Below, one piece after another: positions 1-64,000 of a stretch of DNA of 64,000 nt. The DNA comes from an uncultured Bacteroidales bacterium (lineage in GTDB: Bacteria > Bacteroidota > Bacteroidia > Bacteroidales > FEN-979), in assembly GCA_903903985.1 (NCBI GenBank), contig CAIVAT010000018.1, positions 1 through 64,000 on the forward strand. The letters run 5' to 3'. Both the position numbers and the translations under genes were made by a program. The notes under the pieces are model-generated. The model made no database searches, was not told where the DNA came from, and saw only the letters and a list, made by a program, of their open reading frames with translations. The first letter of the stretch is position 1. Each line of letters starts with the position of its first letter.

Positions 1-140
1 GAGCAAAAAAACCTTTGTGCGGCCTTCATTGGACCCGAAAAGTGGCCTAGTTTGCTCCGGAATGACTGGCCTAGTTTACTCCGGAATGAGTGGCCTTGTT
101 TGGTCCGGAATCACTGGCCTAGTTTAGTCCAGAATAGTCA
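1..140. mobile_element. Probable terminal end of an IS21-family insertion sequence, truncated by the window start
   Basis: This stretch has no ORF and consists of tandem 24-bp repeats. Arrays of short repeats inside the terminal inverted repeats are characteristic of IS21-family ends, which bind the IstA transposase. Read inward from position 140, the end starts with TGACTATTCTGG, consistent with the TG...CA termini of that family. The boundary at 140 is inferred, because the rest of the element and any target duplication lie outside the window. It could also be an unrelated tandem repeat. Confidence 0.5.
20..138. repeat. 24-bp tandem repeats, four good copies plus one degenerate
   Basis: Copies lie at 43-66, 67-90, 91-114 and 115-138, with a decayed copy at about 20-42. 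The shared core is TGGCCTAGTTT-n-CTCCGGAAT. Copies are contiguous with no unique spacers, so this is not a CRISPR array. Confidence 0.85.
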
Positions 141-301
141 TACCGGGGAGAACGACCGGGTTTTGCGACATAAAAACCCCCGATAACTTTATGGGAGAAG
201 GTTTTTGGTTCATGACATGGTCAATTGATTCATCACCCCGGGTGACCAGGGATTTCCAGGTCGTTCATCTTTAAAATGGCTAAGGAGAAAATGGAGTACG
301 G

Positions 302-2815
302 TCAAAAAGTCCTTATGGCACGCACATTGTAAAGGTTGACCTTCGTAAAGTTGCCGGCGTTACCCTGGTGTATGTAATAGCCCCAGGCGTTGCTGATGCC
401 GTTCTCCGTGGACGACCAGTACGATCCCAGCGTAAGGATGTGAGCCCCTGCCACCCCTTCAATATTTTTGTTCAGGATATAACCGGAATGGTAAACCATG
501 CTTAACTGGAGGATCGCGGGCAGATACCAGTCGGAATAAATGCCTGTACCGTAATTTGCGTTGGTATAATCGTCACACAGTTTGGCGGCACAGGTCGTGC
601 TTTGGGCTATCATGGCGATAGAATTATTCTCTCCGTCCCAGGTACTTTGGGCGGCCGGGCCAATCAATGTATTGGGAAGACTGCTCCAGGCCGAGGATGT
701 GCTTATATCTATTAAACTTACGATGAGACCATGCTGTCCAGTATTATCAACCCAGAAAATAACACCTCCGCCAAAGAGTTCGCCTATATAGTGAGCTGTT
801 GCACCACCTCCTCCTGCCGATGCTGCTGATAATTGCTTATGGGTTACATAGTCTAGTATCCCTATTCCGGGAATAGAGTCTTTTGCCCATAAATATTGTT
901 TCAATCTTGTAGTGAGATTAGTACATGTATCTATATTTGTACATCTAATTAAATTTATCTTATTGGTAAACCCATTGAAATTATTGCCAATAGCAGTAAG
1001 TCCATTAACGCTGTCTGCATCAATAGCCGCCATTTCCGTGTTATTTACATCATAAAATATATTATTATCAATAATAACACTTGTAACATTCCCATGTATT
1101 GAAATTGGATTTCCAGTTAAAGGGGTATAGGGTGTAAATTGATTATTAGCAATAATTATATGATTGAATTGTTGCCCTATTCTTGGATGAATATGTATTG
1201 CATAATCGGAGAACCATTCAAACGAGCAATTTATTACCTGGAATATAGAGGAGCTATTTAAAATAGGCGCGTCAATATGAGTTAAAGTAGCGCCAGGATT
1301 GTTAAAAATGACAAACTTACAATCGCTTATTTTCAATCCCCCTGAAGATTGGTAGTAAATACTTGTTGAGGTTGAGTTGCTGCTGCCAAAGTAACTGCCC
1401 ATGATCGTTGCATCGCCAAGGTCTGGCTGAGTAGGATTATTGATCCAAAGTCCGTATTTTACTGGTTTTAATATATTTGAGTTTGTTATCTTCCAAAAAA
1501 GGCCCTCCTCAATACGGATGTTACACCAAAATCTATGGACACTACAGTTTGTAATACTCATATTGCTGGCATTGGTAAAATATATTCCACTACCGCTTGT
1601 TGGAGTAGTTGATGAGTTGTTGATTAAAGAAATATCTTTAAAGGAACATCCTGGAGCGTATATCACAAACAATGTATTAGTTGGAGACATACAGATAATA
1701 TTACTACCAACAGTATCTAGTGCCATTGCTGCTATATTAAATGGGAAGTTGCCATTATCTCCCATAATGGTAGTGTTTTGATTTATTATATGTTCTCCTG
1801 TTGTTCTGTATTTGCCGGCAGGAAAGTATAATGTACCTCCATTTGTACCAAGTGCATTAATGGCAAATTGTATTGCAGCTGTTGAGTAACGCAGACCAGT
1901 ATTATCAGCCCCATAATCCATTACATTAATGAAAATATGTTTCGTGTAATCCGGGGTTGGGAAGGCATACTTATTAACAAGCCCGTTCACCCCCTCCGTC
2001 AATACATAGTCTGGCTGGTCATCAACAAGGGGTATCGTTTTTATAAACATAGTCCCATTCCATCTTCCCCAGTACTTTGAAAGATCCCAGTAGATTCCGT
2101 TGGATAATGAATCAGGGGTAGCCAGGTACATTCTGTAACTAAGATTTACTGCCTCTGAACCGGAAAGATAACCAAGTGCAGTGTTGTTGCTCCCACTTGA
2201 ACTATTCAGCAGGGAACTATGTCCTAATGCGGTATTCCCAATACCATGTGTATTGGAGTAAAGTGATAATGCACCCATGGCTGTATTAAAAGTTCCGGAC
2301 ATATTTGAATACATGGTCTGATATCCAATGGCGGTGTTGTCACTCCCAAAAGGATTTGTAAATAATGCACTATCTCCAACAGCAGTATTTCCATTATATA
2401 CTGATGCTGTTTTGCCAATGGTCAGTCCGTTAACAAGGATATCTCCATGGACATCAAGAAGTTTTTGCGGATCAGATGTTCCAATTCCAACTTTCCCAAG
2501 GGTATAATAAATTCTGGTTTCATTATTCATCCACTGGCTGCTCATCATCACCCAGCAAGGCGCAACAGGCGTCCCTTTGTTCGTGTAATACTGGTTGTTA
2601 TCTCTGCAAAAGATCAACAACCCGGTAGCAGGGTTGCTGATCGTATTGCGCTCAACCGTTGTCATCCGGGGAACAAGGATCCCTTTTGAAGTTGATTTCA
2701 CATCAAGCATAGCCGAGGGATCAGGGATGCTGTTGTCAGCATTGATACCAACCTGCGAAAACATTACGCTGCTAAACAGAAATAGCAGCGAGATCAGACA
2801 GAAGACTTTTTTCAT
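302..2815 (-). CDS. Chimeric secreted surface protein: fibre-like head, pectate-lyase-like beta-helix, DUF1566-like C-terminus
   Basis: The 837-residue protein starts with a Sec signal peptide (about residues 1-20). Residues 22-125 contain phage-tail-fibre/adhesin-like stretches such as SAMLDVKSTSKGILVPRMT and KVGIGTSDPQKLLDV. About 144-225 hold four TAxGxxxL-type repeats, as in trimeric adhesin heads. About 298-640 match the start of pectate-lyase superfamily beta-helices (DYGADNTG, then GGTLYFPAGKYRT). The last 150 residues (FGGGVIFWVD, DWYLPA, YWSSTE) resemble the DUF1566/Lcl C-type-lectin-like domain. An exported adhesin or polysaccharide-binding protein is inferred; lyase activity is not shown. 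No T9SS C-terminal signal is obvious. The beta-helix part (about 840-2000) is visibly more AT-rich than both ends. The gene stands alone, with a 300-base spacer containing the IS end downstream. Confidence 0.75.
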   Translation of the reverse strand: MKKVFCLISLLFLFSSVMFSQVGINADNSIPDPSAMLDVKSTSKGILVPRMTTVERNTISNPATGLLIFCRDNNQYYTNKGTPVAPCWVMMSSQWMNNETRIYYTLGKVGIGTSDPQKLLDVHGDILVNGLTIGKTASVYNGNTAVGDSALFTNPFGSDNTAIGYQTMYSNMSGTFNTAMGALSLYSNTHGIGNTALGHSSLLNSSSGSNNTALGYLSGSEAVNLSYRMYLATPDSLSNGIYWDLSKYWGRWNGTMFIKTIPLVDDQPDYVLTEGVNGLVNKYAFPTPDYTKHIFINVMDYGADNTGLRYSTAAIQFAINALGTNGGTLYFPAGKYRTTGEHIINQNTTIMGDNGNFPFNIAAMALDTVGSNIICMSPTNTLFVIYAPGCSFKDISLINNSSTTPTSGSGIYFTNASNMSITNCSVHRFWCNIRIEEGLFWKITNSNILKPVKYGLWINNPTQPDLGDATIMGSYFGSSNSTSTSIYYQSSGGLKISDCKFVIFNNPGATLTHIDAPILNSSSIFQVINCSFEWFSDYAIHIHPRIGQQFNHIIIANNQFTPYTPLTGNPISIHGNVTSVIIDNNIFYDVNNTEMAAIDADSVNGLTAIGNNFNGFTNKINLIRCTNIDTCTNLTTRLKQYLWAKDSIPGIGILDYVTHKQLSAASAGGGGATAHYIGELFGGGVIFWVDNTGQHGLIVSLIDISTSSAWSSLPNTLIGPAAQSTWDGENNSIAMIAQSTTCAAKLCDDYTNANYGTGIYSDWYLPAILQLSMVYHSGYILNKNIEGVAGAHILTLGSYWSSTENGISNAWGYYIHQGNAGNFTKVNLYNVRAIRTF

Positions 2816-2912
2816 GGTTAAAAGTGCAGGTTGGATAAAATTCGGAGATTATCGATTTTATTTCGATCAAATAGAATGAGTAAAAGTATTAAATAATGAT
2901 AAAAATAGCAAA

Positions 2913-3595
2913 ATGATAACAGAAAGGGAAAAGAAAGCCCTTCAACCTGCAAAGAAGGTGTTTGGACTCTTCACCCAGGATGTACTTCTTGTTGCCAGGA
3001 AGATCATTATAAAACCGATAAAATATGGCACAAAGCCTAATTAAATCAGTTACGCCGCAGAGGTTTAACGGTGTCCAACAATCATTGCAGAAAAAATTCA
3101 CGGGAAAGCCCAATTACGGATTTTACATCACTTTTGAAGATGGAACCAGCGGGAGCTGTGGCTCAGAGAAGAATGTTTATCCTCTTCAACCATGAACTGT
3201 CAGCAACATTGAACTGCTCAAATCATTTCACCAAATTAAAGAGGCTTGAGTTTGTTACAGCGAACGCAGGGAATGGAAATAGCAACGGAAAAACGTTCAC
3301 TGATCCCGGTAAGCAATTGGTAAAGACAAAAGTTGAGGAGAAGTTCAGTAACGATACGCTTTCTCTAAAAATTGACCTTCCCCTGGAAACGGGCAAGATA
3401 AATGCTCTTAGGGTGTCAAAATCATTGATCAGGCAAATACCTATAAAGGGGAACCTATTCCTTCATGCCCATATAAAGTTTATCATTCAGCCCTGTTTAG
3501 GAAAAATGTATCGCCACCATCAGATTCAATGCTCAAGGGTGTGTACTTTGAAAGCAAAAGTATGGGATTATCTGCTGACAGGGATTCCACCATAA
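2913..3595 (+). pseudogene. Possible decayed coding region spread over several frames
   Basis: Three short open stretches follow each other with protein-like composition. The first is 2913-3044, 43 codons starting MITEREKKALQPAKKVFG. The second is 3025-3195, 56 codons containing NYGFYITFEDGTSGSCG. The third is a longer stretch ending at 3595 containing SNDTLSLKIDLPLETGKINA. None alone resembles a family I recognise. They may be remnants of one or more frameshifted genes. Chance open frames in a gene-poor spacer are an equally serious alternative. Confidence 0.25.
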
Positions 3596-3717
3596 TGTCA
3601 AAAAGGCAGTCGCAATCTTCGTGGTCCAGGGTTTAATTGTGAATTACTTAACAATATGGTATTCAATGAAATACTTGCGAAAGATCGGAAGAAAATAAAC
3701 AATAAAAATAAATTTCT

Positions 3718-3725
3718 TATATTTG
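3718..3725 (+). promoter_or_regulatory. Bacteroidota -7 box for the tRNA-Thr gene
   Basis: TATATTTG matches TAnnTTTG exactly and lies 29 bases before the tRNA 5' end. No TTG -33 element is seen at the expected 17-23 base spacing. Confidence 0.45.
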
Positions 3726-3754
3726 CTCCCTGAAACGGGATTTCATAAATATCT

Positions 3755-3827
3755 GCCTCTTTAGCTCAGTTGGTAGAGCAACTGATTCGTAATTAGTAGG
3801 TCGGGGGTTCAAGTCCCCTGAGAGGCT
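3755..3827 (+). tRNA. tRNA-Thr (anticodon CGT)
   Basis: A 73-nt cloverleaf can be folded by hand. The acceptor GCCTCTT pairs with GAGAGGC (one G-T pair). The D-arm contains AGCTCAGTTGGTAGAGC, and the anticodon arm ACTGA/TTAGT carries loop TTCGTAA with anticodon CGT at 3788-3790. The T-arm contains GGGGTTCAAGTCCCC. The discriminator base is T and only CA of a CCA end follows, so the CCA end would need to be completed or added enzymatically. The gene stands alone and a terminator follows. Confidence 0.95.
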
Positions 3828-3833
3828 CAGTAA

Positions 3834-3872
3834 AATAAAGGGTTTTAGCACTTCAAGCTGAAACCCTTTATT
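3834..3872 (+). terminator. Hairpin terminator after tRNA-Thr
   Basis: AATAAAGGGTTT (3834-3845) pairs perfectly with AAACCCTTTATT (3861-3872). The loop contains a further AGC/GCT pairing. An AT-rich stretch follows rather than a long T run. It begins seven bases after the tRNA. Confidence 0.7.
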
Positions 3873-4322
3873 ATTTAAGATTGAATACAAAAGTAAATGT
3901 TAACGGATCAAGAGGGATTTCCGGGGGCAGGGTAATCGGGTTAAAGCTTTTCCACCCACTTTTGATGTTGATCTGATGGCTTGTGAAAACCCTTAACAAA
4001 ATGCCGAAGGCATGGTATTATAATGTCACCACTTCGTGGTTTATGATGCTTAATAAGGCCTGATTCTATAAAAAGATCAATCCTTCGGATTTAAAAATTC
4101 AACCCTTGATTCGCATTATTTGGAATCAAGAATCCTTATTTTATTCAGTTTTCGTTCAGTATTGGATTGCTTCCATGGAGAATGTTCCTTGTTTCTCGTC
4201 TCCCCAAATTTTCCTCTTGATCCATGTTTACGGTTTGACCTCCTGCGATTTTTCGGTGTATCCCAAAACTGAGATTTCAAGCGCTGGTTTTTCGTCTTCC
4301 CCCGGTCGCAGTGAAAAACGGC
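3873..4322. other. Gene-free spacer with a double-hairpin repeat
   Basis: I find no convincing coding sequence between the tRNA terminator and the permease stop codon. The only structure recognised is the double hairpin at 4001-4040. Confidence 0.6.
4001..4040. repeat. Double-hairpin intergenic repeat (REP-like)
   Basis: Two small hairpins with 5-bp stems and 3-nt loops: ATGCC-GAA-GGCAT at 4001-4013 and ACCAC-TTC-GTGGT at 4028-4040, separated by 14 AT-rich bases. This layout resembles dispersed REP/BIME-like units. Confidence 0.6.
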
Positions 4323-7300
4323 CTATTCTGACCGTAATCCATTAACAGGATTCATCGTCATCATGGCCCGGGCAGGAAAATAAATCCACAGGAGACCATT
4401 GACAAGGATCAGGAAAACAATGCCCGACATGAATAGCCACGGTACAGTTCCTACCGGAGAAACCAGCAATGGTAAAATCACCGGGATGGCGGAAATCAGG
4501 CCCAGCATCAGGCCTGGGAAAAGAATAAGGGCGTGCTCTGCCAGGAGGAGTTTAAAAACGAATTTTCTGCGGAAACCCAGGGCGAGATACAGCGTCAATT
4601 CCGGCCTGCGACGCGAAAGGTTGCGGAGCAGCACAATTCCAAGTCCGATCGTGCCGATCATCACCCCCAGCCCTCCGAGCAGCATGAAGACCGACAGATA
4701 GGTGTTTTCCACGGCATTGAAGGAGGCCAGCCGCGCTCCGGCAGGAGTTGCCATCAAACCATAATCCCTGAAAAGTGTTTCCAACCGGGAAGCAATGGTA
4801 TCCCGTTGAATTACAGGCCCGTCGATCAGCATGATGCGCGACCCGGCTACAGAAGGGTAAAAGATCTGCAAAAGACTGTCGGACACAAGGATGTTTCCCT
4901 GGAAAATCGAGTTGTCAAGACCTCCTGCCAGTTTTATTTTCAATACTTTGCCGTCTTCATCCCTGTAATACAAAGTGTCCCCGATCGATTTGCGAAGTCC
5001 CCAGGCAATGACCGTCTGATCTGCAAATCCGTTGATCACATCCGGTGCAGGAAGCGTTGACAAAGCTTTCCACGGATAGGCAGGATCAACCGACGGATCA
5101 AGATTTGTGAAACTGAAAACGTTGAGTCGGTTGAACTTTTCCACCGGAATGCCCAGCAGGCCCGGACGCGACACCTGGTTGAGGTTCAGGCAACTGGCAT
5201 CATCCCCATCCAGCCCGGGCAGTTGAATATACCGGACCTGTTTCAATAGTGCCTCATCCTGCAATCCAAAAACAACTGCCCCGTGCACCGAGTTCAGGTC
5301 ATCCAGGATGGGCAACACCGATTCCGTCCATAAAAGAAAACCTCCTGTGCCTGAACTCCTGGCTGTTTCATTGCCATAAAAAGTTTTCCTGTTCGCACCT
5401 GTTATTACGATCGTGAAGGTTCCCAATGAAAGCAATGCCACTGCCATCATGGTTGGACTCCGGTGCAGGGAAAGGGTTCTCAAAATCAGGTGCCAGAAAC
5501 CGGGGATTAAATCCCCAGGTTGTATCGACCACTTCGCCAGGAACAGGTTCATTAGGACCAATCCCCCGAGGAGCAGCAATCCACCGGCGGCCAGGGGCAG
5601 GGATCCATGCCGGTCGTTGCCCGCAACCATCAGCCATATCGTTAAAGATAACGCAACTCCGATTGATAATAATGCCAGGATCATCGAACGAACAAAGATA
5701 AATTTCCCGTGACCCGGAACCCCGGCCCCGGTGTCCCGTTTTACAAGAACGGATAAGGGTTCCCGTAGATTTTTCCGCAGGGTAAAAAACAATACGGTCA
5801 GTGAAATGATCATGCCGCTGAATGCACCGGCCAGGAGCGTAGTTGCGTTGATCTTTGTCTCTAAAAGCGAAGTGTTGACTGCATCCTGCCAAATGGTGTT
5901 CAATCCGCGGATAAGGCCGTAATTGTAAAGGATTCCCCCGGATGATCCTATGATTGCGCCAGCAATGGTCATAATAACGGCTTCACCGGAAAGGATTCCC
6001 AGGATAGACCGTTTTCTGAAGCCAATGGCTGACAGGATGCCGGTCTCTGCCATGCGCATCCCTGCCATCAGTGAAAAAAGCATCGCTGTCAGCAACACGG
6101 CACTGAGCAGGATAAAAAAGCTGAGGCTGAGAAATAACTCGCCAAAATCGGTAGAATTCCCGGCTGCCAGCACACCCTCTTCATGAACGGGCCTGAACGA
6201 TAACCCAAACCGGGCCGGGTTGATCTTTGACATCACCTGTCGTTCGATCCCGGAAATGTCAGCCTCCCGGGCACCAAACCTGAAGGCGGTATAACTGCCA
6301 AACCGGTTGCTCCACAGTTTCCTTCCGGCATCCAGGGAGATGAAAGCTTTAGGAGTTCCGCGGTAATCCTTCCAGTATTTTTCATCCTTGTCGCGGATTT
6401 TTTTCAGGTTTATTGGAGCACCGGTTTCCCAATCGTGGCAGTTTCCTGCCCCCGACATGCCGGGAAAGTCGGGCATCAAAGCCAGATCAAACAAGCCATC
6501 CTTAACGGGGATGACTGATTTGATGATGAAACGGCTGCTGTCTTCTCTCAACGAACGCATTGGCCCCATGAGAAAATAGCGAAGCATAACCGAATCGCCT
6601 GCCTTAACACCGAGGTCTTTAGCCAGCCAATCACTGGCGATGACCTCTTTATCGCCGAGGGGCTGTTTCAGGTAAGAGTCACTGGCGGCCGTTACAAAGG
6701 AATATGGGGTTGACTGCGTTCCGGCGGAGATCGAATTTACAAGGTAGGTCATGACCGGGTTGCAGCCGGGAATGGCCGACAATACTGCATGGGCCGTGGA
6801 ATCATCGAAAAAAATACGGTCTGAGGTGATTTCCACCACCCTGACGGGGTCCTGGACCCCGTCAGGGTGGTGGACCCCGACAGGGTGATGTTTGAAATGC
6901 AGCCCTGCATCGGCCGGTTCCATGCCCAGCTTTAAAACACTGTCAAGCTCCGCAGAGGAAAATTCCCGGCTTCCATTTGCGGTAGCCAGTAACAGGTTGG
7001 CATCGCCGGATAATTCCAGCAGGGAGGCCAACTGATGCAATGACAGGAAAATAGTATATGGGGAGGTTTGGTCGTTTTTTAAACTGAACCGGCCGCTTTG
7101 ATGATCATCCGCAACCGCACAAACCTTCACCCGTAGCGAAACAGAAGGGAACTTTTCCGAAACAAACGGTGCATTCGACGGGGCTTTCCCTTTTTTCTCA
7201 ATCCTGAGGAGAAGATCATCTCCGGGTTTCAGGTTTAATTTTTCCGCAACATTCCGGCTGACAAGTGCTTCATCCGTTCCCGGCATGGATACCGGCCGTT

Positions 7301-7658
7301 CCCAGAATCCGGCGAACCGGTTGTCAATCCCGATGACCTGGACCCGGTTAACCCGGAGGTTTTTATCACTGTTAATGGCAATACCCCCCGATTGCAGCGC
7401 TGGGGCCACCAATATTTTTAACCTTTTCGAGATATTGCCGGCCAGTTCCTGGCTGAAATAACGATCGTTTGCCTGCAGCGCATATTTTATTTTTCCCAGG
7501 CGCAATCCGGTTTGCCGGTGAAGGCTGTAACGCACAGAATCCCCTACGATCAGCGCACCGGTTATCACGGCGGTGCTCACTGTCACGCCTGCCAGAACTG
7601 CGAGGTAGGGTTTACGGTGAAACCAGAGATTACGGAAAACCAGCCGGATCCAGTTCAT
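4323..7658 (-). CDS. Large FtsX/MacB-type ABC transporter permease
   Basis: At 1111 residues this is a double-length permease. An N-terminal membrane helix (about 17-39) is followed by a long MacB-like periplasmic domain, an FtsX helix bundle starting near residue 515, a second soluble domain and a final bundle near the C-terminus (last helix about 1070-1095). Such permeases with LolD-like ATPases move lipoproteins, peptides or other envelope substrates; the substrate here cannot be read from sequence. Its ATG overlaps the stop of the ATPase gene by four bases (ATGA), so the two are surely co-translated. It is the last gene of the 17-kb minus-strand run. Codons in the first periplasmic domain include an unusual 20-bp palindrome (6833-6873) that encodes a His/Asp/Val-rich insert. 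Confidence 0.85.
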   Translation of the reverse strand: MNWIRLVFRNLWFHRKPYLAVLAGVTVSTAVITGALIVGDSVRYSLHRQTGLRLGKIKYALQANDRYFSQELAGNISKRLKILVAPALQSGGIAINSDKNLRVNRVQVIGIDNRFAGFWERPVSMPGTDEALVSRNVAEKLNLKPGDDLLLRIEKKGKAPSNAPFVSEKFPSVSLRVKVCAVADDHQSGRFSLKNDQTSPYTIFLSLHQLASLLELSGDANLLLATANGSREFSSAELDSVLKLGMEPADAGLHFKHHPVGVHHPDGVQDPVRVVEITSDRIFFDDSTAHAVLSAIPGCNPVMTYLVNSISAGTQSTPYSFVTAASDSYLKQPLGDKEVIASDWLAKDLGVKAGDSVMLRYFLMGPMRSLREDSSRFIIKSVIPVKDGLFDLALMPDFPGMSGAGNCHDWETGAPINLKKIRDKDEKYWKDYRGTPKAFISLDAGRKLWSNRFGSYTAFRFGAREADISGIERQVMSKINPARFGLSFRPVHEEGVLAAGNSTDFGELFLSLSFFILLSAVLLTAMLFSLMAGMRMAETGILSAIGFRKRSILGILSGEAVIMTIAGAIIGSSGGILYNYGLIRGLNTIWQDAVNTSLLETKINATTLLAGAFSGMIISLTVLFFTLRKNLREPLSVLVKRDTGAGVPGHGKFIFVRSMILALLSIGVALSLTIWLMVAGNDRHGSLPLAAGGLLLLGGLVLMNLFLAKWSIQPGDLIPGFWHLILRTLSLHRSPTMMAVALLSLGTFTIVITGANRKTFYGNETARSSGTGGFLLWTESVLPILDDLNSVHGAVVFGLQDEALLKQVRYIQLPGLDGDDASCLNLNQVSRPGLLGIPVEKFNRLNVFSFTNLDPSVDPAYPWKALSTLPAPDVINGFADQTVIAWGLRKSIGDTLYYRDEDGKVLKIKLAGGLDNSIFQGNILVSDSLLQIFYPSVAGSRIMLIDGPVIQRDTIASRLETLFRDYGLMATPAGARLASFNAVENTYLSVFMLLGGLGVMIGTIGLGIVLLRNLSRRRPELTLYLALGFRRKFVFKLLLAEHALILFPGLMLGLISAIPVILPLLVSPVGTVPWLFMSGIVFLILVNGLLWIYFPARAMMTMNPVNGLRSE
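6833..6890. repeat. Perfect 20-bp palindrome plus extra direct copy inside the permease gene
   Basis: The left arm 6833-6852 is the exact reverse complement of 6854-6873, with a single T between them. A third, slightly diverged half-copy follows to about 6890. The core word is GGACCCCGTCAGGGTGGTGG. On the coding strand it is read in frame as a stretch rich in HHPxGV and DPVRVV. It looks like a small mobile or REP-type sequence accommodated within a coding region. Confidence 0.85.
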
Positions 7659-8347
7659 AGTGGTGACTTCAGTTGGAGCCTTCCGGAAATCAACCTGTAC
7701 TCTTTTCCCATCCGCAAGGCCAGGTCGGCAGAATGGGTGACCACCACAACAGCCAGGTTGTGTTCACGGTTCAATTCAGCCAACAACTCGCCAAGCTGGC
7801 ACGCATTTTCCGCATCCAGCGAACCTGTTGGTTCATCGGCAAGCAGCAGGCGGGGCTGGTTGACAAGGGCCCTCACCACAGCAGCCCGCTGGCATTCACC
7901 TACCGACAATTGAGCCGGTCGTTGATGGATAAGCTTTTTCAGCCCGACTGTTTCAATCAGATGATAGGCATGTTCCCTGGCAATCCGTTGTTTTGATTTG
8001 TCTTTGACAGGCAGGCAGGGAAGCAGGATATTCCCGATCAGGCTGAGTTGCGGCAACAAATGGTGCAGCTGGAATACAAAACCAATAAACTGGTTTCGAT
8101 AACCTGCCAACTGGCGATCGTCCATCGTCTCAATACGGGTCCCGTTCAGGATCACATTGCCGGATGAAGGCTTGTCGAGGGTTCCAAGGATATTCAGCAA
8201 CGTGCTTTTCCCTGACCCAGAAGGACCAACGATGGCGAGGGAATCCTTTTCGTCGATTGCCAGGGAGACCTCATTTAACACAACGTTCCGGATTCCTGAT
8301 CCAGGTTGCCCGTAATATTTGGTGATGTTTTGAAGTTCTGCAAGCAT
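7655..8347 (-). CDS. ABC transporter ATP-binding protein, LolD/MacB type
   Basis: The 230-residue ATPase has Walker A GPSGSGKST (41-49), a Q-loop near Gln93, Walker B LLLADEP (167-173) followed by TGSLD, and a switch His at 205. The length and motifs fit the LolD/MacB/FtsE group, which energises FtsX-like permeases. The signature motif is LSVGEC (147-152) rather than the usual LSGGQ/LSGGE; the Gly-to-Val change is uncommon at this position, which contacts ATP across the dimer. It overlaps the permease start by four bases and follows a glycosyltransferase gene by six bases. Role: the ATPase partner of the downstream permease. Confidence 0.9.
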   Translation of the reverse strand: MLAELQNITKYYGQPGSGIRNVVLNEVSLAIDEKDSLAIVGPSGSGKSTLLNILGTLDKPSSGNVILNGTRIETMDDRQLAGYRNQFIGFVFQLHHLLPQLSLIGNILLPCLPVKDKSKQRIAREHAYHLIETVGLKKLIHQRPAQLSVGECQRAAVVRALVNQPRLLLADEPTGSLDAENACQLGELLAELNREHNLAVVVVTHSADLALRMGKEYRLISGRLQLKSPL

Positions 8348-8353
8348 GGGCTG

Positions 8354-9640
8354 TCAGATTATTTTTTTATAAACTTCCACCATCTTCATCGTCAGTTTTC
8401 TGCAATCGAACGAATCTTCCACCGATTTCCTGCCGTCGAGGCTCATGCGCTCAAGCCTGGCCTTGTCAGGAAGTAAATCTGAAAGCATGGAAGCCAGTGA
8501 TTGTGCCGTATTTGGATGATAGACGACACCTCCTTGTGTTGAGGAGATGATCTCCGGGAATGCCCCCAGTTCCGGCTGAACCAGCGGAACACCCGATGCC
8601 AGGGCTTCGATCTGGTAAAGCCCGAATGCTTCCCCTTTGAGCACTGGTACCGAAAGGACCGTCAACGACTTGAAAAAGGCTTCAAGGGCCTGGGTTGTGA
8701 AGTCTTGCTGGAAATCAACATCCTGAAGGACGTTGTTGTGTTCGAGTTTCCGGCGCTGTAGGTTTAGAAATGGCTGATCATCGGCGGTCATGCCACCCGT
8801 GACTTTCATTCTCAGGCTGTTGAACCGGGGATCAGTTTTTAACAGGATGAATGCATCCACCAGGATTTCAAACCCATTCTCTTCACATACCCTTGATAAA
8901 TAACCAATGGCCTGCGGGGAACCGGCAGGCAGCGTAAAAACGTAATCTTCAGGTTTCACCCCGATATGGACCACATTCATTTTCCCGGCCGGAATGTTCA
9001 TTTTCTCCTGCATGATGCCCGCAAAATAAGAACTTACCGCAACAAAGGCATCAACATCCCGGCTTTTCTCCGCCATCAGCTGCCAGATTTTCTCATGCCA
9101 CGATGGTTCCATGGCATCGACCCACACATCTTCGTCCTGCAGTGAATACACTACCGGGACCTTCATCTCCTCTTTGATCTGCCAGGCCATTCCAAGCAAC
9201 AGGGCATTTGAAAAATGTACAATATCGGGTTTTACATGATTCTTCAGAAAATCGACCAGCCGGTCAAGTTCGCGGTTTTGATGCCCCTGTTGCCCCAGCA
9301 GCATCGACTCGGTAAGTTGCTCCAATCCGTGCGCCCTTGTTGAACCTGATTTCTTTGCTGCGAAGCTCAGGAAAGGCTTTGAATCAAACATGTTTTCCAT
9401 CCATCCGGGCATGTGCCTGAAAATCGGGAATTGCTGCTTGAGATATATGTTGACCGCCCCGTAAAATACCGGGACATCCTCATTTGTTCTTTCTCCGCTG
9501 ATGGTAAGTGGCAGGTACATCGGCAGGGTGATGGCATCGTGTCCAAGTTCCCGCAGGGAATTCACATACGCACTGTCGCGCAGGCAGTTGCCGCAATAAA
9601 ATGTACCTCCGAAACCAGGAACAATATTGACAATTTTCAT
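8354..9640 (-). CDS. Glycosyltransferase, GT4-like (GT-B fold)
   Basis: The 428-residue protein begins with MKIVNIVPGFGG, a typical first strand and glycine-rich loop of a GT-B enzyme. Its C-terminal half has the GT4 nucleotide-sugar signature GEAFGLYQIEALASGVPLVQ, including the EAxAxGxPVV-type motif. No membrane segment is evident, so it is probably cytosolic and transfers sugar to a lipid or polysaccharide acceptor. Donor and acceptor are unknown. It lies 20 bases after the propeller gene and six bases before the ABC ATPase. Retaining stereochemistry is inferred from the family. Confidence 0.85.
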   Translation of the reverse strand: MKIVNIVPGFGGTFYCGNCLRDSAYVNSLRELGHDAITLPMYLPLTISGERTNEDVPVFYGAVNIYLKQQFPIFRHMPGWMENMFDSKPFLSFAAKKSGSTRAHGLEQLTESMLLGQQGHQNRELDRLVDFLKNHVKPDIVHFSNALLLGMAWQIKEEMKVPVVYSLQDEDVWVDAMEPSWHEKIWQLMAEKSRDVDAFVAVSSYFAGIMQEKMNIPAGKMNVVHIGVKPEDYVFTLPAGSPQAIGYLSRVCEENGFEILVDAFILLKTDPRFNSLRMKVTGGMTADDQPFLNLQRRKLEHNNVLQDVDFQQDFTTQALEAFFKSLTVLSVPVLKGEAFGLYQIEALASGVPLVQPELGAFPEIISSTQGGVVYHPNTAQSLASMLSDLLPDKARLERMSLDGRKSVEDSFDCRKLTMKMVEVYKKII

Positions 9641-9660
9641 ATTTCAAGTTTAACTGATTT

Positions 9661-10791
9661 TCACAGTCCGAAACAATAGACCTTTCCATCCTGCGCCCCG
9701 ACAACGATCATTTTCGCAGTGACTGCCGGCGTGCTGAAAATGGCGCTTCCAATTTCATATTCCCAGCTTTCAATGCCCGTATCGATCTGCAATGCATGGA
9801 TCCTCCCATCTCCCGATGCCGCAATGACGAAATTCCCTGCAATGACCGGTGAAGCATCCACCTTCCCAAGGGTCTTGAATTTCCAGACAAGTTTTCCGCT
9901 GGTAGCATCATAACAATAAATATAATGATTTTGGGAACCGGTGATCACTTTGCCGGATCCAACAGCGGGGGAAGCGAGAAATGGACCTCCTCCCTCGGTT
10001 TCCCAAACGATCTTTTTCTTATGGAGATCAAAACAATAGAATTTACCATCGTAATTGCCAAAAAATGCTTTGTCGCCAAGAATGGCGGCCGATGCGGGAA
10101 TGTAGGTCCCAATGTCAATCTTACCGGTCGCTTTCCCGTCGTTCGTGCTGACAAGGTGTAAAAATCCGTCGCACCCCCCAAAAACAGCAAGTTTCCCTCC
10201 AATGGCCGTGGAACCGTTGATAAAATTTTCTGATTCATATTTCCACAACGCTTTGCCGCTCGCCGCATCCACGCAATGCAGTTTGAAATCATAGCTTCCC
10301 ACGAGGATGCTTGGCTGTTTTGTCTTTGGGTTCAGTGTCCAGTTTGCTGAACCCAGGATCTGTCCATCCGTGGCATACTTCCATCGAAGGGTCCCTTTTG
10401 CGGCATCCAGGGCAAATAAAATCCCTTCGGTCGAACCGGCATAAACCGTGTTGTTCAGGATGAGCGGGGGAGCTTCCACGGCTGTGCCGGTATTGAATTT
10501 CCACTTCAGGGTACCTGTGGTACTGATCGCATAAATGAAGCCATCATTGGACCCGGTGTATATTGTCCCGTCACAGATAACTGCCGATGATTTGATCGCA
10601 TCGCCGGTTTTAAAAGTCCAGAGAAGCCTGAACGGTGGTTTTATCACAACCGGTGCATTGCCGGTTAACTGCGCATCGCCGCGGAAGGAGGGCCAGCAGC
10701 CGGCACTTTTGACCTGGGCACGCAGGCCTGCCAAACCCGGGATGCAGGTAAGCAACAATAGCGTTAACCATTTACATGTAAGCTTACTCAT
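9661..10791 (-). CDS. Secreted PQQ-like beta-propeller protein
   Basis: About 376 residues with a Sec signal peptide (hydrophobic LTLLLLTCIPGLAGL, then RAQ). The mature part is made of repeated blades of the form A-x-x-G-T-x-x-W-x-x, for example DAAKGTLRWKYATDG, DAASGKALWKYESEN and DATSGKLVWKFKT, as in PQQ_2/BamB-like propellers. No CxxCH heme motif is present, and nothing shows that it binds PQQ. The start at 10791 was chosen because it gives an ATGA overlap with the upstream gene; an ATG two codons earlier (10797) is possible. It is translationally coupled to the NuoEF/flavoprotein pair, so a periplasmic partner or sensor role linked to that redox pair is inferred. Confidence 0.85.
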   Translation of the reverse strand: MSKLTCKWLTLLLLTCIPGLAGLRAQVKSAGCWPSFRGDAQLTGNAPVVIKPPFRLLWTFKTGDAIKSSAVICDGTIYTGSNDGFIYAISTTGTLKWKFNTGTAVEAPPLILNNTVYAGSTEGILFALDAAKGTLRWKYATDGQILGSANWTLNPKTKQPSILVGSYDFKLHCVDAASGKALWKYESENFINGSTAIGGKLAVFGGCDGFLHLVSTNDGKATGKIDIGTYIPASAAILGDKAFFGNYDGKFYCFDLHKKKIVWETEGGGPFLASPAVGSGKVITGSQNHYIYCYDATSGKLVWKFKTLGKVDASPVIAGNFVIAASGDGRIHALQIDTGIESWEYEIGSAIFSTPAVTAKMIVVGAQDGKVYCFGL

Positions 10792-12380
10792 CGCCATTTT
10801 CTTTCTTCCAGGTCTTTAAATGCCAGTGCGCCGGTGGGACATGCCTCCACACATTCCCGTGCTGTAATTGTAAGCGCTTCCCTGGTAGTCTTACTGAACG
10901 GAACCGTGATGCGAACGTCAAACCCTCTGCCTGCAAAGGTAAGGCCAATCGATTCGCCATGTCTTTGCGTGATTTCAACACATAAGCCGCACCGGATGCA
11001 TTTTTCGGTTTCATACACGACGGCCTCATGCTGTATTGATCTGGTAATGTATTTCCGCTCCTCACCGGCGAAACGCTTACGGTTGGCATCGTATTCATCT
11101 GCATACAGCCTGAGTTTGCATGTTAGCGGTTTCCGGCAATCGCAATGGAGACAACGCTGAGCCTCATGCACCGCTTCTTCCCGCGTAAATCCTGCAAGGA
11201 TCCCTTCCGCCGGCTCCGCCCGCCGGCCAGGGATGCTCTCCTTCATGTATTCATTCCACTCGGGTTCAAATAAATGACCAGTTATTGAAACGGATTTATG
11301 CTTGAACAGGCTATCCCGTTGTTCAACGGAACCACCGAGATAGATCCCCACTTGTTTTGCCGCCATTTTACCCTGTGCCACGGAATGGACTGCCATTTTT
11401 TGTTCCCGGATGATGCTCCCACAGGCAAAAACTCCGGGGATGCTCGTTGTGAAATCACGCCTGTGAACGAATGAACCATGCTCGTCCGGTTGGATTCCGA
11501 AAATGGCTGAAAGATTTGAACCCAGATTTCCGGCAGCTAAAATTACAGCATGATAATTGGGCAGGATTGAATGTTGAAAAAAATCTTTTGTAACCATTAC
11601 CCCCAGGTGCAATTCAGCACCCATATTTTGGATAAGTCCAATTTCGGCATCAAGCATTTCCTTTGGCATTCGGTCTTCCGGAATATCATACCTCAGTGCT
11701 CCGCCGGCCTTTTCGTGTTGATCGAACAGCGTACACGAATGCCCTGACCGGAGCAGATAAAAGGCGGCAGACAACCCTGCCGGGCCGGTACCGATGATGG
11801 CGATTTTTTTTCCGCTGGTTTTGGACCGATCAGCCTGGTGGAAGTTGTCATCACCGGCATGCTGTGCTGCCGAGCGTTTTAATAGGCAGATGGAAACTGC
11901 CTGGTCCATGGGTTTCCGTTTGCATGCCTTTTCGCATGGAGCCGGGCAAATATATCCCAAAACGAGCGGCAGGGCAATTTCCTGCCTGACGATTTGCAGG
12001 GCTTCGTTAAAATTACCTTTACCAATAAGCCTATTCATCAACGGGATATCCATAAACGCCGGACAGGATAACCGGCAAGGGGCTTCACAATCACCTGCAT
12101 GGTCGCTGAGCAGTAATTCGAGTGCTTCCTGCCGGGCTTCCTTTACCTCTTCGGAACCCGTGATGATGTTCATTCCTTCTGAAACCGGCAAGGCACAGGA
12201 AGGCACCAGGTGGTCACGGTCAAGATCCTTAACCAGGCAAACCATGCAGGAAGGGTGGTTTGAAAATCCCGGGTGGAAGCACATCGAAGGGATGGCAATG
12301 CCAAGGATGGCGGCAGCCTCCATGACGGAAATTCCTTCCTGCACCTCAACGGGGATATGATCGATGGTTATGTTTATCAT
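10788..12380 (-). CDS. Fe-S flavoprotein: NuoG-like [2Fe-2S] domain, GltD-like FAD domain, NuoG-like ferredoxin end
   Basis: 530 residues. The N-terminal ferredoxin domain has Cys34, Cys45, Cys48 and Cys62, the spacing of the NuoG/hydrogenase [2Fe-2S] site. Cys98/102/106 and 145/149/153 match the Fe-S helical domain of GltD/NfnB. FAD binding is marked by GTGPAGL (about 197-203). The C-terminus (Cys461/464/467 and CVEACPTGAL near 510-519) matches the extra [4Fe-4S] part of NuoG-like proteins. Between LAAG (281-284) and GVFACGS (316-322) only about 30 residues remain, whereas GltD and NfnB carry a complete NAD(P)H-binding domain there. One base separates it from the NuoE-NuoF fusion, with which it probably forms a soluble complex resembling Stn-type transhydrogenases (inferred). 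Its electron acceptor may not be NADP+. Confidence 0.8.
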   Translation of the reverse strand: MINITIDHIPVEVQEGISVMEAAAILGIAIPSMCFHPGFSNHPSCMVCLVKDLDRDHLVPSCALPVSEGMNIITGSEEVKEARQEALELLLSDHAGDCEAPCRLSCPAFMDIPLMNRLIGKGNFNEALQIVRQEIALPLVLGYICPAPCEKACKRKPMDQAVSICLLKRSAAQHAGDDNFHQADRSKTSGKKIAIIGTGPAGLSAAFYLLRSGHSCTLFDQHEKAGGALRYDIPEDRMPKEMLDAEIGLIQNMGAELHLGVMVTKDFFQHSILPNYHAVILAAGNLGSNLSAIFGIQPDEHGSFVHRRDFTTSIPGVFACGSIIREQKMAVHSVAQGKMAAKQVGIYLGGSVEQRDSLFKHKSVSITGHLFEPEWNEYMKESIPGRRAEPAEGILAGFTREEAVHEAQRCLHCDCRKPLTCKLRLYADEYDANRKRFAGEERKYITRSIQHEAVVYETEKCIRCGLCVEITQRHGESIGLTFAGRGFDVRITVPFSKTTREALTITARECVEACPTGALAFKDLEERKWR

Positions 12381-12381
12381 G

Positions 12382-14736
12382 CTAATGGATCAGGATGGCA
12401 TCCACCGGGCATATTTGCCTGCAAATGTCACATTTTATGCATTTATCCGTATCAATGGCGTGTTTTTCATACGGCCGGAAGGCGATGGCATCCGACGGGC
12501 ATCGCTGGGCACACTTGGTACATCCGATACAGTCATCCGTAACCCGGTATTCAATGAGTGGAATACATTTCCCAGCCGGGCACCGGCCATCCAGATGGGC
12601 CTCATACTCTTCGCGGAAATAGTGGATGGTGGTGAGCACGGGATTCGGAGCCGTTTTTCCAAGGCCGCAAAGGCTCCCCCTGGCCGTGCTCCATGCAAGG
12701 TGCTCCAGTTTCGTCAGATCTGCGTGTGCTGCTTCTCCCTTGCGGATTTTTTCAAGTATTTCCAGCATGCGCCTTGTGCCGATCCTGCAAAATGTGCATT
12801 TCCCGCAGGATTGGTTTTGAGTGAATGAGAGAAAATAGTGAGCGATATCCACCATGCAATCGGTGTCGTCAAGCACGATCAGCCCACCTGAACCCATCAT
12901 GGTCCCAGCTTGTTTCAGCGCTTCAAAATCGACTGACATATCCGCCATGGAGGCAGGCAAACATCCGCCGGATGGGCCACCGATCTGAACAGCCTTGAAT
13001 ATCCTGTCGCCGGCAATGCCTCCTCCGATTTCCTCCACAATTTGCCGGATGGTAATTCCCATCGGAACTTCTATCAGGCCGCCGCGTTTCACTTTCCCTG
13101 CCAGGGCGAATACTTTTGTTCCTTTGCTGCCCGGGGTCCCGATTTTTGAAAAGGCTGCTGCACCGTGATGAATGATCCATGGCACCAGGGATAATGTTTC
13201 GGTGTTGTTGATCAGGGTAGGTTGATCCCGCAAGCCTTTTACAACAGGGTAGGGTGGCCGCATCCGCGGAAGGCCCCGTTTCCCTTCAACGGAAGCGATG
13301 AGCGCGGTTTCCTCCCCGCAGACAAATGCCCCGGCGCCTCCGAAAATCCGGACATCAAAAGTGAATCCCGAACCGAGGATGGATGGGCCAATGATTCCCT
13401 TTTCCCTGCAAAGCCTGATGGCCTCGCCGATCCGTGTTACCGCCAGCGGGTATTCTGCACGGATGTAAAAAATGCCATGAGATGCACCGGCAGCATACCC
13501 TGCGATCAACATTCCCTCAATGATACGGAATGGATACGATTCAAGCAGCATGCGGTCCATAAAAGCACCCGGATCGCCTTCGTCGCCGTTGCAGATCACA
13601 AATTTCTCTTCAGCATGCTGGTCTTTTACCAGCTGCCATTTTCGGCCGGTCGGAAAACCTGCCCCTCCACGACCGCGCAATCCGCTCCGGCTGATCTCAT
13701 CCACCACCTGTTGCGGAGTCATTTGCTGCAGGCATTTTTGCAGGGATGTAAATCCTCCCGATTGCATGTACCCATGCATATCCAGTGGGTTGGTAACGCC
13801 CCTGTTCTCCGTGGCAATGTTTTCCTGGGGCCCTAAAAATTTCGATAAGGGGGTATCCCGCTGCTCACCAAAATATTTCCGGAATGACTTGGGAGTTCCT
13901 TCTGTCAGCAGGGTTTCAAAAACACTGTACAAACCGGTTCTGAACCGGTTAACAAAGCCTTCGGGCTTAAAATGGGCCAGCAACACCTCCCTGACTTCTT
14001 CGGGCTTAATTTTAGCATAATATACCGGGCGCTCTCCCGGCTTGATAATTTCCATGATGGGAACCTGGTTGCATATCCCCACACATCCGACCTGCTGAAC
14101 ATCTACCCTGATCTTTGCCAGGGCCAGTGTTTTTTCCAGTTCCGCTTTCACCTCTGAGCTGCCGCTTGCTACGCAACAGGATCCCAGCCCGATGCGGATT
14201 TCCCCTTGTGTTTTTGATTGAAGTTCCTGAAATGAGGAAGCACGAGCGATGTCATTTCTATTCTTTGTAAGAAAATCATGCAGGATTTCTCCCACTTTTT
14301 CCGGTACCACGTGGCCATATGTGATTTCATCCACCTTGACAACGGGAGCAAGTGTGCAGCAGCCAAGACAGGCGATTTTCTCGAGGGTAAAAATCAGCGA
14401 GGCATCCGTATCTTCTCCATCCTCCAGTTTCAGTTCACGCCTGAACGCTTCATACACAAATAAAGCCCCTTTCACATGACAGGCGGTGCCGGTGCATACC
14501 CTGATCCGGTGTTTGCCTGCCGGCTGGTGCCGGAACTGGGTGTAAAATGTCGAAATCCCGGAGATACGGGCAGGGGTGATATCGGTGATTTCGCAAACCT
14601 GCTGAAGGGCCGCCTCCGGAAGGTAATTGAATTCATGCTGAAGATCCTGTAATATCGGAATTACGGCATCAGCGGTTTTCCCATGACGGGATACCACCTG
14701 GTTGACTGTATCGGTAATCCGTCGGTTTTTTTCCAA
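12382..14736 (-). CDS. NuoE-NuoF fusion with extra ferredoxin domains (NADH-oxidising subunit)
   Basis: 784 residues in five parts. A NuoE-like [2Fe-2S] domain has Cys81/86 and 123/127. A second thioredoxin-like [2Fe-2S] domain has Cys187/188 and 218/222. The NuoF NADH/FMN core shows GRGGAG (355-360), GDEGDPG (384-390) and GGAGAFVCGEETAL. The NuoF [4Fe-4S] site is Cys644/647/650/690. Two C-terminal [4Fe-4S] ferredoxin motifs are at Cys736-746 and 766-776. This is the layout of HydB/HndC-type subunits of bifurcating hydrogenases and transhydrogenases with NuoE fused on. It is soluble, so probably cytoplasmic. The in-frame start is TTG at 14736; no ATG lies between the upstream stop and the conserved region. 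It starts four bases after the MG2-like gene. No hydrogenase catalytic subunit is nearby. Confidence 0.9.
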   Translation of the reverse strand: MEKNRRITDTVNQVVSRHGKTADAVIPILQDLQHEFNYLPEAALQQVCEITDITPARISGISTFYTQFRHQPAGKHRIRVCTGTACHVKGALFVYEAFRRELKLEDGEDTDASLIFTLEKIACLGCCTLAPVVKVDEITYGHVVPEKVGEILHDFLTKNRNDIARASSFQELQSKTQGEIRIGLGSCCVASGSSEVKAELEKTLALAKIRVDVQQVGCVGICNQVPIMEIIKPGERPVYYAKIKPEEVREVLLAHFKPEGFVNRFRTGLYSVFETLLTEGTPKSFRKYFGEQRDTPLSKFLGPQENIATENRGVTNPLDMHGYMQSGGFTSLQKCLQQMTPQQVVDEISRSGLRGRGGAGFPTGRKWQLVKDQHAEEKFVICNGDEGDPGAFMDRMLLESYPFRIIEGMLIAGYAAGASHGIFYIRAEYPLAVTRIGEAIRLCREKGIIGPSILGSGFTFDVRIFGGAGAFVCGEETALIASVEGKRGLPRMRPPYPVVKGLRDQPTLINNTETLSLVPWIIHHGAAAFSKIGTPGSKGTKVFALAGKVKRGGLIEVPMGITIRQIVEEIGGGIAGDRIFKAVQIGGPSGGCLPASMADMSVDFEALKQAGTMMGSGGLIVLDDTDCMVDIAHYFLSFTQNQSCGKCTFCRIGTRRMLEILEKIRKGEAAHADLTKLEHLAWSTARGSLCGLGKTAPNPVLTTIHYFREEYEAHLDGRCPAGKCIPLIEYRVTDDCIGCTKCAQRCPSDAIAFRPYEKHAIDTDKCIKCDICRQICPVDAILIH

Positions 14737-14740
14737 ATAA

Positions 14741-16432
14741 TCACTTGCCTGTTACAACAAACATTTCTTTTGTTTCGGTCACCTCTCCTGTATTGCCTGT
14801 TTGTCTGAGCAAGGCCCAGTATTTTCCCGGTGTGTCCGGGGCCGGAAATGAAATGCCTGCAGTGCCATCATCCTTCATGAGAACAGCCGGGTTCCAGTAA
14901 ATGGTGTTCCGCGGGTCAGGAATATTTTCGGTGGGAGGGGTTGCCGTGATATTTTCGGTGCACTCCTCCAGAAACCTGTAGTTGACAAATTTTCCTGATG
15001 TTGGAAGGTCAATGCCGGCAAAGTCATTTTTCTTTGATACAAAACTGATGATCCCTCCGTACATGACGTTCCCTTTGATATAAATCGCATTGACCAGTTC
15101 AATCCGATCAATTTCCGGGGGCGGCATGGCCAGGATTTTTTTAACATCATTCACCGCCACCCAGTCAACAAGAAGAAGCGGATCGTGATATGCCATCTCC
15201 TCCTGGGAAGTATAAAACCTGAATTGTTTTCTGCCCTGGATGGTTTTCAGCCGCGCGATCCCGGGAAGTTGGGTAAAATATTCCGAAAGTGTGGGTAGAT
15301 CGATAAATTTCGCCATGACAAGTATTTCGGATGGCACTCCGTAGAACGACGTATTGTTTTTATCTGCCGGGGCTTCACGGGCCAGGGTGTCGCTGTTGAA
15401 AGTGGAGGAAACCCTGAAATTGACGGCCAGTTTGTATGCGGCTTTCATCTCATCTTCATTCAGCGTAAACCTGGGCCAGGGAAGAGACACCGGCCTGGAA
15501 CAGAAATCATTGTCGATGAGTATTTCGGGGATGATGTCCGGCAGGTCGTCGGCACACAGAAAGATGTCTTTTGTACCGGTATATTCCGGCAGGGCGAAAC
15601 AGAATTTTCCCGATGAGTCGCTGCGTACAACCAGGACATCTTTATCTCCGATGATGGAAAGATTTACCTTGGCATATGGGATCGCTTGGCCGGAGTCCTT
15701 TTCAATCAGCTGGCCTGAAAGTGAAATACCGCGGGTCTCGGGCAGGTACAATCCCTTTTGGGGTGCGTTCAGATGATTCGTCTCAGGAGAAAACGATTGC
15801 TCAAAAGTGGATTCGGGGATTACAGAAAGGCACAACCTGGAAGGCGTCCCCACTGCTGTTTTACATCGTAAGGTCAATTGAATCTCCTGGCGGGGCGAGA
15901 ATGACTTCTTTTCCGCCATGATTTCCAGTGATTGATTCGCTGCATGCCCCTCCGGAGTTTTCATTGCCAGCAGGGTGGTATCGAAGACAACATTCCCTGA
16001 AAGGACTTCCGTTTTAAATGGATTGATGATCTTCAGCATAAGGTATTTGTATTCTCCTGTGCTGCTGTTTCTCATGAAGCGGGTATAAAACTTCAGATAA
16101 TAAATTCCTGAGACGGTCTCTTCAGGAATGGTGATGCATCCCTGGCCAGAAGAATTATTCACAGGGTACTTCCGCCCGATAATCCTGGTGCCGTCGGGAG
16201 TGATCAACTCGCAGTACAGGGTTCTGCTGTATTCACTGGCAGTACCTTCTTTTACATTGAAAATAGTTGCAGAAAAAAACACTTTCTCCCCGGAAACATA
16301 GAGGGTCCTGTCGGTGAAAACCGTTATTCTTTCACCGGTTCCAATTACAGGGAGATGCTGTGATTTCAACACGGGGCAATGAAAAATCATTGCAAGTAAA
16401 AGAAAACAAGATGGTATTTTCGTTTTTTTCAT
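14741..16432 (-). CDS. MG2 (macroglobulin-like) secreted surface protein
   Basis: 563 residues with a signal peptide ending near LKSQ. Residues 35-130 (TVFTDRTLYVSGEKVFFSATIF, then GIYYLKFYTRFMRN) match the MG2 beta-sandwich found in Bacteroidota surface proteins next to TonB receptors. A middle segment (GQLIEKDSGQAIPYAKVNLSI) is a carboxypeptidase-regulatory-like fold. Near 420-470 there is a TonB-plug-like stretch (DPLLLVDWVAVNDVKKIL, then IERIELV), but no barrel follows. The family probably stabilises surface complexes or binds a ligand. It lies one base after the DUF4249 gene, in a TBDR-DUF4249-MG2 set. Function beyond this is unknown. Confidence 0.7.
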   Translation of the reverse strand: MKKTKIPSCFLLLAMIFHCPVLKSQHLPVIGTGERITVFTDRTLYVSGEKVFFSATIFNVKEGTASEYSRTLYCELITPDGTRIIGRKYPVNNSSGQGCITIPEETVSGIYYLKFYTRFMRNSSTGEYKYLMLKIINPFKTEVLSGNVVFDTTLLAMKTPEGHAANQSLEIMAEKKSFSPRQEIQLTLRCKTAVGTPSRLCLSVIPESTFEQSFSPETNHLNAPQKGLYLPETRGISLSGQLIEKDSGQAIPYAKVNLSIIGDKDVLVVRSDSSGKFCFALPEYTGTKDIFLCADDLPDIIPEILIDNDFCSRPVSLPWPRFTLNEDEMKAAYKLAVNFRVSSTFNSDTLAREAPADKNNTSFYGVPSEILVMAKFIDLPTLSEYFTQLPGIARLKTIQGRKQFRFYTSQEEMAYHDPLLLVDWVAVNDVKKILAMPPPEIDRIELVNAIYIKGNVMYGGIISFVSKKNDFAGIDLPTSGKFVNYRFLEECTENITATPPTENIPDPRNTIYWNPAVLMKDDGTAGISFPAPDTPGKYWALLRQTGNTGEVTETKEMFVVTGK

Positions 16433-16433
16433 G

Positions 16434-17588
16434 TTAATTAGGCCAAAAATCGGGTTTTACAGTTGTGCCTCCCATTTTACGGCAGTCGATACAATAAGTG
16501 CCCAATATTCTCAAGTATCCACTCTCATTAAAATAATAGAAAACAGGATATTCATCAGGGGAAAACTCTTTCCAGGCAAACTTCCCGAGGGGGTCTTCGG
16601 AGCAAAAATTATTGAAACTCATATCAATCCCTTGCACGTGCTGGAAAAAATATCTCCGGGTTGAAACGGAAGAAGCATAAAAGCAACCAAGTACATCTTT
16701 CTCCGGGGTGCTCAAATTCAATAGGTTGCCTTTGATGGCCAGGGGTTGTTTTTCATATAGCCCCCCCTGTTCATTGCTGTTGATGCGCAATTGCTCCCAG
16801 TAATTGTAAGCCTGCTCGGTGAGGGCAACCTGCGAAACAAGTATGCTGTAAAGGTATGCCAGGCGTTGGGTTTGTCCATCGATGCTGTGCAATGGGTATT
16901 GTTTGTAAGTATTCTGGGATAGGCCCTTGGTGGAAATCGTAAAAACATTTTTCACCAGGTTGTTGGTATAACAAACATTGTTGGAATAATCGGGGGGGAT
17001 GATCTCATGAAAAGTACCGTCATAGTAATATTGTGCAGGGTGGGCGGCATGGTATTCCCATGTTTCCATAATGTCCCATTTGTAATATTGGCTGTAATCA
17101 CCGATCGCATCAAGGTCCACATAAAATTGCATGACCTTCGAAGTTACGGTGGGATCGGTCGTGGGCACATCCTCCACGAAATAATAGACGGTATCGATGG
17201 GGGGACACTTGGGCATTTTGTCAAACCCGCTCTCCAGTGTTTCTCCGGTTGGTGTTATCACCTTGACCTTATAAGAGGTGCCAGCGGCCAGGTTTGCCTG
17301 GTCTATCCATACACGGTATTGTCCCGGCTGATATTCTTCGAGCGCAAAAACATTGCCCTTGTCATCCAGGATATTTACCTGGCAAAATCCTACCGGAATT
17401 GATTTCGGTTCTTTGATGGGTGAGGATAATGAAACTGCCACCTCCTGGAAACCTTCCTGGTCGGTGATCCGCCCGGATACAACATATTTATTCTCTGCAT
17501 TTGCATCAATGACCGGATCATAAGGTTTGATACAGCCTGTCAACAATAAAAGGATGATTATAACGGTGATATTTTTAATCAGATGCAT
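16434..17588 (-). CDS. DUF4249 lipoprotein partner of a TonB receptor
   Basis: About 384 residues from the chosen ATG at 17588. The N-terminus is a lipoprotein signal (IIILLLLTGC), and the mature protein begins CIKPYDPVIDANAENKYVV. It then shows the DUF4249 pattern: VVSGRITDQEGFQEVAVSLS, followed by VNILDDKGNVFALEEYQPGQY. DUF4249 lipoproteins are encoded beside TonB receptors in many Bacteroidota and are thought to be outer-membrane partners; the substrate is unknown. The upstream ORF extension lacks a signal peptide and was discarded. The chosen start overlaps the receptor gene end by 14 bases, so translation is likely coupled. Confidence 0.8.
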   Translation of the reverse strand: MHLIKNITVIIILLLLTGCIKPYDPVIDANAENKYVVSGRITDQEGFQEVAVSLSSPIKEPKSIPVGFCQVNILDDKGNVFALEEYQPGQYRVWIDQANLAAGTSYKVKVITPTGETLESGFDKMPKCPPIDTVYYFVEDVPTTDPTVTSKVMQFYVDLDAIGDYSQYYKWDIMETWEYHAAHPAQYYYDGTFHEIIPPDYSNNVCYTNNLVKNVFTISTKGLSQNTYKQYPLHSIDGQTQRLAYLYSILVSQVALTEQAYNYWEQLRINSNEQGGLYEKQPLAIKGNLLNLSTPEKDVLGCFYASSVSTRRYFFQHVQGIDMSFNNFCSEDPLGKFAWKEFSPDEYPVFYYFNESGYLRILGTYCIDCRKMGGTTVKPDFWPN

Positions 17589-20346
17589 AATTGCCGAGTT
17601 TGAACAACCAGGTGACCGTGAAAATGGGCACACCAATCACTGAATATTTGTAACTGTTTATCCTTCCATTCTCCAGTTTGAAATAAACGGAATAGGGGTT
17701 GTCTCGTCCAGTCACATTGTAAAGACTGAACACAAAGGAATTGTGAAGAAATTTATTTCTTTTGAGATTTCCTTCGATGGTCAGGGAGAGATCGAGCCTG
17801 AAATAGTCAGGAATGCGGTATTCATTGCGGTTGGAATAATCCACATAAGGTGTGCCGTTGATATAGAAGACCGAAACGGGGTAGGTTACCGGCCTGCCGC
17901 TCTGGTAGGTAACGACCCCGGAGGCCGTGATCCTGCGGCTGAAATGGTAGATGATCACCGTGTTCAGCACATGCGGGATGTCGTAATTTGCGGGGTAAGC
18001 AAGTCCGTTGTTGATGCGGTCCCATGGCAGATCCCCGTTAACCTGTGCGATCGAGCGGGAAAAGGTATAGGACACCCAGCCTTCCAGTCTGTGGTTGCTG
18101 CGCCGGAGCAGAAATTCAATCCCGTATGCATCCTGGTTTCCGGGTAAAACGGAAGTTTCAACATTCGGAGTGCCCAGGAAATCTGCACCGTCCTTGAATT
18201 CAGGGTAATTGGCTGTTTTCTTGTAGTAGAATTCGAGCGATGTTTCCCAACCATGCAGGGGGAAAGTACGGAAAATACCGGCAGAGATCTGGTCGCTCCT
18301 GGCCGGGGGGATATGGTAATCAGCCAGTTTCCATTGGTAATTCGGCGCAAGGGCGATGGTGTTGTTCAGCACGAAAAGGTTCTGGTGCATCTGGTTGAAG
18401 GCGACCTTCACGGTCCCGTTCGCATCGGTACGCATGATCACTGCAATCCTGAAATCCGGCTCGAAATACCATTTGATCGCCTGCCCGCTGCCAAACTGCA
18501 ACGTGTCGCTGATGTAACGCGGGTCCTTTGGGGCATTGGGGTAATAGGTGTAAACCGTCTTCGGCCCGAGGGGATTAAAGAGGGTGAATCGAAGCCCGGC
18601 AGAAATGTTCATCCAGGGGAGGATGTCATGCGCATCAGAAAGATAGAGCGCGCTCTCAACCCCTTGTTCGGTGCCAAGTTCGACAGGCAATCGCAGTGAA
18701 CTTTCGCCATAGGGCATCACGTTTCCCCTGTTTAGTTTGTAAAAGGTGACCCCGCCACCGTATTGAAGGGTGTTCTTTGAAGAAAGATGATTTGTAAAGT
18801 CGCCATTCACCCTGTAATCGCCAAGAAGGTACGATTGCCTGTATGCCTGCGAAAGTTCCTGCTGATCGATGGTGGTGAAGGCGTACTGCGATCCTGTAAT
18901 GGAAAAGTCGGCACGCATCGAAGTGTTGAAATAGTAACTGAAATTGACCGAAGCGCCGTTGTTGGAATATTTATAGGAATTGATATCGGAGAGCCGGAAT
19001 TCATCCTGGCTGTGGTAAGCAAAAAGAGACAACTGGCTTTTGCGGAAATCGTAATTCCAGGAGGCAGAGAGGTCGTTGAACCCGGCTTTGCTGGTGCGGA
19101 TCACGGGGTCGTTGATTTTATTCAGGATCCAGTCGGAGTATAGATAACGGCCGCTGAGCAGGAATGAACTCGTGTCTTTTTTTAACGGTCCTTCAACCGA
19201 CAGGTTAACCGCCACCGGGCTGATCCCGCCACGGGCCGTGAATCGTTTCCGGTTTCCCTGCCTGCCGATGATGTTGAATACCGAACTCAGTTGTCCGCCG
19301 TACTGGGCAGGAATGTGCCCCTTGTAAATAGAGAAATCTTTGATGATATCGGCATTGAAGGCCGGAAAAAACCCGAAAAGGTGAGAAGTGTTGTAAATCG
19401 GAACTTTGTTGAGATAGAAGGCATTCTGGTCATAATTTCCCCCCCGGACGTTCAGTCCGGCCGACCCTTCACCTACCGTGACAATGCCGGGCAACATCTC
19501 CGAGACTTTCAGAATATCACGTTCGCCCATCATCATCGGGATCTCCTTGATCGCTTTGGCAGAGATCTTTTCCAGCCCCGGGTCTTTGAACCTGAAATTC
19601 ATCTGACGGTCGCCAAAGACCACCACCTCCTTCATCTGTATGGCCAATTTCTTCAGTTCGATGTTGAAATCCCCTCCGGAGAACACTTCGAGAAAACACT
19701 TCTTGGTCTCCATCCCCATGAATGCAAACACGGCGGTATAACTCCCCGGCTTGATCACCAGGCTTAAAAAGCCGTTCTGATCGGTAGCCGCACCTGCATT
19801 GGTTTCCACCACGTAAACGGTGGCACCGATCAGGGCCTCTCCGGTTTGCTGTTCGGTGATCCGGCCACGGATGGTTACCCTGGAGCCGCTCGTAGCGAGG
19901 CCTTTTTGCCCCACCCGGATGGTTTGCATTGCATCAGGTTTTCTGCCGGTGATATAGCGTTCCTCGCTCAGGGTAAGTGCCCTCGCTCCCGAAGCAACGC
20001 TGTCAGATTGCGGTTGCTGTGTCTCAAAACGGGGCAAGGCTTCAGGGAGTGTCGCCCCCGGCATAACGACCAGCTCCTTGTTCCAAACCGATACACCGAG
20101 CCCCGTGGAATGGAGGGCGATTTTAACTGCAGACAGTACACTGATGCTGTCTGCATCCATGGTCACTTTAATATTTTGCACCCAGGATTCATGGTAATAG
20201 ATCCTTACACCCGATTCCCGGTAAACAGATTGGCAGAATTCAGTGAAGGGCACTTCCCTGAAATGGCAGGAAACAAGCGTGTCGGGACTTTTATCCTGGG
20301 AGGGATAACCCATAAACAGCAGGTGTATGAACAGCAGCAATTTCAT
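17575..20346 (-). CDS. TonB-dependent outer-membrane receptor with STN and carboxypeptidase-regulatory domains
   Basis: About 923 residues. After the signal peptide comes a secretin/TonB short N-terminal (STN) domain (FREVPFTEFCQSVYRESGVR, then VLSAVKIALHSTGLGVSVW). STN domains usually relay ligand binding to FecR-type anti-sigma factors. A CarboxypepD_reg-like domain follows (GRITEQQTGEALIGATVYV, then GFLSLVIKPGSYTAVF), then a plug (MLPGIVTVGEGSAGLNVRGG) and a 22-strand-type barrel to the C-terminus. Neither a sigma nor an anti-sigma gene is visible nearby. The start is ATG 20346; the longer reading frame begins with TTG and lacks a better signal. It is four bases downstream of the small secreted protein and is coupled to DUF4249. 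The imported ligand is unknown. Confidence 0.9.
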   Translation of the reverse strand: MKLLLFIHLLFMGYPSQDKSPDTLVSCHFREVPFTEFCQSVYRESGVRIYYHESWVQNIKVTMDADSISVLSAVKIALHSTGLGVSVWNKELVVMPGATLPEALPRFETQQPQSDSVASGARALTLSEERYITGRKPDAMQTIRVGQKGLATSGSRVTIRGRITEQQTGEALIGATVYVVETNAGAATDQNGFLSLVIKPGSYTAVFAFMGMETKKCFLEVFSGGDFNIELKKLAIQMKEVVVFGDRQMNFRFKDPGLEKISAKAIKEIPMMMGERDILKVSEMLPGIVTVGEGSAGLNVRGGNYDQNAFYLNKVPIYNTSHLFGFFPAFNADIIKDFSIYKGHIPAQYGGQLSSVFNIIGRQGNRKRFTARGGISPVAVNLSVEGPLKKDTSSFLLSGRYLYSDWILNKINDPVIRTSKAGFNDLSASWNYDFRKSQLSLFAYHSQDEFRLSDINSYKYSNNGASVNFSYYFNTSMRADFSITGSQYAFTTIDQQELSQAYRQSYLLGDYRVNGDFTNHLSSKNTLQYGGGVTFYKLNRGNVMPYGESSLRLPVELGTEQGVESALYLSDAHDILPWMNISAGLRFTLFNPLGPKTVYTYYPNAPKDPRYISDTLQFGSGQAIKWYFEPDFRIAVIMRTDANGTVKVAFNQMHQNLFVLNNTIALAPNYQWKLADYHIPPARSDQISAGIFRTFPLHGWETSLEFYYKKTANYPEFKDGADFLGTPNVETSVLPGNQDAYGIEFLLRRSNHRLEGWVSYTFSRSIAQVNGDLPWDRINNGLAYPANYDIPHVLNTVIIYHFSRRITASGVVTYQSGRPVTYPVSVFYINGTPYVDYSNRNEYRIPDYFRLDLSLTIEGNLKRNKFLHNSFVFSLYNVTGRDNPYSVYFKLENGRINSYKYSVIGVPIFTVTWLFKLGNYASD

Positions 20347-20350
20347 CGCT

Positions 20351-21043
20351 TTACTTGAGTTTGCCAATAAAGTTGATCAAATCCGCCATGGCGTGGTCAG
20401 AAGATTTTTTTACTTTGATCTTATTTTTTCGCATGTAATTTTTTATCTCCTGCCTTTGTCCGCGATCAAATAGCTGTATCAGGCTTCGTCTGGTCTTAAA
20501 TGGTTTGAGTTGACGGTTCATCAATACGAAAGAATCTCTCAGGGGGACAGAAAAAACAAAATTGGAAGTTCCGATCACATCGTTCAGATTCAGTGTTTTA
20601 CGCCAGAAATAGAGAATTTGCAGTGGACCGTCGCCGATAACCTGGTAGAATTGCGGTTCCTTTTCCAGCTGGAGGAGTCTGAATTTCATGTCGCCCAGGC
20701 TGAAGCTTTGAAGCCAGGCTTTCGACACTTCGATGAAATTCACCGGGAAGTTGTCATCGGCATATTGCAGCAAAAGCTGCTGGTTGTAAATGTCATAGTT
20801 CAGGGCGATGTCATGATATTCTTTCCCCTTCAGGGTCAGGGTGCCATCGGAAAAAAGCTGTGCCTGGAGGAATTGATGCCCGCTGGTTCCCGGAGGCACG
20901 ATGAAACTGTATTTTTTTCCATTGTAAAGCGTCTGATCCAGCCCGTATACCTTGTCGAGCTCCTTCACCGCGTCCTGCGCAATCAGCTTTCCAGAAATAA
21001 AAAAAATGGAAATGATTAATAATGAGTACTTTATAACTTTCAT
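20351..21043 (-). CDS. Secreted protein of unknown function upstream of the TonB receptor
   Basis: I do not recognise a family. The 230-residue product has a clear Sec signal peptide (YSLLIISIFFISGKLIAQ) and a beta-rich mature part with regularly spaced aromatic residues (YHDIALNYDIYNQQLLLQY), then a basic Lys/Arg-rich C-terminus (KNYMRKNKIKVKKSSDHAM). It is the first gene of the long minus-strand run and ends four bases before the receptor start. A periplasmic accessory of that receptor is a context-based guess only. Confidence 0.6.
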   Translation of the reverse strand: MKVIKYSLLIISIFFISGKLIAQDAVKELDKVYGLDQTLYNGKKYSFIVPPGTSGHQFLQAQLFSDGTLTLKGKEYHDIALNYDIYNQQLLLQYADDNFPVNFIEVSKAWLQSFSLGDMKFRLLQLEKEPQFYQVIGDGPLQILYFWRKTLNLNDVIGTSNFVFSVPLRDSFVLMNRQLKPFKTRRSLIQLFDRGQRQEIKNYMRKNKIKVKKSSDHAMADLINFIGKLK

Positions 21044-21497
21044 CCCGGATGGTTCACCTGCAAAAAATGCGACATAAATATACGGGAATATTTTGATGAG
21101 GAAACAAAATTTCTTTTCTTTAATTGTATGCTGAAGGGTAAGAGCCTGTTTGAAATTTGCAATTTTTTTTAAGAACCCTGCCGGAATGATAAATCCGTTT
21201 ATTTAACCACAAAGTTCACAATGATTTACACAAAGTTCACCATGGTTTTTCTTGTGTACATTGTGCCTGCTTGGTGCCATTGTGGTCATTTTGATTTAAT
21301 TATAGAAATTTAATTAAAGTCGAAATGAAATTCCTGTCAAACACAGAAAAATGTTTGGTCAGGGTTTGGTAATCTTAACGAAAATATGAATAGCTTAGAA
21401 AAGAAAAGGCGACCAGAAGGCCACCTTGAATGTTTTGAAAACGGGAAAAGGGTAATCTCGGGAACAGTCGTTTCGACCCAACCACCTCAACCCCCGT
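21044..21497. other. Spacer with CACAAAGTTCAC direct repeats and inverted ends
   Basis: No gene is supported here. CACAAAGTTCAC occurs at 21208-21219 and 21229-21240. The block is roughly bounded by an ACCACAA word near 21207 and its inverse CATTGTGGT near 21289. This resembles dispersed intergenic repeats. It contains the leader of the 21043-4323 gene run, but I could not place a convincing -7 box. Confidence 0.5.
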
Positions 21498-21521
21498 CCC
21501 CATCTCCTGAAGGAGAAGGGG
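21498..21521. repeat. Hairpin repeat upstream of the transposase
   Basis: CCCC-A-TCTCCT pairs with AGGAGA-A-GGGG around a GA loop, with one internal A-A mismatch. It is a dispersed-type hairpin lying just outside the left REP of the transposase unit. Confidence 0.6.
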
Positions 21522-21558
21522 TGAAGGGGATGAGGCAATTAAAACAAGCTGAACTATA

Positions 21559-22127
21559 TGAATTACCCCGGACTTTAGTCCGGGAGCTGGAAAAGGATAT
21601 AAACATAGGGGCTTCAGCCCAAAATTTTTTGGATGATGGCATACATAAAAATATGGATCCATCTGGTCTGGGCAACCAAAAACAGGGAGCCGTTATTAAA
21701 TGACAAAATAATGCACCAGGTCTTTGATCATATCCGAAAAAATGCCATTGATAAAGGCATTTATATTGACTTCATCAGTGGACATCATGAACATGTTCAT
21801 TGTCTTATTTCACTGGGTTCCGGGCAAAATATTGACAAGATACTGATGTTATTGAAGGGAGAATCATCCCATTGGATCAACAGCAAGATGATTTCCGAAA
21901 AGAAATTTGAATGGCAGGATGAGTATTTTGCGTTGTCTGTGAGTGAATCTGCTGTAAATCAGGTTAGAAAGTATATCAAGAATCAGGAAGAACATCATCG
22001 GAAAAAATCATTTCAGGAAGAGTATAGCGAGTTTATGCATAAGTACGGTTTTGATAAATTTATTTCGGGCTAAAGCCCTGGTCTATCTGGCCAGCGTGAC
22101 CCCCGGCCTGAAGGCCTGGGTAATTCA
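21559..22127 (+). mobile_element. REP-flanked Y1-transposase unit (REPtron-like)
   Basis: A single Y1-type transposase gene is bracketed by inverted copies of TGAATTACCC (21559-21568) and GGGTAATTCA (22118-22127). Each is followed inward by a GC-rich hairpin. The left hairpin is CCCGGACT/AGTCCGGG at 21567-21584; the right is an imperfect one at 22102-22120. A second, smaller pair sits closer in: GGGC-TTCA-GCCC at 21609-21620 and GGGC-TAAA-GCCC at 22067-22078. This is the layout expected for REP-associated tyrosine transposases. Confidence 0.75.
21633..22073 (+). CDS. REP-associated tyrosine transposase (IS200-like, Y1/HUH)
   Basis: 146 residues, full length for the family. It starts AYIKIWIHLVWATKNRE, the usual first strand of Y1_Tnp proteins. 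The HUH metal site is His54-Val-His56 within HHEHVHCLISL, and the catalytic tyrosine is probably Tyr114 in NQVRKYIKNQEEHH. Such enzymes cut single-stranded DNA at hairpins and can spread REP sequences. The reading frame is intact, so activity is possible. The stop codon lies inside the right inner hairpin. ATG 21633 and ATG 21636 are both possible starts. No tnpB gene is present. Confidence 0.88.
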   Translation: MMAYIKIWIHLVWATKNREPLLNDKIMHQVFDHIRKNAIDKGIYIDFISGHHEHVHCLISLGSGQNIDKILMLLKGESSHWINSKMISEKKFEWQDEYFALSVSESAVNQVRKYIKNQEEHHRKKSFQEEYSEFMHKYGFDKFISG

Positions 22128-22184
22128 ATCTGGATCATAAGGAGCGCCCATTGCTGAAATTTAACTGTATGATCAGATAGAGAT

Positions 22185-23756
22185 ATGAAAAAAATAATCC
22201 GGGTTCTTCTTTTGAGTTTCATGCTCTGCACATGCTCAGTTGCCCTGATTGCGCAACAGCCAACTTTTACAAAGGTTTTTGGAGATCATTTTAATCCTGT
22301 CCAAGGGTGTGGCATCGTGAAGACTTTTGATTCGAATTACATGGTTGTTGGATCCATTTCCCGCCAGGCTCTCATACTAAAAATGGATCAGGGCGGAAAT
22401 ATATTATGGGATAAAAAAATAAGTTTCCCGGGATATTTTTCAGCATGGCTGACCAGGATTATCCGAACGCACGATTCCTGCTTTGCAGTGGTTGGAAATT
22501 TAAACGACAATGACATTGTCTGCATGAAAATTACTGCAGACGGAGATACTTTGTGGTCCAGATCAATAAATTTTGGAAATGATGACTATGCCAATTCGAT
22601 TTTTGAGACTTATGACAAAGGGGTTCTCATTGCGGGTACAAGTTATCTGAACAATGTTCCGCCCTATTCTAAAATGGCAATTGTGAAACTTGACTCCGTT
22701 GGAAATCAGGAATGGTCAAGTTTGCTGACCATAGGGACAAATGCCAACGAGGCCGCTTCAGTCAGGCAAACATTTGATAGCGGGTGCATTCTAATCGGGA
22801 CGACGCAAAATAGCGAATTTAAGGGAGCAACGACACTCGTAAAGTTAAATTCAACAGGTACTGGAGCATGGTCAAAACGAATCGAATATCCATTTTCCTC
22901 TTCTGCCGGCCTTGATGTCATCGCGACGGATTCAACACTTTTTTGTAATACCGATGTTCCCGGGATTGGCACGGCGCTTATAAAAACTGATTTTTCAGGT
23001 AACATTTTATGGAGTAAATATGGATTCGGAGGAGGCAATGGCTTTTCATACAGAGGGATTCTGAGGCCAAGATTTCAATGCACCGCTGATAATGGTTTTG
23101 CATTCGTTTCTGTAGGGGCAGAAGGTTCCTTGGTGAAATTAGAACCGACTGGAAATTTAAAATGGACAAAGTCCCTTCGCCTTGATGTGATGGACATGAC
23201 CGAATCATATGATCATGGTTTCATGGTCATCGGCAATGGCCCCCTTATTGGAGTTAAATTGGTTGGACCCCTCGGGTACCAGCTCGGAATTGTAAAATCT
23301 GATTCCCAGGGCAACGGTGTTGGTTGCATTGAAGACGGTTCTGATTTTTCAGATACCTGTGTTCTTGTTTCTATCCCGATTTCTGTCATAACCTCAATGG
23401 CTGCCGGAAATGTCATAGCCATACATCCTTTCATTTCTGATCCATCATTATCTTCATTTGATGGATGTATTGATGTAACCGGAGGTGTCGATGATTGCCT
23501 TACCCAACAGGATGGTCTTGTGGTTTTTCCATCGCCGGTTAGGAATACTTTTCAAATCAAAATTATCAACAGGGATAAACTGACTTTTAAAAGTCTCACC
23601 ATAAATAATATCATTGGGGAAAAAGTTTTTCAATCATCCTGTCCTCAACTTTTGAAATCTGAAATTGATCTATGCCAACAACCGGATGGTCTCTATATGA
23701 TTCAGGTTGTTTTCAATGAAAAAACATATTCACAGAAATTTCTGATACGGCATTAA
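22185..23756 (+). CDS. T9SS-secreted beta-propeller-like protein
   Basis: 523 residues with a Sec signal peptide (VLLLSFMLCTCSVALIAQ). The body has repeated blades with the pattern KLDSxGNxxW or KMDQGGNILWDKK and TxDxGFxxxG, as in Bacteroidota secreted propellers. The last 80 residues (VVFPSPVRNTFQIKI, then IIGEKVFQ, PDGLYMIQVVFNEKTYSQKF) form a type A T9SS C-terminal sorting domain, so it should be exported through the outer membrane and attached to the surface or released. No catalytic motif is recognised. It stands alone and converges with the redox locus. Confidence 0.8.
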   Translation: MKKIIRVLLLSFMLCTCSVALIAQQPTFTKVFGDHFNPVQGCGIVKTFDSNYMVVGSISRQALILKMDQGGNILWDKKISFPGYFSAWLTRIIRTHDSCFAVVGNLNDNDIVCMKITADGDTLWSRSINFGNDDYANSIFETYDKGVLIAGTSYLNNVPPYSKMAIVKLDSVGNQEWSSLLTIGTNANEAASVRQTFDSGCILIGTTQNSEFKGATTLVKLNSTGTGAWSKRIEYPFSSSAGLDVIATDSTLFCNTDVPGIGTALIKTDFSGNILWSKYGFGGGNGFSYRGILRPRFQCTADNGFAFVSVGAEGSLVKLEPTGNLKWTKSLRLDVMDMTESYDHGFMVIGNGPLIGVKLVGPLGYQLGIVKSDSQGNGVGCIEDGSDFSDTCVLVSIPISVITSMAAGNVIAIHPFISDPSLSSFDGCIDVTGGVDDCLTQQDGLVVFPSPVRNTFQIKIINRDKLTFKSLTINNIIGEKVFQSSCPQLLKSEIDLCQQPDGLYMIQVVFNEKTYSQKFLIRH

Positions 23757-23905
23757 TCCCTGTCATACAGGTATTTCCAAGGGTTAACCCAATCTGTTAT
23801 GAGTTACTCAAGAGCTGCCCGACAGATACTCCATAGATACAGGTTAACAATACCTTGTTAAGGACTTGTCTTTCGACAGGATTGAAAAGAAGTAAGGTTC
23901 TCCGG

Positions 23906-25762
23906 TTACTTCCCGGCACAAAATAAATTTTTATCCCCCCTGATAACAATCAACCCGTCGGCAAATGCCGGAGTGCAGGACGATCCTTCGCCGAGCTGGG
24001 GCTGGCTGACAGGGGTAAACTTCTGATCATCGTTAAAAATATGCATCACGCCCTTCTTGTCAAGCAGGTAAATTTTTCCTTCCGCCAGTACCGGCGAGGC
24101 AAAGACGGGCGTCTCCAATTCCTGGACCCAGTATTTGGCCCCTGTTTTTGCATCATAGCACACCACCGCCCCGTAACTGGTTACCAGGTACAGGTGTTTG
24201 CCGGTGGCCAGCGGACTGGGTATGTCAGAAAGGTATTCGGTATCCTCCCACAGCAGTTTCGGAGGGTCTCCGAGTTCTATCGCTGCCAGTTTTGAAAAAT
24301 CATTGACCGAGTAAACAATATTCCCGGCAAAGGCAACAGATGGCCCCACTTCACCGGTAATACAGGCGAAATTCCAGAGCTCCTTCCCGGTCGCCGGATC
24401 ATAAGAGGCAACCATGGGATCCGCCGCCAGGACCAGCTCCGTTCTTTTCCCGGTTTGAATGATCACCGGCGAGGCCCAGGAAATCTTGACGCTGCGGCTG
24501 GTTTTCCATATCACCTCCCCTGTTTTTCCCGACAGCGCCATCACGCTGCCTGAGCCACGCTGGTCGTACTGGACGATGAGCAGGTCATGGTACATGATGA
24601 GTGAAGAAGCGTGCCCGTAATGATTCATCGGCAACCCGAGATTTTTTGCCCATACCTGGTTCCCGGCAAAATCGAGTGCAATGAGGTCCCCGTTGGCAAA
24701 AACGGCATACACCCGCCGTCCGTCCGTAGTCATCGTTGGTGCGCTGAAACCGGTCTCTTTGATGATTTTGGGCTCCTGGGAAGGAGTGCCGGGGATTTTT
24801 TCTACGGCCTTCTGCCAGAGGATCTTCCCGGTGTGAAGATCGATGCAGTAGACCATCCGGATGGTCTGGCTGGCGCCGGTAAGAAAAACCCGGTCGTTCC
24901 AGATAATCGGGGAGTTGTACCCGGGCAGCGGGATCTCTGTTTTCCATTTAATGTTCTTACCGCTTTTCCCATCCCAGTTTACGGGGATGTTTTTCTGCCG
25001 GGCAATCCCGTTTCCCCCGGGGCCCCTGAATGACGGAAAATTACGGGAAATCTCCTGCAAGGAAGGGTACCCGTCCATGTTTGCACGTTCTGTTGCGGCG
25101 ATCGTGTCTTTCTTCACCAGGGAATCCCCATTGCCGGTGTTTTGCAATTCTGCATTCCGGCTTTCCTGCATTCCAGCCTCCCGGCCTTCCGGCCTTCCGG
25201 CATGATCCTGCTCATTTATGGCTTCCTGAAGATTCCTTCCGAGTTCCTGGTGAGTAAGGATCAGTATTGCCATGGAAATGACCACGATCGAAATTCCGGT
25301 ATAACCCACCCAGATCCTGTTGATCTTCAGGGTATGCCACCGATCGGTTTTAGCCCCGGAAGGAACAGCAGGTATTGTTTTTTGCATGAGCCCGGCTGCT
25401 GTAACACAAATCACCACAACAAGAAGGCTGAAAAAAAGAAGATAACCTCCCATTCTGACCTGCCATTGGTTGGTGAAGAAGGCCCTGCGGGCAAGAAGGT
25501 CGATTTCCCTGATCTCCTGGCGGAGCTGCTCATCTGCCGGATCGGCGTGCATCCGGTCAACCAGGACCTTCATTGTCTTTGTATTCAGCGGATCAGCACG
25601 TTTGACCTGGATATAATTGATGATGATCAGCACGCACAGGATCATTGCAAAGATACCTGCAATAATTGCCACGTTCCGTAGCAGTGACAACCCGCGGGGT
25701 GTCCCTGCAATCGCCACATTGCGACCATAACGGTTCAGGTCCTGTGAATTTAATTTGGTCAT
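23906..25762 (-). CDS. Membrane-anchored PQQ-like beta-propeller protein
   Basis: 618 residues. Three hydrophobic helices lie in the first 170 residues (about 29-48, 104-125 and 152-168). Then comes a linker rich in Glu, Arg and Asn (about 175-230), and a C-terminal PQQ_2-like propeller beginning FPSFRGPGGNGIA with blades such as DLHTGKILWQKA, SGKTGEVIWKTS and DPATGKELWNF. No CxxCH heme site is present. The propeller is probably periplasmic. Its ATG overlaps the NapH-like gene stop by four bases. The linker is encoded by a GC-rich repeat (25138-25203). Possible roles are a docking or redox-sensing partner of the ferredoxin module (inferred). It is the last gene of the operon. Confidence 0.8.
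   Translation of the reverse strand: MTKLNSQDLNRYGRNVAIAGTPRGLSLLRNVAIIAGIFAMILCVLIIINYIQVKRADPLNTKTMKVLVDRMHADPADEQLRQEIREIDLLARRAFFTNQWQVRMGGYLLFFSLLVVVICVTAAGLMQKTIPAVPSGAKTDRWHTLKINRIWVGYTGISIVVISMAILILTHQELGRNLQEAINEQDHAGRPEGREAGMQESRNAELQNTGNGDSLVKKDTIAATERANMDGYPSLQEISRNFPSFRGPGGNGIARQKNIPVNWDGKSGKNIKWKTEIPLPGYNSPIIWNDRVFLTGASQTIRMVYCIDLHTGKILWQKAVEKIPGTPSQEPKIIKETGFSAPTMTTDGRRVYAVFANGDLIALDFAGNQVWAKNLGLPMNHYGHASSLIMYHDLLIVQYDQRGSGSVMALSGKTGEVIWKTSRSVKISWASPVIIQTGKRTELVLAADPMVASYDPATGKELWNFACITGEVGPSVAFAGNIVYSVNDFSKLAAIELGDPPKLLWEDTEYLSDIPSPLATGKHLYLVTSYGAVVCYDAKTGAKYWVQELETPVFASPVLAEGKIYLLDKKGVMHIFNDDQKFTPVSQPQLGEGSSCTPAFADGLIVIRGDKNLFCAGK
25138..25203. repeat. Imperfect GCCGGAAG-type tandem repeat inside a coding linker
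   Basis: The coding strand carries several imperfect copies of GCCGGAAG and GGAATGCAG words. They are translated as a hydrophilic linker containing HAGRPEGREAGMQESRNAEL. The stretch is unlike the surrounding sequence. Confidence 0.6.
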
Positions 25763-27090
25763 ATGGCAGGAAGGTTATCATCCCCCATTCTCACGGGGCA
25801 GTAATCCACACACCTGGTGCAACTTAAACACGTGCCCTTGTTTGGGAGGTAATCTTTTTGGTATTTTGTTACCATGCGGTAGGCGAGGGTAATCCCGAAA
25901 ACAAGCCCAAGGAAGCAACCCAGGATCCAGCTGCCGGTATAAAATTGTTTCAGTACCCGGGATGCCTCGGCATAAACCTGGGCCACGGGTTTCCCGGATG
26001 ATTTGAACGCAGTAACTTCAATGGTCTCTGTTTGATTTACGGATGAGGCCGGTTCCACCAGTGTTTTGGCCAGCCTGACTTTCCCATTCACCGATGCCAG
26101 TGTTTCATGTACAGTCGATAAGGTCCAGCCTCCGAGGACAGTAAAAAACGGGACAAGAAGAGAGATCAGGATCAGTTTCCGGATGGTGGTTCCCCTGCTT
26201 TCCGGGTTGGTGCCGGTAACGGGCAGATCGATGGCATCATAAGGGCATGAATCTTCACACAAGCGGCATTGAATGCAGGTTGATGGAGTGATGGTGATGT
26301 GTTTCCATGAAAACCGGCTGATCCAGTTGAGTAAAACGCCGTAAGGGCAAAGGAACCGGCAGTAAGGACGGGCAATAAAAATGCCCGAGACCAGCAGCGT
26401 CCCGGCAAAAATGAACATGGCAAACGAAGCGTTAAACCTGAAAATCCCAACAAACGGGTCATAGCGGCAGATGATGAAATCGCTACCGGTGGCCGCGTAA
26501 AGGATGGCCAGTCCAAGGTAAATATATGGAATCAGGCCCAAAACAGCGTTTAAACGTGTTCCAAGTTTCTGGGGTTTGAAAGCAACCAGGTCCTGTATGG
26601 CCCCAAATGGGCAAACACCCGCACAAAATGTCCGGCCAAAGAAAAGGGTGAAGATCAGCGGGAGAATGAAGAAACCAATCACTGCAAGTGGTGCCGGGTA
26701 TGAGCTGTTGAAAAGTGCCAGGGTCACGTTCTGGATCGCACCGATGGAGCAGATGCATCCCTGACGGTAAAACCCAAAATAGGCAAGTGAAACGACGGAT
26801 GCCGCGAAAACACCCAGGCGCGAACGTTTCTTCACAACCAGCCAGGATATAACTGACAGCATGATTACAAGAACAATGACATCTGCGATTTGCAGCATTT
26901 CAGCGCGTGCTGCCGGCTGCATTGTTTCGGGCTGAACATACCCTGATTCAAATTCGGGTTTCGGGAAACGTTGCACGGCAAGTGCATCCAGGAATTGGAT
27001 GGAGAAAAACAACATCAAACACAGAAATACTATCCTTTTACTTTTTTTACCGTGAAGGCGCGAAGACGCAAAATGAGTAAATCCAATCAT
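25759..27090 (-). CDS. NapH/NosR-like membrane polyferredoxin
   Basis: 443 residues with about six membrane helices. It has the paired CxxxCP motifs of the NapH/NosR/CcoG group (Cys156/160 and Cys244/248). One [4Fe-4S] ferredoxin site is at Cys272/275/278/282 and a second at the C-terminus (Cys421/424/427/431). An additional Cys112/Cys114 pair sits in RQGCICSIGAIQ. Family members pass electrons from quinol to periplasmic acceptors. A periplasmic loop (about 325-380) carries no FMN-attachment motif that I can see. The gene follows the exported ferredoxin by five bases and overlaps the propeller gene by four. The first residues (HFASSRLHGKKSK) are encoded by a dispersed repeat, so the start could be further in. 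Confidence 0.85.
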   Translation of the reverse strand: MIGFTHFASSRLHGKKSKRIVFLCLMLFFSIQFLDALAVQRFPKPEFESGYVQPETMQPAARAEMLQIADVIVLVIMLSVISWLVVKKRSRLGVFAASVVSLAYFGFYRQGCICSIGAIQNVTLALFNSSYPAPLAVIGFFILPLIFTLFFGRTFCAGVCPFGAIQDLVAFKPQKLGTRLNAVLGLIPYIYLGLAILYAATGSDFIICRYDPFVGIFRFNASFAMFIFAGTLLVSGIFIARPYCRFLCPYGVLLNWISRFSWKHITITPSTCIQCRLCEDSCPYDAIDLPVTGTNPESRGTTIRKLILISLLVPFFTVLGGWTLSTVHETLASVNGKVRLAKTLVEPASSVNQTETIEVTAFKSSGKPVAQVYAEASRVLKQFYTGSWILGCFLGLVFGITLAYRMVTKYQKDYLPNKGTCLSCTRCVDYCPVRMGDDNLPAI

Positions 27091-27116
27091 AATTTTTAGC
27101 GTCTTGGCGTCTTTGC
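27049..27116. repeat. Inverted dispersed repeat across the ferredoxin/polyferredoxin junction
   Basis: GGCGCGAAGACGCAAA near 27056-27071 and GCGTCTTGGCGTCTTTGC at 27099-27116 are inverse-type copies of the same word. They overlap the end of one gene (tail NLTAKTPRR) and the start of the next (HFASSRLHGKK). Similar words are dispersed in many Bacteroidota genomes. Confidence 0.6.
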
Positions 27117-27698
27117 AGTGAGATTTTTTTCGTCGCCAACCTGCCGCAGCAAGTATGGCTTACTTGCAGGTACCCGGCTATATGCATCTGCCGGGCAATT
27201 CCTGGCGATGGAACACTGGTTGCAATTGACACACCGGTTATGTCGTACCTGCAGTTGCAGTGAACCGTTCCCGAAGGCGCCGCAACCCTTCACACATTTT
27301 CCGCAACCGATGCACAAAGGTTCATCAACCGTATATTCAAAAAACGGATCCTCAATGAATTTCCTTTTCAGCGCACTGGTAGGGCATAGCTGGTTTTCAG
27401 CAGCCGTGGTGAGCGTTTTGGTCTCGGGTTTGAAGTAACCGCCACATAAATCACAGTAACCGCACATGGCATATACATGCACGCATTTCACCGCAGAAGG
27501 AGTCAAAACGCAACTGGTTGCGCACCGGCCGCATTGCACGCATTTGGCCGGATCGAGCTGCCATACCAGGTTGCCTGCAACGGATTGTTTTAAAACAAGG
27601 GCGGCAACTCCACCCAATCCGAGGAGAACGGAAGCCCGCACGCCTGCCCCCAGAAACTTCCGCCGGTTGATTTTATGGTTATTTTCGGGTTCTTCCAT
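27096..27698 (-). CDS. Tat-exported ferredoxin with four [4Fe-4S] motifs, NapG-like
   Basis: 200 residues from ATG 27698. The longer frame adds 42 residues that overlap the neighbour and lack a signal. The N-terminus has a twin-arginine signal (KINRRKFLGAGV followed by a hydrophobic stretch). Cys-rich motifs follow at 53/56/59/63, 72-85 with 105, 129/132/135/139 and 156/159/162/168, suggesting four clusters as in NapG. Expected location is the periplasmic side of the inner membrane, accepting electrons from the NapH-like neighbour. No NapA, NapB or other reductase is encoded nearby. It overlaps the small upstream gene by 20 bases. The last residues (LTAKTPRR) derive from a dispersed repeat. 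Confidence 0.85.
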   Translation of the reverse strand: MEEPENNHKINRRKFLGAGVRASVLLGLGGVAALVLKQSVAGNLVWQLDPAKCVQCGRCATSCVLTPSAVKCVHVYAMCGYCDLCGGYFKPETKTLTTAAENQLCPTSALKRKFIEDPFFEYTVDEPLCIGCGKCVKGCGAFGNGSLQLQVRHNRCVNCNQCSIARNCPADAYSRVPASKPYLLRQVGDEKNLTAKTPRR

Positions 27699-27939
27699 CT
27701 TCTGCAATGGATTGATTCTCACTTGCTTTGCTGAGGCGGAACTGGTCTGCTTCAGGCAATTGGCAATGGTCCGTATTATTGCAATTGCCGCAGGAAAAGT
27801 TCTGATGGCACCCCTGGCTTTCATCCCATCGACGGATTAACACGCCGCTAAACAATGCAATGGATCCAAGGATGCCCGTCCTGATCAGCAAATTTATAAA
27901 TTGCCTCCTGTTATGTACGGTAATTTTCTTCCTGTTCAT
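27679..27939 (-). CDS. Small Tat-like Cys-rich membrane protein
   Basis: 86 residues. It begins MNRKKITVHNRRQFINLL, a twin-arginine-like motif, followed by one hydrophobic helix (about 18-35). A four-Cys cluster follows (Cys44, Cys50, Cys53, Cys59; spacing C-x5-C-x2-C-x5-C), then a polar tail. I do not recognise a family. It overlaps the NHL gene by four bases (ATGA) and the ferredoxin gene by 20, so it is surely part of the operon. The four cysteines could bind a metal or cluster; this is inference. Confidence 0.65.
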   Translation of the reverse strand: MNRKKITVHNRRQFINLLIRTGILGSIALFSGVLIRRWDESQGCHQNFSCGNCNNTDHCQLPEADQFRLSKASENQSIAEDGRTRK

Positions 27940-28916
27940 TTGCCGGTCACCTGTTTTTTCAAGGTAAAAATCCTGACCTGGTTCTTTTCCGGATCAAGTA
28001 CAAGGATACGGTTTTTTGAATCAACGGCAAGATCGAGGCCCCTTGTTCCTTCGACAAATGAGCCTGGTCCGGCGACCATGCATTTGAATACGCCGTCGGG
28101 TCCGTAGATTTTGATCCGCTCGATCCCTTTTTCGCTGGTGACAAACGAACCGTCGGAAAATATGGCGAAGTTCGATGGGTTGCAGCATCCGCAGAATCCA
28201 TCCATGGACATGCCCGCTTCTCCCCATGAACTCATTATATCCCCGTCCCCGTTATATTGCTCGAAGTGATGCCGGCCGGGATTCACGACCCAGAGTTCAC
28301 CCTTGCGGCCGATGCCCAGGTCGAAATAGGGGCTTGGCACCACAAACCCAGGAATCTTCCTTGAAGGATCTTTTTCCCCGATTTTTTTATGAAATGCTCC
28401 GGTCACATCATATTGATATACAACCTTGTTGCCAGCATCGGCGATATAGACATCCTTGCCTTCGGCAGCGATGGAGGTAATGATCGCATCCTCCCCGCAG
28501 GTATTCCATGTTTTCAGCTGCCGGCCTTTCTGATCGTAAATTTCGACATGATCCTGCATGCCAAGGTATATTTGTCCGGCCTGGTCCACATGAATGCAAT
28601 TGGCTGTTCCCCCGATGGGAATCGCTGCTTCACGTTTCCCGGCAGGATCATAGATTTCAAAGCCATTTTCACCCGCGATGAAAATATGATCCGATTTATC
28701 CAGGGCAATTCCATGGATGGCGGGCAGCCCTGTGCTGAAATGCTGCTCTTCGGCAAAAAGGATCTGCGTGGAGTCTCCCGACCTGAGTGATTTCAGATCA
28801 TAGGCATAAGGGTTTTCATTGCCTGCAGGCTTGTTGAAAAACAAATCCCAGGCAATAAATACAATGACCAGCAGCAAGAGTGCCAGTGCTCCGAAAATGA
28901 TGATTTTTCGCTTCAT
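27936..28916 (-). CDS. Membrane-anchored NHL-repeat beta-propeller
   Basis: 326 residues. An N-terminal anchor (IIIFGALALLLLVIVFIAW) is followed by NHL-type blades: GIALDKSDHIFIAGENGFEIYD, then HVDQAGQIYLGMQDHVEIYD and LAVDSKNRILVLDPEKNQVRIF. A Cys-rich turn GFCGCCNPSNF lies around residue 240. NHL propellers usually mediate binding rather than catalysis. It lies one base after the anchored PQQ-like propeller and overlaps the small Cys-rich gene by four bases. A periplasmic scaffold for the ferredoxin module is inferred; substrate binding is an alternative. Confidence 0.8.
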   Translation of the reverse strand: MKRKIIIFGALALLLLVIVFIAWDLFFNKPAGNENPYAYDLKSLRSGDSTQILFAEEQHFSTGLPAIHGIALDKSDHIFIAGENGFEIYDPAGKREAAIPIGGTANCIHVDQAGQIYLGMQDHVEIYDQKGRQLKTWNTCGEDAIITSIAAEGKDVYIADAGNKVVYQYDVTGAFHKKIGEKDPSRKIPGFVVPSPYFDLGIGRKGELWVVNPGRHHFEQYNGDGDIMSSWGEAGMSMDGFCGCCNPSNFAIFSDGSFVTSEKGIERIKIYGPDGVFKCMVAGPGSFVEGTRGLDLAVDSKNRILVLDPEKNQVRIFTLKKQVTGK

Positions 28917-28917
28917 G

Positions 28918-30348
28918 TTACTGCGCTTTTATATCCAGGCACACCAGTTGTTTTGAATCCCGCATCAGCAGGAACCCGCCGGTGATGGCAACCGGCCCCC
29001 ACGAATCCTGCCCGTCGATGATCCGGCTTTTCCCGAGCACCATAAACCGCGACGAAGATACCCTGGCAATGGTCATCTCTCCGTCATCATTCAGGATAAA
29101 GAACTTTCCATCGGCCACGATGTATGGACCCAGGCCGAAGCGGTCGGTTTTTCCACTGCTGACGACTGCATTTCTGCAATCCCCGGGCCGGTACCCAACG
29201 AACTGGTTTCGCAACCCTCCGGCATCTTTGGGAAGTATCCCATAGAGAACCCCATCGTAAAAAACCGGCGTTTGCTGCTCTGATGCCAGCCCTTCCTGTG
29301 GTTTGAATTTTTGCTGAACCCTGACGGCATATTTCCCGTTTTGAGCGGTCACCTGCAATACCGCAGACCCCGCACCGTAACCGGCAGTCAGGAAAATCTT
29401 CCCGTCATCCAGCATCACCGGGGAGGGTGCCACAACCGCAGGCGCAAACTCCGTTGTTTCCCATAACACCTTTCCCCTGTCGGAACCGCTCGCTGAAATA
29501 CCGCAAACACCTCCAACAGCAAAGTATACAAACATTTTTTTCCCCTGGAGGGTCATCGGCATGACTGAGGAATGTGACATTTTCCACTCTTTTGGATTGG
29601 GCGTTTCCCAAAGCACCTTTCCTGTGTTGCAATCGATGGCGACAAGAAGTGCTTTGCCGCCTGTGGCAATAATCGCTGTGTCATCGTCGAGCAAAGGGCA
29701 TTGCCCGGTGTACCAGAAAGGGATTTCCGTATTATACTTCCCGACAAGGTCGAGCCCCCAGATAAAATCTCCATTGCTGCGTTTAACGCACATTACCTGG
29801 CATTTCGGGCCGATGGTCAGTACGAATTTTTCATTCACGGCCGGGATCGTTCTCGACAGCCCATGGTTGCGTTTGAGATGGACCTGGTATCCCCGCCACC
29901 AGAGTTCTTCCCCGGTTGACAGTAAAAAACAACGCAACTGGTCCGATTTTTCCCCTTCATTGTAATCGAGCAGGTAAACCTTCCCGTCGTAAACGGCCGG
30001 TGCAGCATGCCCCTCTCCCAGCATCTTTTTCCATAGAATGCGCGGCCCGCCTTTTCCCCAGTTTTCTATCAGCCTGACTTGCTCTTTGTTGATGTTGTCA
30101 TAACCCGGCCCCCTGAAATTTGTCCAGCGTGTGCCAGGAACATCCTGTGAAACCCTGAAGAATTTAAACCCGGATCCGATCCTGACAGGTTTCACCGGCA
30201 CCGCCACGCCTTTTTTTCTGTTATCCATTCCCGGAACAGACGTGGTGAATTTTTGGACTGGATCATACAAGAGCCACCATGCAAGCAGCCCTATGGCTGA
30301 CAGGATGAAAATTAGAAGGAAATATCCTGCAAGATACTTCTTTAACAT
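28918..30348 (-). CDS. Membrane-anchored PQQ-like beta-propeller protein
   Basis: 476 residues with an N-terminal helix (YFLLIFILSAIGLLAWWLL) and no cleavage site, so the protein is probably a periplasmic propeller held by a signal anchor. The propeller begins TRWTNFRGPGYDNINKE and continues with blades such as LSTGEELWWRG, RSNGDFIWGLD and DCNTGKVLWETPN. Two nearby cysteines (CQVMC) sit in one blade. It is separated from the next gene by one base but from the upstream secreted propeller by about 130 bases, so it probably starts the core operon 30348-23906. I could not place a good -7 box before it. Confidence 0.8.
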   Translation of the reverse strand: MLKKYLAGYFLLIFILSAIGLLAWWLLYDPVQKFTTSVPGMDNRKKGVAVPVKPVRIGSGFKFFRVSQDVPGTRWTNFRGPGYDNINKEQVRLIENWGKGGPRILWKKMLGEGHAAPAVYDGKVYLLDYNEGEKSDQLRCFLLSTGEELWWRGYQVHLKRNHGLSRTIPAVNEKFVLTIGPKCQVMCVKRSNGDFIWGLDLVGKYNTEIPFWYTGQCPLLDDDTAIIATGGKALLVAIDCNTGKVLWETPNPKEWKMSHSSVMPMTLQGKKMFVYFAVGGVCGISASGSDRGKVLWETTEFAPAVVAPSPVMLDDGKIFLTAGYGAGSAVLQVTAQNGKYAVRVQQKFKPQEGLASEQQTPVFYDGVLYGILPKDAGGLRNQFVGYRPGDCRNAVVSSGKTDRFGLGPYIVADGKFFILNDDGEMTIARVSSSRFMVLGKSRIIDGQDSWGPVAITGGFLLMRDSKQLVCLDIKAQ

Positions 30349-30481
30349 AGAAAGATCAAGGTTGAAAAGGGACTGCTAATTTACTCGAAAAACAAACAGT
30401 TTGAACAGCCCGCTACGCATTCAAAATACACGAACGCCTGCTTCCCGTTCTCCTGTCCTTCTGCCACCATGTCCCAACCCT

Positions 30482-31699
30482 TTATTCCTTCCTTAGAACA
30501 TCGTAAGCTAAAAGCACCGTTCCGTGCCTGACATACAAAATCCCGTCACTGATCACGGGATGAGCAAAATGTTCCAGTGTTCCCGCCGTGATTTTAAATG
30601 AACTGACAACTTCAAGTTTTCCCTGGTCGGGTTTGATCAGTCCCATCATGCCCTGATCGTTATAGCAATAGAGCCTGCCATCAGCCAGAATGGTTGCACC
30701 GCAATTGAATTTTACCGAATCGGCGATCGTGCCTGTTGCGGCATCAATGCTTTCAAACCTTGCCGGACGATACCTGGAACCATAAAGGTAATCGCCTGAT
30801 TTAACAAAACCTCCCTGAACATTTCCACCCGTGAAATTCCGCCAAACCTCCCTGATCGACTTCCCGTCAGGAGACAATGCCAGTTTTACCATCCCATTGC
30901 CTCCGCGGTCGTTGCAATAAATAAACCCGTCATCGAAGACCGGTGTGTTGCAATGAATGTCATTGGCCCGGTCAAAGGGATGTGACCATAACAACTCACC
31001 CGTTGCAGCATCGACCCCGATGAGCTGGTGGATCATCAGGGTAACAAGTATCTTTTTTCCCTGCAAGGGAATCATCACAGGGGAGCAGTAGGCAGCAGAA
31101 TCGGCCATGGCTTTGGATCTCCAGATAAGTCTTCCATCGAACCTGTTTAAGGCGACCACATTGGTGTCCTTGCCTCCGGGGAAGCAAAACAGGCGATCAT
31201 CGTCAATCAGCAGCGATTCCGTATAACCGAACCTGACGTTGATCCCGTGGAGGTCACTGATCATGTTGACCGACCATTTTTTTTGACCCGTCCGTGAATC
31301 CATGCAGATCACTTCGCCCATACTGGAGCAGTAATAGACCAGGTTGCCGGCAACCGTCGGGGTTGACCGTGCCCCGGGAAAGTTTTCTGTCCATTCTCTT
31401 CCGGTTTCCGTTTTCCAAACCAATTCGCCTTGTTTACTGAATGCAAACAGGTACCCGGTGCTGTCAATTTCACCGGGAATAAAAATGCGATCAGCCGTAA
31501 CGACCGGCGAGGAAAAACCATTGCCAATGCTGTCGATCCTCCAGATCAGCCTTGGACCTTCCGCAGGCCAGTTTGACAGCAGATTTTTTTCATGATAAAC
31601 CCCGTTGCGTTCAGTGCCGCGCCATTGGGCGGTTGTTTGAACATACCCCGAAAGAAAAGGAAAAACCATCAATAAAAGGAGGGTCCAGCATTTTTTCAT
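30482..31699 (-). CDS. Secreted PQQ-like beta-propeller protein, paralog B
   Basis: 405 residues with a Sec signal peptide (WTLLLLMVFPFLSGYVQ). It starts the propeller with QWRGTERNGVYHEKNLLSNW and is clearly paralogous to the next gene upstream: both share FSSPVV/HSSAAV, REWTENFPGARSTP/EEWTESWPGVRSTP, and the closing YVRHG element. No heme or metal motif is visible. It has its own -7 box 32 bases upstream, so it may be transcribed separately from the ferredoxin operon. The function is unknown. Confidence 0.8.
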   Translation of the reverse strand: MKKCWTLLLLMVFPFLSGYVQTTAQWRGTERNGVYHEKNLLSNWPAEGPRLIWRIDSIGNGFSSPVVTADRIFIPGEIDSTGYLFAFSKQGELVWKTETGREWTENFPGARSTPTVAGNLVYYCSSMGEVICMDSRTGQKKWSVNMISDLHGINVRFGYTESLLIDDDRLFCFPGGKDTNVVALNRFDGRLIWRSKAMADSAAYCSPVMIPLQGKKILVTLMIHQLIGVDAATGELLWSHPFDRANDIHCNTPVFDDGFIYCNDRGGNGMVKLALSPDGKSIREVWRNFTGGNVQGGFVKSGDYLYGSRYRPARFESIDAATGTIADSVKFNCGATILADGRLYCYNDQGMMGLIKPDQGKLEVVSSFKITAGTLEHFAHPVISDGILYVRHGTVLLAYDVLRKE

Positions 31700-31730
31700 A
31701 TGGAATAATTTTTGAAGTGATGATCCTTCA

Positions 31731-31738
31731 CAAATATA
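31731..31738 (-). promoter_or_regulatory. -7 box before propeller paralog B
   Basis: On the minus strand this reads TATATTTG, an exact TAnnTTTG match, 32-39 bases before the ATG. The spacing resembles that before paralog A. Confidence 0.5.
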
Positions 31739-31825
31739 AGAAATGGAATTCCCGGGCAGTAAAATTTTTGATAAAAGGCAATCAAATACCGATGAAAGCC
31801 AGGATAAACCCGGAAAGACGGCAGC

Positions 31826-33043
31826 CTAATTCTTCCTGAGATCGTAAACCATCAGCGATGGTCCATGCCTGACATAAAGCCGGCCATTGGCGATAACCAG
31901 GTGAGCCCAATGCTGATCTGCCCCATACGGCACCTTGAATGCACTGATCTTTTTAAAGGAATTGGCAAGCGGTTCCGCAAGGACTATTTCCCCGTTGTCT
32001 CCATATAAATAAAGCAAACCATCGGCATAGATAATGTTCCCTCTTCCCGTGATTTTTTCCGAATACATGTTGGTCCCCGTCTTCCAGTCAAGGCAGTACC
32101 ATGCTTTTCCAGAATCGTCTGATCCGAAAATTTTCCCTTTCACCAATACGACCCCCCCCATTTTGTTGTCGATGTCGGTGTTTCGCCAGACTTCCTCAAC
32201 TGCTCCGCCATCATCGGATACCTTCAGCATGACCCCACCCTTTCCATAACCTGAAACACAGTAGAGATAACCCTCATGAAAAAGCGGCGTATTGGCATGG
32301 ACAGAATATTTGTTGGGCTGATCATGGCTCCATAACAGTTTGCCGTTTTCGGTGTCAATTCCCAGGATGGATTTTGCGGTGTGGGTTACCAGGATATGCT
32401 TTTGCCCCAGCTTTATCAATGCAGGAGATCCGTATGCGCTGGGTTCTCCCTTCCCGCTGCTTTTCCATATCAGCTTCCCGGTATCAGGGTTGAGGGCGAT
32501 TACATTGGCCTCGGTTCCGCCAACGGTACAAAATAGTTTGTTCCCGTCAATTAACAGGTTTTCAGTTACCCCCCATTGGATGTTCGGACCCTGGTAATCT
32601 TTCAGTATATCCACACTCCAGATAAAGGCACCGTCATCCGCATTGCGGCACACCAGTTTTCCAAAACCGCTTAACAAGTAAATCTTTCCGTTTTTGATTA
32701 ACGGGGTACTCCTTACCCCTGGCCAGCTTTCTGTCCATTCTTCGCCATATGGAACTTTCCAGTTCAACTTCCCGGCAAGGTCAAAACAGAACAGGTAGCC
32801 GATGCCCTCCAGCATTCCGGTCGTATACACCCGGTTGCCTGTCACAGCGGCCGAAGAGTGTCCTTCACCCAACCCGTCAAAATGCCAGAGGAGGGCAGGT
32901 CCGGCATCGGGCCAGATTTTCAGCAACCCGGTTTCGTTGTAGATCCCATCACGATCCGGACCACGCCATTGCGCTGTTTCCTGGGCATCCGTGTTTATGC
33001 TGAAAAGGGTCGCCAGACTCAACAATGTCAGAATTTTTTTCAT
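31826..33043 (-). CDS. Secreted PQQ-like beta-propeller protein, paralog A
   Basis: About 405 residues from ATG 33043; codons upstream add no signal peptide. The signal (ILTLLSLATLFSINTDAQ) is followed by QWRGPDRDGIYNETGLLKIW, then blades such as NPDTGKLIWKSSG and DTENGKLLWSHDQ. It ends YVRHGPSLMVYDL. It is a tandem duplicate of the following gene and nearly equal in length. No CxxCH motif or obvious catalytic residues are seen. A clear -7 box lies 29 bases upstream. The SRPBCC gene is divergent. Confidence 0.8.
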   Translation of the reverse strand: MKKILTLLSLATLFSINTDAQETAQWRGPDRDGIYNETGLLKIWPDAGPALLWHFDGLGEGHSSAAVTGNRVYTTGMLEGIGYLFCFDLAGKLNWKVPYGEEWTESWPGVRSTPLIKNGKIYLLSGFGKLVCRNADDGAFIWSVDILKDYQGPNIQWGVTENLLIDGNKLFCTVGGTEANVIALNPDTGKLIWKSSGKGEPSAYGSPALIKLGQKHILVTHTAKSILGIDTENGKLLWSHDQPNKYSVHANTPLFHEGYLYCVSGYGKGGVMLKVSDDGGAVEEVWRNTDIDNKMGGVVLVKGKIFGSDDSGKAWYCLDWKTGTNMYSEKITGRGNIIYADGLLYLYGDNGEIVLAEPLANSFKKISAFKVPYGADQHWAHLVIANGRLYVRHGPSLMVYDLRKN

Positions 33044-33071
33044 TTGCATCAGGTGATTTGGGTACACCAGC

Positions 33072-33079
33072 CAAAAATA
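33072..33079 (-). promoter_or_regulatory. -7 box before propeller paralog A
   Basis: Minus-strand TATTTTTG matches TAnnTTTG, 29-36 bases before the ATG. The nearest TTG on this strand lies about 29 bases further upstream, longer than the usual spacing. Confidence 0.5.
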
Positions 33080-33189
33080 CTACATTTTTTTATCTGTATC
33101 ATCATTGCCAAGGTCGGGAATTTTTCCGGATCCATTTAATGCGCCTGCCCTGTCAATGCCGTTGTTAATAACAAAATTTCAGACCCTGC

Positions 33190-33216
33190 TTGTTGATTCA
33201 AATTATCCGTATCTTG
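33190..33216 (+). promoter_or_regulatory. Candidate promoter for the SRPBCC gene
   Basis: TTG (33190-33192) is followed after 17 bases by TATCTTG (33210-33216), one base short of TAnnTTTG. It lies 25 bases before the ATG. Confidence 0.35.
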
Positions 33217-33240
33217 GATGCATGAATAACATTTAAAGCC

Positions 33241-33621
33241 ATGAAAGATTTCAAGAAATATTACAGCATACCGGCTTCCGCCGAAGATGTCTACAATGCA
33301 CTGACCAATCCGGTCACGCTCCAGCTCTGGACAGGCGAACCAGCCGAAATGTCAACCGTGCCGGGTTCTGAATTTTCCTTATGGGATGGCAGTATTACTG
33401 GCAGAAATATTGCATTCGAACCCGGGAAAAAGATTGTTCAGCAATGGTATTTCGGTGATCAACCCGAAGAATCAATTGTCACCATCATGCTGCACCCAAA
33501 AGGAACGGGAACCTCCGTGGAATTGATCCATACCAATATTCCCGACGAAGATTACAATGATTTTACCGACGGCTGGAACAACAGCTATTTCGGGCCCCTT
33601 CAGGACTTTTACAAAGAGTAG
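33241..33621 (+). CDS. SRPBCC (START-like, AHSA1-type) domain protein
   Basis: 126 residues, the usual size of a single AHSA1 domain. It begins with a beta strand and helix typical of the fold (YYSIPASAEDVYNALTNP, then LQLWTG) and continues with IVQQWYFGD and GTGTSVELIHTNIP. The C-terminal helix begins DGWNNSYFGPLQDF. SRPBCC proteins bind hydrophobic ligands or assist protein folding; the ligand is unknown. It is monocistronic and followed by a strong terminator. It is divergent from the propeller locus and probably unrelated to it. Confidence 0.85.
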   Translation: MKDFKKYYSIPASAEDVYNALTNPVTLQLWTGEPAEMSTVPGSEFSLWDGSITGRNIAFEPGKKIVQQWYFGDQPEESIVTIMLHPKGTGTSVELIHTNIPDEDYNDFTDGWNNSYFGPLQDFYKE

Positions 33622-33703
33622 GGATTGACGGACGCTTCAATATTATCAATTCCCCATTCACTAAAAGCAAGAGAGGAGCTTGATCGATCAAAGATAAAAA
33701 GCA

Positions 33704-33728
33704 AAAGGCTGTCCATGTGACAGCCTTT
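33704..33728. terminator. Bidirectional terminator hairpin
   Basis: AAAGGCTGTC (33704-33713) pairs with GACAGCCTTT (33719-33728) around CATGT. It has A-rich and T-rich flanks on either side, between two convergent genes. Confidence 0.75.
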
Positions 33729-33760
33729 CTGCTTAAAAAATGAGCGGGACATATTTAGGG

Positions 33761-34183
33761 TTACACGGAGTCTCCAAAGTCGGCATCCGCCGGGGTTACC
33801 GGGGCCAAATCCTGCATCGGTGAATCATTGCTGATTGCGGGACCATCTTCAAAATCTGCTTCTGCCGGGGTGACCGGGGCAAGATTCAACATGTTGATTT
33901 CCATTGACGGAGCTTCATCAGAAAAATCGGCGGTCATCGGAATACACGGTGTTAAGGCAGTCAGATCGAATATGTTTTCATTTGGCTCAGCGGTTTCTTC
34001 AAAAGAGGCTTCCATCGGTGTTTCAGGCATCAGCATTGCAACGGTCCCATCATAAGTGATTTTATCTGTCAGAACCATTGATTCATTGAAGTTGCCGGTG
34101 GCGAATAAAGTGTTAAACTGCAATCCGAGAATTGCAGCAAGTAAATAAATAGATTTCATTGTGATCATATTGGTAGTTTTCAT
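33761..34183 (-). CDS. Small secreted acidic protein with four internal repeats
   Basis: 140 residues. A signal peptide (IYLLAAILGLQFNTLFATG) is followed by four repeats of the form L-x-P-x-T-P-x-x-A-x-F-x-D/E. They lie at about 51-63, 74-90, 99-114 and 126-139; the last two share LAPVTPA. The mature part is strongly acidic. I do not recognise the family, although repeat-bearing secreted peptides of this kind occur in Bacteroidota. Starts at residue 1 or at Met9 are both possible. It has a possible -7 box at 34314-34321, implying a leader of about 130 bases, and no operon partner. Confidence 0.65.
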   Translation of the reverse strand: MKTTNMITMKSIYLLAAILGLQFNTLFATGNFNESMVLTDKITYDGTVAMLMPETPMEASFEETAEPNENIFDLTALTPCIPMTADFSDEAPSMEINMLNLAPVTPAEADFEDGPAISNDSPMQDLAPVTPADADFGDSV

Positions 34184-34313
34184 TTTTCTTAAAATTTAAT
34201 CTGTATTCATTGTGTTTTAATTGTCCATAAGACGCATCATCAATTTCAATGTTACAGTCTGTCGTTCAATTAACAATTATTTAACAATCGATTGATTATT
34301 AGTTTATTGAATG

Positions 34314-34321
34314 CAAAGATA
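34314..34321 (-). promoter_or_regulatory. -7 box for the acidic repeat protein
   Basis: Minus-strand TATCTTTG matches TAnnTTTG exactly. It would give a leader of about 125 bases. Confidence 0.35.
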
Positions 34322-34479
34322 CAAGCTTATTTGGATTGAATAAGAAGAAAGTCGATGAGCGGAGGTTAATACCCGACCAACAGGGGATAATCATCGACGA
34401 AATGGTAAAACAATGATTTACAGTATTTTATATAGATGAATTGGAGACAGTGAACTGACAGTCAAAATATCGTGAAGCA

Positions 34480-34514
34480 TGACGCGTGACGCGTCAAACT
34501 CGTAACTCGTAAAT
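34480..34514. repeat. Dispersed-word repeat at the 3' end of the S9 peptidase gene
   Basis: GACGCGTGACGCGTC is followed by AACTCGTAACTCGTAAATTT, which runs directly into the stop codon of the peptidase gene. It belongs to the same word family as copies at 36681-36705 and 55841-55860. Confidence 0.6.
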
Positions 34515-36674
34515 TTAAAGGTTTTCCTGGAAATAAAGTGCCATTTTCTGGTTCAAATGAACCCGGTCTTTCCCGCGAACGTTGTGCTCATGGCCGGGAT
34601 AAAAGAAAAAATCAACCTGTTTGCCTTCATCCACACATTTCTTAAGAAATTGGAGTGAATTCTGCGGGACAACCGTTCCATCCTGGTCATCATGGATGAT
34701 CAGGAGTTTGCCTTTCAGGTCTTTTACGTAATTGAGGAGGCAGGCATTTCTGTAGCCATCCGGATTGCTTTCGGGAGAATCCATGTAGCGTTCGCCATAC
34801 ATCACCTCGTAATATTTCCAATCGATGACCGGGCCTCCGCAAACAGCTGCCTTAAAAGTACCCGGATGTTTAAGAAACATGGAGATAGTAAGGAAACCTC
34901 CATAACTCCATCCGTTGATCCCAATGCGTGTTGAATCAACAAACGCCAGTGATTTCAGGTATTTCACACCTGTCATCTGATCTTCCACCTCTTTTACGCC
35001 AAGGTTGCGGAATATGGCTTGTTCAAAATCGCGGCCCCGGTTTGATGTCCCCCGGTTATCCAGGGTGAAAACAACATATCCCTGGCCTGCCAGGTAATTC
35101 AGAAAAAGCCCTGCGCCGGAAAGCCATGAATTGGTGATCAATTGTGAATGGGGTCCTCCGTAAACATAAATAATGACCGGATACCTCCTGGAGGGATCAA
35201 ATCCGGGAGGTTTGATCAGCCGGCAGTAGAGATCGGTATGATCTTCATTTTTGAGCGTGAAAACCGAGGTCTCTCCCAACTGATAGTCTTTCAGGGGATT
35301 GTCATTTAAAAGCAGCGTTTGCAAAACTTTTCCCTTTTTGTCAAGCAATTCAACCTGCCGGCAGATTGTCACGCTTGAACAACTATCGAGCATGTACTGA
35401 CCATCATCAGAAATTTTCGAGGAATGGGTGCCTGGCAAAGTTGTGATACCTGAAATACTGCCGGTTTTCAGGTCAACCATGTATAATTGCCTCTCCAGCG
35501 GATGGTCTTTATTACATTGGAACCATGCTTTTGAACCGGATCCATCTGATTTCACGAATTGAGTGACTTCCCAGGGGCCGCTGGTGAGTTGCCTGACCAG
35601 GTTTCCCTCCACGTCATACAGATAAAGGTGATTGAACCCGTCGCGCCGGCTTTCCCAGATGAATTTCCCGGGATCACCGGTTAAAAATGCCGGTCCTTTC
35701 AGGGGCTCCACATAGGTGTCATTTTTTTCTTCGAAAAGGGTTTTGACGAACTTACCTGAGGAAGCGTCGTACCTGTTCAATTGCATGTGGTCCTGGTCGC
35801 GGTTGAGCGTGGCAATGTAGATGAACCTCCCGTCGGGGCTCCAGGTGAGGTTGGTAAGGTATTCGGGGTTTGATCCTGAATGCCCTGATCCGGTGGAGTC
35901 GGTTTGCAGGTAAATGGTTTTTCCGCTCCTGAGGGAAAAAACACCCACGGTCACCTTTTGGCTGGTCATCCCGGCCATCGGGTATTTGGTTGGCTTAACC
36001 GTGGCAATGCGGGGCGTGATGTCGACCAGCGGATAATCGGCCACCATGGTTTCATCCAGCCGGTAAAAGGCAAGATTTTGACCGTCAGGCGACCAGAAGG
36101 TTCCTTTGGTAATACCAAATTCATTGCGATGGACCCTGCTGGAACCATATTGTATCCCTGGATTGCTTTCACTGGTGATTGCAATCTCTTTTCCTTCTTT
36201 TGCGCAATATAAATTATTTTTAATGGTATATGCGACCACGCTTCCGGCCATGGAGATATCCAGGTTTTCACCGTTCTTGTTCCAGGAATCAGAAACAAGG
36301 ATGTGGTTCTTCCCCTGGCCGTAAATGAAAAGTTTGCCGGCGTTTGTAAAGTAAAACTCATCCTCATTGAGAAAAGTGATTGCGGGGAATCGTGCCAGGC
36401 TATCCTGACCGGTATTTTTTAAAAGCCGGTTTAACTCATTTAACCTTAAGAGCGTATCTTGTCTGGGTTTTATGGGAGATCCCTGAACCAGGCTGTTTTT
36501 TACAACATAGACAAATTGATCGGTTCCCGGCTTCCATTGGAGCTGGCTCAGGACAGCACCATTGAGTTTGGGATTCATTTTGCTTGCGTCTTCGACTGTA
36601 AGCAGCCTGGATTGGGCAAAAGCAAAACAGGGGATGAGAATGGCGAAGAACAAGAGTCGGGAAACAGGGAACAT
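34515..36674 (-). CDS. Dipeptidyl-peptidase IV-like S9 serine peptidase
   Basis: 719 residues, full length for DPP IV-type enzymes. The signal peptide (LLFFAILIPCFAFAQ) implies export. An N-terminal DPPIV beta-propeller (about 60-480; for example GTFWSPDGQNLAFYRLDE and LTWSPDGRFIYIATLNRD) precedes an alpha/beta hydrolase. The nucleophile is Ser590 in GWSYGG; the Asp is probably in HDDQDG (about 665) and the His in PGHEHN (about 695-697). It removes N-terminal dipeptides, commonly Xaa-Pro, from peptides in the periplasm. It starts four bases after the GGGP synthase gene and is the last gene of the metH-metF-GGGPS-S9 run. Confidence 0.9.
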   Translation of the reverse strand: MFPVSRLLFFAILIPCFAFAQSRLLTVEDASKMNPKLNGAVLSQLQWKPGTDQFVYVVKNSLVQGSPIKPRQDTLLRLNELNRLLKNTGQDSLARFPAITFLNEDEFYFTNAGKLFIYGQGKNHILVSDSWNKNGENLDISMAGSVVAYTIKNNLYCAKEGKEIAITSESNPGIQYGSSRVHRNEFGITKGTFWSPDGQNLAFYRLDETMVADYPLVDITPRIATVKPTKYPMAGMTSQKVTVGVFSLRSGKTIYLQTDSTGSGHSGSNPEYLTNLTWSPDGRFIYIATLNRDQDHMQLNRYDASSGKFVKTLFEEKNDTYVEPLKGPAFLTGDPGKFIWESRRDGFNHLYLYDVEGNLVRQLTSGPWEVTQFVKSDGSGSKAWFQCNKDHPLERQLYMVDLKTGSISGITTLPGTHSSKISDDGQYMLDSCSSVTICRQVELLDKKGKVLQTLLLNDNPLKDYQLGETSVFTLKNEDHTDLYCRLIKPPGFDPSRRYPVIIYVYGGPHSQLITNSWLSGAGLFLNYLAGQGYVVFTLDNRGTSNRGRDFEQAIFRNLGVKEVEDQMTGVKYLKSLAFVDSTRIGINGWSYGGFLTISMFLKHPGTFKAAVCGGPVIDWKYYEVMYGERYMDSPESNPDGYRNACLLNYVKDLKGKLLIIHDDQDGTVVPQNSLQFLKKCVDEGKQVDFFFYPGHEHNVRGKDRVHLNQKMALYFQENL

Positions 36675-36678
36675 GGGA

Positions 36679-37458
36679 CTAAAATTTACGATTTACGATT
36701 TTATGGTGGTCACGTGTCACGTTTTCCCTGACGGCTGCGATCCTGCTGATCAGCCCGGGATCGTGTTCAATGGCATTGCCGACCACAACGACATCTGCTC
36801 CTGCATCAAAGGCTTCCCTGGCCAGGTCGGGACTGGTAATTCCACCGCCGATGATCAATGGCAGTCCGATGGATCCTTTCACTTTGGTGATCATGGAACC
36901 AGGAACCGGGTTCGCAGCACCGCTCCCGGCATCCATGTATATGAGTTTCATGCCCAGCATTTCTCCCGCCATTGCGGTGCACACGGCGATATCGTCCTTT
37001 TGCGCCGGGATGGGCGTGGTATTGCTCATATAGGTTACGGCCGTGGCATGACCGCATTCGATCAGCAGGTAGCCGGTCGGCAGGATCTCGAGGTTACTGG
37101 CTTTCAGATAAGGTGCAGCGATGACATGCCGGCCGATCAGCATGTCAGGATTCCTGCCGGAAATTAGCGATAAAAGAAGAATGCTGTCGGCATCGTTGTT
37201 CAGCTGCATGTTGTTGCCCGGAAACAGCACCACCGGGATGCCGGTGTTTTCCTTGATGTAATTGATCAGCCGGGATTGGTTATCGCGCATCAGCAGACTT
37301 CCGCCAAAAAAAAAATAGTCAACGCCGGCATTCACTGCCAGTTGAACAACTGCTGATAAGGAATCAAGTGAGTATTTGTCAGGGTCGATCAGTATGGCAA
37401 AACTTTTTTTACCAGCCAGTGTGTCGGCCAGCAGCTGCGTATAAAGATTTTTTTTCAT
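36679..37458 (-). CDS. Geranylgeranylglyceryl phosphate synthase family protein (PcrB/GGGPS)
   Basis: 259 residues. It begins FAILIDPDKYSLDSLSAVVQLAV and contains DYFFFGGSLL, PVVLFPGN, YMDAGSGA and LIIGGGITSPDLAREAFDAGADVVVVGNAIE, the signature of the (beta-alpha)8 GGGPS/PcrB family. These enzymes join a polyprenyl diphosphate to sn-glycerol-1-phosphate. Bacteroidota members are biochemically known, but their physiological ether-lipid product is unclear. The C-terminal residues (DHHKIVNRKF) are encoded by a dispersed repeat. It overlaps metF by four bases. Confidence 0.88.
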   Translation of the reverse strand: MKKNLYTQLLADTLAGKKSFAILIDPDKYSLDSLSAVVQLAVNAGVDYFFFGGSLLMRDNQSRLINYIKENTGIPVVLFPGNNMQLNNDADSILLLSLISGRNPDMLIGRHVIAAPYLKASNLEILPTGYLLIECGHATAVTYMSNTTPIPAQKDDIAVCTAMAGEMLGMKLIYMDAGSGAANPVPGSMITKVKGSIGLPLIIGGGITSPDLAREAFDAGADVVVVGNAIEHDPGLISRIAAVRENVTRDHHKIVNRKF

Positions 37459-38417
37459 TTTATAAATACGGCTTTTGCGATCTGGCGGATATTTTCGGAG
37501 ATCCCTACTGAAAAATAGTGTACTACCGGAACGCCGGACCTGATCAGTTCATCCGACTGTTTAATGCCCCATTCAATTCCGGTTTTGAAAGCGTCCTCAT
37601 TATTTTTACAGGCCATTACTTTTTTTACAAGTTCATCGGGAATGTCGATGTTGAAAATCTGGGGAAGCGTGTTGATCTCCCTGATGGTGCAAATTGGTTT
37701 GATCCCCGGAATGACAGGCACGTTGATGCCAACTTTACGGCAACCTTCTACGAATTCGAAATATTTCCGGTTGTCGAAGAACATTTGGGTGATGATGTAT
37801 TCCGCTCCTGCATCAATCTTGGCTTTGAGGTAATCCATGTCGTAGGCAAGGTTGGGCGATTCAATATGCTTTTCAGGGTAACCGGCCACACCAACGCAGA
37901 AATTGGTGCTGAATGTGTTTTGCAGTTCATCATCCAGGTATTTGCCCTTGTTCATATCGGTAATTTGCGCCACAAGGGTGTTTGCGTAGGCATGTCCGTT
38001 TTTCTCGGGGGTGAAGGTCCGTTGATTTTTCGGGGCATCGCCACGCAATGCCAGGATATTGTCGATGCCAAGGTAGTGAAAGTCAATGAGGGCATATTCT
38101 GTCTCTTCTTTGGTGAAACCACCGCAGATGATGTGTGGAACCACTTCAACATCAGGATATTTATATTTTATGGCAGCTGAAATTGCAACAGTTCCCGGTC
38201 GTTTTCTGACTGTTTTTTTCTCAAGCAAGCCGTTCTCATGTTTTTTATAAACGACCTCTTCCTGATGATACGTAACGTTGATGAAGGATGGTTTGTATTC
38301 AAGCAGTGGATCGATGGTACGGTAGATGCTGTTGATGTTATGCCCCCGGAGCGGGGGAAGCAATTCAAACGAAAACAGGGTCTTTGCTGATTTATTGATC
38401 AGGTCGATAACTTTCAT
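37455..38417 (-). CDS. metF: Methylenetetrahydrofolate reductase
   Basis: 320 residues, a MetF-only (bacterial-length) enzyme. It starts with the FAD/folate barrel typical of the family (FSFELLPPLRGHNINSIYRT), then FINVTYHQEE, NILALRGDAP, AEYIITQMFFDN and VPVIPGIKPI. It reduces 5,10-methylene-THF to 5-methyl-THF, the methyl donor for MetH, encoded two bases upstream. It overlaps the GGGPS gene by four bases. FAD is the expected cofactor; NADH or ferredoxin as donor cannot be told apart here. Confidence 0.95.
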   Translation of the reverse strand: MKVIDLINKSAKTLFSFELLPPLRGHNINSIYRTIDPLLEYKPSFINVTYHQEEVVYKKHENGLLEKKTVRKRPGTVAISAAIKYKYPDVEVVPHIICGGFTKEETEYALIDFHYLGIDNILALRGDAPKNQRTFTPEKNGHAYANTLVAQITDMNKGKYLDDELQNTFSTNFCVGVAGYPEKHIESPNLAYDMDYLKAKIDAGAEYIITQMFFDNRKYFEFVEGCRKVGINVPVIPGIKPICTIREINTLPQIFNIDIPDELVKKVMACKNNEDAFKTGIEWGIKQSDELIRSGVPVVHYFSVGISENIRQIAKAVFIK

Positions 38418-38419
38418 TG

Positions 38420-41400
38420 TTAATAATTCAGATTTGTATTGAGTAATTTTTCTGCGTGTTCAAGGCTAAAACTTTTTCGCTTTGCATAATCGGCCACCTG
38501 GTCTTTGCTGATCCGGCCAAGATTGAAATACCGGGCAAGCGGATGTGAAAAATAGAACCCGCTAACCGAGGCGCCAGGGTACATGGCATAATTTTCTGTC
38601 AGCTGGATATCGACTTTTTTATCGGCTTCCAGCAGGAAGAACAAAGTGCGTTTTTCAGAATGTTCGGGGCAGGCGGGATATCCCGGTGCGGGACGGATGC
38701 CCTGGTACTCCTCGCGGATCATGGAAAAAACATCGAGTTGTTCCTCGCTGGCATATCCCCAGAATTCCTTACGGACCCGTTCATGCATCATTTCCGCAAA
38801 TGCTTCTGCCATCCGGTCTGCAAGGATCTTGATCAGGATGGCATTGTAATCATCCAGTTCCTGTTCGTATTGCCCCACCCATTCCTCCACCCCCAGGCCT
38901 GCAGTGACAGCGAACCCTCCGAGATAATCCACCATGCCGGATTCCTTCGGGGCAATGTAATCGGCCAGGCACAGATTGGGCTGACCCGGCTCCTTCAGTT
39001 GCTGGTTTCGCAGAAAACAAAAGGTTGTCAGCACCTTCGAACAGGTTTCATCGGCATATACTTCAACGTCGTCGCCAACGGAATTGCACGGGTAGAGTCC
39101 GATCACTCCGCGGGCGATCAGCATTTTCTTGCTTATGATCTCTTTCAGCAGCCGGTTGGCATCGTTAAACAGTTTGGTGGCTTCCGGGCCTTTAACAGGA
39201 TCAGTGAGGATAGCGGGGTATTTCCCATTCATTTTCCAGGCGTGAAAGAAGAAGGTCCAGTCGATGTAGTTTGCAATCTCCTCCAGCGGATAATCAAAAA
39301 ATATTTTGTTTCCAATGAACTGCGGTTTGTAAATTTTTGCAGGGTCCCAGTTGATTTTCAATTTATTTTTCCGGGCATCTGCCAAAGAAATATAGGAATA
39401 ATCTGCTTTTTTATCATAACTGTTGCGGATGCCCTCGTATTTCTTTTTAACGGTACTGATGAAATCCGTTTTTGCTGTAGGTGAAAGCAGGTTTGAAACC
39501 ACGCCTACCGCTTTTGATGCATCTTTGACATGGATCACAAACTGCGAATAGTGTGGTTCAATTTTAACAGCCGTATGGATGTCGGATGTGGTTGCTCCAC
39601 CAATCAGCAGGGGGATGGTGAATTTGAGGCGTTCCATCTCTTTTGCCACATGCACCATCTCTTCGAGCGACGGGGTGATGAGGCCACTGAGCCCGATCAC
39701 ATCCACATGATGCTCTTTGGCGGCGGCAAGGATCTTGTCGGCCGGGATCATGACCCCCAGGTCGATGACCTCGTAGTTGTTGCAGGCAAGCACAACGCCA
39801 ACGATATTTTTACCGATATCATGAACATCGCCCTTCACCGTAGCCAGCAAAATTTTTCCATTGTTGCCTGGAGATCCTTTCAGTTCGGCCTTTTCTGCCT
39901 CCAGCCGCGGGGTAAGGCGAGCCACTGCTTTTTTCATGACCCGGGCGCTCTTGACAACCTGCGGAAGAAACATCTTCCCGCTTCCGAAAAGATCGCCCAC
40001 CTGGTTCATGCCATCCATCAGCGGCCCTTCGATGATTTTGAGTGCCAGGTCGAACAGGGGCATGGCTTCATCGATGTCATGGTCAATAAATTCCGCGTTG
40101 CCTTTGATCAGGGAATACCGCAGGCGTTCGGCCACAGGGAGTGCTCGCCACTCCGCTTCCGTTTCTTCTTTTTTTCCCGAAACGGTCACCTGGTCAGCAT
40201 AGGCAAGGAGTCGTTCGGTGCCATCCCTGCGACGGTTCAGGATGACATCCTCAACCAGTTTGAGCAGCATTTTGGGAATTTCATCATATACAGGCAGGGC
40301 TCCGGCATTGACGATCCCCATGTCGAGCCCGGCTTTGATGGCATGGTATAGGAATGCGGAATGCATGGCTTCACGAAGCGGATCGTTGCCCCTGAAAGAA
40401 AACGAAAGGTTGCTGATTCCTCCGCTTACGGCAGCATAGGGGAGATTTCCCTTGATCCATTTTACCGCATTGAGGAATTCAACGGCATAATTTGAATGCT
40501 CGTCAATGCCGGTCGCCACCGTGAGGATGTTGGGATCGAAAATGATATCTTCCGGGGGGAATTGAAGCTCTTGCGTAAGAATTCTGTAAGCACGGGAGGC
40601 GATGGCGATCCGGCGGTCGAGGGTTGTCGCCTGCCCTTCTTCATCAAATGCCATGATCACCGCAGCGGCACCGAATTTTTGCAGCAGGATGGCGTGTTTC
40701 CTGAAGGCATCTTCGCCCTCTTTCAGGCTGATGGAATTAACGATCGGTTTGCCCTGAATGCATTTCAACCCGGCATGGATGACCGAGAACTTTGAAGAAT
40801 CGATCATGATCGGAACCCTGGCGACATCAGGGTCAGAAGCGACCATGTTGAGAAAGTTCACCATGGCCTTTTCAGCATCAAGCATGGCCTCATCCATACT
40901 GATGTCGATCACCTGGGCACCGCTTTCAACCTGCTGCCGTGCAACCGATAACGCTTCTTCGTACTTTCCCTCCCTGATGAGCCGGGCAAATTTCCTGGAG
41001 CCGCTTACATTGGTGCGCTCACCAATGTTGATAAAATTGCTGCCTTTAAAAATCGTCAGCGGTTCAAGTCCGCTCAGCCTCAGCTCGTGGGCACGTTCCG
41101 GTACCTGCCGCACGGGTGCATTTTTTGCCAGTTCGGCAAATCCATGGATGTGCTCGGGAGTAGTACCGCAACAACCGCCAACCATGTTCAAAAAACGGTT
41201 ATCAAGGAAATCCTCAATGTATCCTGCCATTTCAGCAGGAGATTGATCGTATTCCCCGAATTGATTCGGCAATCCGGCATTCGGGTAGGCAATCACAGGG
41301 AAAGGAGCTTTCGATGACAGTTCTTCGATATACGGGCGTAATTCTGCGGCTCCAAGCGAGCAATTCAGTCCGATGGCAAAAATGTCGAAATGCATGACGG

Positions 41401-42127
41401 AGATGAGGAAAGCTTCCAGTGTTTGTCCTGAAAGGGTGCGGCTGCTGTTGTCAGAGATGGTAGCACTGACGATCACCGGGATCGGCCCCGACCGCGAACC
41501 TGGCAACGAGGCATCATGATTTGGGAATCTTTCTTCAATCTCATCAAAAACGGCGATCAGTGCGGCTTTTGCATTGAGCGTATCGAAAATGGTTTCAATG
41601 ATCAAAAGATCGGCGCCTCCATCAAGGAGACCACGTGTCTGCTCGCGATAGGCTTGATAAAGGTCATCGAAATTTACGGCACGGTATGCCGGATTTTGAA
41701 CATCAGGCGACATGGATGCCGTTTTACTGGTTGGCCCGATGGAACCGGCTACCCAGCGCGGCTTATCGGACTCATGCGCCGTGAACTTCGCAGTGGCTTC
41801 CCTGGCAAGCTTTGCTGCCGCCAGATTTATTTCATACGCCAGGTCTTCAAGATGATAGTCAGAAAGAGAAATCCGGTTGGCATTAAAAGTATCCGTTTCG
41901 ATGATGTCGGCTCCTGCTTCCAGGTAGGCTTCGTGAATTTCACGGATAACCCGGGGTTTGGTCAGTACCAGCAAATCGTTGTTCCCTTTCAGGTTGTATG
42001 TGAAACCTTTAAACCGCTCGCCGCGGAAATCGGCCTCCTCCAGCTTATAGCGCTGCACCATGGTGCCCATTGCGCCATCGAGAACCAGGATACGGGATTT
42101 TATCTCTTTATATAGGTCTGTTGTCAT
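38420..42127 (-). CDS. metH: Cobalamin-dependent methionine synthase
   Basis: About 1235 residues, full length with all four modules. The homocysteine module begins [16 protein letters not shown] and has the zinc ligands in [10 protein letters not shown]. The pterin-binding module includes [15 protein letters not shown]. The B12 module has the DxHxxG lower-ligand motif DVHDIGKN (His769 in this numbering). The activation (SAM-binding) module ends the protein ([18 protein letters not shown], then [12 protein letters not shown]). The ATG at 42127 is preferred; the longer frame begins at TTG within a repeat. It is first in the metH-metF-GGGPS-S9 run. The ahcY and PPTase genes lie just upstream. 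No cobalamin riboswitch is obvious in the short leader. Confidence 0.97.
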
Positions 42128-42130
42128 TTT

Positions 42131-42225
42131 AATTTGGTAACAAGGTGACAAGGTGACAAGGTAATAAAATTACGCTGCATTACTGCCTTTTGCCTTGTGC
42201 CTTTTGCCCTTTGCATTTTGCAATC
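42131..42225. repeat. Simple-word repeat block between metH and the PPTase gene
   Basis: Three copies of ACAAGGTGACAAGG-like words are followed by CCTTTTGCC/CCTTGTGCC/CCCTTTGC-like words (about 42180-42225). They are dispersed-repeat type and touch both flanking genes. Confidence 0.55.
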
Positions 42226-42862
42226 AAAATGCCACCACCAGCATGTAGCCATCTATTTTCTCGTAAAACAGGGTGTAGTCTTTCCGCGTGTCATAGAGCA
42301 TGAGGGCAGCACTGCACGTTTGATTTGTATTGCAAAGATAATCAAACGGATGAATATGGATATCCTTTCTGAAATCAACATCCGGTTTGCCATGCAATTT
42401 GTAGAGCGCTTCCTTTCCGCCCCAGAAAATATATAATTGTTCGAGACGGTTGTCGGTTGAAATGTTTTTCAGTTCATCCTCCCGGAGAAACCGGTCTTTG
42501 ACACGCTCGACACGGTCCTTGATTTTTTCAATGTCGATCCCCACAGATCTATTTTCACTGCAAACCACGGCAGCAAATTCACCCGAATGGGAAACAGATA
42601 CCCGATGGCTTCCTGAATCCAGGTGAGGCTTCCCATTCAGGTCATAGGTCAGGCATGTGTTGAGGGGGGAAAGCATGTGTTTTAGCAGGACCCGGCAGGC
42701 CAGCCATTGTTTTTTTCGCATTTCATGACCGAATTTTCCCAGGATGATCAATTCCGGATCATTCAGCTGGATCATGGCAAGCAATTCATCTGCTGTTTCC
42801 GTGATTCTCCAAATACCTGTGCGGATTCCGCCGGCCGGGTTTATTTCCCTGAAGAAGGGCAT
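42224..42862 (-). CDS. 4'-Phosphopantetheinyl transferase, Sfp type
   Basis: 212 residues, as expected for a two-fold pseudodimer. Key motifs are VGIDIEKIKDR and FWGGKEALYKLHGK, which supply the metal-binding Asp/Glu and the catalytic Lys, and SVSHSGEFAAVV upstream. It transfers phosphopantetheine from CoA to acyl- or peptidyl-carrier proteins. No carrier-protein gene lies in the window. It is followed by about 96 bases of simple repeats before metH, so co-transcription with metH is possible but not certain. It has a good -7 box 33 bases upstream. Confidence 0.9.
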   Translation of the reverse strand: MPFFREINPAGGIRTGIWRITETADELLAMIQLNDPELIILGKFGHEMRKKQWLACRVLLKHMLSPLNTCLTYDLNGKPHLDSGSHRVSVSHSGEFAAVVCSENRSVGIDIEKIKDRVERVKDRFLREDELKNISTDNRLEQLYIFWGGKEALYKLHGKPDVDFRKDIHIHPFDYLCNTNQTCSAALMLYDTRKDYTLFYEKIDGYMLVVAF

Positions 42863-42894
42863 ATCAGTTGTTTTGCATTTTTGTATTCCGGGAG

Positions 42895-42902
42895 CAAAAA
42901 TA
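42895..42902 (-). promoter_or_regulatory. -7 box for the PPTase gene
   Basis: Minus-strand TATTTTTG lies 33-40 bases before the ATG. No TTG occurs at the usual spacing. Confidence 0.45.
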
Positions 42903-42936
42903 CGACATTAAGTCAACCTGCTATTGCTTTTTTTCG

Positions 42937-42944
42937 TATTTTTG
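42937..42944 (+). promoter_or_regulatory. -7 box for ahcY
   Basis: TATTTTTG lies 70 bases before the ATG, in the 151-base divergent spacer shared with the PPTase gene. Confidence 0.4.
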
Positions 42945-43013
42945 CCGCCCGATTCCTGATCAGGGAACCGATTCTTGTCTAATTATTTTTCAGCGTAAAA
43001 AATCTTCGAATAA

Positions 43014-44435
43014 ATGGAAAAGACTGCATTATCAACAAAAATGAACTATAAAGTAGCGGACATGGCTTTGGCCGGATGGGGCAGAAAAGAGATCGAAATT
43101 GCAGAAAAAGAGATGCCGGGGCTGATGGCCATCCGCAAAAAATATTCTGTGGAAAAACCTTTAAAAGGAGCCCGCATCAGTGGATCACTTCACATGACCA
43201 TTCAAACCGCTGTGCTGATCGAAACGTTGATTGAACTCGGCGCTGATGTGCGTTGGGCCAGTTGCAATATTTTTTCCACCCAGGACCATGCCGCTGCTGC
43301 AATTGCCGCCAAAGGGATCCCTGTTTTTGCATGGAAGGGAGAGACCCTCGATGAATATTGGTGGTGTACACACATGGCCCTGAGTTTCCCTGGCGGGAAA
43401 GGACCGAACCTCATCGTTGATGACGGGGGTGATGCGACCATGATGATTCACAAAGGGTTTGAAATTGAAAAAAATCCGGAATTGCTCAAGGTTACCGCGG
43501 AAAATGCGGATGAAAGGGCATTTGTGAAACAACTGCAGGCAATCTATATCGAAGACAAAACCAGGTGGACCCGCACCGTGGCCGAATGGAAAGGAGTTTC
43601 TGAAGAAACCACCACCGGCGTTCACCGGCTGTATCAAATGAAAGAAAAGGGTGCCCTGCTCGTTCCCGCAATCAATGTGAATGACTCGGTGACCAAGTCG
43701 AAATTCGACAATCTTTATGGTTGCAGGGAGTCTTTGGCCGATGGCATCAAACGTGCCACCGACGTGATGATTGCCGGCAAAGTGGTCGTGGTATTGGGTT
43801 ATGGCGATGTTGGCAAGGGATGCGCCCATTCCATGCGCTCTTATGGAGCCAGGGTGATCGTTACCGAAATTGATCCCATTTGCGCACTGCAGGCTGCCAT
43901 GGAAGGCTTTGAAGTGAGTACCATCGAAGATGCCCTTTCCGAAGGCAACATCTACGTTACCACTACAGGGAACAAGGATGTGATCACGGCAGTTCATTTG
44001 TCGCGGATGAAGGACCAGTCCATCGTTTGCAATATCGGACATTTCGACAACGAGATCCAGGTCGATCAGTTGACCCACTGGCCCGGCATCAGCATGATCA
44101 ACATCAAACCACAGGTTGATAAATTTCTGTATCCTGACGGGAAATGCATATACCTTCTGGCTGAAGGCCGCCTTGTGAACCTGGGCTGTGCCACGGGCCA
44201 TCCGTCGTTCGTGATGTCAAATTCATTCACCAACCAAACCCTTGCCCAACTTGACCTCTGGCAACACGATTACGAAGTGGATGTTTATCGTTTGCCAAAG
44301 CGGCTTGATGAGGAAGTGGCCAGGCTGCACCTCGAACAGATCGGGGTGAAACTGACAAAGCTCACAAAGGAACAGGCAGATTATTTGAATGTGAATGTGG
44401 ATGGACCTTATAAACCGGAGCACTACCGGTATTAA
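43014..44435 (+). CDS. ahcY: Adenosylhomocysteinase (S-adenosylhomocysteine hydrolase)
   Basis: 473 residues, full length. It contains the conserved N-terminal [19 protein letters not shown], the active-site stretch [32 protein letters not shown] and the NAD-binding [17 protein letters not shown]. The C-terminus ends [10 protein letters not shown], as in canonical enzymes. It splits SAH into adenosine and homocysteine, supplying MetH. It is cytosolic, monocistronic and divergent from the PPTase-metH side; the three methionine-cycle genes metH, metF and ahcY thus lie within 7 kb. Confidence 0.98.
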
Positions 44436-44439
44436 AAGA

Positions 44440-44476
44440 TTTTCGATTTTCCTGTTTATTGGCTGCCAATCGAAAA
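44440..44476. terminator. Hairpin after ahcY built from dispersed words
   Basis: TTTTCGATT (44440-44448) pairs with AATCGAAAA (44468-44476). A further CGTAAATCGAAAATT copy follows at about 44484. It lies between convergent genes; termination is inferred. Confidence 0.45.
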
Positions 44477-44513
44477 CCTAAAATCGTAAATCGAAAATTC
44501 CGGTAAGTTTCAC

Positions 44514-44960
44514 CTAATTTGAGACATACAGCATGGCCCCGTCATAAATGGTCGTGTACTGTTTAAGCGGATAATGAGAAGGTCCTGCGTAGGGTGTCCC
44601 ATCCAGCATGATGAACTTTGAACCGCAAACAGGGCAATAACAGGTGATCCCGGAGTTGTCAACCCGAACCTGGGCCCCCGTTTTCAGGGGATCGTACGGA
44701 CAGGCTCGTTCAAAGGCCGTAAATTCGCTGACCGCCTTGCGGAAGATAAGGATGCCATTGTAGCCGCCATAAACCGTTTCCCATCCGTTTACGACATTGA
44801 GGTTGATGTATTGCGTGCCATTCGGATCGAGACTGAAATTCACATAAACGTATGGAATTTCAGGAGCTTGCTCCTCTTTTTTGCAGGAGCATGCAATTAA
44901 CACAATGACGGTCATCAACAGCCATGTCGTGAATTTGTTTTTCGGGCTACATCGTATCAT
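44514..44960 (-). CDS. Rieske-like lipoprotein with altered ligands
   Basis: 148 residues. A lipobox LIAC places the lipidated Cys at 24. The mature domain has the order of a Rieske fold: a first box at Cys87 (CPYDP) and a second box CPVCGSKF (109-116), then PYAGPSHYPLKQY. In true Rieske proteins these boxes are CxH and CxxH-type; here the His positions read Tyr89 and Cys112, and the second Cys is Val111. The [2Fe-2S] cluster would have to be bound differently or be absent. It is a membrane-anchored envelope protein. It converges with ahcY and has no operon partner. Confidence 0.7.
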   Translation of the reverse strand: MIRCSPKNKFTTWLLMTVIVLIACSCKKEEQAPEIPYVYVNFSLDPNGTQYINLNVVNGWETVYGGYNGILIFRKAVSEFTAFERACPYDPLKTGAQVRVDNSGITCYCPVCGSKFIMLDGTPYAGPSHYPLKQYTTIYDGAMLYVSN

Positions 44961-45002
44961 GATACAAATTTCGTAAATTTAACGTTCAAAAAAGAAAATT
45001 AT

Positions 45003-45064
45003 TTCACGCAGATTTTCGTGGGAAATACTTTGATTGATATATAATCTGCGAAAATCTGCGTGAA
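45003..45064. repeat. Perfect 16-bp inverted repeat
   Basis: TTCACGCAGATTTTCG (45003-45018) is exactly inverted at 45049-45064, with 30 bases between. It lies in the spacer between two divergent genes. It resembles dispersed repeat words, and a regulatory role is unproven. Confidence 0.75.
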
Positions 45065-45132
45065 CTTCTTTTTTATGCTTGAATTCAGTCATGAATTGTG
45101 AAGGTGCCATGGTTTGATCAATAATTCCGGTT

Positions 45133-45387
45133 ATGCTTTCCCGTAACAGTTTTTTTTTAATTGCGCTTTTTATTGTCATCCCGGCCATGGCTGGTTCCGC
45201 CTTCGCCCAGGAAACGAAGGTAAACCAGAAAAAAATCGAGCTGGAACGCTCGAAAAAACAGAAAAAAGAAAAAAAAGATTATGACCAGGCGGTGAAGCGG
45301 CATAACAAAATGCAGTCAAAATCGACCCAGGCAAGCATGAAAAAAACGAAAAAAGAATCAAAAAAACGAACTCCATCCAAACATTAA
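45133..45387 (+). CDS. Small secreted lysine-rich protein
   Basis: 84 residues. A strong signal peptide (FFLIALFIVIPAMAGSAFA) precedes a mature chain of about 58 residues with about 19 lysines and no cysteine. The chain is charged and probably unstructured or helical (KIELERSKKQKKEKKDYDQA). I recognise no family. It could bind nucleic acid, lipid A or acidic polysaccharide. Coding status rests on the signal peptide and composition. It is preceded by the 16-bp inverted repeat. Confidence 0.5.
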   Translation: MLSRNSFFLIALFIVIPAMAGSAFAQETKVNQKKIELERSKKQKKEKKDYDQAVKRHNKMQSKSTQASMKKTKKESKKRTPSKH

Positions 45388-45507
45388 TATGGGTATTTCA
45401 GCGCTCCTTATTTCCTGATCACCGATCGTTTAAAACGTTTTGTATAATAGACTTCAGCCTAATTTAGAATGGATATATATTTGATTTTGAAAATAAATAA
45501 TTTTCTA

Positions 45508-45534
45508 TTTGATTTTAAATAATTATTACATTTA
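45508..45534 (+). promoter_or_regulatory. Candidate promoter for the TonB receptor-PorV cluster
   Basis: TTTG (45508-45511) and TACATTTA (45527-45534) give an imperfect TTG/TAnnTTTG arrangement with a short spacer, in an AT-rich leader 47 bases before the ATG. Confidence 0.35.
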
Positions 45535-45580
45535 CCGCCTTTTAAATGCGCAATTATAATCTAACATAAAATTGTATGGT

Positions 45581-48500
45581 ATGTTAAGAAATTTACTGTT
45601 TACTATTGGTTTTGTACTGGCAACAAGTGTGTTGGTATTTTCGCAAACCGGTTCGGGAACCCTCAAGGGTAAAATTATTGACAAGACGACCAAAGAACCG
45701 ATTTCTTTTGCCAATGTTGTTGTTGAAGTCGGTGGCGTGCAGGTGGGCGGATCCACCTCCGATTTTGACGGAAACTTTACCATCAAGCCGATCCCACCCG
45801 GTAAAGTTGACCTCAAAGCCAGTTTTGTAGGCTATAAGCCCTTCATGTACAGGGGCATTTATGTTTCACCCGATAAAATCACCTTCCAGAACCTCGAACT
45901 GGAAGCATCCACAACCACCCTCAACGAAATTGAAGTTGTGGATTACAAAGTTCCACTCATCTCCAAGGACCAGACCACCTCCGGTGGAACCGTTACCTCA
46001 GAAGAAATTTCGAAAATGGCCAATAAATCAGCGGCCGCTGTTGCCACCACCGTTGGCGGTGTTTCCACCGATGCAAACGGAAATATTACCAGTATGCGTG
46101 GTCAGCGTGCCGGAGGTACCGTTTATTTTATCGATGGAATGCGTGTTACAGGCAGCACTGCTTTGCCGCAGAGCGCCATCGAACAGGTTGAAGTCATCCT
46201 CGGCGGAACCCCGGCTGCTTACGGCGACGTTACGGGTGGTGTTATCAACGTAACAACCAAAGGCCCTTCCAAAGATTTCTCCGGTGGTGTTGACCTTCAA
46301 ACTTCCCAATACCTGGATGCCTTCGGTTACAACCGTTTGGGAGTTAATTTTACCGGCCCGCTGTTTTCAAAAAAGGACACCGTCCGCGGAACCAAAACAC
46401 CCATCATGGGTTTCTTTATCGCCGGCGACCTGATCTATCAAAAAGACGGGCAACCTGCTGCTTTCCCACTGTACCGGGTAACTGACGATGTGAAAAATAG
46501 TCTGAATGTTAGTCCTTTGCGTCTTTACGGGCAGAACAATGCCGTATTTTATAATTCGGAATTCCTGACCTACGACCAGATGCAGACTACAAAAACCACC
46601 CTGAACTCCGCCGGAACCAACATCAATATTTCTGGAAAACTCGATTTCCGTGTTGCACCCACGATCAACCTTTCTTTCGGTGGCACCTTTACCTGGAATG
46701 ACAGCCGTAATTTCAACTATGCGAATTCCATGATGAACTGGCAGAACAATTCACATTCCAATAGTTATACCTGGCGTGTGAACGGACGCTTTACACAGCG
46801 CTTCCCCACCGCCTCTGATAGCAAGAATTTCGTGAAAAATGTTTACTACTCGATTGGTGCGGACTTTACGCGGCAATTTGCGAAGACAGAAGATGCCGAA
46901 CACAAGGATAACTATTTCGAATATGGCTATGTAGGCAGTTTTGCCACGCATTCAATTCGCGCATATACCCCAGCGATGGCCTACGACTCGGTTTTAAAAC
47001 TCTGGGGTCACTTGCAGAATGGCACACGCGATACCATTGTGATTTTCAAAGGATCTGACCTGAATTCGGAATCATCCAACTGGACACAACAGTATTACGG
47101 ACTTTTTGATAACCCCATCGGCCATTACCAGAATATCGATGAAATCATTTCAGGGAAGGGCCTTGTAAACGGGATGGAACCGGTCGGCCCGTACGGCCTT
47201 TTCGCTGGTATTGGCAATAGGCCCAACACCTACAATGAAAGCACAAGCGACCAGGTGGCTGTGAACGCTTCGTTTGCCGCCGACTTCGGGAACCATGAGA
47301 TCCAACTCGGATTGCAGTATCAGCAACGAAAGAGTTCCGGCTATGGCAATAACGGAGTATTGTTATGGGAAGCCATGCGCGGACTGACCAATGCCCAGTT
47401 GAAAGATTTAGATCTTTCCAATCCACAACCAGTATACCGCAACGGAGTTTTTATGGATACCATCAATTACTTCCGCAATTATGTCCCCGTGCTGCAAAGG
47501 AATTTCGACATCAGCCTGCGTAAAAAACTTGGCCTTCCCATTGATGGCAGCGATTGGATCGATATGTTTTCCTATGACTTTGCAAAGAATTCCATCAACT
47601 ATTATGATAAGAACATGGTGCTTCACACGCTGTCACCAAGCGGACAATTGTTATCCATGGATATGTTCAGCGCCGAGGAGGTGTTGAACAACGGGGCCCC
47701 GATCGTTGGCTATTACGGGTATGATTATACCGGGAAAAAATTAACGGGTAATGTAAGTTTTGATGATTTCTTTACCCAGCAGGATGCCAATGGAAATTAT
47801 ACCAGGGCAATCGGGCCGTACCAGCCAATTTATATCGCAGGTTACATCCAGGATAAATTCGCTTTTAAAGACCTTATTTTCAATATCGGAGTACGTGTTG
47901 ACCGCTTTGATGCCAATCAGCCTGTTCTGAAAGACCCTTATCTTTTTTACCCGGCAAAAACAGTTGGTGAGGTTACCCAGTTGAATGGAATAAACATCAC
48001 CCACCCGGCGGGCATGGGAAACAGTTATGTCGTTTATGTGGATGATGCCAATAACCCGACCTCCATCACCGGTTACCGGAATCAGTCAGTATGGTATAAT
48101 TCTGAAGGAAGTACCATCACCGACCCCGTTCGTGTCCTTGACAGAGGCAACGGAGTACAACCATACCTCGTCGATCCTTCGAATAAAACCGTGCAGGCGA
48201 ATGTATTCCAGGATTACGACCCCCAGACAAACTGGATGCCACGTATCTCCTTCTCCTTCCCTATCTCTGATGATGCATTGTTTTATGCACACTACGATAT
48301 TCTCACCCAGCGCCCATCCTCCAATGAAGTTCAGATTCAACCCATCAGCTATTATTACATCGGGGTAACCGGTGCGACAGGAACGATCAACAACCCGAAT
48401 CTGAAACCTGAAAAAACCATTGACTACGAGTTGGGTTTCCAGCAGAAAATCAACAATTCCTCTTCCCTCAAGCTGGCTGTGTTCTATCGCGAAATGCGCG

Positions 48501-49294
48501 ACCAGATTCAACAGTACCGGTTAACAGGTGCCTACCCCAAAACCTATTATTCATATACCAACATTGACTTTGGAACCGTAAAAGGGTTGACCATCACCTA
48601 CGACCTGCGCCGGTCAGGCAATGCCCGGTTGCGTTTTAACTACACCCTGAAGTTTGCCGATGGAACTGGTTCAAATCCTGATGCAGCTTCAACGATTATC
48701 CGTTCCGATCAGCCAAACCTTCGTACCCTGAACCCGTTGGATTTTGACCGCCGTCACGAGTTCAATATCAGCTTTGACTATCGCTGGGGCGGAGGTAAAG
48801 ATTATAACGGGCCGGTTATCAACCGCAAAAAAAGCGGCAAAGCACCTGTGCAGATCCTGTCAAACCTTGGTGCCAACCTTACCGTTACGGGGGGGTCAGG
48901 AACACCGTACACCCAGACAAGCCAAATTCTTCCCTATGGCGCCATGGGCCCCATCAAAGGGAGTATAAACGGTGCCAGGTTGCCATGGCAATTCCTGGTC
49001 AGTGCGCGCTTTGACAAGGATTTCAATTTTGCGCTGAACAAGAAAAAGGAAGGTACGATCAATGTTTATATTGAATTCGCCAACTTGTTAAACACACAGA
49101 ATGTTACTGCGGTTTACCCGGCAACCGGAAGCGCAAGCGACGACGGGTTCCTCACGGCTCCTGAATGGCAAAATGCCATCAGCCAGCAGGTTGATCCCCA
49201 GGCCTATCGTGATCTGTACTCGATTCAGATGAATAACCCGTATCGTTACAGCTCTCCACGGACGATCCGGTTGGGTGTTATGTTTAATTTCTAA
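45581..49294 (+). CDS. TonB-dependent receptor/outer-membrane protein of a T9SS-associated cluster
   Basis: About 1237 residues from ATG 45581 (the longer frame opens at TTG). A signal peptide ends near VFSQ. A CarboxypepD_reg-like domain (GTLKGKIIDKTTKEPISFAN, then GKVDLKASFVGYKPF) leads into a plug (VGGVSTDANGNITSMRGQRA, then SAIEQVEVILGGTPAAYGDV) and a large barrel ending TIRLGVMFNF. No STN domain is present. It is followed after 57 bases by a giant secreted protein and then a PorV-like protein. This trio recurs in Bacteroidota (from memory). It may act as an outer-membrane platform or transporter for the secreted partner. Confidence 0.85.
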   Translation: MLRNLLFTIGFVLATSVLVFSQTGSGTLKGKIIDKTTKEPISFANVVVEVGGVQVGGSTSDFDGNFTIKPIPPGKVDLKASFVGYKPFMYRGIYVSPDKITFQNLELEASTTTLNEIEVVDYKVPLISKDQTTSGGTVTSEEISKMANKSAAAVATTVGGVSTDANGNITSMRGQRAGGTVYFIDGMRVTGSTALPQSAIEQVEVILGGTPAAYGDVTGGVINVTTKGPSKDFSGGVDLQTSQYLDAFGYNRLGVNFTGPLFSKKDTVRGTKTPIMGFFIAGDLIYQKDGQPAAFPLYRVTDDVKNSLNVSPLRLYGQNNAVFYNSEFLTYDQMQTTKTTLNSAGTNINISGKLDFRVAPTINLSFGGTFTWNDSRNFNYANSMMNWQNNSHSNSYTWRVNGRFTQRFPTASDSKNFVKNVYYSIGADFTRQFAKTEDAEHKDNYFEYGYVGSFATHSIRAYTPAMAYDSVLKLWGHLQNGTRDTIVIFKGSDLNSESSNWTQQYYGLFDNPIGHYQNIDEIISGKGLVNGMEPVGPYGLFAGIGNRPNTYNESTSDQVAVNASFAADFGNHEIQLGLQYQQRKSSGYGNNGVLLWEAMRGLTNAQLKDLDLSNPQPVYRNGVFMDTINYFRNYVPVLQRNFDISLRKKLGLPIDGSDWIDMFSYDFAKNSINYYDKNMVLHTLSPSGQLLSMDMFSAEEVLNNGAPIVGYYGYDYTGKKLTGNVSFDDFFTQQDANGNYTRAIGPYQPIYIAGYIQDKFAFKDLIFNIGVRVDRFDANQPVLKDPYLFYPAKTVGEVTQLNGINITHPAGMGNSYVVYVDDANNPTSITGYRNQSVWYNSEGSTITDPVRVLDRGNGVQPYLVDPSNKTVQANVFQDYDPQTNWMPRISFSFPISDDALFYAHYDILTQRPSSNEVQIQPISYYYIGVTGATGTINNPNLKPEKTIDYELGFQQKINNSSSLKLAVFYREMRDQIQQYRLTGAYPKTYYSYTNIDFGTVKGLTITYDLRRSGNARLRFNYTLKFADGTGSNPDAASTIIRSDQPNLRTLNPLDFDRRHEFNISFDYRWGGGKDYNGPVINRKKSGKAPVQILSNLGANLTVTGGSGTPYTQTSQILPYGAMGPIKGSINGARLPWQFLVSARFDKDFNFALNKKKEGTINVYIEFANLLNTQNVTAVYPATGSASDDGFLTAPEWQNAISQQVDPQAYRDLYSIQMNNPYRYSSPRTIRLGVMFNF

Positions 49295-49350
49295 GGTGTC
49301 TGACAATGTTTATGAGAAGAAATTCCGGTATGTTTATAAATAATGCAACT

Positions 49351-52300
49351 ATGAAAAATATCCTTCGCTTTTTAGTGATTGCACTCTGCTGCATGGTGAT
49401 CTCGAATGTGATTCGTGCAGAGGAAGTTCACAAGGTGGGTGGCACAAAGAGCACCAGCACGATCAAAGAAACCGCCGCGGGCTGTGCCTCGGGTTCGAAT
49501 TATAAATACCTTGATATCAACAATGTAAGAACCCTGTGCTACTCCTATGGCAACGGATGGTTTCTTGAAAATGCCGAGTATGAAATCCCAAAGGGTTCCA
49601 AAAAGACTTCCATGTTTTCATTCTCCTTATGGATCGGCGGTATTGATATCAACAACAACCTTAAACTGGCCGGATATCGCTATGGACAAGGTACTGCGAA
49701 CCCTTCGCATGTTAAAAACGATTACTGGCCGGGCCCTTTGACCGTTGATGGTACCGCAGCTGTTGATGCTGAAACATGTGCCGAGTTTGATAAACTTTAT
49801 CCGATAACCCGTGTTGAGGTACAGGAATTTCTTGCATGGTGGGACAGCAAGGCTGAATTTCCGAATTACACAATTCCAAAGTCGATCATCGATTGGCCGG
49901 CGCACGGACACAAATCAAAAGGACAGGCTTATTATCTTGCCCCTTTTATGGATGTGAACGGTGATGGGGACTATGAACCCCAGCAAGGCGATTATCCTTA
50001 TTATGACTTTGCCAATTCACTTTGTCCTACGAAATTGAAGCCGGGCGAACGTCTTCGCAGGGCAAAAATTAAAAACGGAGGCGATGCGGATACGATGGGA
50101 ATCCTGGTCGACCAGGTATTGAAAGGCGATCAGACCCTGTGGAGTGTTTACAACGATAAAGGAAACTATCACTCCGAAACAACCGGAGAACCCATCGGGA
50201 TGGAAATCAGGGCGCAGTATTTTGCTTTTGCGACCAACGATGAAATCAACAACATGACCTTTTATTCCTATGAACTCATCAACCGTTCTACCTACACCCT
50301 GACAGGGACCTATTTCAGCCAGTGGGTCGATCCGGACCTGGGATATGCAAACGACGACTATGTCGGCTGCGACGTAAATCGCGGACTCGGTTATTGCTAC
50401 AACGGAACACCCATCGACGGAACCGGTCAGAGCTGGGCCTATGGGGCACATCCTCCGGCAGTAGGCGTTGACTTTTTCCAGGGACCTTATATGGATGCTG
50501 ACGGATATGATAACCCCTCGTACAAAGGAAGCACGATGAAGGGCCCTTCGTTTAAAGGAAGCTGCGATATCGTAGGCATGAATGGTACGGTCATCAACAT
50601 GAAATACGGGCCCGGTGATTCAACGGAAGCCCCGTTCATGGTTCGGGCTGAAGCCATCAACGGGGTCAACTTCGGTGATGGAATTATTGACAATGAACGG
50701 TTCGGAATGAGACGGTTCGTATACCACAACAACAGCAACGCCGGTGTTCCCGATTACATGACCGACCCCCAGTATGCGCCTGAATATTACCTGTTCCTCC
50801 GGGGAATATGGAAAGATAACTCCAAAATGATCTATGGAGGCAATGCACATTTCTCGGCTGGTGGTTATGGGCCGGAATGCGATTTTATGTTTCCCAACCT
50901 GACCGACATTTGCGACTGGGGAACCAAAGGGCAACCGCCCAACGGCCCAAAGGAGTGGACAGAGGTTACTGCAAAAAACAATCCGCAGGACCGCCGGTTC
51001 ATGCAATCTGCAGGACCATTCAAACTGGAGCCGGGCGCCTGTAACTACATCACGGTTGGTATCCCATGGGCACGGTCCATTTCCGGCACTGCCGAAGAGT
51101 CTGTTAGATTATTGCAACAGGTCGACGACAAGGCACAGAGCCTTTTTGACAACTGTTTTGCTGTATTGAGCGGACCCAATGCGCCTGACATCACCATCGA
51201 GGAGATGTCAAACACCCTCATCTTATATCTTTCAAACCGTAAGTCGAATGATGCCGGTAACAATTATCAGGAAAAATACCAGGAGTATGATCCCAACATT
51301 CCAAATCCTGACAATCTTTCTCATCAGAACCGGAACGACTCCCTTTATCATTTTGAAGGATACCAGATCTATCAGTTAAAAGATGCCACTGTTTCACCTG
51401 CTGATATTGAGGATGCCAGCAAAGCAAGGATCGTGGCCGAATGCGATGTAGAAAACGGGGTGACGAAATTGGTAAACTGGTCATATGATCAGAATATCGG
51501 CGGCAATGTTGGAACGGTAATGACCAACGGTGAAGACAAAGGGGTGAGACATTCATTCGTTTTTACATCGGATATGTTTGCCACCGGTGATGACCGGCTG
51601 ATCAATCACAAGCAATACTATTACATGGCTGTTGCTTACGCCTACAATCAATATAAGAAGTATAACCAAACCGACCCGCTGGCACTCGACGGGCAGAAAA
51701 AACCATACCTGAGAGGCCGCAGCAACATCAAGGTTTATACGGCAATTCCGCATATTCCTCTGGGCGTTATTGCCAATTCATCCTATGGCGAAGGCCCGGT
51801 CATCACACGCATCCAGGGACAAGGGAATGGCGGTATGATATTAGATTTTTCGGAGGCATCAATCAAGGAGGTACTGTCAAAACCTGCTCTTGATACAGCA
51901 ACAACCAAACTGGGAGACCCGGATTATCCGATCGTTTATCAACCTACCTACCTGGTTTCCAAGGGACCTTTGCAGGTTAAAGTTATTGATCCGCTGAACG
52001 TGGTGAATGGTGAATACACGGTGAAATTTGACTCCATGGTCGAAGTGAAAGCCAATAACCCGTTTGCCATTGGCATGGTATTCCCCGACACCAAAAAAAT
52101 TCTGTTCGGGAAGTGGACCCTGACCAACAATGCAACAGGCATATCCTACCGGTCTGATACAACAACCATTTACCAGTATGAACAAAGTTTCCTCGACCTT
52201 GGCCTCTCCTTGTCCATCTATCAGGTGCCCAACGCAGGCGACTCCCTGCGGGGTACTTTGACAACAAGCAACGGGTTGTTGTACGCTTCACCTCTTATTT

Positions 52301-53709
52301 ATGCGGATAGCACCAAAAGATGGCTTTCGGGAGTTCCTGACAGCGATATTCCGGAATCGTCGATGAACTGGATCCGGTCAGGGACCTACAGGGGATCTGA
52401 TACCCACTATTACGACTGGAATATGGGTAGCGGTTCAACCGGCCAGGCGATCGATCCCAACAAAAATTTCCAGAAAATCCAAACCGGGACATGGGCGCCA
52501 TATTGCCTTGTGGCAAGCAGTTATAATATTTCTGCATCAAACCCAAATGGGGAGGAATTGGCCGTGGGACCGGCATTTTCAAAAGTCTCCAAATCTTATG
52601 CCAGCATGGCAAATATTGCAAGCGTTGATGTCGTGTATACACCGGATAAAAATTTGTGGACCAGGTGTCCGGTTATTGAGATGTGTCCGAATTCAAAACT
52701 TGCAGAAGGCGGCGCGAAGTTCTTTGGCACCCGGTTCTCCCCTTCGGTGAACGTGGATGGCGACACCGGGATTGTTAGCGCCGATCCGAAGTATAATTCG
52801 GCCTATATCAATGCTAAAGGAATGGGATGGTTCCCTGGCTATGCGATAAACCTTGAAACAGGGGAACGGTTGAACATGATGTTTGGAGAGAATTCATGGC
52901 TTTCCGCCGACAATGGCAGGGATATGTTGTGGAATCCATCCAGCCGTATATACGACGATGCAGGGGTTCCGGTTTTTGGAGGACAGCATTATGTTTATGT
53001 CATGAATCACTTCAACTATCCTGTACAGCAAGGATTGGTCCTCGAATTCCCGGCCTACGATGCAGGCAAATACCTCATGTCGCAATTGCCAAAAAATAAC
53101 GCATTTAAAGCGTATGCTTTCGGAACGGCCATGTATGTGAACATTCCATTGTCTATTCCGGGGCAGGAGTGGCTGAGCAATGCGGTAACTACCAAGATTC
53201 GCATTTCCAAACCCTACAAGCGGTATTATTCCACTGCATTGCCAAGTGGTTCAACGGATACTGTGAACCGCAACTACCCGGTGTATGTATTTAATACAAA
53301 TTCAATTTCCACATCACAGAACAACCAGGAAAAAGCAACCACTGATCTTGATAAAATCAACGTCGTTCCAAATCCCTATTTTGCCTATGACGATTATGAA
53401 CGAAATCAGCTGGATAACCGGATCAAGATTGTAAACCTGCCCCCCAGGTGTGTGGTTACCATCTTTGATATGAGCGGTACCATGATACGGCAGTTCAACG
53501 TGGATAAATCGGGGATCATATTGCCCCGCAGTTCCACGGCAGGTTTGAACACAGATGCCAAAACTTCGGTCGATTGGGATCTGAAAAACTTTGCAGGTAT
53601 CCCGATCTCAGGAGGGGTTTATCTGATACATGTAAAGGCCGAGGGGCTTGGTGAGCGTACGATAAAATGGTTCGGAATTCTCCGTCCTGTGGACTTGAAC
53701 TCATTGTAA
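49351..53709 (+). CDS. Giant secreted protein with T9SS-type C-terminal region
   Basis: About 1452 residues from ATG 49351, where a clean signal peptide starts (MKNILRFLVIALCCMVISNV); an upstream ATG at 49306 gives a longer, signal-less N-terminus. The body is a long, beta-rich, aromatic extracellular protein with no catalytic motif that I recognise. The C-terminus (KINVVPNPYFAYDDYERNQ, then VVTIFDMSGTMIRQFNVD and GIPISGGVYLIHVKAEG) has the VVPNP-start and FxxxG-type turns of T9SS or FlgD-like sorting domains. Transfer to the surface by T9SS, helped by the next gene product, is inferred. Confidence 0.75.
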   Translation: MKNILRFLVIALCCMVISNVIRAEEVHKVGGTKSTSTIKETAAGCASGSNYKYLDINNVRTLCYSYGNGWFLENAEYEIPKGSKKTSMFSFSLWIGGIDINNNLKLAGYRYGQGTANPSHVKNDYWPGPLTVDGTAAVDAETCAEFDKLYPITRVEVQEFLAWWDSKAEFPNYTIPKSIIDWPAHGHKSKGQAYYLAPFMDVNGDGDYEPQQGDYPYYDFANSLCPTKLKPGERLRRAKIKNGGDADTMGILVDQVLKGDQTLWSVYNDKGNYHSETTGEPIGMEIRAQYFAFATNDEINNMTFYSYELINRSTYTLTGTYFSQWVDPDLGYANDDYVGCDVNRGLGYCYNGTPIDGTGQSWAYGAHPPAVGVDFFQGPYMDADGYDNPSYKGSTMKGPSFKGSCDIVGMNGTVINMKYGPGDSTEAPFMVRAEAINGVNFGDGIIDNERFGMRRFVYHNNSNAGVPDYMTDPQYAPEYYLFLRGIWKDNSKMIYGGNAHFSAGGYGPECDFMFPNLTDICDWGTKGQPPNGPKEWTEVTAKNNPQDRRFMQSAGPFKLEPGACNYITVGIPWARSISGTAEESVRLLQQVDDKAQSLFDNCFAVLSGPNAPDITIEEMSNTLILYLSNRKSNDAGNNYQEKYQEYDPNIPNPDNLSHQNRNDSLYHFEGYQIYQLKDATVSPADIEDASKARIVAECDVENGVTKLVNWSYDQNIGGNVGTVMTNGEDKGVRHSFVFTSDMFATGDDRLINHKQYYYMAVAYAYNQYKKYNQTDPLALDGQKKPYLRGRSNIKVYTAIPHIPLGVIANSSYGEGPVITRIQGQGNGGMILDFSEASIKEVLSKPALDTATTKLGDPDYPIVYQPTYLVSKGPLQVKVIDPLNVVNGEYTVKFDSMVEVKANNPFAIGMVFPDTKKILFGKWTLTNNATGISYRSDTTTIYQYEQSFLDLGLSLSIYQVPNAGDSLRGTLTTSNGLLYASPLIYADSTKRWLSGVPDSDIPESSMNWIRSGTYRGSDTHYYDWNMGSGSTGQAIDPNKNFQKIQTGTWAPYCLVASSYNISASNPNGEELAVGPAFSKVSKSYASMANIASVDVVYTPDKNLWTRCPVIEMCPNSKLAEGGAKFFGTRFSPSVNVDGDTGIVSADPKYNSAYINAKGMGWFPGYAINLETGERLNMMFGENSWLSADNGRDMLWNPSSRIYDDAGVPVFGGQHYVYVMNHFNYPVQQGLVLEFPAYDAGKYLMSQLPKNNAFKAYAFGTAMYVNIPLSIPGQEWLSNAVTTKIRISKPYKRYYSTALPSGSTDTVNRNYPVYVFNTNSISTSQNNQEKATTDLDKINVVPNPYFAYDDYERNQLDNRIKIVNLPPRCVVTIFDMSGTMIRQFNVDKSGIILPRSSTAGLNTDAKTSVDWDLKNFAGIPISGGVYLIHVKAEGLGERTIKWFGILRPVDLNSL

Positions 53710-53756
53710 TGGCATTTGCGATATTTAACATGATAACAAAAATAAATTCCAGGATT

Positions 53757-54830
53757 ATGAAAAATATATATAGCTGTTTCGTTGCAATATTCTTGATGGG
53801 GATGGTGTTTTTGCCTCTGGATAAAGTAACAGCCGGAAACAAAGATCGTTCTGGTCAGGCAGGCGCTGCGGAATTGTTGATCAACCCATGGGCGAGAAGT
53901 TCAGGGTGGGGAGGCGTGGGTACTTCCTGCGGACAAGGCCTTGAAGCGTTGTTCACGAACGTTGCAGGAACCGGCTTCACCAAGGGAACAGACATTATCT
54001 TTTCCTACACCAACTGGCTAAAAGGATCTGATGTCAATGTCATGGCATTCGGTCTCAGCCAGAAACTGGGTCAGAACGGTGGTGTGCTCACGGCAGCAGT
54101 CATGTCAATGACTTTTGGTGAAATCCAGGTCACCACCACCTCCTTGCCTGAAGGTTCCGGAACTTTCAAACCGAGTTATATGAACATAAACCTGGCCTAT
54201 GCCAAAGCCTTTTCGAACAGCATTTATGGAGGACTGGCTGTGAAATTGATCACCGAATCGATTTCTGATGCAACAGCCACGGGCATTGCCCTTGATGCAG
54301 GTATTCAATATGTGACCGGCGAAAAGGAGCAGATTAAATTCGGGATTGCACTTAAAAATGTGGGAGCCCCCATGCATTTTACTGGAGATGGTCTCTCTTT
54401 TCGCGGAGTGATCCCCACCCATGGAAATGATAATGACCAGTTTACGGTTGAACAACGTTCGGCTACCTATGAACTTCCTGCTACCTTGCGTATCGGAGCC
54501 TCGTATGATTTCCTCATCGGCGACATGCATCGGATAACCCTCGCCGGTAATTTCAACTCGAATTCATTTACCCGTGATCAGTTCATTCTTGGGCTGGAGT
54601 ATTCATTAAAGTATTATCTTCAGCTGAGAGTGGGCTATACATATCAGGATGGTATTTTTAACAGCGACCTTGCTTCCCGCGGTACCGTTTTCACAGGGCC
54701 AAGCGCAGGCTTTACCGTTTCTGTTCCATTTAACAAGGAGAAAGAATCCGGGTTGGCGATCGACTATTCTTACAGGGCAACCAATCCATTCCAGGGAACA
54801 CACAGTGTGGGCATCAAACTTAACTTTTAA
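53757..54830 (+). CDS. PorV/PorQ-like outer-membrane barrel
   Basis: About 357 residues from ATG 53757, where the signal peptide begins (MKNIYSCFVAIFLMGMVFLPL); the longer frame overlaps the previous gene and was rejected. The mature part starts QAGAAELLINPWARSSGWGG, typical of PorV family proteins, and consists of amphipathic strands to the C-terminal KLNF. PorV carries T9SS cargo at the outer membrane; here it is next to a giant cargo-like protein, suggesting a dedicated shuttle. It is followed by a terminator at 54873-54896. Confidence 0.85.
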   Translation: MKNIYSCFVAIFLMGMVFLPLDKVTAGNKDRSGQAGAAELLINPWARSSGWGGVGTSCGQGLEALFTNVAGTGFTKGTDIIFSYTNWLKGSDVNVMAFGLSQKLGQNGGVLTAAVMSMTFGEIQVTTTSLPEGSGTFKPSYMNINLAYAKAFSNSIYGGLAVKLITESISDATATGIALDAGIQYVTGEKEQIKFGIALKNVGAPMHFTGDGLSFRGVIPTHGNDNDQFTVEQRSATYELPATLRIGASYDFLIGDMHRITLAGNFNSNSFTRDQFILGLEYSLKYYLQLRVGYTYQDGIFNSDLASRGTVFTGPSAGFTVSVPFNKEKESGLAIDYSYRATNPFQGTHSVGIKLNF

Positions 54831-54872
54831 CAGTTCAGTATAATTTTTTCATTCATTTCGTTACGAATGCAC

Positions 54873-54896
54873 AAGGACCCTTCCATAGGGTCTTTT
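54873..54896 (+). terminator. Terminator after the PorV-like gene
   Basis: AAGGACCCT (54873-54881) pairs with AGGGTCTTTT (54887-54896) around TCCAT, with G-T pairs at the base of the stem and T residues at the end. Confidence 0.7.
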
Positions 54897-54928
54897 GCCT
54901 TATTATAACTGCAAATACAATCTTTGAA

Positions 54929-55411
54929 ATGTCAGATATAAAATACTATACTCCTGAAGGTTTGGAGAAACTAAGGGAAGAACTGCACAAATTGACAACC
55001 GTTGAACGCCCTTCCATTTCGCGGCAAATAGCAGAAGCAAGGGATAAAGGTGATTTATCGGAAAATGCCGAATATGCTGCAGCCAAGGAGTCGCAATCGA
55101 TGCTTGAACTTAAGATATCCAAGTTACAGGAGTTGCTGAACAATGCCAGGCTTATTGATGAACGGAAATTGGATAATACAAAAATTTTGATATTTTCTAC
55201 CATTAAACTCCGGAATACCCTGAACGGTGCGAATGTGATTTATACCCTCGTTCCTGAAAACGAGGCTAATATTAAAATAGGCAAGTTGTCGGTGAGTTCA
55301 CCGATTGCCAAAGGTTTATTAGGGAAGAGCATCGGGGAAACAGTGGAAATAGTAGTTCCTGCCGGAAAGATTACCTTTGAAATTGTGGAAATTGCACGCC
55401 AAAACGGATAG
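54929..55411 (+). CDS. greA: Transcription elongation factor GreA
   Basis: 160 residues. The N-terminal coiled coil contains YYTPEGLEKLREELHKLTTVERP and the acidic tip DKGDLSENAEYAAAKESQ, which enters the RNA polymerase secondary channel to stimulate transcript cleavage. The C-terminal FKBP-like part includes VSSPIAKGLLGKSIGETVEI. It is cytosolic. It sits two bases before the HIT gene, so the two are probably co-transcribed, and it is separated from the PorV gene by a terminator. Confidence 0.97.
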   Translation: MSDIKYYTPEGLEKLREELHKLTTVERPSISRQIAEARDKGDLSENAEYAAAKESQSMLELKISKLQELLNNARLIDERKLDNTKILIFSTIKLRNTLNGANVIYTLVPENEANIKIGKLSVSSPIAKGLLGKSIGETVEIVVPAGKITFEIVEIARQNG

Positions 55412-55413
55412 AT

Positions 55414-55812
55414 ATGCCAACAATATTTACACGGATCGTAAATGGTGAAATACCTTGCTTTAAAGTTGCCGAAAATGCAGACTTCCTGGCATTTTTGGAT
55501 ATCAATCCACTACAGGAAGGACATACCCTGGTGATCCCTAAAAAAGAGGTCAACTACATATTTGATGTTGAAGATGATCTTCATGCAGGATTATGGAATT
55601 TTGCAAAAAAAATCGCAAAAGCCATTGAAAAGACAGTTCCTTGCCAGCGTATTGGCATTACGGTGATCGGGCTGGAGGTACCTCATGCCCATATCCACCT
55701 GATCCCGTTGAAAACAATGTATGATATGGATTTCAGGAAGCCCAAACTCAAATTTACACAGGACGAGTTCAGGGAAATAGCGGAGAAAATATCCGCGGCC
55801 ATTGAAAAATAG
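55414..55812 (+). CDS. HIT-family nucleotide hydrolase or transferase
   Basis: 132 residues. It starts TIFTRIVNGEIPCFKVAEN, with the HINT-like N-terminus. It has the catalytic triad HAHIHL (His91, His93, His95; His93 is the probable nucleophile). Members hydrolyse nucleoside phosphoramidates or dinucleotides. The CxxC zinc site of some relatives is absent. It forms a pair with greA. Substrate is not determinable here. Confidence 0.95.
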   Translation: MPTIFTRIVNGEIPCFKVAENADFLAFLDINPLQEGHTLVIPKKEVNYIFDVEDDLHAGLWNFAKKIAKAIEKTVPCQRIGITVIGLEVPHAHIHLIPLKTMYDMDFRKPKLKFTQDEFREIAEKISAAIEK

Positions 55813-55840
55813 TGAAAGAGCGAAATGGCGGTTTCCCCTC

Positions 55841-55860
55841 ATTCGTAAATCGTAAATTTA
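55841..55860. repeat. CGTAAAT word repeat at the PurF-like gene end
   Basis: ATTCGTAAATCGTAAATTTA runs into the stop codon of the PurF-like gene (55858-55860). It matches the words at the ends of the S9 and GGGPS genes. Confidence 0.65.
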
Positions 55861-57759
55861 GTAGGCCCTCACATCCCTGCCTTCAATATAATTGATAAAA
55901 GCCCGGTTTACGACTTTATTCCCGCCGGGAGTCGGGTAGTTTCCCGTAAAATACCAGTCACCTTTGTGGTTTGGGATGGCTTCGTGAAGATCGGCAATTT
56001 GCTGATAAATAATCTGAACAGTTGCGTTGCAGGATACCGGGGTTAGCAGTTCGGAAATTTTCTCTGAAATTCTCTCCGCAGTGAAGGGCCTGTAGATATC
56101 CTTCACATGATTGACGATCTTCTCCTTTGGAAGCTTTTCCTGGGACTTGGATTTAAGATACACTTCGTTGATGATGTGCTCCTGGTGTGTGTCTTTCAGC
56201 AATTCAACAGCAGCTTTGAATGCAATGAAGTCGGTAATCTTGGCCATGTCGATGCCGTAGCAATCGGGGTAACGGATTTGAGGAGCAGAAGAGGCGATAA
56301 TGATTTTTCGTGGCCCCAGCCGGTCAAGAATGCGCAGAATGCTTTGCTTCAGTGTCGTTCCCCTGACAATGGAGTCGTCGAGCACCACAAGATTGTCTAT
56401 CCCACGTCGAATGCTGCCATAGGTGATATCATACACATGTGCAGCAAGGTCGTCGCGCTGTGAATCCCTCGTAATGAACGTTCGCAGTTTCACATCTTTT
56501 ACAGCTACCTTTTCTGCCCTGGGCTTCAGTTGAAAGATTTTTTTCAGCTTTTCCTCGCTGAGTGATCCTCCTGCATCCAGGATGCGGTCGATCTTGACTT
56601 TATCGCAAAAGGCATCCATCTCTTCGATCAACCCGTAATACGCATCGATGGCTGTGTTTGGAATATAGGAGAAAACTGTGTTTTCCACATCATGATCAAT
56701 TGCTTTCAGGATGGAAGGGGTGAGGAGTTTTCCGAGGTTTTTCCGCTCACGGTAAATCTCTTTATCAGTTCCCCTGGAGAAATAGATCCGTTCGAAAGAG
56801 CATGGTTTCTTTTCCAGGGGTTTGCTGAATTCCTTCTCGGTCACCTTGCCGTCTTTTTTAATGATCAGGGCATGACCGGGCATCAATTCATGGACGGTAT
56901 CGAAGGATACGTTCAATGCGGTTTGAATGACGGGTCGTTCTGAAGTCACAACGACAATCTCTTCGTCCTGGTAATAATATGCCGGACGGATGCCTGAAGG
57001 ATCGCGCATCACAAATGCATCACCGTGTCCGAACATCCCGGCAATCACATAACCTCCATCCCATGTTTTGGCCGCGCCGCGAAGTATTTTTTGTACGTTG
57101 AGGTGCTTTGCGATCTGAAAAGTGATTTCACGTTTTGGAAACCCCTGCAATTTAAATTTCTGGTAAAGATCTTCATTCTCTTCATCCAGGAAATGCCCCA
57201 TTTTCTCAAGGATCGTAATGGTGTCGCTTGTTTCAACAGGATATTGCCCCAAATCAATAAGTTTCTCGAAAAGCTCATCCACGTTGGTAAGGTTGAAGTT
57301 GCCGGCAAGAACGAGGTTCTTGGTCATCCAGTTGTTTTCCCTCACAAACGGATGAATATTGAGAATGCTGTTCTTTCCGTATGTGCCGTAACGCAGATGA
57401 CCCAGGTACAATTCTCCCAGCATCTCCACCTTATGCTTCAGCCAGGCTACATCGTTGAGACGGTGCGGATGGCGGTCTTCGATCTCTTTAAGCGAACTGC
57501 TTACCTTGTTGAAAATATCCTGGATCGGTGCATTGGCAACCGACCGGATGCGGTTGATGAACTTATTCCCGGGATCGAGGTCAAATTTAATACTGGCGAT
57601 CCCTGCCCCGTCCTGCCCCCGGTTATGCTGTTTCTGCATGAGCAGATGGAGTTTGTTCAACCCGTAAAAAACAGTTCCGTACCTGGCCAGGTAGAATTCA
57701 AGCGGCTTAAGGAGGCGGACCATGGCGATGCCGCATTCATGATGGATGGAATCGCTCAT
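55858..57759 (-). CDS. Amidophosphoribosyltransferase-family protein (PurF-like)
   Basis: About 633 residues from ATG 57759. The N-terminus MSDSIHHECGIAMVRL places the Ntn-type nucleophile Cys after an eight-residue propeptide. The glutaminase core includes QKQHNRGQDGAGIASI and HLRYGTYGKNS. The phosphoribosyltransferase core has the PRPP motif VVLDDSIVRGTT. It is longer than classical PurF (about 500), with extra C-terminal residues, and may be a second, family-divergent PurF. A TTG codon 21 bases upstream overlaps the -7 box, which argues for the ATG. It likely makes phosphoribosylamine for purine synthesis; no other pur gene is nearby. Confidence 0.85.
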   Translation of the reverse strand: MSDSIHHECGIAMVRLLKPLEFYLARYGTVFYGLNKLHLLMQKQHNRGQDGAGIASIKFDLDPGNKFINRIRSVANAPIQDIFNKVSSSLKEIEDRHPHRLNDVAWLKHKVEMLGELYLGHLRYGTYGKNSILNIHPFVRENNWMTKNLVLAGNFNLTNVDELFEKLIDLGQYPVETSDTITILEKMGHFLDEENEDLYQKFKLQGFPKREITFQIAKHLNVQKILRGAAKTWDGGYVIAGMFGHGDAFVMRDPSGIRPAYYYQDEEIVVVTSERPVIQTALNVSFDTVHELMPGHALIIKKDGKVTEKEFSKPLEKKPCSFERIYFSRGTDKEIYRERKNLGKLLTPSILKAIDHDVENTVFSYIPNTAIDAYYGLIEEMDAFCDKVKIDRILDAGGSLSEEKLKKIFQLKPRAEKVAVKDVKLRTFITRDSQRDDLAAHVYDITYGSIRRGIDNLVVLDDSIVRGTTLKQSILRILDRLGPRKIIIASSAPQIRYPDCYGIDMAKITDFIAFKAAVELLKDTHQEHIINEVYLKSKSQEKLPKEKIVNHVKDIYRPFTAERISEKISELLTPVSCNATVQIIYQQIADLHEAIPNHKGDWYFTGNYPTPGGNKVVNRAFINYIEGRDVRAY

Positions 57760-57777
57760 TGTGATATAATTTGTCTT

Positions 57778-57785
57778 CAAAGGTA
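57778..57785 (-). promoter_or_regulatory. -7 box for the PurF-like gene
   Basis: Minus-strand TACCTTTG matches TAnnTTTG and lies 19-26 bases before the ATG. It supports the start at 57759. Confidence 0.45.
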
Positions 57786-57803
57786 TGAATTATTCACGAT
57801 CCC

Positions 57804-57834
57804 TTGTTTAGCTGGTAAAACCAGCCTATTTTTG
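57804..57834 (+). promoter_or_regulatory. Promoter with embedded dyad for mnmH
   Basis: TTG (57804-57806) is followed after exactly 20 bases by TATTTTTG (57827-57834), a good Bacteroidota promoter. The spacer contains the perfect dyad GCTGG-TAAAA-CCAGC (57811-57825), which could be an operator. The gene starts at 57856. Confidence 0.6.
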
Positions 57835-57855
57835 ACAAATACTCTAAATCAAACG

Positions 57856-58884
57856 ATGGTCCGGCCAATTGAACCGCCCGAGTTTATCCGAAATTCAGCC
57901 CTGAATCCGGTTATTGATGTCCGGTCTCCCGGAGAATTTTCCCAGGGTCACATCCCCGGGGCCGTCAATATCCCGGTTTTTACTGATGCCGAACGCGCGG
58001 TCGTCGGAACATTGTATGTCAATTCGGGAAGAGAAGAGGCCATTCTGAAAGGCCTTGATACCGCCTTGCCAAAAACCGGGGGTTATCTTGAACTTCTTCA
58101 CGAGGCCTGCCCATGTGGCACAATTTTGTTGTACTGCTGGCGGGGCGGGTTACGCAGTACACTGATGGCTGAAGTTTTCAGCCATGCCGGGTATCATGTT
58201 GATTTGCTTAAGGGAGGATACAAAGCATACCGGCAGTTTATCCGCAACGGGCTTGCACAGCCGGTCAGGATCATGGTTTTGGGAGGTTTTACAGGCAGCG
58301 GAAAAACAGAATTATTGAAGGCGATTGCCGAAAAGGGTGAACAGGTGGTCGACCTGGAAGGTTTGGCCTGCCATAAAGGTTCTGTTTTCGGGGCACTGGG
58401 GCAGCCTTGCCAACCCACGAATGAACAATTTGAAAATAATTTATATGCACGATGGTTGGAGCTGGACCATTCACGTTTGATATGGATCGAGGATGAAAGC
58501 CGGATGATCGGAAAGGTCACCCTACCCGATCCGGTCGTTGAACACCTCAGCAACAGCCCCATGATCCGGGTGCAGCTGGATGTGAATATTCGCATCAACC
58601 GTTTGGTAACAGAGTATTCCGTGTTTGAGAAGCAAGCCCTCTCCGGTGCAATCAGGAAGATAGGAGAGCGGTTGGGGGGAGAAAAAACCAGGGAGGCGAT
58701 CGCCGCGCTGGAATCTGACCGGTTTGAAGTCGTTGCGGCACTTTCCTTGTCATATTATGATAAAGCATACCTGTTCTCAGTATCCCGCCGAAGATGTAAA
58801 AAAATATTTGACCTGCTGATTTCAGGCACGGATATCGAAACAGATGCAAAGAAAATCATTGAATTAGCAGGTCAATCCCAATAA
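57856..58884 (+). CDS. mnmH: tRNA 2-selenouridine synthase
   Basis: 342 residues from ATG 57856; the upstream open frame is antisense to the PurF-like gene and was discarded. A rhodanese domain (IDVRSPGEFSQGHIPGAVN, active site CWRGGLRS with Cys94) is followed by a P-loop GGFTGSGKT (143-151). This is the diagnostic layout of MnmH/SelU, which replaces 2-thiouridine by 2-selenouridine at the wobble position of tRNAs for Lys, Glu and Gln, using selenophosphate and a geranylated intermediate. The desulfurase-SelD fusion follows after one base, so the two are co-transcribed. Confidence 0.95.
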   Translation: MVRPIEPPEFIRNSALNPVIDVRSPGEFSQGHIPGAVNIPVFTDAERAVVGTLYVNSGREEAILKGLDTALPKTGGYLELLHEACPCGTILLYCWRGGLRSTLMAEVFSHAGYHVDLLKGGYKAYRQFIRNGLAQPVRIMVLGGFTGSGKTELLKAIAEKGEQVVDLEGLACHKGSVFGALGQPCQPTNEQFENNLYARWLELDHSRLIWIEDESRMIGKVTLPDPVVEHLSNSPMIRVQLDVNIRINRLVTEYSVFEKQALSGAIRKIGERLGGEKTREAIAALESDRFEVVAALSLSYYDKAYLFSVSRRRCKKIFDLLISGTDIETDAKKIIELAGQSQ

Positions 58885-58885
58885 C

Positions 58886-61141
58886 ATGGATCCGATTTAT
58901 CTTGATTACAATGCAACCACTCCCATCGATCCACGTGTGATCGAGGCCATGCAGCCTTACCTGATACAACACTTTGGAAATCCTTCAAGCGTTCATGCAT
59001 TCGGAATACAGTCAAAACTTGCCGTTGAAAAGGCCCGCCGGGGAATAGCAGCCCTGATAAATGCCCGGAGTGATGAAATCGTATTTACGAGCGGAGGAAC
59101 CGAATCAAACAATTTTGCTATCAAAGGAGTTGCCCTGGCAAACCGGGGAAAAAGCAATCACATCATTACCACCAATATAGAACACCCGGCTGTGACCGAG
59201 GTTTGCCGCTTTCTTGAAAAAAACGGCTTCCTGGTAACCTTCTTGCCGGTTGATCAATACGGAATGGTTGATCCACAGGATGTTAAACGCGCTATATGCC
59301 CGCAAACCATCCTGATCACCGTGATGCATGCCAACAATGAAACGGGGACCATTCAACCCATTGAAGCAATCGGTGATATTGCCCGGGAACATGGAATCCT
59401 GTTTCACACAGATGCAGCCCAATCGGTTGGAAAGATACCGGTGGATGTTGAAAAGTTAAACCTCGACCTGCTTTCTGTCGCCGGACATAAGTTGTACGCT
59501 CCGAAAGGCGTGGGAGCCCTGTATATTCGCCGGGGTGTCAAACTGGAAAAGCTGATTCATGGCGCCGATCATGAATCAAACCTCCGGGCAGGCACTGAAA
59601 ATGTGATGGAAATCGTTGGACTGGGGAAAGCAGCCGAATTATTTACGATGTACGATTTTGGATTGACGATTGTTCTCCGCGACCATCTCCACGAAGGCAT
59701 CCGCCTTGCGATCCCCGAGGTTCGCCTGAATGGCCATCCCGGGCTGAGGTTGCCCAATACCCTTAGCCTCGGTTTCCCAGGCGTTGAAGCTGCTTTGCTG
59801 CTGGAGGAAATGAAGGGGATCGCAGCATCTGCCGGAGCAGCCTGCCACGCCGATCAGACCGATATTTCAGGAGTCCTTAGCGCGATGAATGTCCCGATGG
59901 AATATGCAATCGGCACCATCCGCTTTTCTCTCGGAAGGATGACAACCATGGAAGAGATTGATGCAGCGATTCCGATCATTGTAAACGCTTACCGAACCCT
60001 GACAAAGGATTTACGGGTTACGAATTACGAATTGCGAATGAAGGGTAGTGAAATGACCAGCCCCGGATTTGTAGTGCCAAATCGCAAATCGGAAATCGCA
60101 AATCGCAAATCCGATTTCTTGCTTACCCAGTATACCCATGCCCTCGGTTGTGCCTGTAAAATCAGGCCCCAGCTGCTAGAGAAAATTTTAAGCAGTATCC
60201 CGGTTAAAACCGACCCGGCAATTTTAGTTGGCCATGAAACATCAGATGACGCTGCAGTTTACCTGATCGATGACCATACTGCCATCGTTCAAACTGTGGA
60301 TTTCATCCCACCTGTCGTGGATGATCCCTATATGTACGGGGCAATTTCAGCTGCAAATGCATTGAGTGATGTATACGCCATGGGAGGGAAACCGGTTTTT
60401 GCACTCAGCATTGTTGGCTTCCCCGACCGGAAACTCCCGATGGAGGTTCTGCAGCAAATTTTACAAGGGGCAAATGATAAAGTTGCAGAAGCCGGTATAC
60501 AGGTGATCGGGGGACACAGCGTTGAAGACAGTGAACCCAAATTCGGACTGGTGGTAACAGGAATTGTCCATCCGGGAAAAATTCTGCGCAACTCCACAGC
60601 CAAACCGGGAGATCTGCTGATTCTTACCAAGCCCATCGGCACCGGCATCATCACCACGGCCATCAAGCGCGGTTTGGCCTCCGATGCCGATATCCACAAC
60701 GTAATGCAGGTAATGGCAGCACTTAACCGGATACCGGCAGAAATCATGACCGGGTACCCGGTCAATGCATGCACCGATATCACTGGGTTTGGTTTGCTTG
60801 GCCACTTAAAGGAGATGGTTTGCGGTGCCGGGGTTCAGGCAATTCTAGATGCTGCAATGGTTCCCGTTTTGACTGCTGCCTGGGAACATGCCGCTGCCGG
60901 CGCCATCCCCGGAGGGACCAAAAACAACCTGGATTATGTGAAGGAATTTGTTCATTGGAAAGAAGATACACCGGAATTGATGAAATTTATTTTAGCCGAT
61001 GCGCAAACTTCCGGAGGCTTGCTTATTTCACTTCCGGAGCGACCTGCAATAGATCTGATCGCTCACCTTCACCAGGCTGGTACCCGGCAGGCCGCCATCA
61101 TTGGAAAGATCGTTGCCGGTAACCCGGGGATCATTGTTTAA
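58886..61141 (+). CDS. Cysteine desulfurase-selenophosphate synthase fusion
   Basis: 751 residues in two enzyme parts. Residues 1-370 are a NifS/IscS-like PLP enzyme: start MDPIYLDYNATTP, PLP Lys202 in SVAGHKLYAPK, substrate Cys320 in SAGAACHAD. Residues 413-751 are SelD: HALGCACKIRP (Cys422 and Lys425 match the catalytic pair), VQTVDFIPPVVDDPYMYG and IGGHSVEDSEPKFG. SelD makes selenophosphate from selenide and ATP; the desulfurase can release selenide from selenocysteine. The SelD active-site residue is Cys, not Sec. The linker (372-412) is partly encoded by dispersed repeats. Its 3' end overlaps the convergent M14 gene by 11 bases. Confidence 0.93.
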   Translation: MDPIYLDYNATTPIDPRVIEAMQPYLIQHFGNPSSVHAFGIQSKLAVEKARRGIAALINARSDEIVFTSGGTESNNFAIKGVALANRGKSNHIITTNIEHPAVTEVCRFLEKNGFLVTFLPVDQYGMVDPQDVKRAICPQTILITVMHANNETGTIQPIEAIGDIAREHGILFHTDAAQSVGKIPVDVEKLNLDLLSVAGHKLYAPKGVGALYIRRGVKLEKLIHGADHESNLRAGTENVMEIVGLGKAAELFTMYDFGLTIVLRDHLHEGIRLAIPEVRLNGHPGLRLPNTLSLGFPGVEAALLLEEMKGIAASAGAACHADQTDISGVLSAMNVPMEYAIGTIRFSLGRMTTMEEIDAAIPIIVNAYRTLTKDLRVTNYELRMKGSEMTSPGFVVPNRKSEIANRKSDFLLTQYTHALGCACKIRPQLLEKILSSIPVKTDPAILVGHETSDDAAVYLIDDHTAIVQTVDFIPPVVDDPYMYGAISAANALSDVYAMGGKPVFALSIVGFPDRKLPMEVLQQILQGANDKVAEAGIQVIGGHSVEDSEPKFGLVVTGIVHPGKILRNSTAKPGDLLILTKPIGTGIITTAIKRGLASDADIHNVMQVMAALNRIPAEIMTGYPVNACTDITGFGLLGHLKEMVCGAGVQAILDAAMVPVLTAAWEHAAAGAIPGGTKNNLDYVKEFVHWKEDTPELMKFILADAQTSGGLLISLPERPAIDLIAHLHQAGTRQAAIIGKIVAGNPGIIV
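60007..60118. repeat. Dispersed-word repeats inside the fusion linker
   Basis: ACGGGTTACGAATTACGAAT is followed by AATCGCAAATCGGAAATCGC and further AAATCG words. In frame they read LRVTNYELRMK and NRKSEIANRKSDF. The same words occur in intergenic regions of the window. Confidence 0.7.
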
Positions 61142-62972
61142 GCGCTTCAACTACTTTCCGGTCATAGATTTTCCCAACCGGGTAAATCCCTTTCCGATTG
61201 TCAACATAAGGCGATTTATTGTAAAACCAGTTGAGGATCTGCTGTGGATTTTTTGCAAATGTCGTGTCTGCAGCCATTTTCTGCTCAAATTCTCTTTTTA
61301 ATGCCGGATTGCCGGCCATCATTTCTCGGGCCATCTTTTCAATCACGTAGGATTCACCGTACTCTTTCTGTTCGAAGATGGCATCAAAGAAACCCCAGTA
61401 AACGTACGATCCGTTGCCTTTGGGCTCGAGGATGTGCGCGATGATGCGCCCGGCCGGCTGCATCAGTTCAACCAAAGCTGAACCGGCAGGGAACAACCGG
61501 GTCTCTTCGACTTCATCATATTCAATATTCGTAACCGGATGGCGTCCTTCATATGGATTTTGCTGCCATTTGGGGTTTTTGAACCGGCAGGTCGCAACCG
61601 TCAGTTTCTCATCCCTGGTTAACTTTGTTATCCTGATCCCATGGAGTTTCAAACGGTCTATCACCAAACTCCACTCCGCAGGGATGATATATGCATAAGG
61701 CAGTTTTGCAGTGCTTACCGGTTTTGTGGTTGAAAAATAAGGAATTCGTAAAGTTTCAGGCCTGTTGCTGTACCTGAACCAATCACCCCCGCTGATATCA
61801 CTTTTCACATCATTGTATGCCAGCCCCAGGAAGTTGACCATAAGGCTGTCGGCTTTGAGGGTTTCAAATTGAAGCGGGAAAGGATGGTTGATAAATGATT
61901 CTGTGCAGACAAACTGATCTGCCTTGCGAACCAGTGTGTTCAGGTTTCCCGACTCTTTATTCAGGATATCCAGGGTGGTGAGCATGCATTCGTACGTGGC
62001 TTCCACCCGCTGATCGTATGGTTTGAGCATGTGCGTTTCGATCAATAAACCGGGACGGTTCCTTAACGCAGTATATCCCTGCGACAACATGGGCGGTGCG
62101 ACTTCTGTTATCAGCCCGCTTCTCGGATCATGCCAGTTGCGGAATTCCACATAAGGAAAAACAGGGTAGCCACCATCATTCAAATGCTTCTCCAGCTGCC
62201 GGGTAAATGTATTCTTCGACCAGTTTGTCAATCCTTCATCCATATCCCCGTAAATTTCCATCAGGTAGGTAAGCACATACTGGTAATCGGCACCATCGGT
62301 GGTATGGGAATCAATAAAAAAATCGGGCATCCACATGTTGAACAAACGCAGCCATGCCTGGATTTCAGGGGAATCAGCCTTCAGAAAGTCACGGTTGAGG
62401 TTCAGGTTGTTGGCAGTGGTTCGCCAGCCCATCTCTTTTGGCCCGTTCTGGTTGATACGGTTGAATGGGCCGAAGCGCTCATGCCCGTCGACGTTGAAGA
62501 TGGGAATGAAAATGATGGAGACATTTTCGAGCAGGCTGGAAAGGTTACGGGTGACACTAGATTCGTGACCTGGCGTGGAGGATGAATGGGGGATCGTCGC
62601 AGAACCGTTGATGGCAAGATCGCGAATAAGCATCAATCCTGCGTCCTTGCCTTCGCATTCACCGGCATGGATGCATGCCTGTATGAAGAGGATGGTGCGG
62701 CCGGACGCATGGATAGCCGCCGGATCACTGAGCCCCTCCCTGTCGAGGATGAGCAATGGCAGGTCCCGGCCCTGGGCACTCTTGCCAAAAGTGGTATAGG
62801 TGATCATTTTTGACCCGGTGGCAAGTTGCCTGCAATAGTCGATGGTCGCCTCGTAACGGGGCGTTTCGAGATTTCCTGACAATTCATAAAAGGTTCGCCA
62901 GTCTTCGGCTTGTACGATCATTGTTTGAATGATCATCAGCCCTGATAAAAGCAGGTTGAATTTTTTCATCAT
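61131..62972 (-). CDS. M14-family zinc carboxypeptidase
   Basis: 613 residues. A signal peptide (LLLSGLMIIQTMIVQA) suggests a periplasmic or secreted enzyme. The HxxE zinc motif is His102-Ala-Gly-Glu105 within FIQACIHAGECEGKDAG. The third ligand is probably His223 in FFIDSHTTDGADY. A likely catalytic Glu is in GLLIETHMLKPY. It is longer than the carboxypeptidase A core (about 300), with a C-terminal extension of unknown role. It starts at 62972 (ATGATG, either codon possible). It stands alone and converges on the SelD fusion with an 11-base overlap of the coding ends. Confidence 0.88.
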   Translation of the reverse strand: MMKKFNLLLSGLMIIQTMIVQAEDWRTFYELSGNLETPRYEATIDYCRQLATGSKMITYTTFGKSAQGRDLPLLILDREGLSDPAAIHASGRTILFIQACIHAGECEGKDAGLMLIRDLAINGSATIPHSSSTPGHESSVTRNLSSLLENVSIIFIPIFNVDGHERFGPFNRINQNGPKEMGWRTTANNLNLNRDFLKADSPEIQAWLRLFNMWMPDFFIDSHTTDGADYQYVLTYLMEIYGDMDEGLTNWSKNTFTRQLEKHLNDGGYPVFPYVEFRNWHDPRSGLITEVAPPMLSQGYTALRNRPGLLIETHMLKPYDQRVEATYECMLTTLDILNKESGNLNTLVRKADQFVCTESFINHPFPLQFETLKADSLMVNFLGLAYNDVKSDISGGDWFRYSNRPETLRIPYFSTTKPVSTAKLPYAYIIPAEWSLVIDRLKLHGIRITKLTRDEKLTVATCRFKNPKWQQNPYEGRHPVTNIEYDEVEETRLFPAGSALVELMQPAGRIIAHILEPKGNGSYVYWGFFDAIFEQKEYGESYVIEKMAREMMAGNPALKREFEQKMAADTTFAKNPQQILNWFYNKSPYVDNRKGIYPVGKIYDRKVVEALKQ

Positions 62973-63159
62973 GAATTACTTATTAGTGTCCATCTGTGCA
63001 TTGCCCGGGGGTTGAAATAATACCGTCAGGATTGCAAGTTCAGTTCTACCTGTATTCTGACTTTCCGTGCGAACATTGTGCGTCGGCCGGCAGCACCCAA
63101 TATAGTTTCAAACATACATAAAAAAACGGTACTGCCGGGCACCGATGACTCAATAATAC

Positions 63160-63167
63160 TAACTTTG
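63160..63167 (+). promoter_or_regulatory. -7 box before the BNR-repeat gene
   Basis: TAACTTTG matches TAnnTTTG, 24 bases before the ATG. Confidence 0.45.
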
Positions 63168-63190
63168 TACTGGTATCAATTTTTAATGAA

Positions 63191-64000
63191 ATGCGGAATC
63201 TCCTGCTGGATTTGATCATGTTGTTCGGTTTTGTGGGCGGTATGTACGCCCAATATCCAAATATTACAATAGGATCGGCTAATCTACCCAACGAGCCATC
63301 CATATGCATCAATTTAAAGAACCCGTCACAGATGGTTGCCGGATCCAATACAGACAACTACTATTATTCGTCGGACGGAGGGCAAACATGGACTCCTGGT
63401 GTGCTTTCATCCGGTTATGGAGTATGGGGCGATCCGGTGGTGATAGCCGATACATCCGGGAGTTTCTTCTTTTTTCATCTCTCAGTCCCTTCCTGGCCGC
63501 AGTGGCTCGACCGCATTGTATGTCAGAAATCAGTCAATGGAGGCCAGACCTGGAACAATGGCTCGTTTATGGGGTTGAACGGAACAAAGGACCAGGACAA
63601 GGAGTGGGCAGTTGTAAACCCGTTGAACAATTCCATCTATACATGCTGGACGCAGTTTGATGCCTATAACAGCACCATGCCTGAGGATAGTACCAACATC
63701 ATGTTCAGCCGTTCGCTGGATGGCGGAACAACCTGGAGTGCTGCCAAACGGATCAACCGGAAGGCCGGAGATTGCCTTGATATGGACAATACGGTGGAGG
63801 GGGCGGTCCCGGCAGCAGGGCCGGATGGCGAGGTTTATGTGTCCTGGACCGGTCCGCAGGGGCTCGTATTTACCGCCTCGGCTGATGGAGGTGCCACATG
63901 GCCCGAAAACAACCTGGTGATCAGCGACATTCCCGGGGGATGGGATTTCCCGGTGCCGGGAATTTATCGTGCGAACGGCTTGCCGGTTACTTGCTGTGAT
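63191..64000 (+). CDS. BNR/Asp-box repeat secreted protein, 3' truncated by the window
   Basis: An open frame of 270 codons runs to the end of the window from ATG 63191. It has a signal peptide (LLLDLIMLFGFVGGMYAQ) and Asp-box repeats: YYSSDGGQTWTPG, then KSVNGGQTWNNG, SRSLDGGTTWSAAKR and TASADGGATWPEN. Asp-boxes (S-x-D-x-G-x-x-W) occur in sialidases and many other extracellular propellers. Sialidase activity cannot be claimed because the active-site Arg triad is not visible. Many Bacteroidota members end in a T9SS domain, but the 3' end here is missing. Confidence 0.75.
   Translation, partial: MRNLLLDLIMLFGFVGGMYAQYPNITIGSANLPNEPSICINLKNPSQMVAGSNTDNYYYSSDGGQTWTPGVLSSGYGVWGDPVVIADTSGSFFFFHLSVPSWPQWLDRIVCQKSVNGGQTWNNGSFMGLNGTKDQDKEWAVVNPLNNSIYTCWTQFDAYNSTMPEDSTNIMFSRSLDGGTTWSAAKRINRKAGDCLDMDNTVEGAVPAAGPDGEVYVSWTGPQGLVFTASADGGATWPENNLVISDIPGGWDFPVPGIYRANGLPVTCCD

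What the first reader, a model, noticed from the sequence alone, without database searches (positions are those of the whole stretch)
23906..33043. Putative electron-transfer system: NapGH-like ferredoxin pair with five beta-propellers and no terminal reductase
Eight minus-strand genes encode two secreted PQQ-like propellers, an anchored PQQ-like propeller, an anchored NHL propeller, a small Tat-like Cys-rich protein, a Tat-exported four-cluster ferredoxin, a NapH/NosR-like polyferredoxin and a three-helix propeller. The last six are coupled by 1-5 base gaps or overlaps. Known NapGH modules serve a reductase (NapAB); here none is present and no product carries CxxCH. I infer a quinol-linked periplasmic redox chain whose acceptor, or sensing target, involves the propellers. 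Propeller function and PQQ binding are not shown.
Basis: partly seen in the sequence, partly recalled or inferred. Interest (0 to 1): 0.72.

Follow-up and report, generated by a model that had tools for sequence, protein, structure and literature searches.

The report
NADH-wired periplasmic propeller electron export cluster
A block of about 14 genes, kept together in many Bacteroidales and related to pieces of known enzymes that handle NADH and iron-sulfur electrons, likely forms a wire that would carry electrons from inside the cell to propeller-shaped proteins outside its inner membrane; what those propellers do is unknown.

Summary
The eight genes are real and as described. They are half of a larger conserved cluster; the other half lies in the same window and was missed: a fused NuoE-NuoF subunit (12382-14736), a NuoG/GltD-like subunit (10788-12380), a sixth propeller, a glycosyltransferase and an ABC exporter (4323-10797), set 9 kb apart here by what looks like an insertion. 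In relatives NuoEF follows gene 8 in 25 of 28 loci with enough sequence, within 200 bases in 17. The short GltD-like subunit occurs in 33 of 35 genomes with the NapH-like gene, 0 of 26 without. This half resembles electron-bifurcating StnABC/NfnABC, but the GltD-like subunit lacks the NADPH domain and the usual FAD aspartate; in a Parabacteroides relative the FAD domain is gone while nearly all iron-sulfur cysteines stay. Best reading: an NADH/ferredoxin-linked transmembrane Fe-S wire ending on propellers. No terminal reductase appeared among the cluster genes scanned; PqqC is in 0 of 61 genomes. Quinol input is unsupported; direction and acceptor are inferred. Labilibaculum manganireducens, an Fe/Mn reducer of unproven route, carries the cluster.

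The parts
31826..33043 (-). g1: PQQ_2/BamB-like propeller with signal-peptide-like start; 1-6 tandem copies of this type seen in relatives
30482..31699 (-). g2: PQQ_2 propeller, second tandem copy (number varies between genomes)
28918..30348 (-). g3: membrane-anchored 8-bladed PQQ-type propeller with 92 residues invariant in 45 sequences (KRNHGxSR, WxTGQC, MSHxS, APSP, AGYG, KD motifs); candidate active or ligand-binding subunit
27936..28916 (-). g4: membrane-anchored NHL propeller with an invariant GCCNP motif (33 sequences)
27679..27939 (-). g5: small RR-motif protein with CX5CX2CX5C; fused to g6 in some relatives
27096..27698 (-). g6: RR-motif four-cluster [4Fe-4S] ferredoxin, NapG-like but below model cut-offs
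25759..27090 (-). g7: NapH/NosR-like membrane polyferredoxin, two CxxxCP motifs and two classical [4Fe-4S] motifs
23906..25762 (-). g8: three-helix membrane anchor with PQQ_2 propeller
12382..14736 (-). NuoEF: fused NuoE + StnB/HydB-like NuoF with C-terminal double ferredoxin (start codon uncertain, TTG at 14736)
10788..12380 (-). Fe-S wire subunit: NuoG-type [2Fe-2S] + GltD-like part without NADPH domain + C-terminal [4Fe-4S] region
9661..10797 (-). bamB2: sixth, BamB-like propeller with signal-peptide-like start
8354..9640 (-). GT4 glycosyltransferase with GTFYCGNCLRD motif, cluster member in 16 of 21 eligible loci
7655..8347 (-). LolD-like ABC ATPase
4323..7658 (-). FtsX-type permease, last gene of the cluster in most of the downstream stretches read

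Best explanation
A conserved cluster of about 14 genes, of which the eight reported are one half, encodes what is predicted to be a transmembrane iron-sulfur wire: a cytosolic NADH/ferredoxin module related to StnABC/NfnABC would pass electrons through a degenerate, NADPH-domain-less GltD/NuoG-type subunit into the NapH-like membrane protein g7, and from there through the likely exported ferredoxin g6 (and g5) towards propeller proteins, with g3 the likely catalytic or ligand-binding end. Shown: gene content, order, co-occurrence, absence of the NADPH domain, absence of the FAD domain in some lineages with nearly all Fe-S cysteines kept, natural g5-g6-g7 fusions. Inferred: that the two halves touch, that electrons run outwards, that g6 is exported and g3 is the terminal protein. 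Unknown: the acceptor, and the roles of the glycosyltransferase and ABC exporter.
For: Synteny: NuoEF downstream of g8 on the same strand in 25 of 28 loci with enough DNA (17 within 200 bases, the farthest 5 kb); the other three genomes hold the GltD-like gene on another contig. In 80 genome-database loci (best 80 of 460; overlapping the first sample) g7 is present in 63 of 64 and NuoEF in 46 of 49 eligible. Co-occurrence 33 of 35 against 0 of 26 at E 1e-60. NuoEF aligns over residues 179-783 with the B subunits of Stn/NfnABC at E 1e-194 to 1e-197. The GltD-like subunit skips about 148 residues of StnC and its kin; 24 of 25 module copies examined have one Rossmann motif and none a second (L067 has neither; two of the 24 are cut by contig ends), while a complete paralogue in L040 has two; its model aligns 254-260 residues over chain spans of about 430-460 of GltD/NfnB proteins (model pLDDT 65). 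Aspartate of the GGD FAD motif: 0 of 21. FAD domain absent in L067, L168 and L172, Fe-S cysteines kept except C165. g5-g6-g7 one frame in L036 and L054.
Against: No experiment. NapH-like proteins are also reported with quinoprotein oxidases, so inward flow is possible (PMC8238504 passages), and the Stn core runs in both directions (PMC10482914 passages). For Fe/Mn reduction in Labilibaculum the authors point to other candidates, a predicted ferric reductase and an NrfHA-type cytochrome (PMC5760507 passages; PMC9765461 passages). Partial clusters exist: L139 and L173 keep g1-g3-g4 and L170 g1-g3-g4-g6 without the rest nearby. One C-terminal [4Fe-4S] cluster seen in StnC has lost most of its cysteines here. 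The co-occurrence test is not corrected for phylogeny. In the window the halves are 9.2 kb apart, so one transcript is unlikely. The propellers have no demonstrated redox cofactor and may be scaffolds.
Confidence: 0.5

Rival explanations
1. Inward flow: the propellers, g3 above all, are periplasmic dehydrogenases of unknown substrate; electrons pass inwards through g6/g7 and the GltD-like wire to the Hyd/Stn-like core, which would split them between NAD+ and ferredoxin.
For: In Stn the GltD-side branch is the electron entry to the bifurcating core (PMC10482914 passages); NapH-like proteins are reported with the quinoprotein ExaA (PMC8238504 passages); g3 is conserved like an enzyme, and a quinoprotein L-sorbose dehydrogenase is among its fold matches.
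Against: No PqqC match in 61 of 61 genomes; no CxxCH in the eight products; the nearest folds include tetrathionate hydrolase, which in A. ferrooxidans needs no cofactor, though quinoid compounds were reported in the Ac-TetH enzyme, and BamB and YxaL, which are not known quinoproteins (recalled); a periplasmic donor reducing enough for ferredoxin would be unusual (general knowledge).
Confidence: 0.25
2. Quinol-linked NapGH-type chain: g7 oxidises menaquinol and g6 passes electrons to the propellers; the NuoEF/GltD genes are merely neighbours.
For: g7 is NapH/NosR-like, and NapH is described as a putative quinone-binding subunit (PMC8238504 passages).
Against: The GltD-like gene co-occurs with g7 across families of the order (33 of 35 against 0 of 26), and NuoEF follows g8 in 25 of 28 eligible loci.
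Confidence: 0.12
3. Envelope maturation or surveillance system: the propellers are BamB-like scaffolds, the glycosyltransferase and FtsX exporter build or move an envelope component, and the redox wire supplies reducing power for its modification.
For: GT4, LolD-like ATPase and FtsX permease belong to the cluster; BamB is among the top fold matches.
Against: The glycosyltransferase is missing from its usual place in L067 (a 34% relative lies after the permease, L074) and in the Parabacteroides cluster L168, and is found in 16 of 21 eligible loci against 25 of 28 for NuoEF; the redox genes are kept more strictly.
Confidence: 0.13

Closest known systems
StnABC / NfnABC electron-bifurcating transhydrogenases (PDB 8oh5, 9bov, 9n5u)
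   Same: StnB-type NuoF with C-terminal double ferredoxin, a NuoE domain, and a third subunit with N-terminal [2Fe-2S], GltD-like Fe-S region and C-terminal [4Fe-4S]
   Different: NADPH-binding domain absent, FAD motif altered or FAD domain absent, no FdhF-like domain (530 against 1172-1178 residues), NuoE fused to NuoF, and linked to a membrane and periplasmic module
NapGH / NosR / MauMN-type membrane ferredoxin modules
   Same: Four-cluster ferredoxin with RR motif plus membrane protein with CxxxCP motifs and [4Fe-4S] sites
   Different: Below NapG/NapH cut-offs, no NapAB/NosZ/MADH found among the cluster genes scanned, no FMN-binding domain found; NADH module instead
Flavinylated NapH-like systems (eLife 2021, PMC8238504)
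   Same: NapH-like protein moving electrons across the membrane to or from an extracytosolic enzyme (passages)
   Different: No FMN_bind domain in the cluster proteins scanned against Pfam (bamB2 and the ATPase were not scanned there)
Tetrathionate hydrolase and BamB (PQQ-type 8-bladed propellers)
   Different: About 15-17% identity; membrane anchor and redox neighbourhood; catalytic residues not compared

Membership tests
NapH (quinol dehydrogenase ferredoxin subunit) | Score above the NapH/MauN or NapH model cut-off | tested here: not met
   66.4 bits against 213.05 (TIGR02163) and 55.6 against 234 (NF007013)
NapH (quinol dehydrogenase ferredoxin subunit) | Paired CxxxCP motifs in the membrane part | tested here: met
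   C156/C160 and C244/C248 invariant in 32 sequences
NapG | Score above the NapG model cut-off | tested here: not met
   14.0 bits against 269 (NF007012)
Nap/Nos/Mau-type system | Terminal enzyme (NapAB, NosZ, MADH) in the cluster | tested here: not met
   Not among the 14 window cluster genes scanned with Pfam and/or NCBIfam; wider neighbourhoods seen only as ORF lists
Flavinylated NapH-like system | FMN_bind domain on g7 or a cluster neighbour | tested here: not met
   Pfam scans of g1-g8, the L035 NuoEF and GltD-like proteins, GT and permease; bamB2 and ATPase not scanned with Pfam
StnABC/NfnABC transhydrogenase | Hyd/Stn-type B subunit with C-terminal double ferredoxin | tested here: met
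   E 1e-194 to 1e-197 over residues 179-783, Cys motifs aligned
StnABC/NfnABC transhydrogenase | NADPH-binding Rossmann domain in the GltD-like part | tested here: not met
StnABC/NfnABC transhydrogenase | Complete Fe-S chain in the GltD/NuoG subunit | tested here: inconclusive
   Cysteines for one [2Fe-2S] and four [4Fe-4S]-type sets are invariant in 21 copies, but one C-terminal cluster aligned in 9bov/8oh5 has lost most cysteines here, much as in 9n5u; three short copies also lose C165 and K168. Which Stn cluster each set equals was not mapped on a structure
StnABC/NfnABC transhydrogenase | Electron bifurcation activity | not testable with these tools
   needs enzymology
PQQ-dependent dehydrogenase (g3) | 8-bladed PQQ-type propeller fold | tested here: met
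PQQ-dependent dehydrogenase (g3) | PQQ synthesis in the genome (PqqC) | tested here: not met
   0 of 61 genomes; none of the 14 control genomes rang, but matches below the cut-off were found in 18 of 247 phylum genomes; PQQ uptake not excluded
PQQ-dependent dehydrogenase (g3) | PQQ and calcium contact residues | not tested
Rnf complex | RnfC above cut-off in the cluster | tested here: not met
   L035 NuoEF 37.5 bits and window NuoEF 45 bits against 245.95

The most novel reading that the evidence does not exclude
A haem-free electron export machine of fermenting Bacteroidales, from Mn-reducing sediment species to gut Parabacteroides: a former bifurcating transhydrogenase whose nucleotide-binding head was stripped away until only an Fe-S wire was left, plugged into a membrane polyferredoxin, so that NADH and ferredoxin electrons are dumped on an extracytosolic acceptor by a new class of propeller reductase.
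Probability: 0.17. Interest if true: 0.88.

Novelty: new variant of a known kind. Interest (0 to 1): 0.62.

Why it matters
If right, it joins two known electron-transfer kinds (Stn/Hyd-type NADH-ferredoxin modules and NapH-type membrane ferredoxins) into one machine that my paper searches did not find described, in bacteria where metal reduction is documented but its route is not proven (Labilibaculum, PMC5760507 passages). The g3 family also includes a protein named Parabacteroides distasonis by its source (P0279), a cultivable gut species, so the function could be tested by simple gene removal.

Tried and rejected
Rejected: in-frame stops in g7 homologues as selenocysteine; the stops shown in g7 alignments lie at the very end of the gene or, in L064, just before its start (the TGA and TAA flagged for G028 and G058 did not reappear there and were not followed). 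Rejected: replacement of Rnf. RnfC above cut-off in 7 of 35 g7-positive and 16 of 26 g7-negative genomes; within the window's own family 1 of 29 against 2 of 8, and all six g7-positive genomes from other families have Rnf. Rejected: replacement of [FeFe] hydrogenase; present in 33 of 35 and 18 of 26. A g6-g7 fusion that I first noted for L064 is an artefact of my ORF extension across a stop; only L036 and L054 hold. PQQ contact residues could not be mapped. The GltD-like model is poor (pLDDT 65), so its fold match is only supporting. g3 has no sequence match in PDB at E 0.01. g3 in broader samples: 44 of 247 order genomes, 2 of 295 class, 1 of 296 phylum with the L067 query, the own genome counted each time, so it is mainly an order-level feature in these samples. 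Paper searches in which I recognised no description of the cluster: (open-licence PMC only; hits judged by title and start of abstract, bar PMC8238504).

Papers: PMC10482914, PMC8238504, PMC5760507, PMC9765461, PMC10859504: passages only. PMC7483475: listing and start of abstract only.
Full report
1. The observation. The eight minus-strand genes at 23906-33043 are there as described. The g6 start should be 27698, giving a 200-residue ferredoxin with an RR motif and 16 invariant cysteines. No product has CxxCH.

2. What was missed. NCBIfam scans of genes further downstream in the same window found a 784-residue NuoE-NuoF fusion (12382-14736), a 530-residue NuoG/GltD-like protein (10788-12380), a BamB-like propeller (9661-10797), a GT4 glycosyltransferase (8354-9640) and a LolD-like ATPase (7655-8347); the permease at 4323-7658 carries FtsX domains. 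In relatives the same genes follow g8, and in most downstream stretches read the run ends with the permease (in L074 a GT-like and a g1-like gene follow it). In the window they are set apart by a TonB receptor/DUF4249/MG2-domain block and further genes (14741-23756).

3. Conservation. g7 is in 35 of 61 genomes (own and 60 relatives). I read 34 loci, all the g7-positive genomes except the own one. With enough DNA: g6 33 of 33, g4 31 of 31, g3 31 of 31, g1-type 27 of 27, NuoEF 25 of 28, GltD-like 22 of 24, bamB2 21 of 24, GT 16 of 21. NuoEF starts within 200 bases of the g8 end in 17 of the 25, the rest 0.5-5 kb away. NuoEF misses are L036, L061 and L063; their genomes hold the GltD-like gene on other contigs. 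A separate scan with g3 found 460 relatives; the best 80 were kept, partly the same genomes. Present in the locus, among those with enough DNA: g4 72 of 73, g6 67 of 68, g7 63 of 64, g8 56 of 57, NuoEF 46 of 49. Named carriers include Labilibaculum manganireducens, Ancylomarina, Marinifilum and Marinilabiliaceae JC017. The g3 family is found in 44 of 247 genomes of the order and 2 of 295 of the class, own genome counted.

4. Co-occurrence. The GltD-like protein is found at E 1e-60 in 33 of the 35 g7-positive genomes, in frames of 336-571 residues; misses are G004 (81% complete) and G059, whose locus L067 has a still shorter copy. None of 26 g7-negative genomes has this short form; the one hit there (G060) lies in a 1239-residue frame, the full-length type, and G046 has a second hit of that type. 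Fisher p 3e-15, without correction for phylogeny.

5. The wire subunit. Its best solved relatives are the A/C subunits of NfnABC and Stn, then NfnB-type chains. The alignment jumps from residue about 290 to about 438 of the Stn/NfnABC chains, where GltD-type proteins bind NADPH (StnC has GltD-like FAD and NADPH sites, PMC10482914 passages). A complete paralogue in L040 has the second Rossmann motif; none of 25 module copies does (24 have one motif, L067 none). In 21 aligned module copies the aspartate of the GGD motif of the FAD site is absent (20 with another residue, one deleted), while the cysteines for one [2Fe-2S] and four [4Fe-4S]-type sets are invariant. One C-terminal cluster of Stn has lost most cysteines here. 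In L067, L168 and L172 the whole FAD domain is gone (323, 327 and 366 residues); the cysteines remain, except C165, lost together with K168. I read this as an oxidoreductase reduced step by step to an Fe-S conductor; that is an inference from sequence.

6. The input. NuoEF aligns across the whole StnB type, with the C-terminal double ferredoxin and a CPxxxC motif. In Stn this core handles NAD(H) and ferredoxin (PMC10482914 passages). So NADH and/or ferredoxin is the likely cytosolic partner, not quinol.

7. The membrane and outer part. g7 keeps two CxxxCP and two [4Fe-4S] motifs invariant in 32 sequences. The g5 motif lies in the same frame as g6 in L036, L053, L054, L055 and L063, and g5-g6-g7 are a single frame in L036 and L054, which supports physical contact. 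A g5-type motif, separate or fused, was found in 21 of 34 loci, so it is not universal as a recognisable sequence.

8. The propellers. g3 is highly conserved: 101 of 476 residues invariant in 32 copies and 92 still invariant in 45. Its model (pLDDT 88.6, pTM 0.85) is a PQQ-type propeller; closest are YxaL, tetrathionate hydrolase and BamB, with a quinoprotein dehydrogenase lower. Tetrathionate hydrolase of A. ferrooxidans needs no cofactor, though quinoid compounds were reported in Ac-TetH (PMC10859504 passages). PqqC is not matched in any of 61 genomes; no control genome rang, but sub-cut-off matches in 18 of 247 phylum genomes show that the search can find distant members. g3 may thus be an enzyme without PQQ, or bind something else.

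9. Gut bacteria. A g3 relative is named Parabacteroides distasonis by its source (P0279, 763 member sequences). I did not see the P. distasonis neighbourhood. G527 matches Parabacteroides sp. PF5-6 by an identical protein and contig length and has the whole cluster except the glycosyltransferase and a recognisable g5. Four of five genomes of its genus carry both g3 and the wire subunit on one contig, about 8-10 kb apart; the fifth has neither.

10. Function. L. manganireducens and its kin reduce Fe(III), and one strain Mn(IV), during glucose fermentation with 2-16% of electrons; the authors name a predicted ferric reductase and an NrfHA-type cytochrome as candidates and ask for further work (PMC5760507 passages; also PMC9765461 passages). 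That fits export but does not show it. Against: those candidates, partial clusters (L139, L170, L173), reversible cores, and NapH-like proteins serving oxidases.

11. Verdict. Ordinary parts, extraordinary assembly: a conserved NADH-module-to-propeller system that the searches listed did not find described. Mechanism confidence 0.5.

Noticed in passing
window 14741-23756: A block with an MG2-domain protein, a DUF4249 protein, a TonB receptor-like protein and further genes separates the two halves of the cluster here; in the loci read where NuoEF was found downstream of g8 the distance is at most 5 kb. Probably a lineage-specific insertion.
   Followed up: partly
window 21633-22073: Short plus-strand ORF that looks like a Y1/IS200-type transposase (label recalled, no profile run); similar ORFs lie between g8 and NuoEF in L101 and L102.
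   Followed up: partly
window 58886-61141: One ORF joins a class-V aminotransferase (cysteine desulfurase-like) to an AIR synthase-related (SelD-like) pair of domains (the SelD and desulfurase readings are recalled).
   Followed up: no
window 33761-34183: Small protein with repeated (L)APVTPADADF-like stretches, a relative of which lies upstream of the cluster in 8 of 34 loci.
   Followed up: no
L040 14414-18000: A NuoEF/GltD-type paralogue with the NADPH-domain motif on the other strand, next to the module in the same genome.
   Followed up: partly
L081 3594-7257: In one genome (G032) a cytochrome-type respiratory gene run (RR-motif protein, large membrane protein, CxxCH protein) lies roughly 10-15 kb upstream of the cluster; not checked in others.
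   Followed up: no
L139, L170, L173: Loci that keep only g1-g3-g4 (plus g6 in L170) without g7 to NuoEF nearby: partial clusters or scattered genes.
   Followed up: partly
L116: Contig labelled Alphaproteobacteria carries the Bacteroidales cluster, g3 at 65% identity: probably a mislabelled bin.
   Followed up: no
G000 to G060: RnfC above cut-off in 16 of 26 g7-negative but 7 of 35 g7-positive genomes, largely a family-level pattern.
   Followed up: partly
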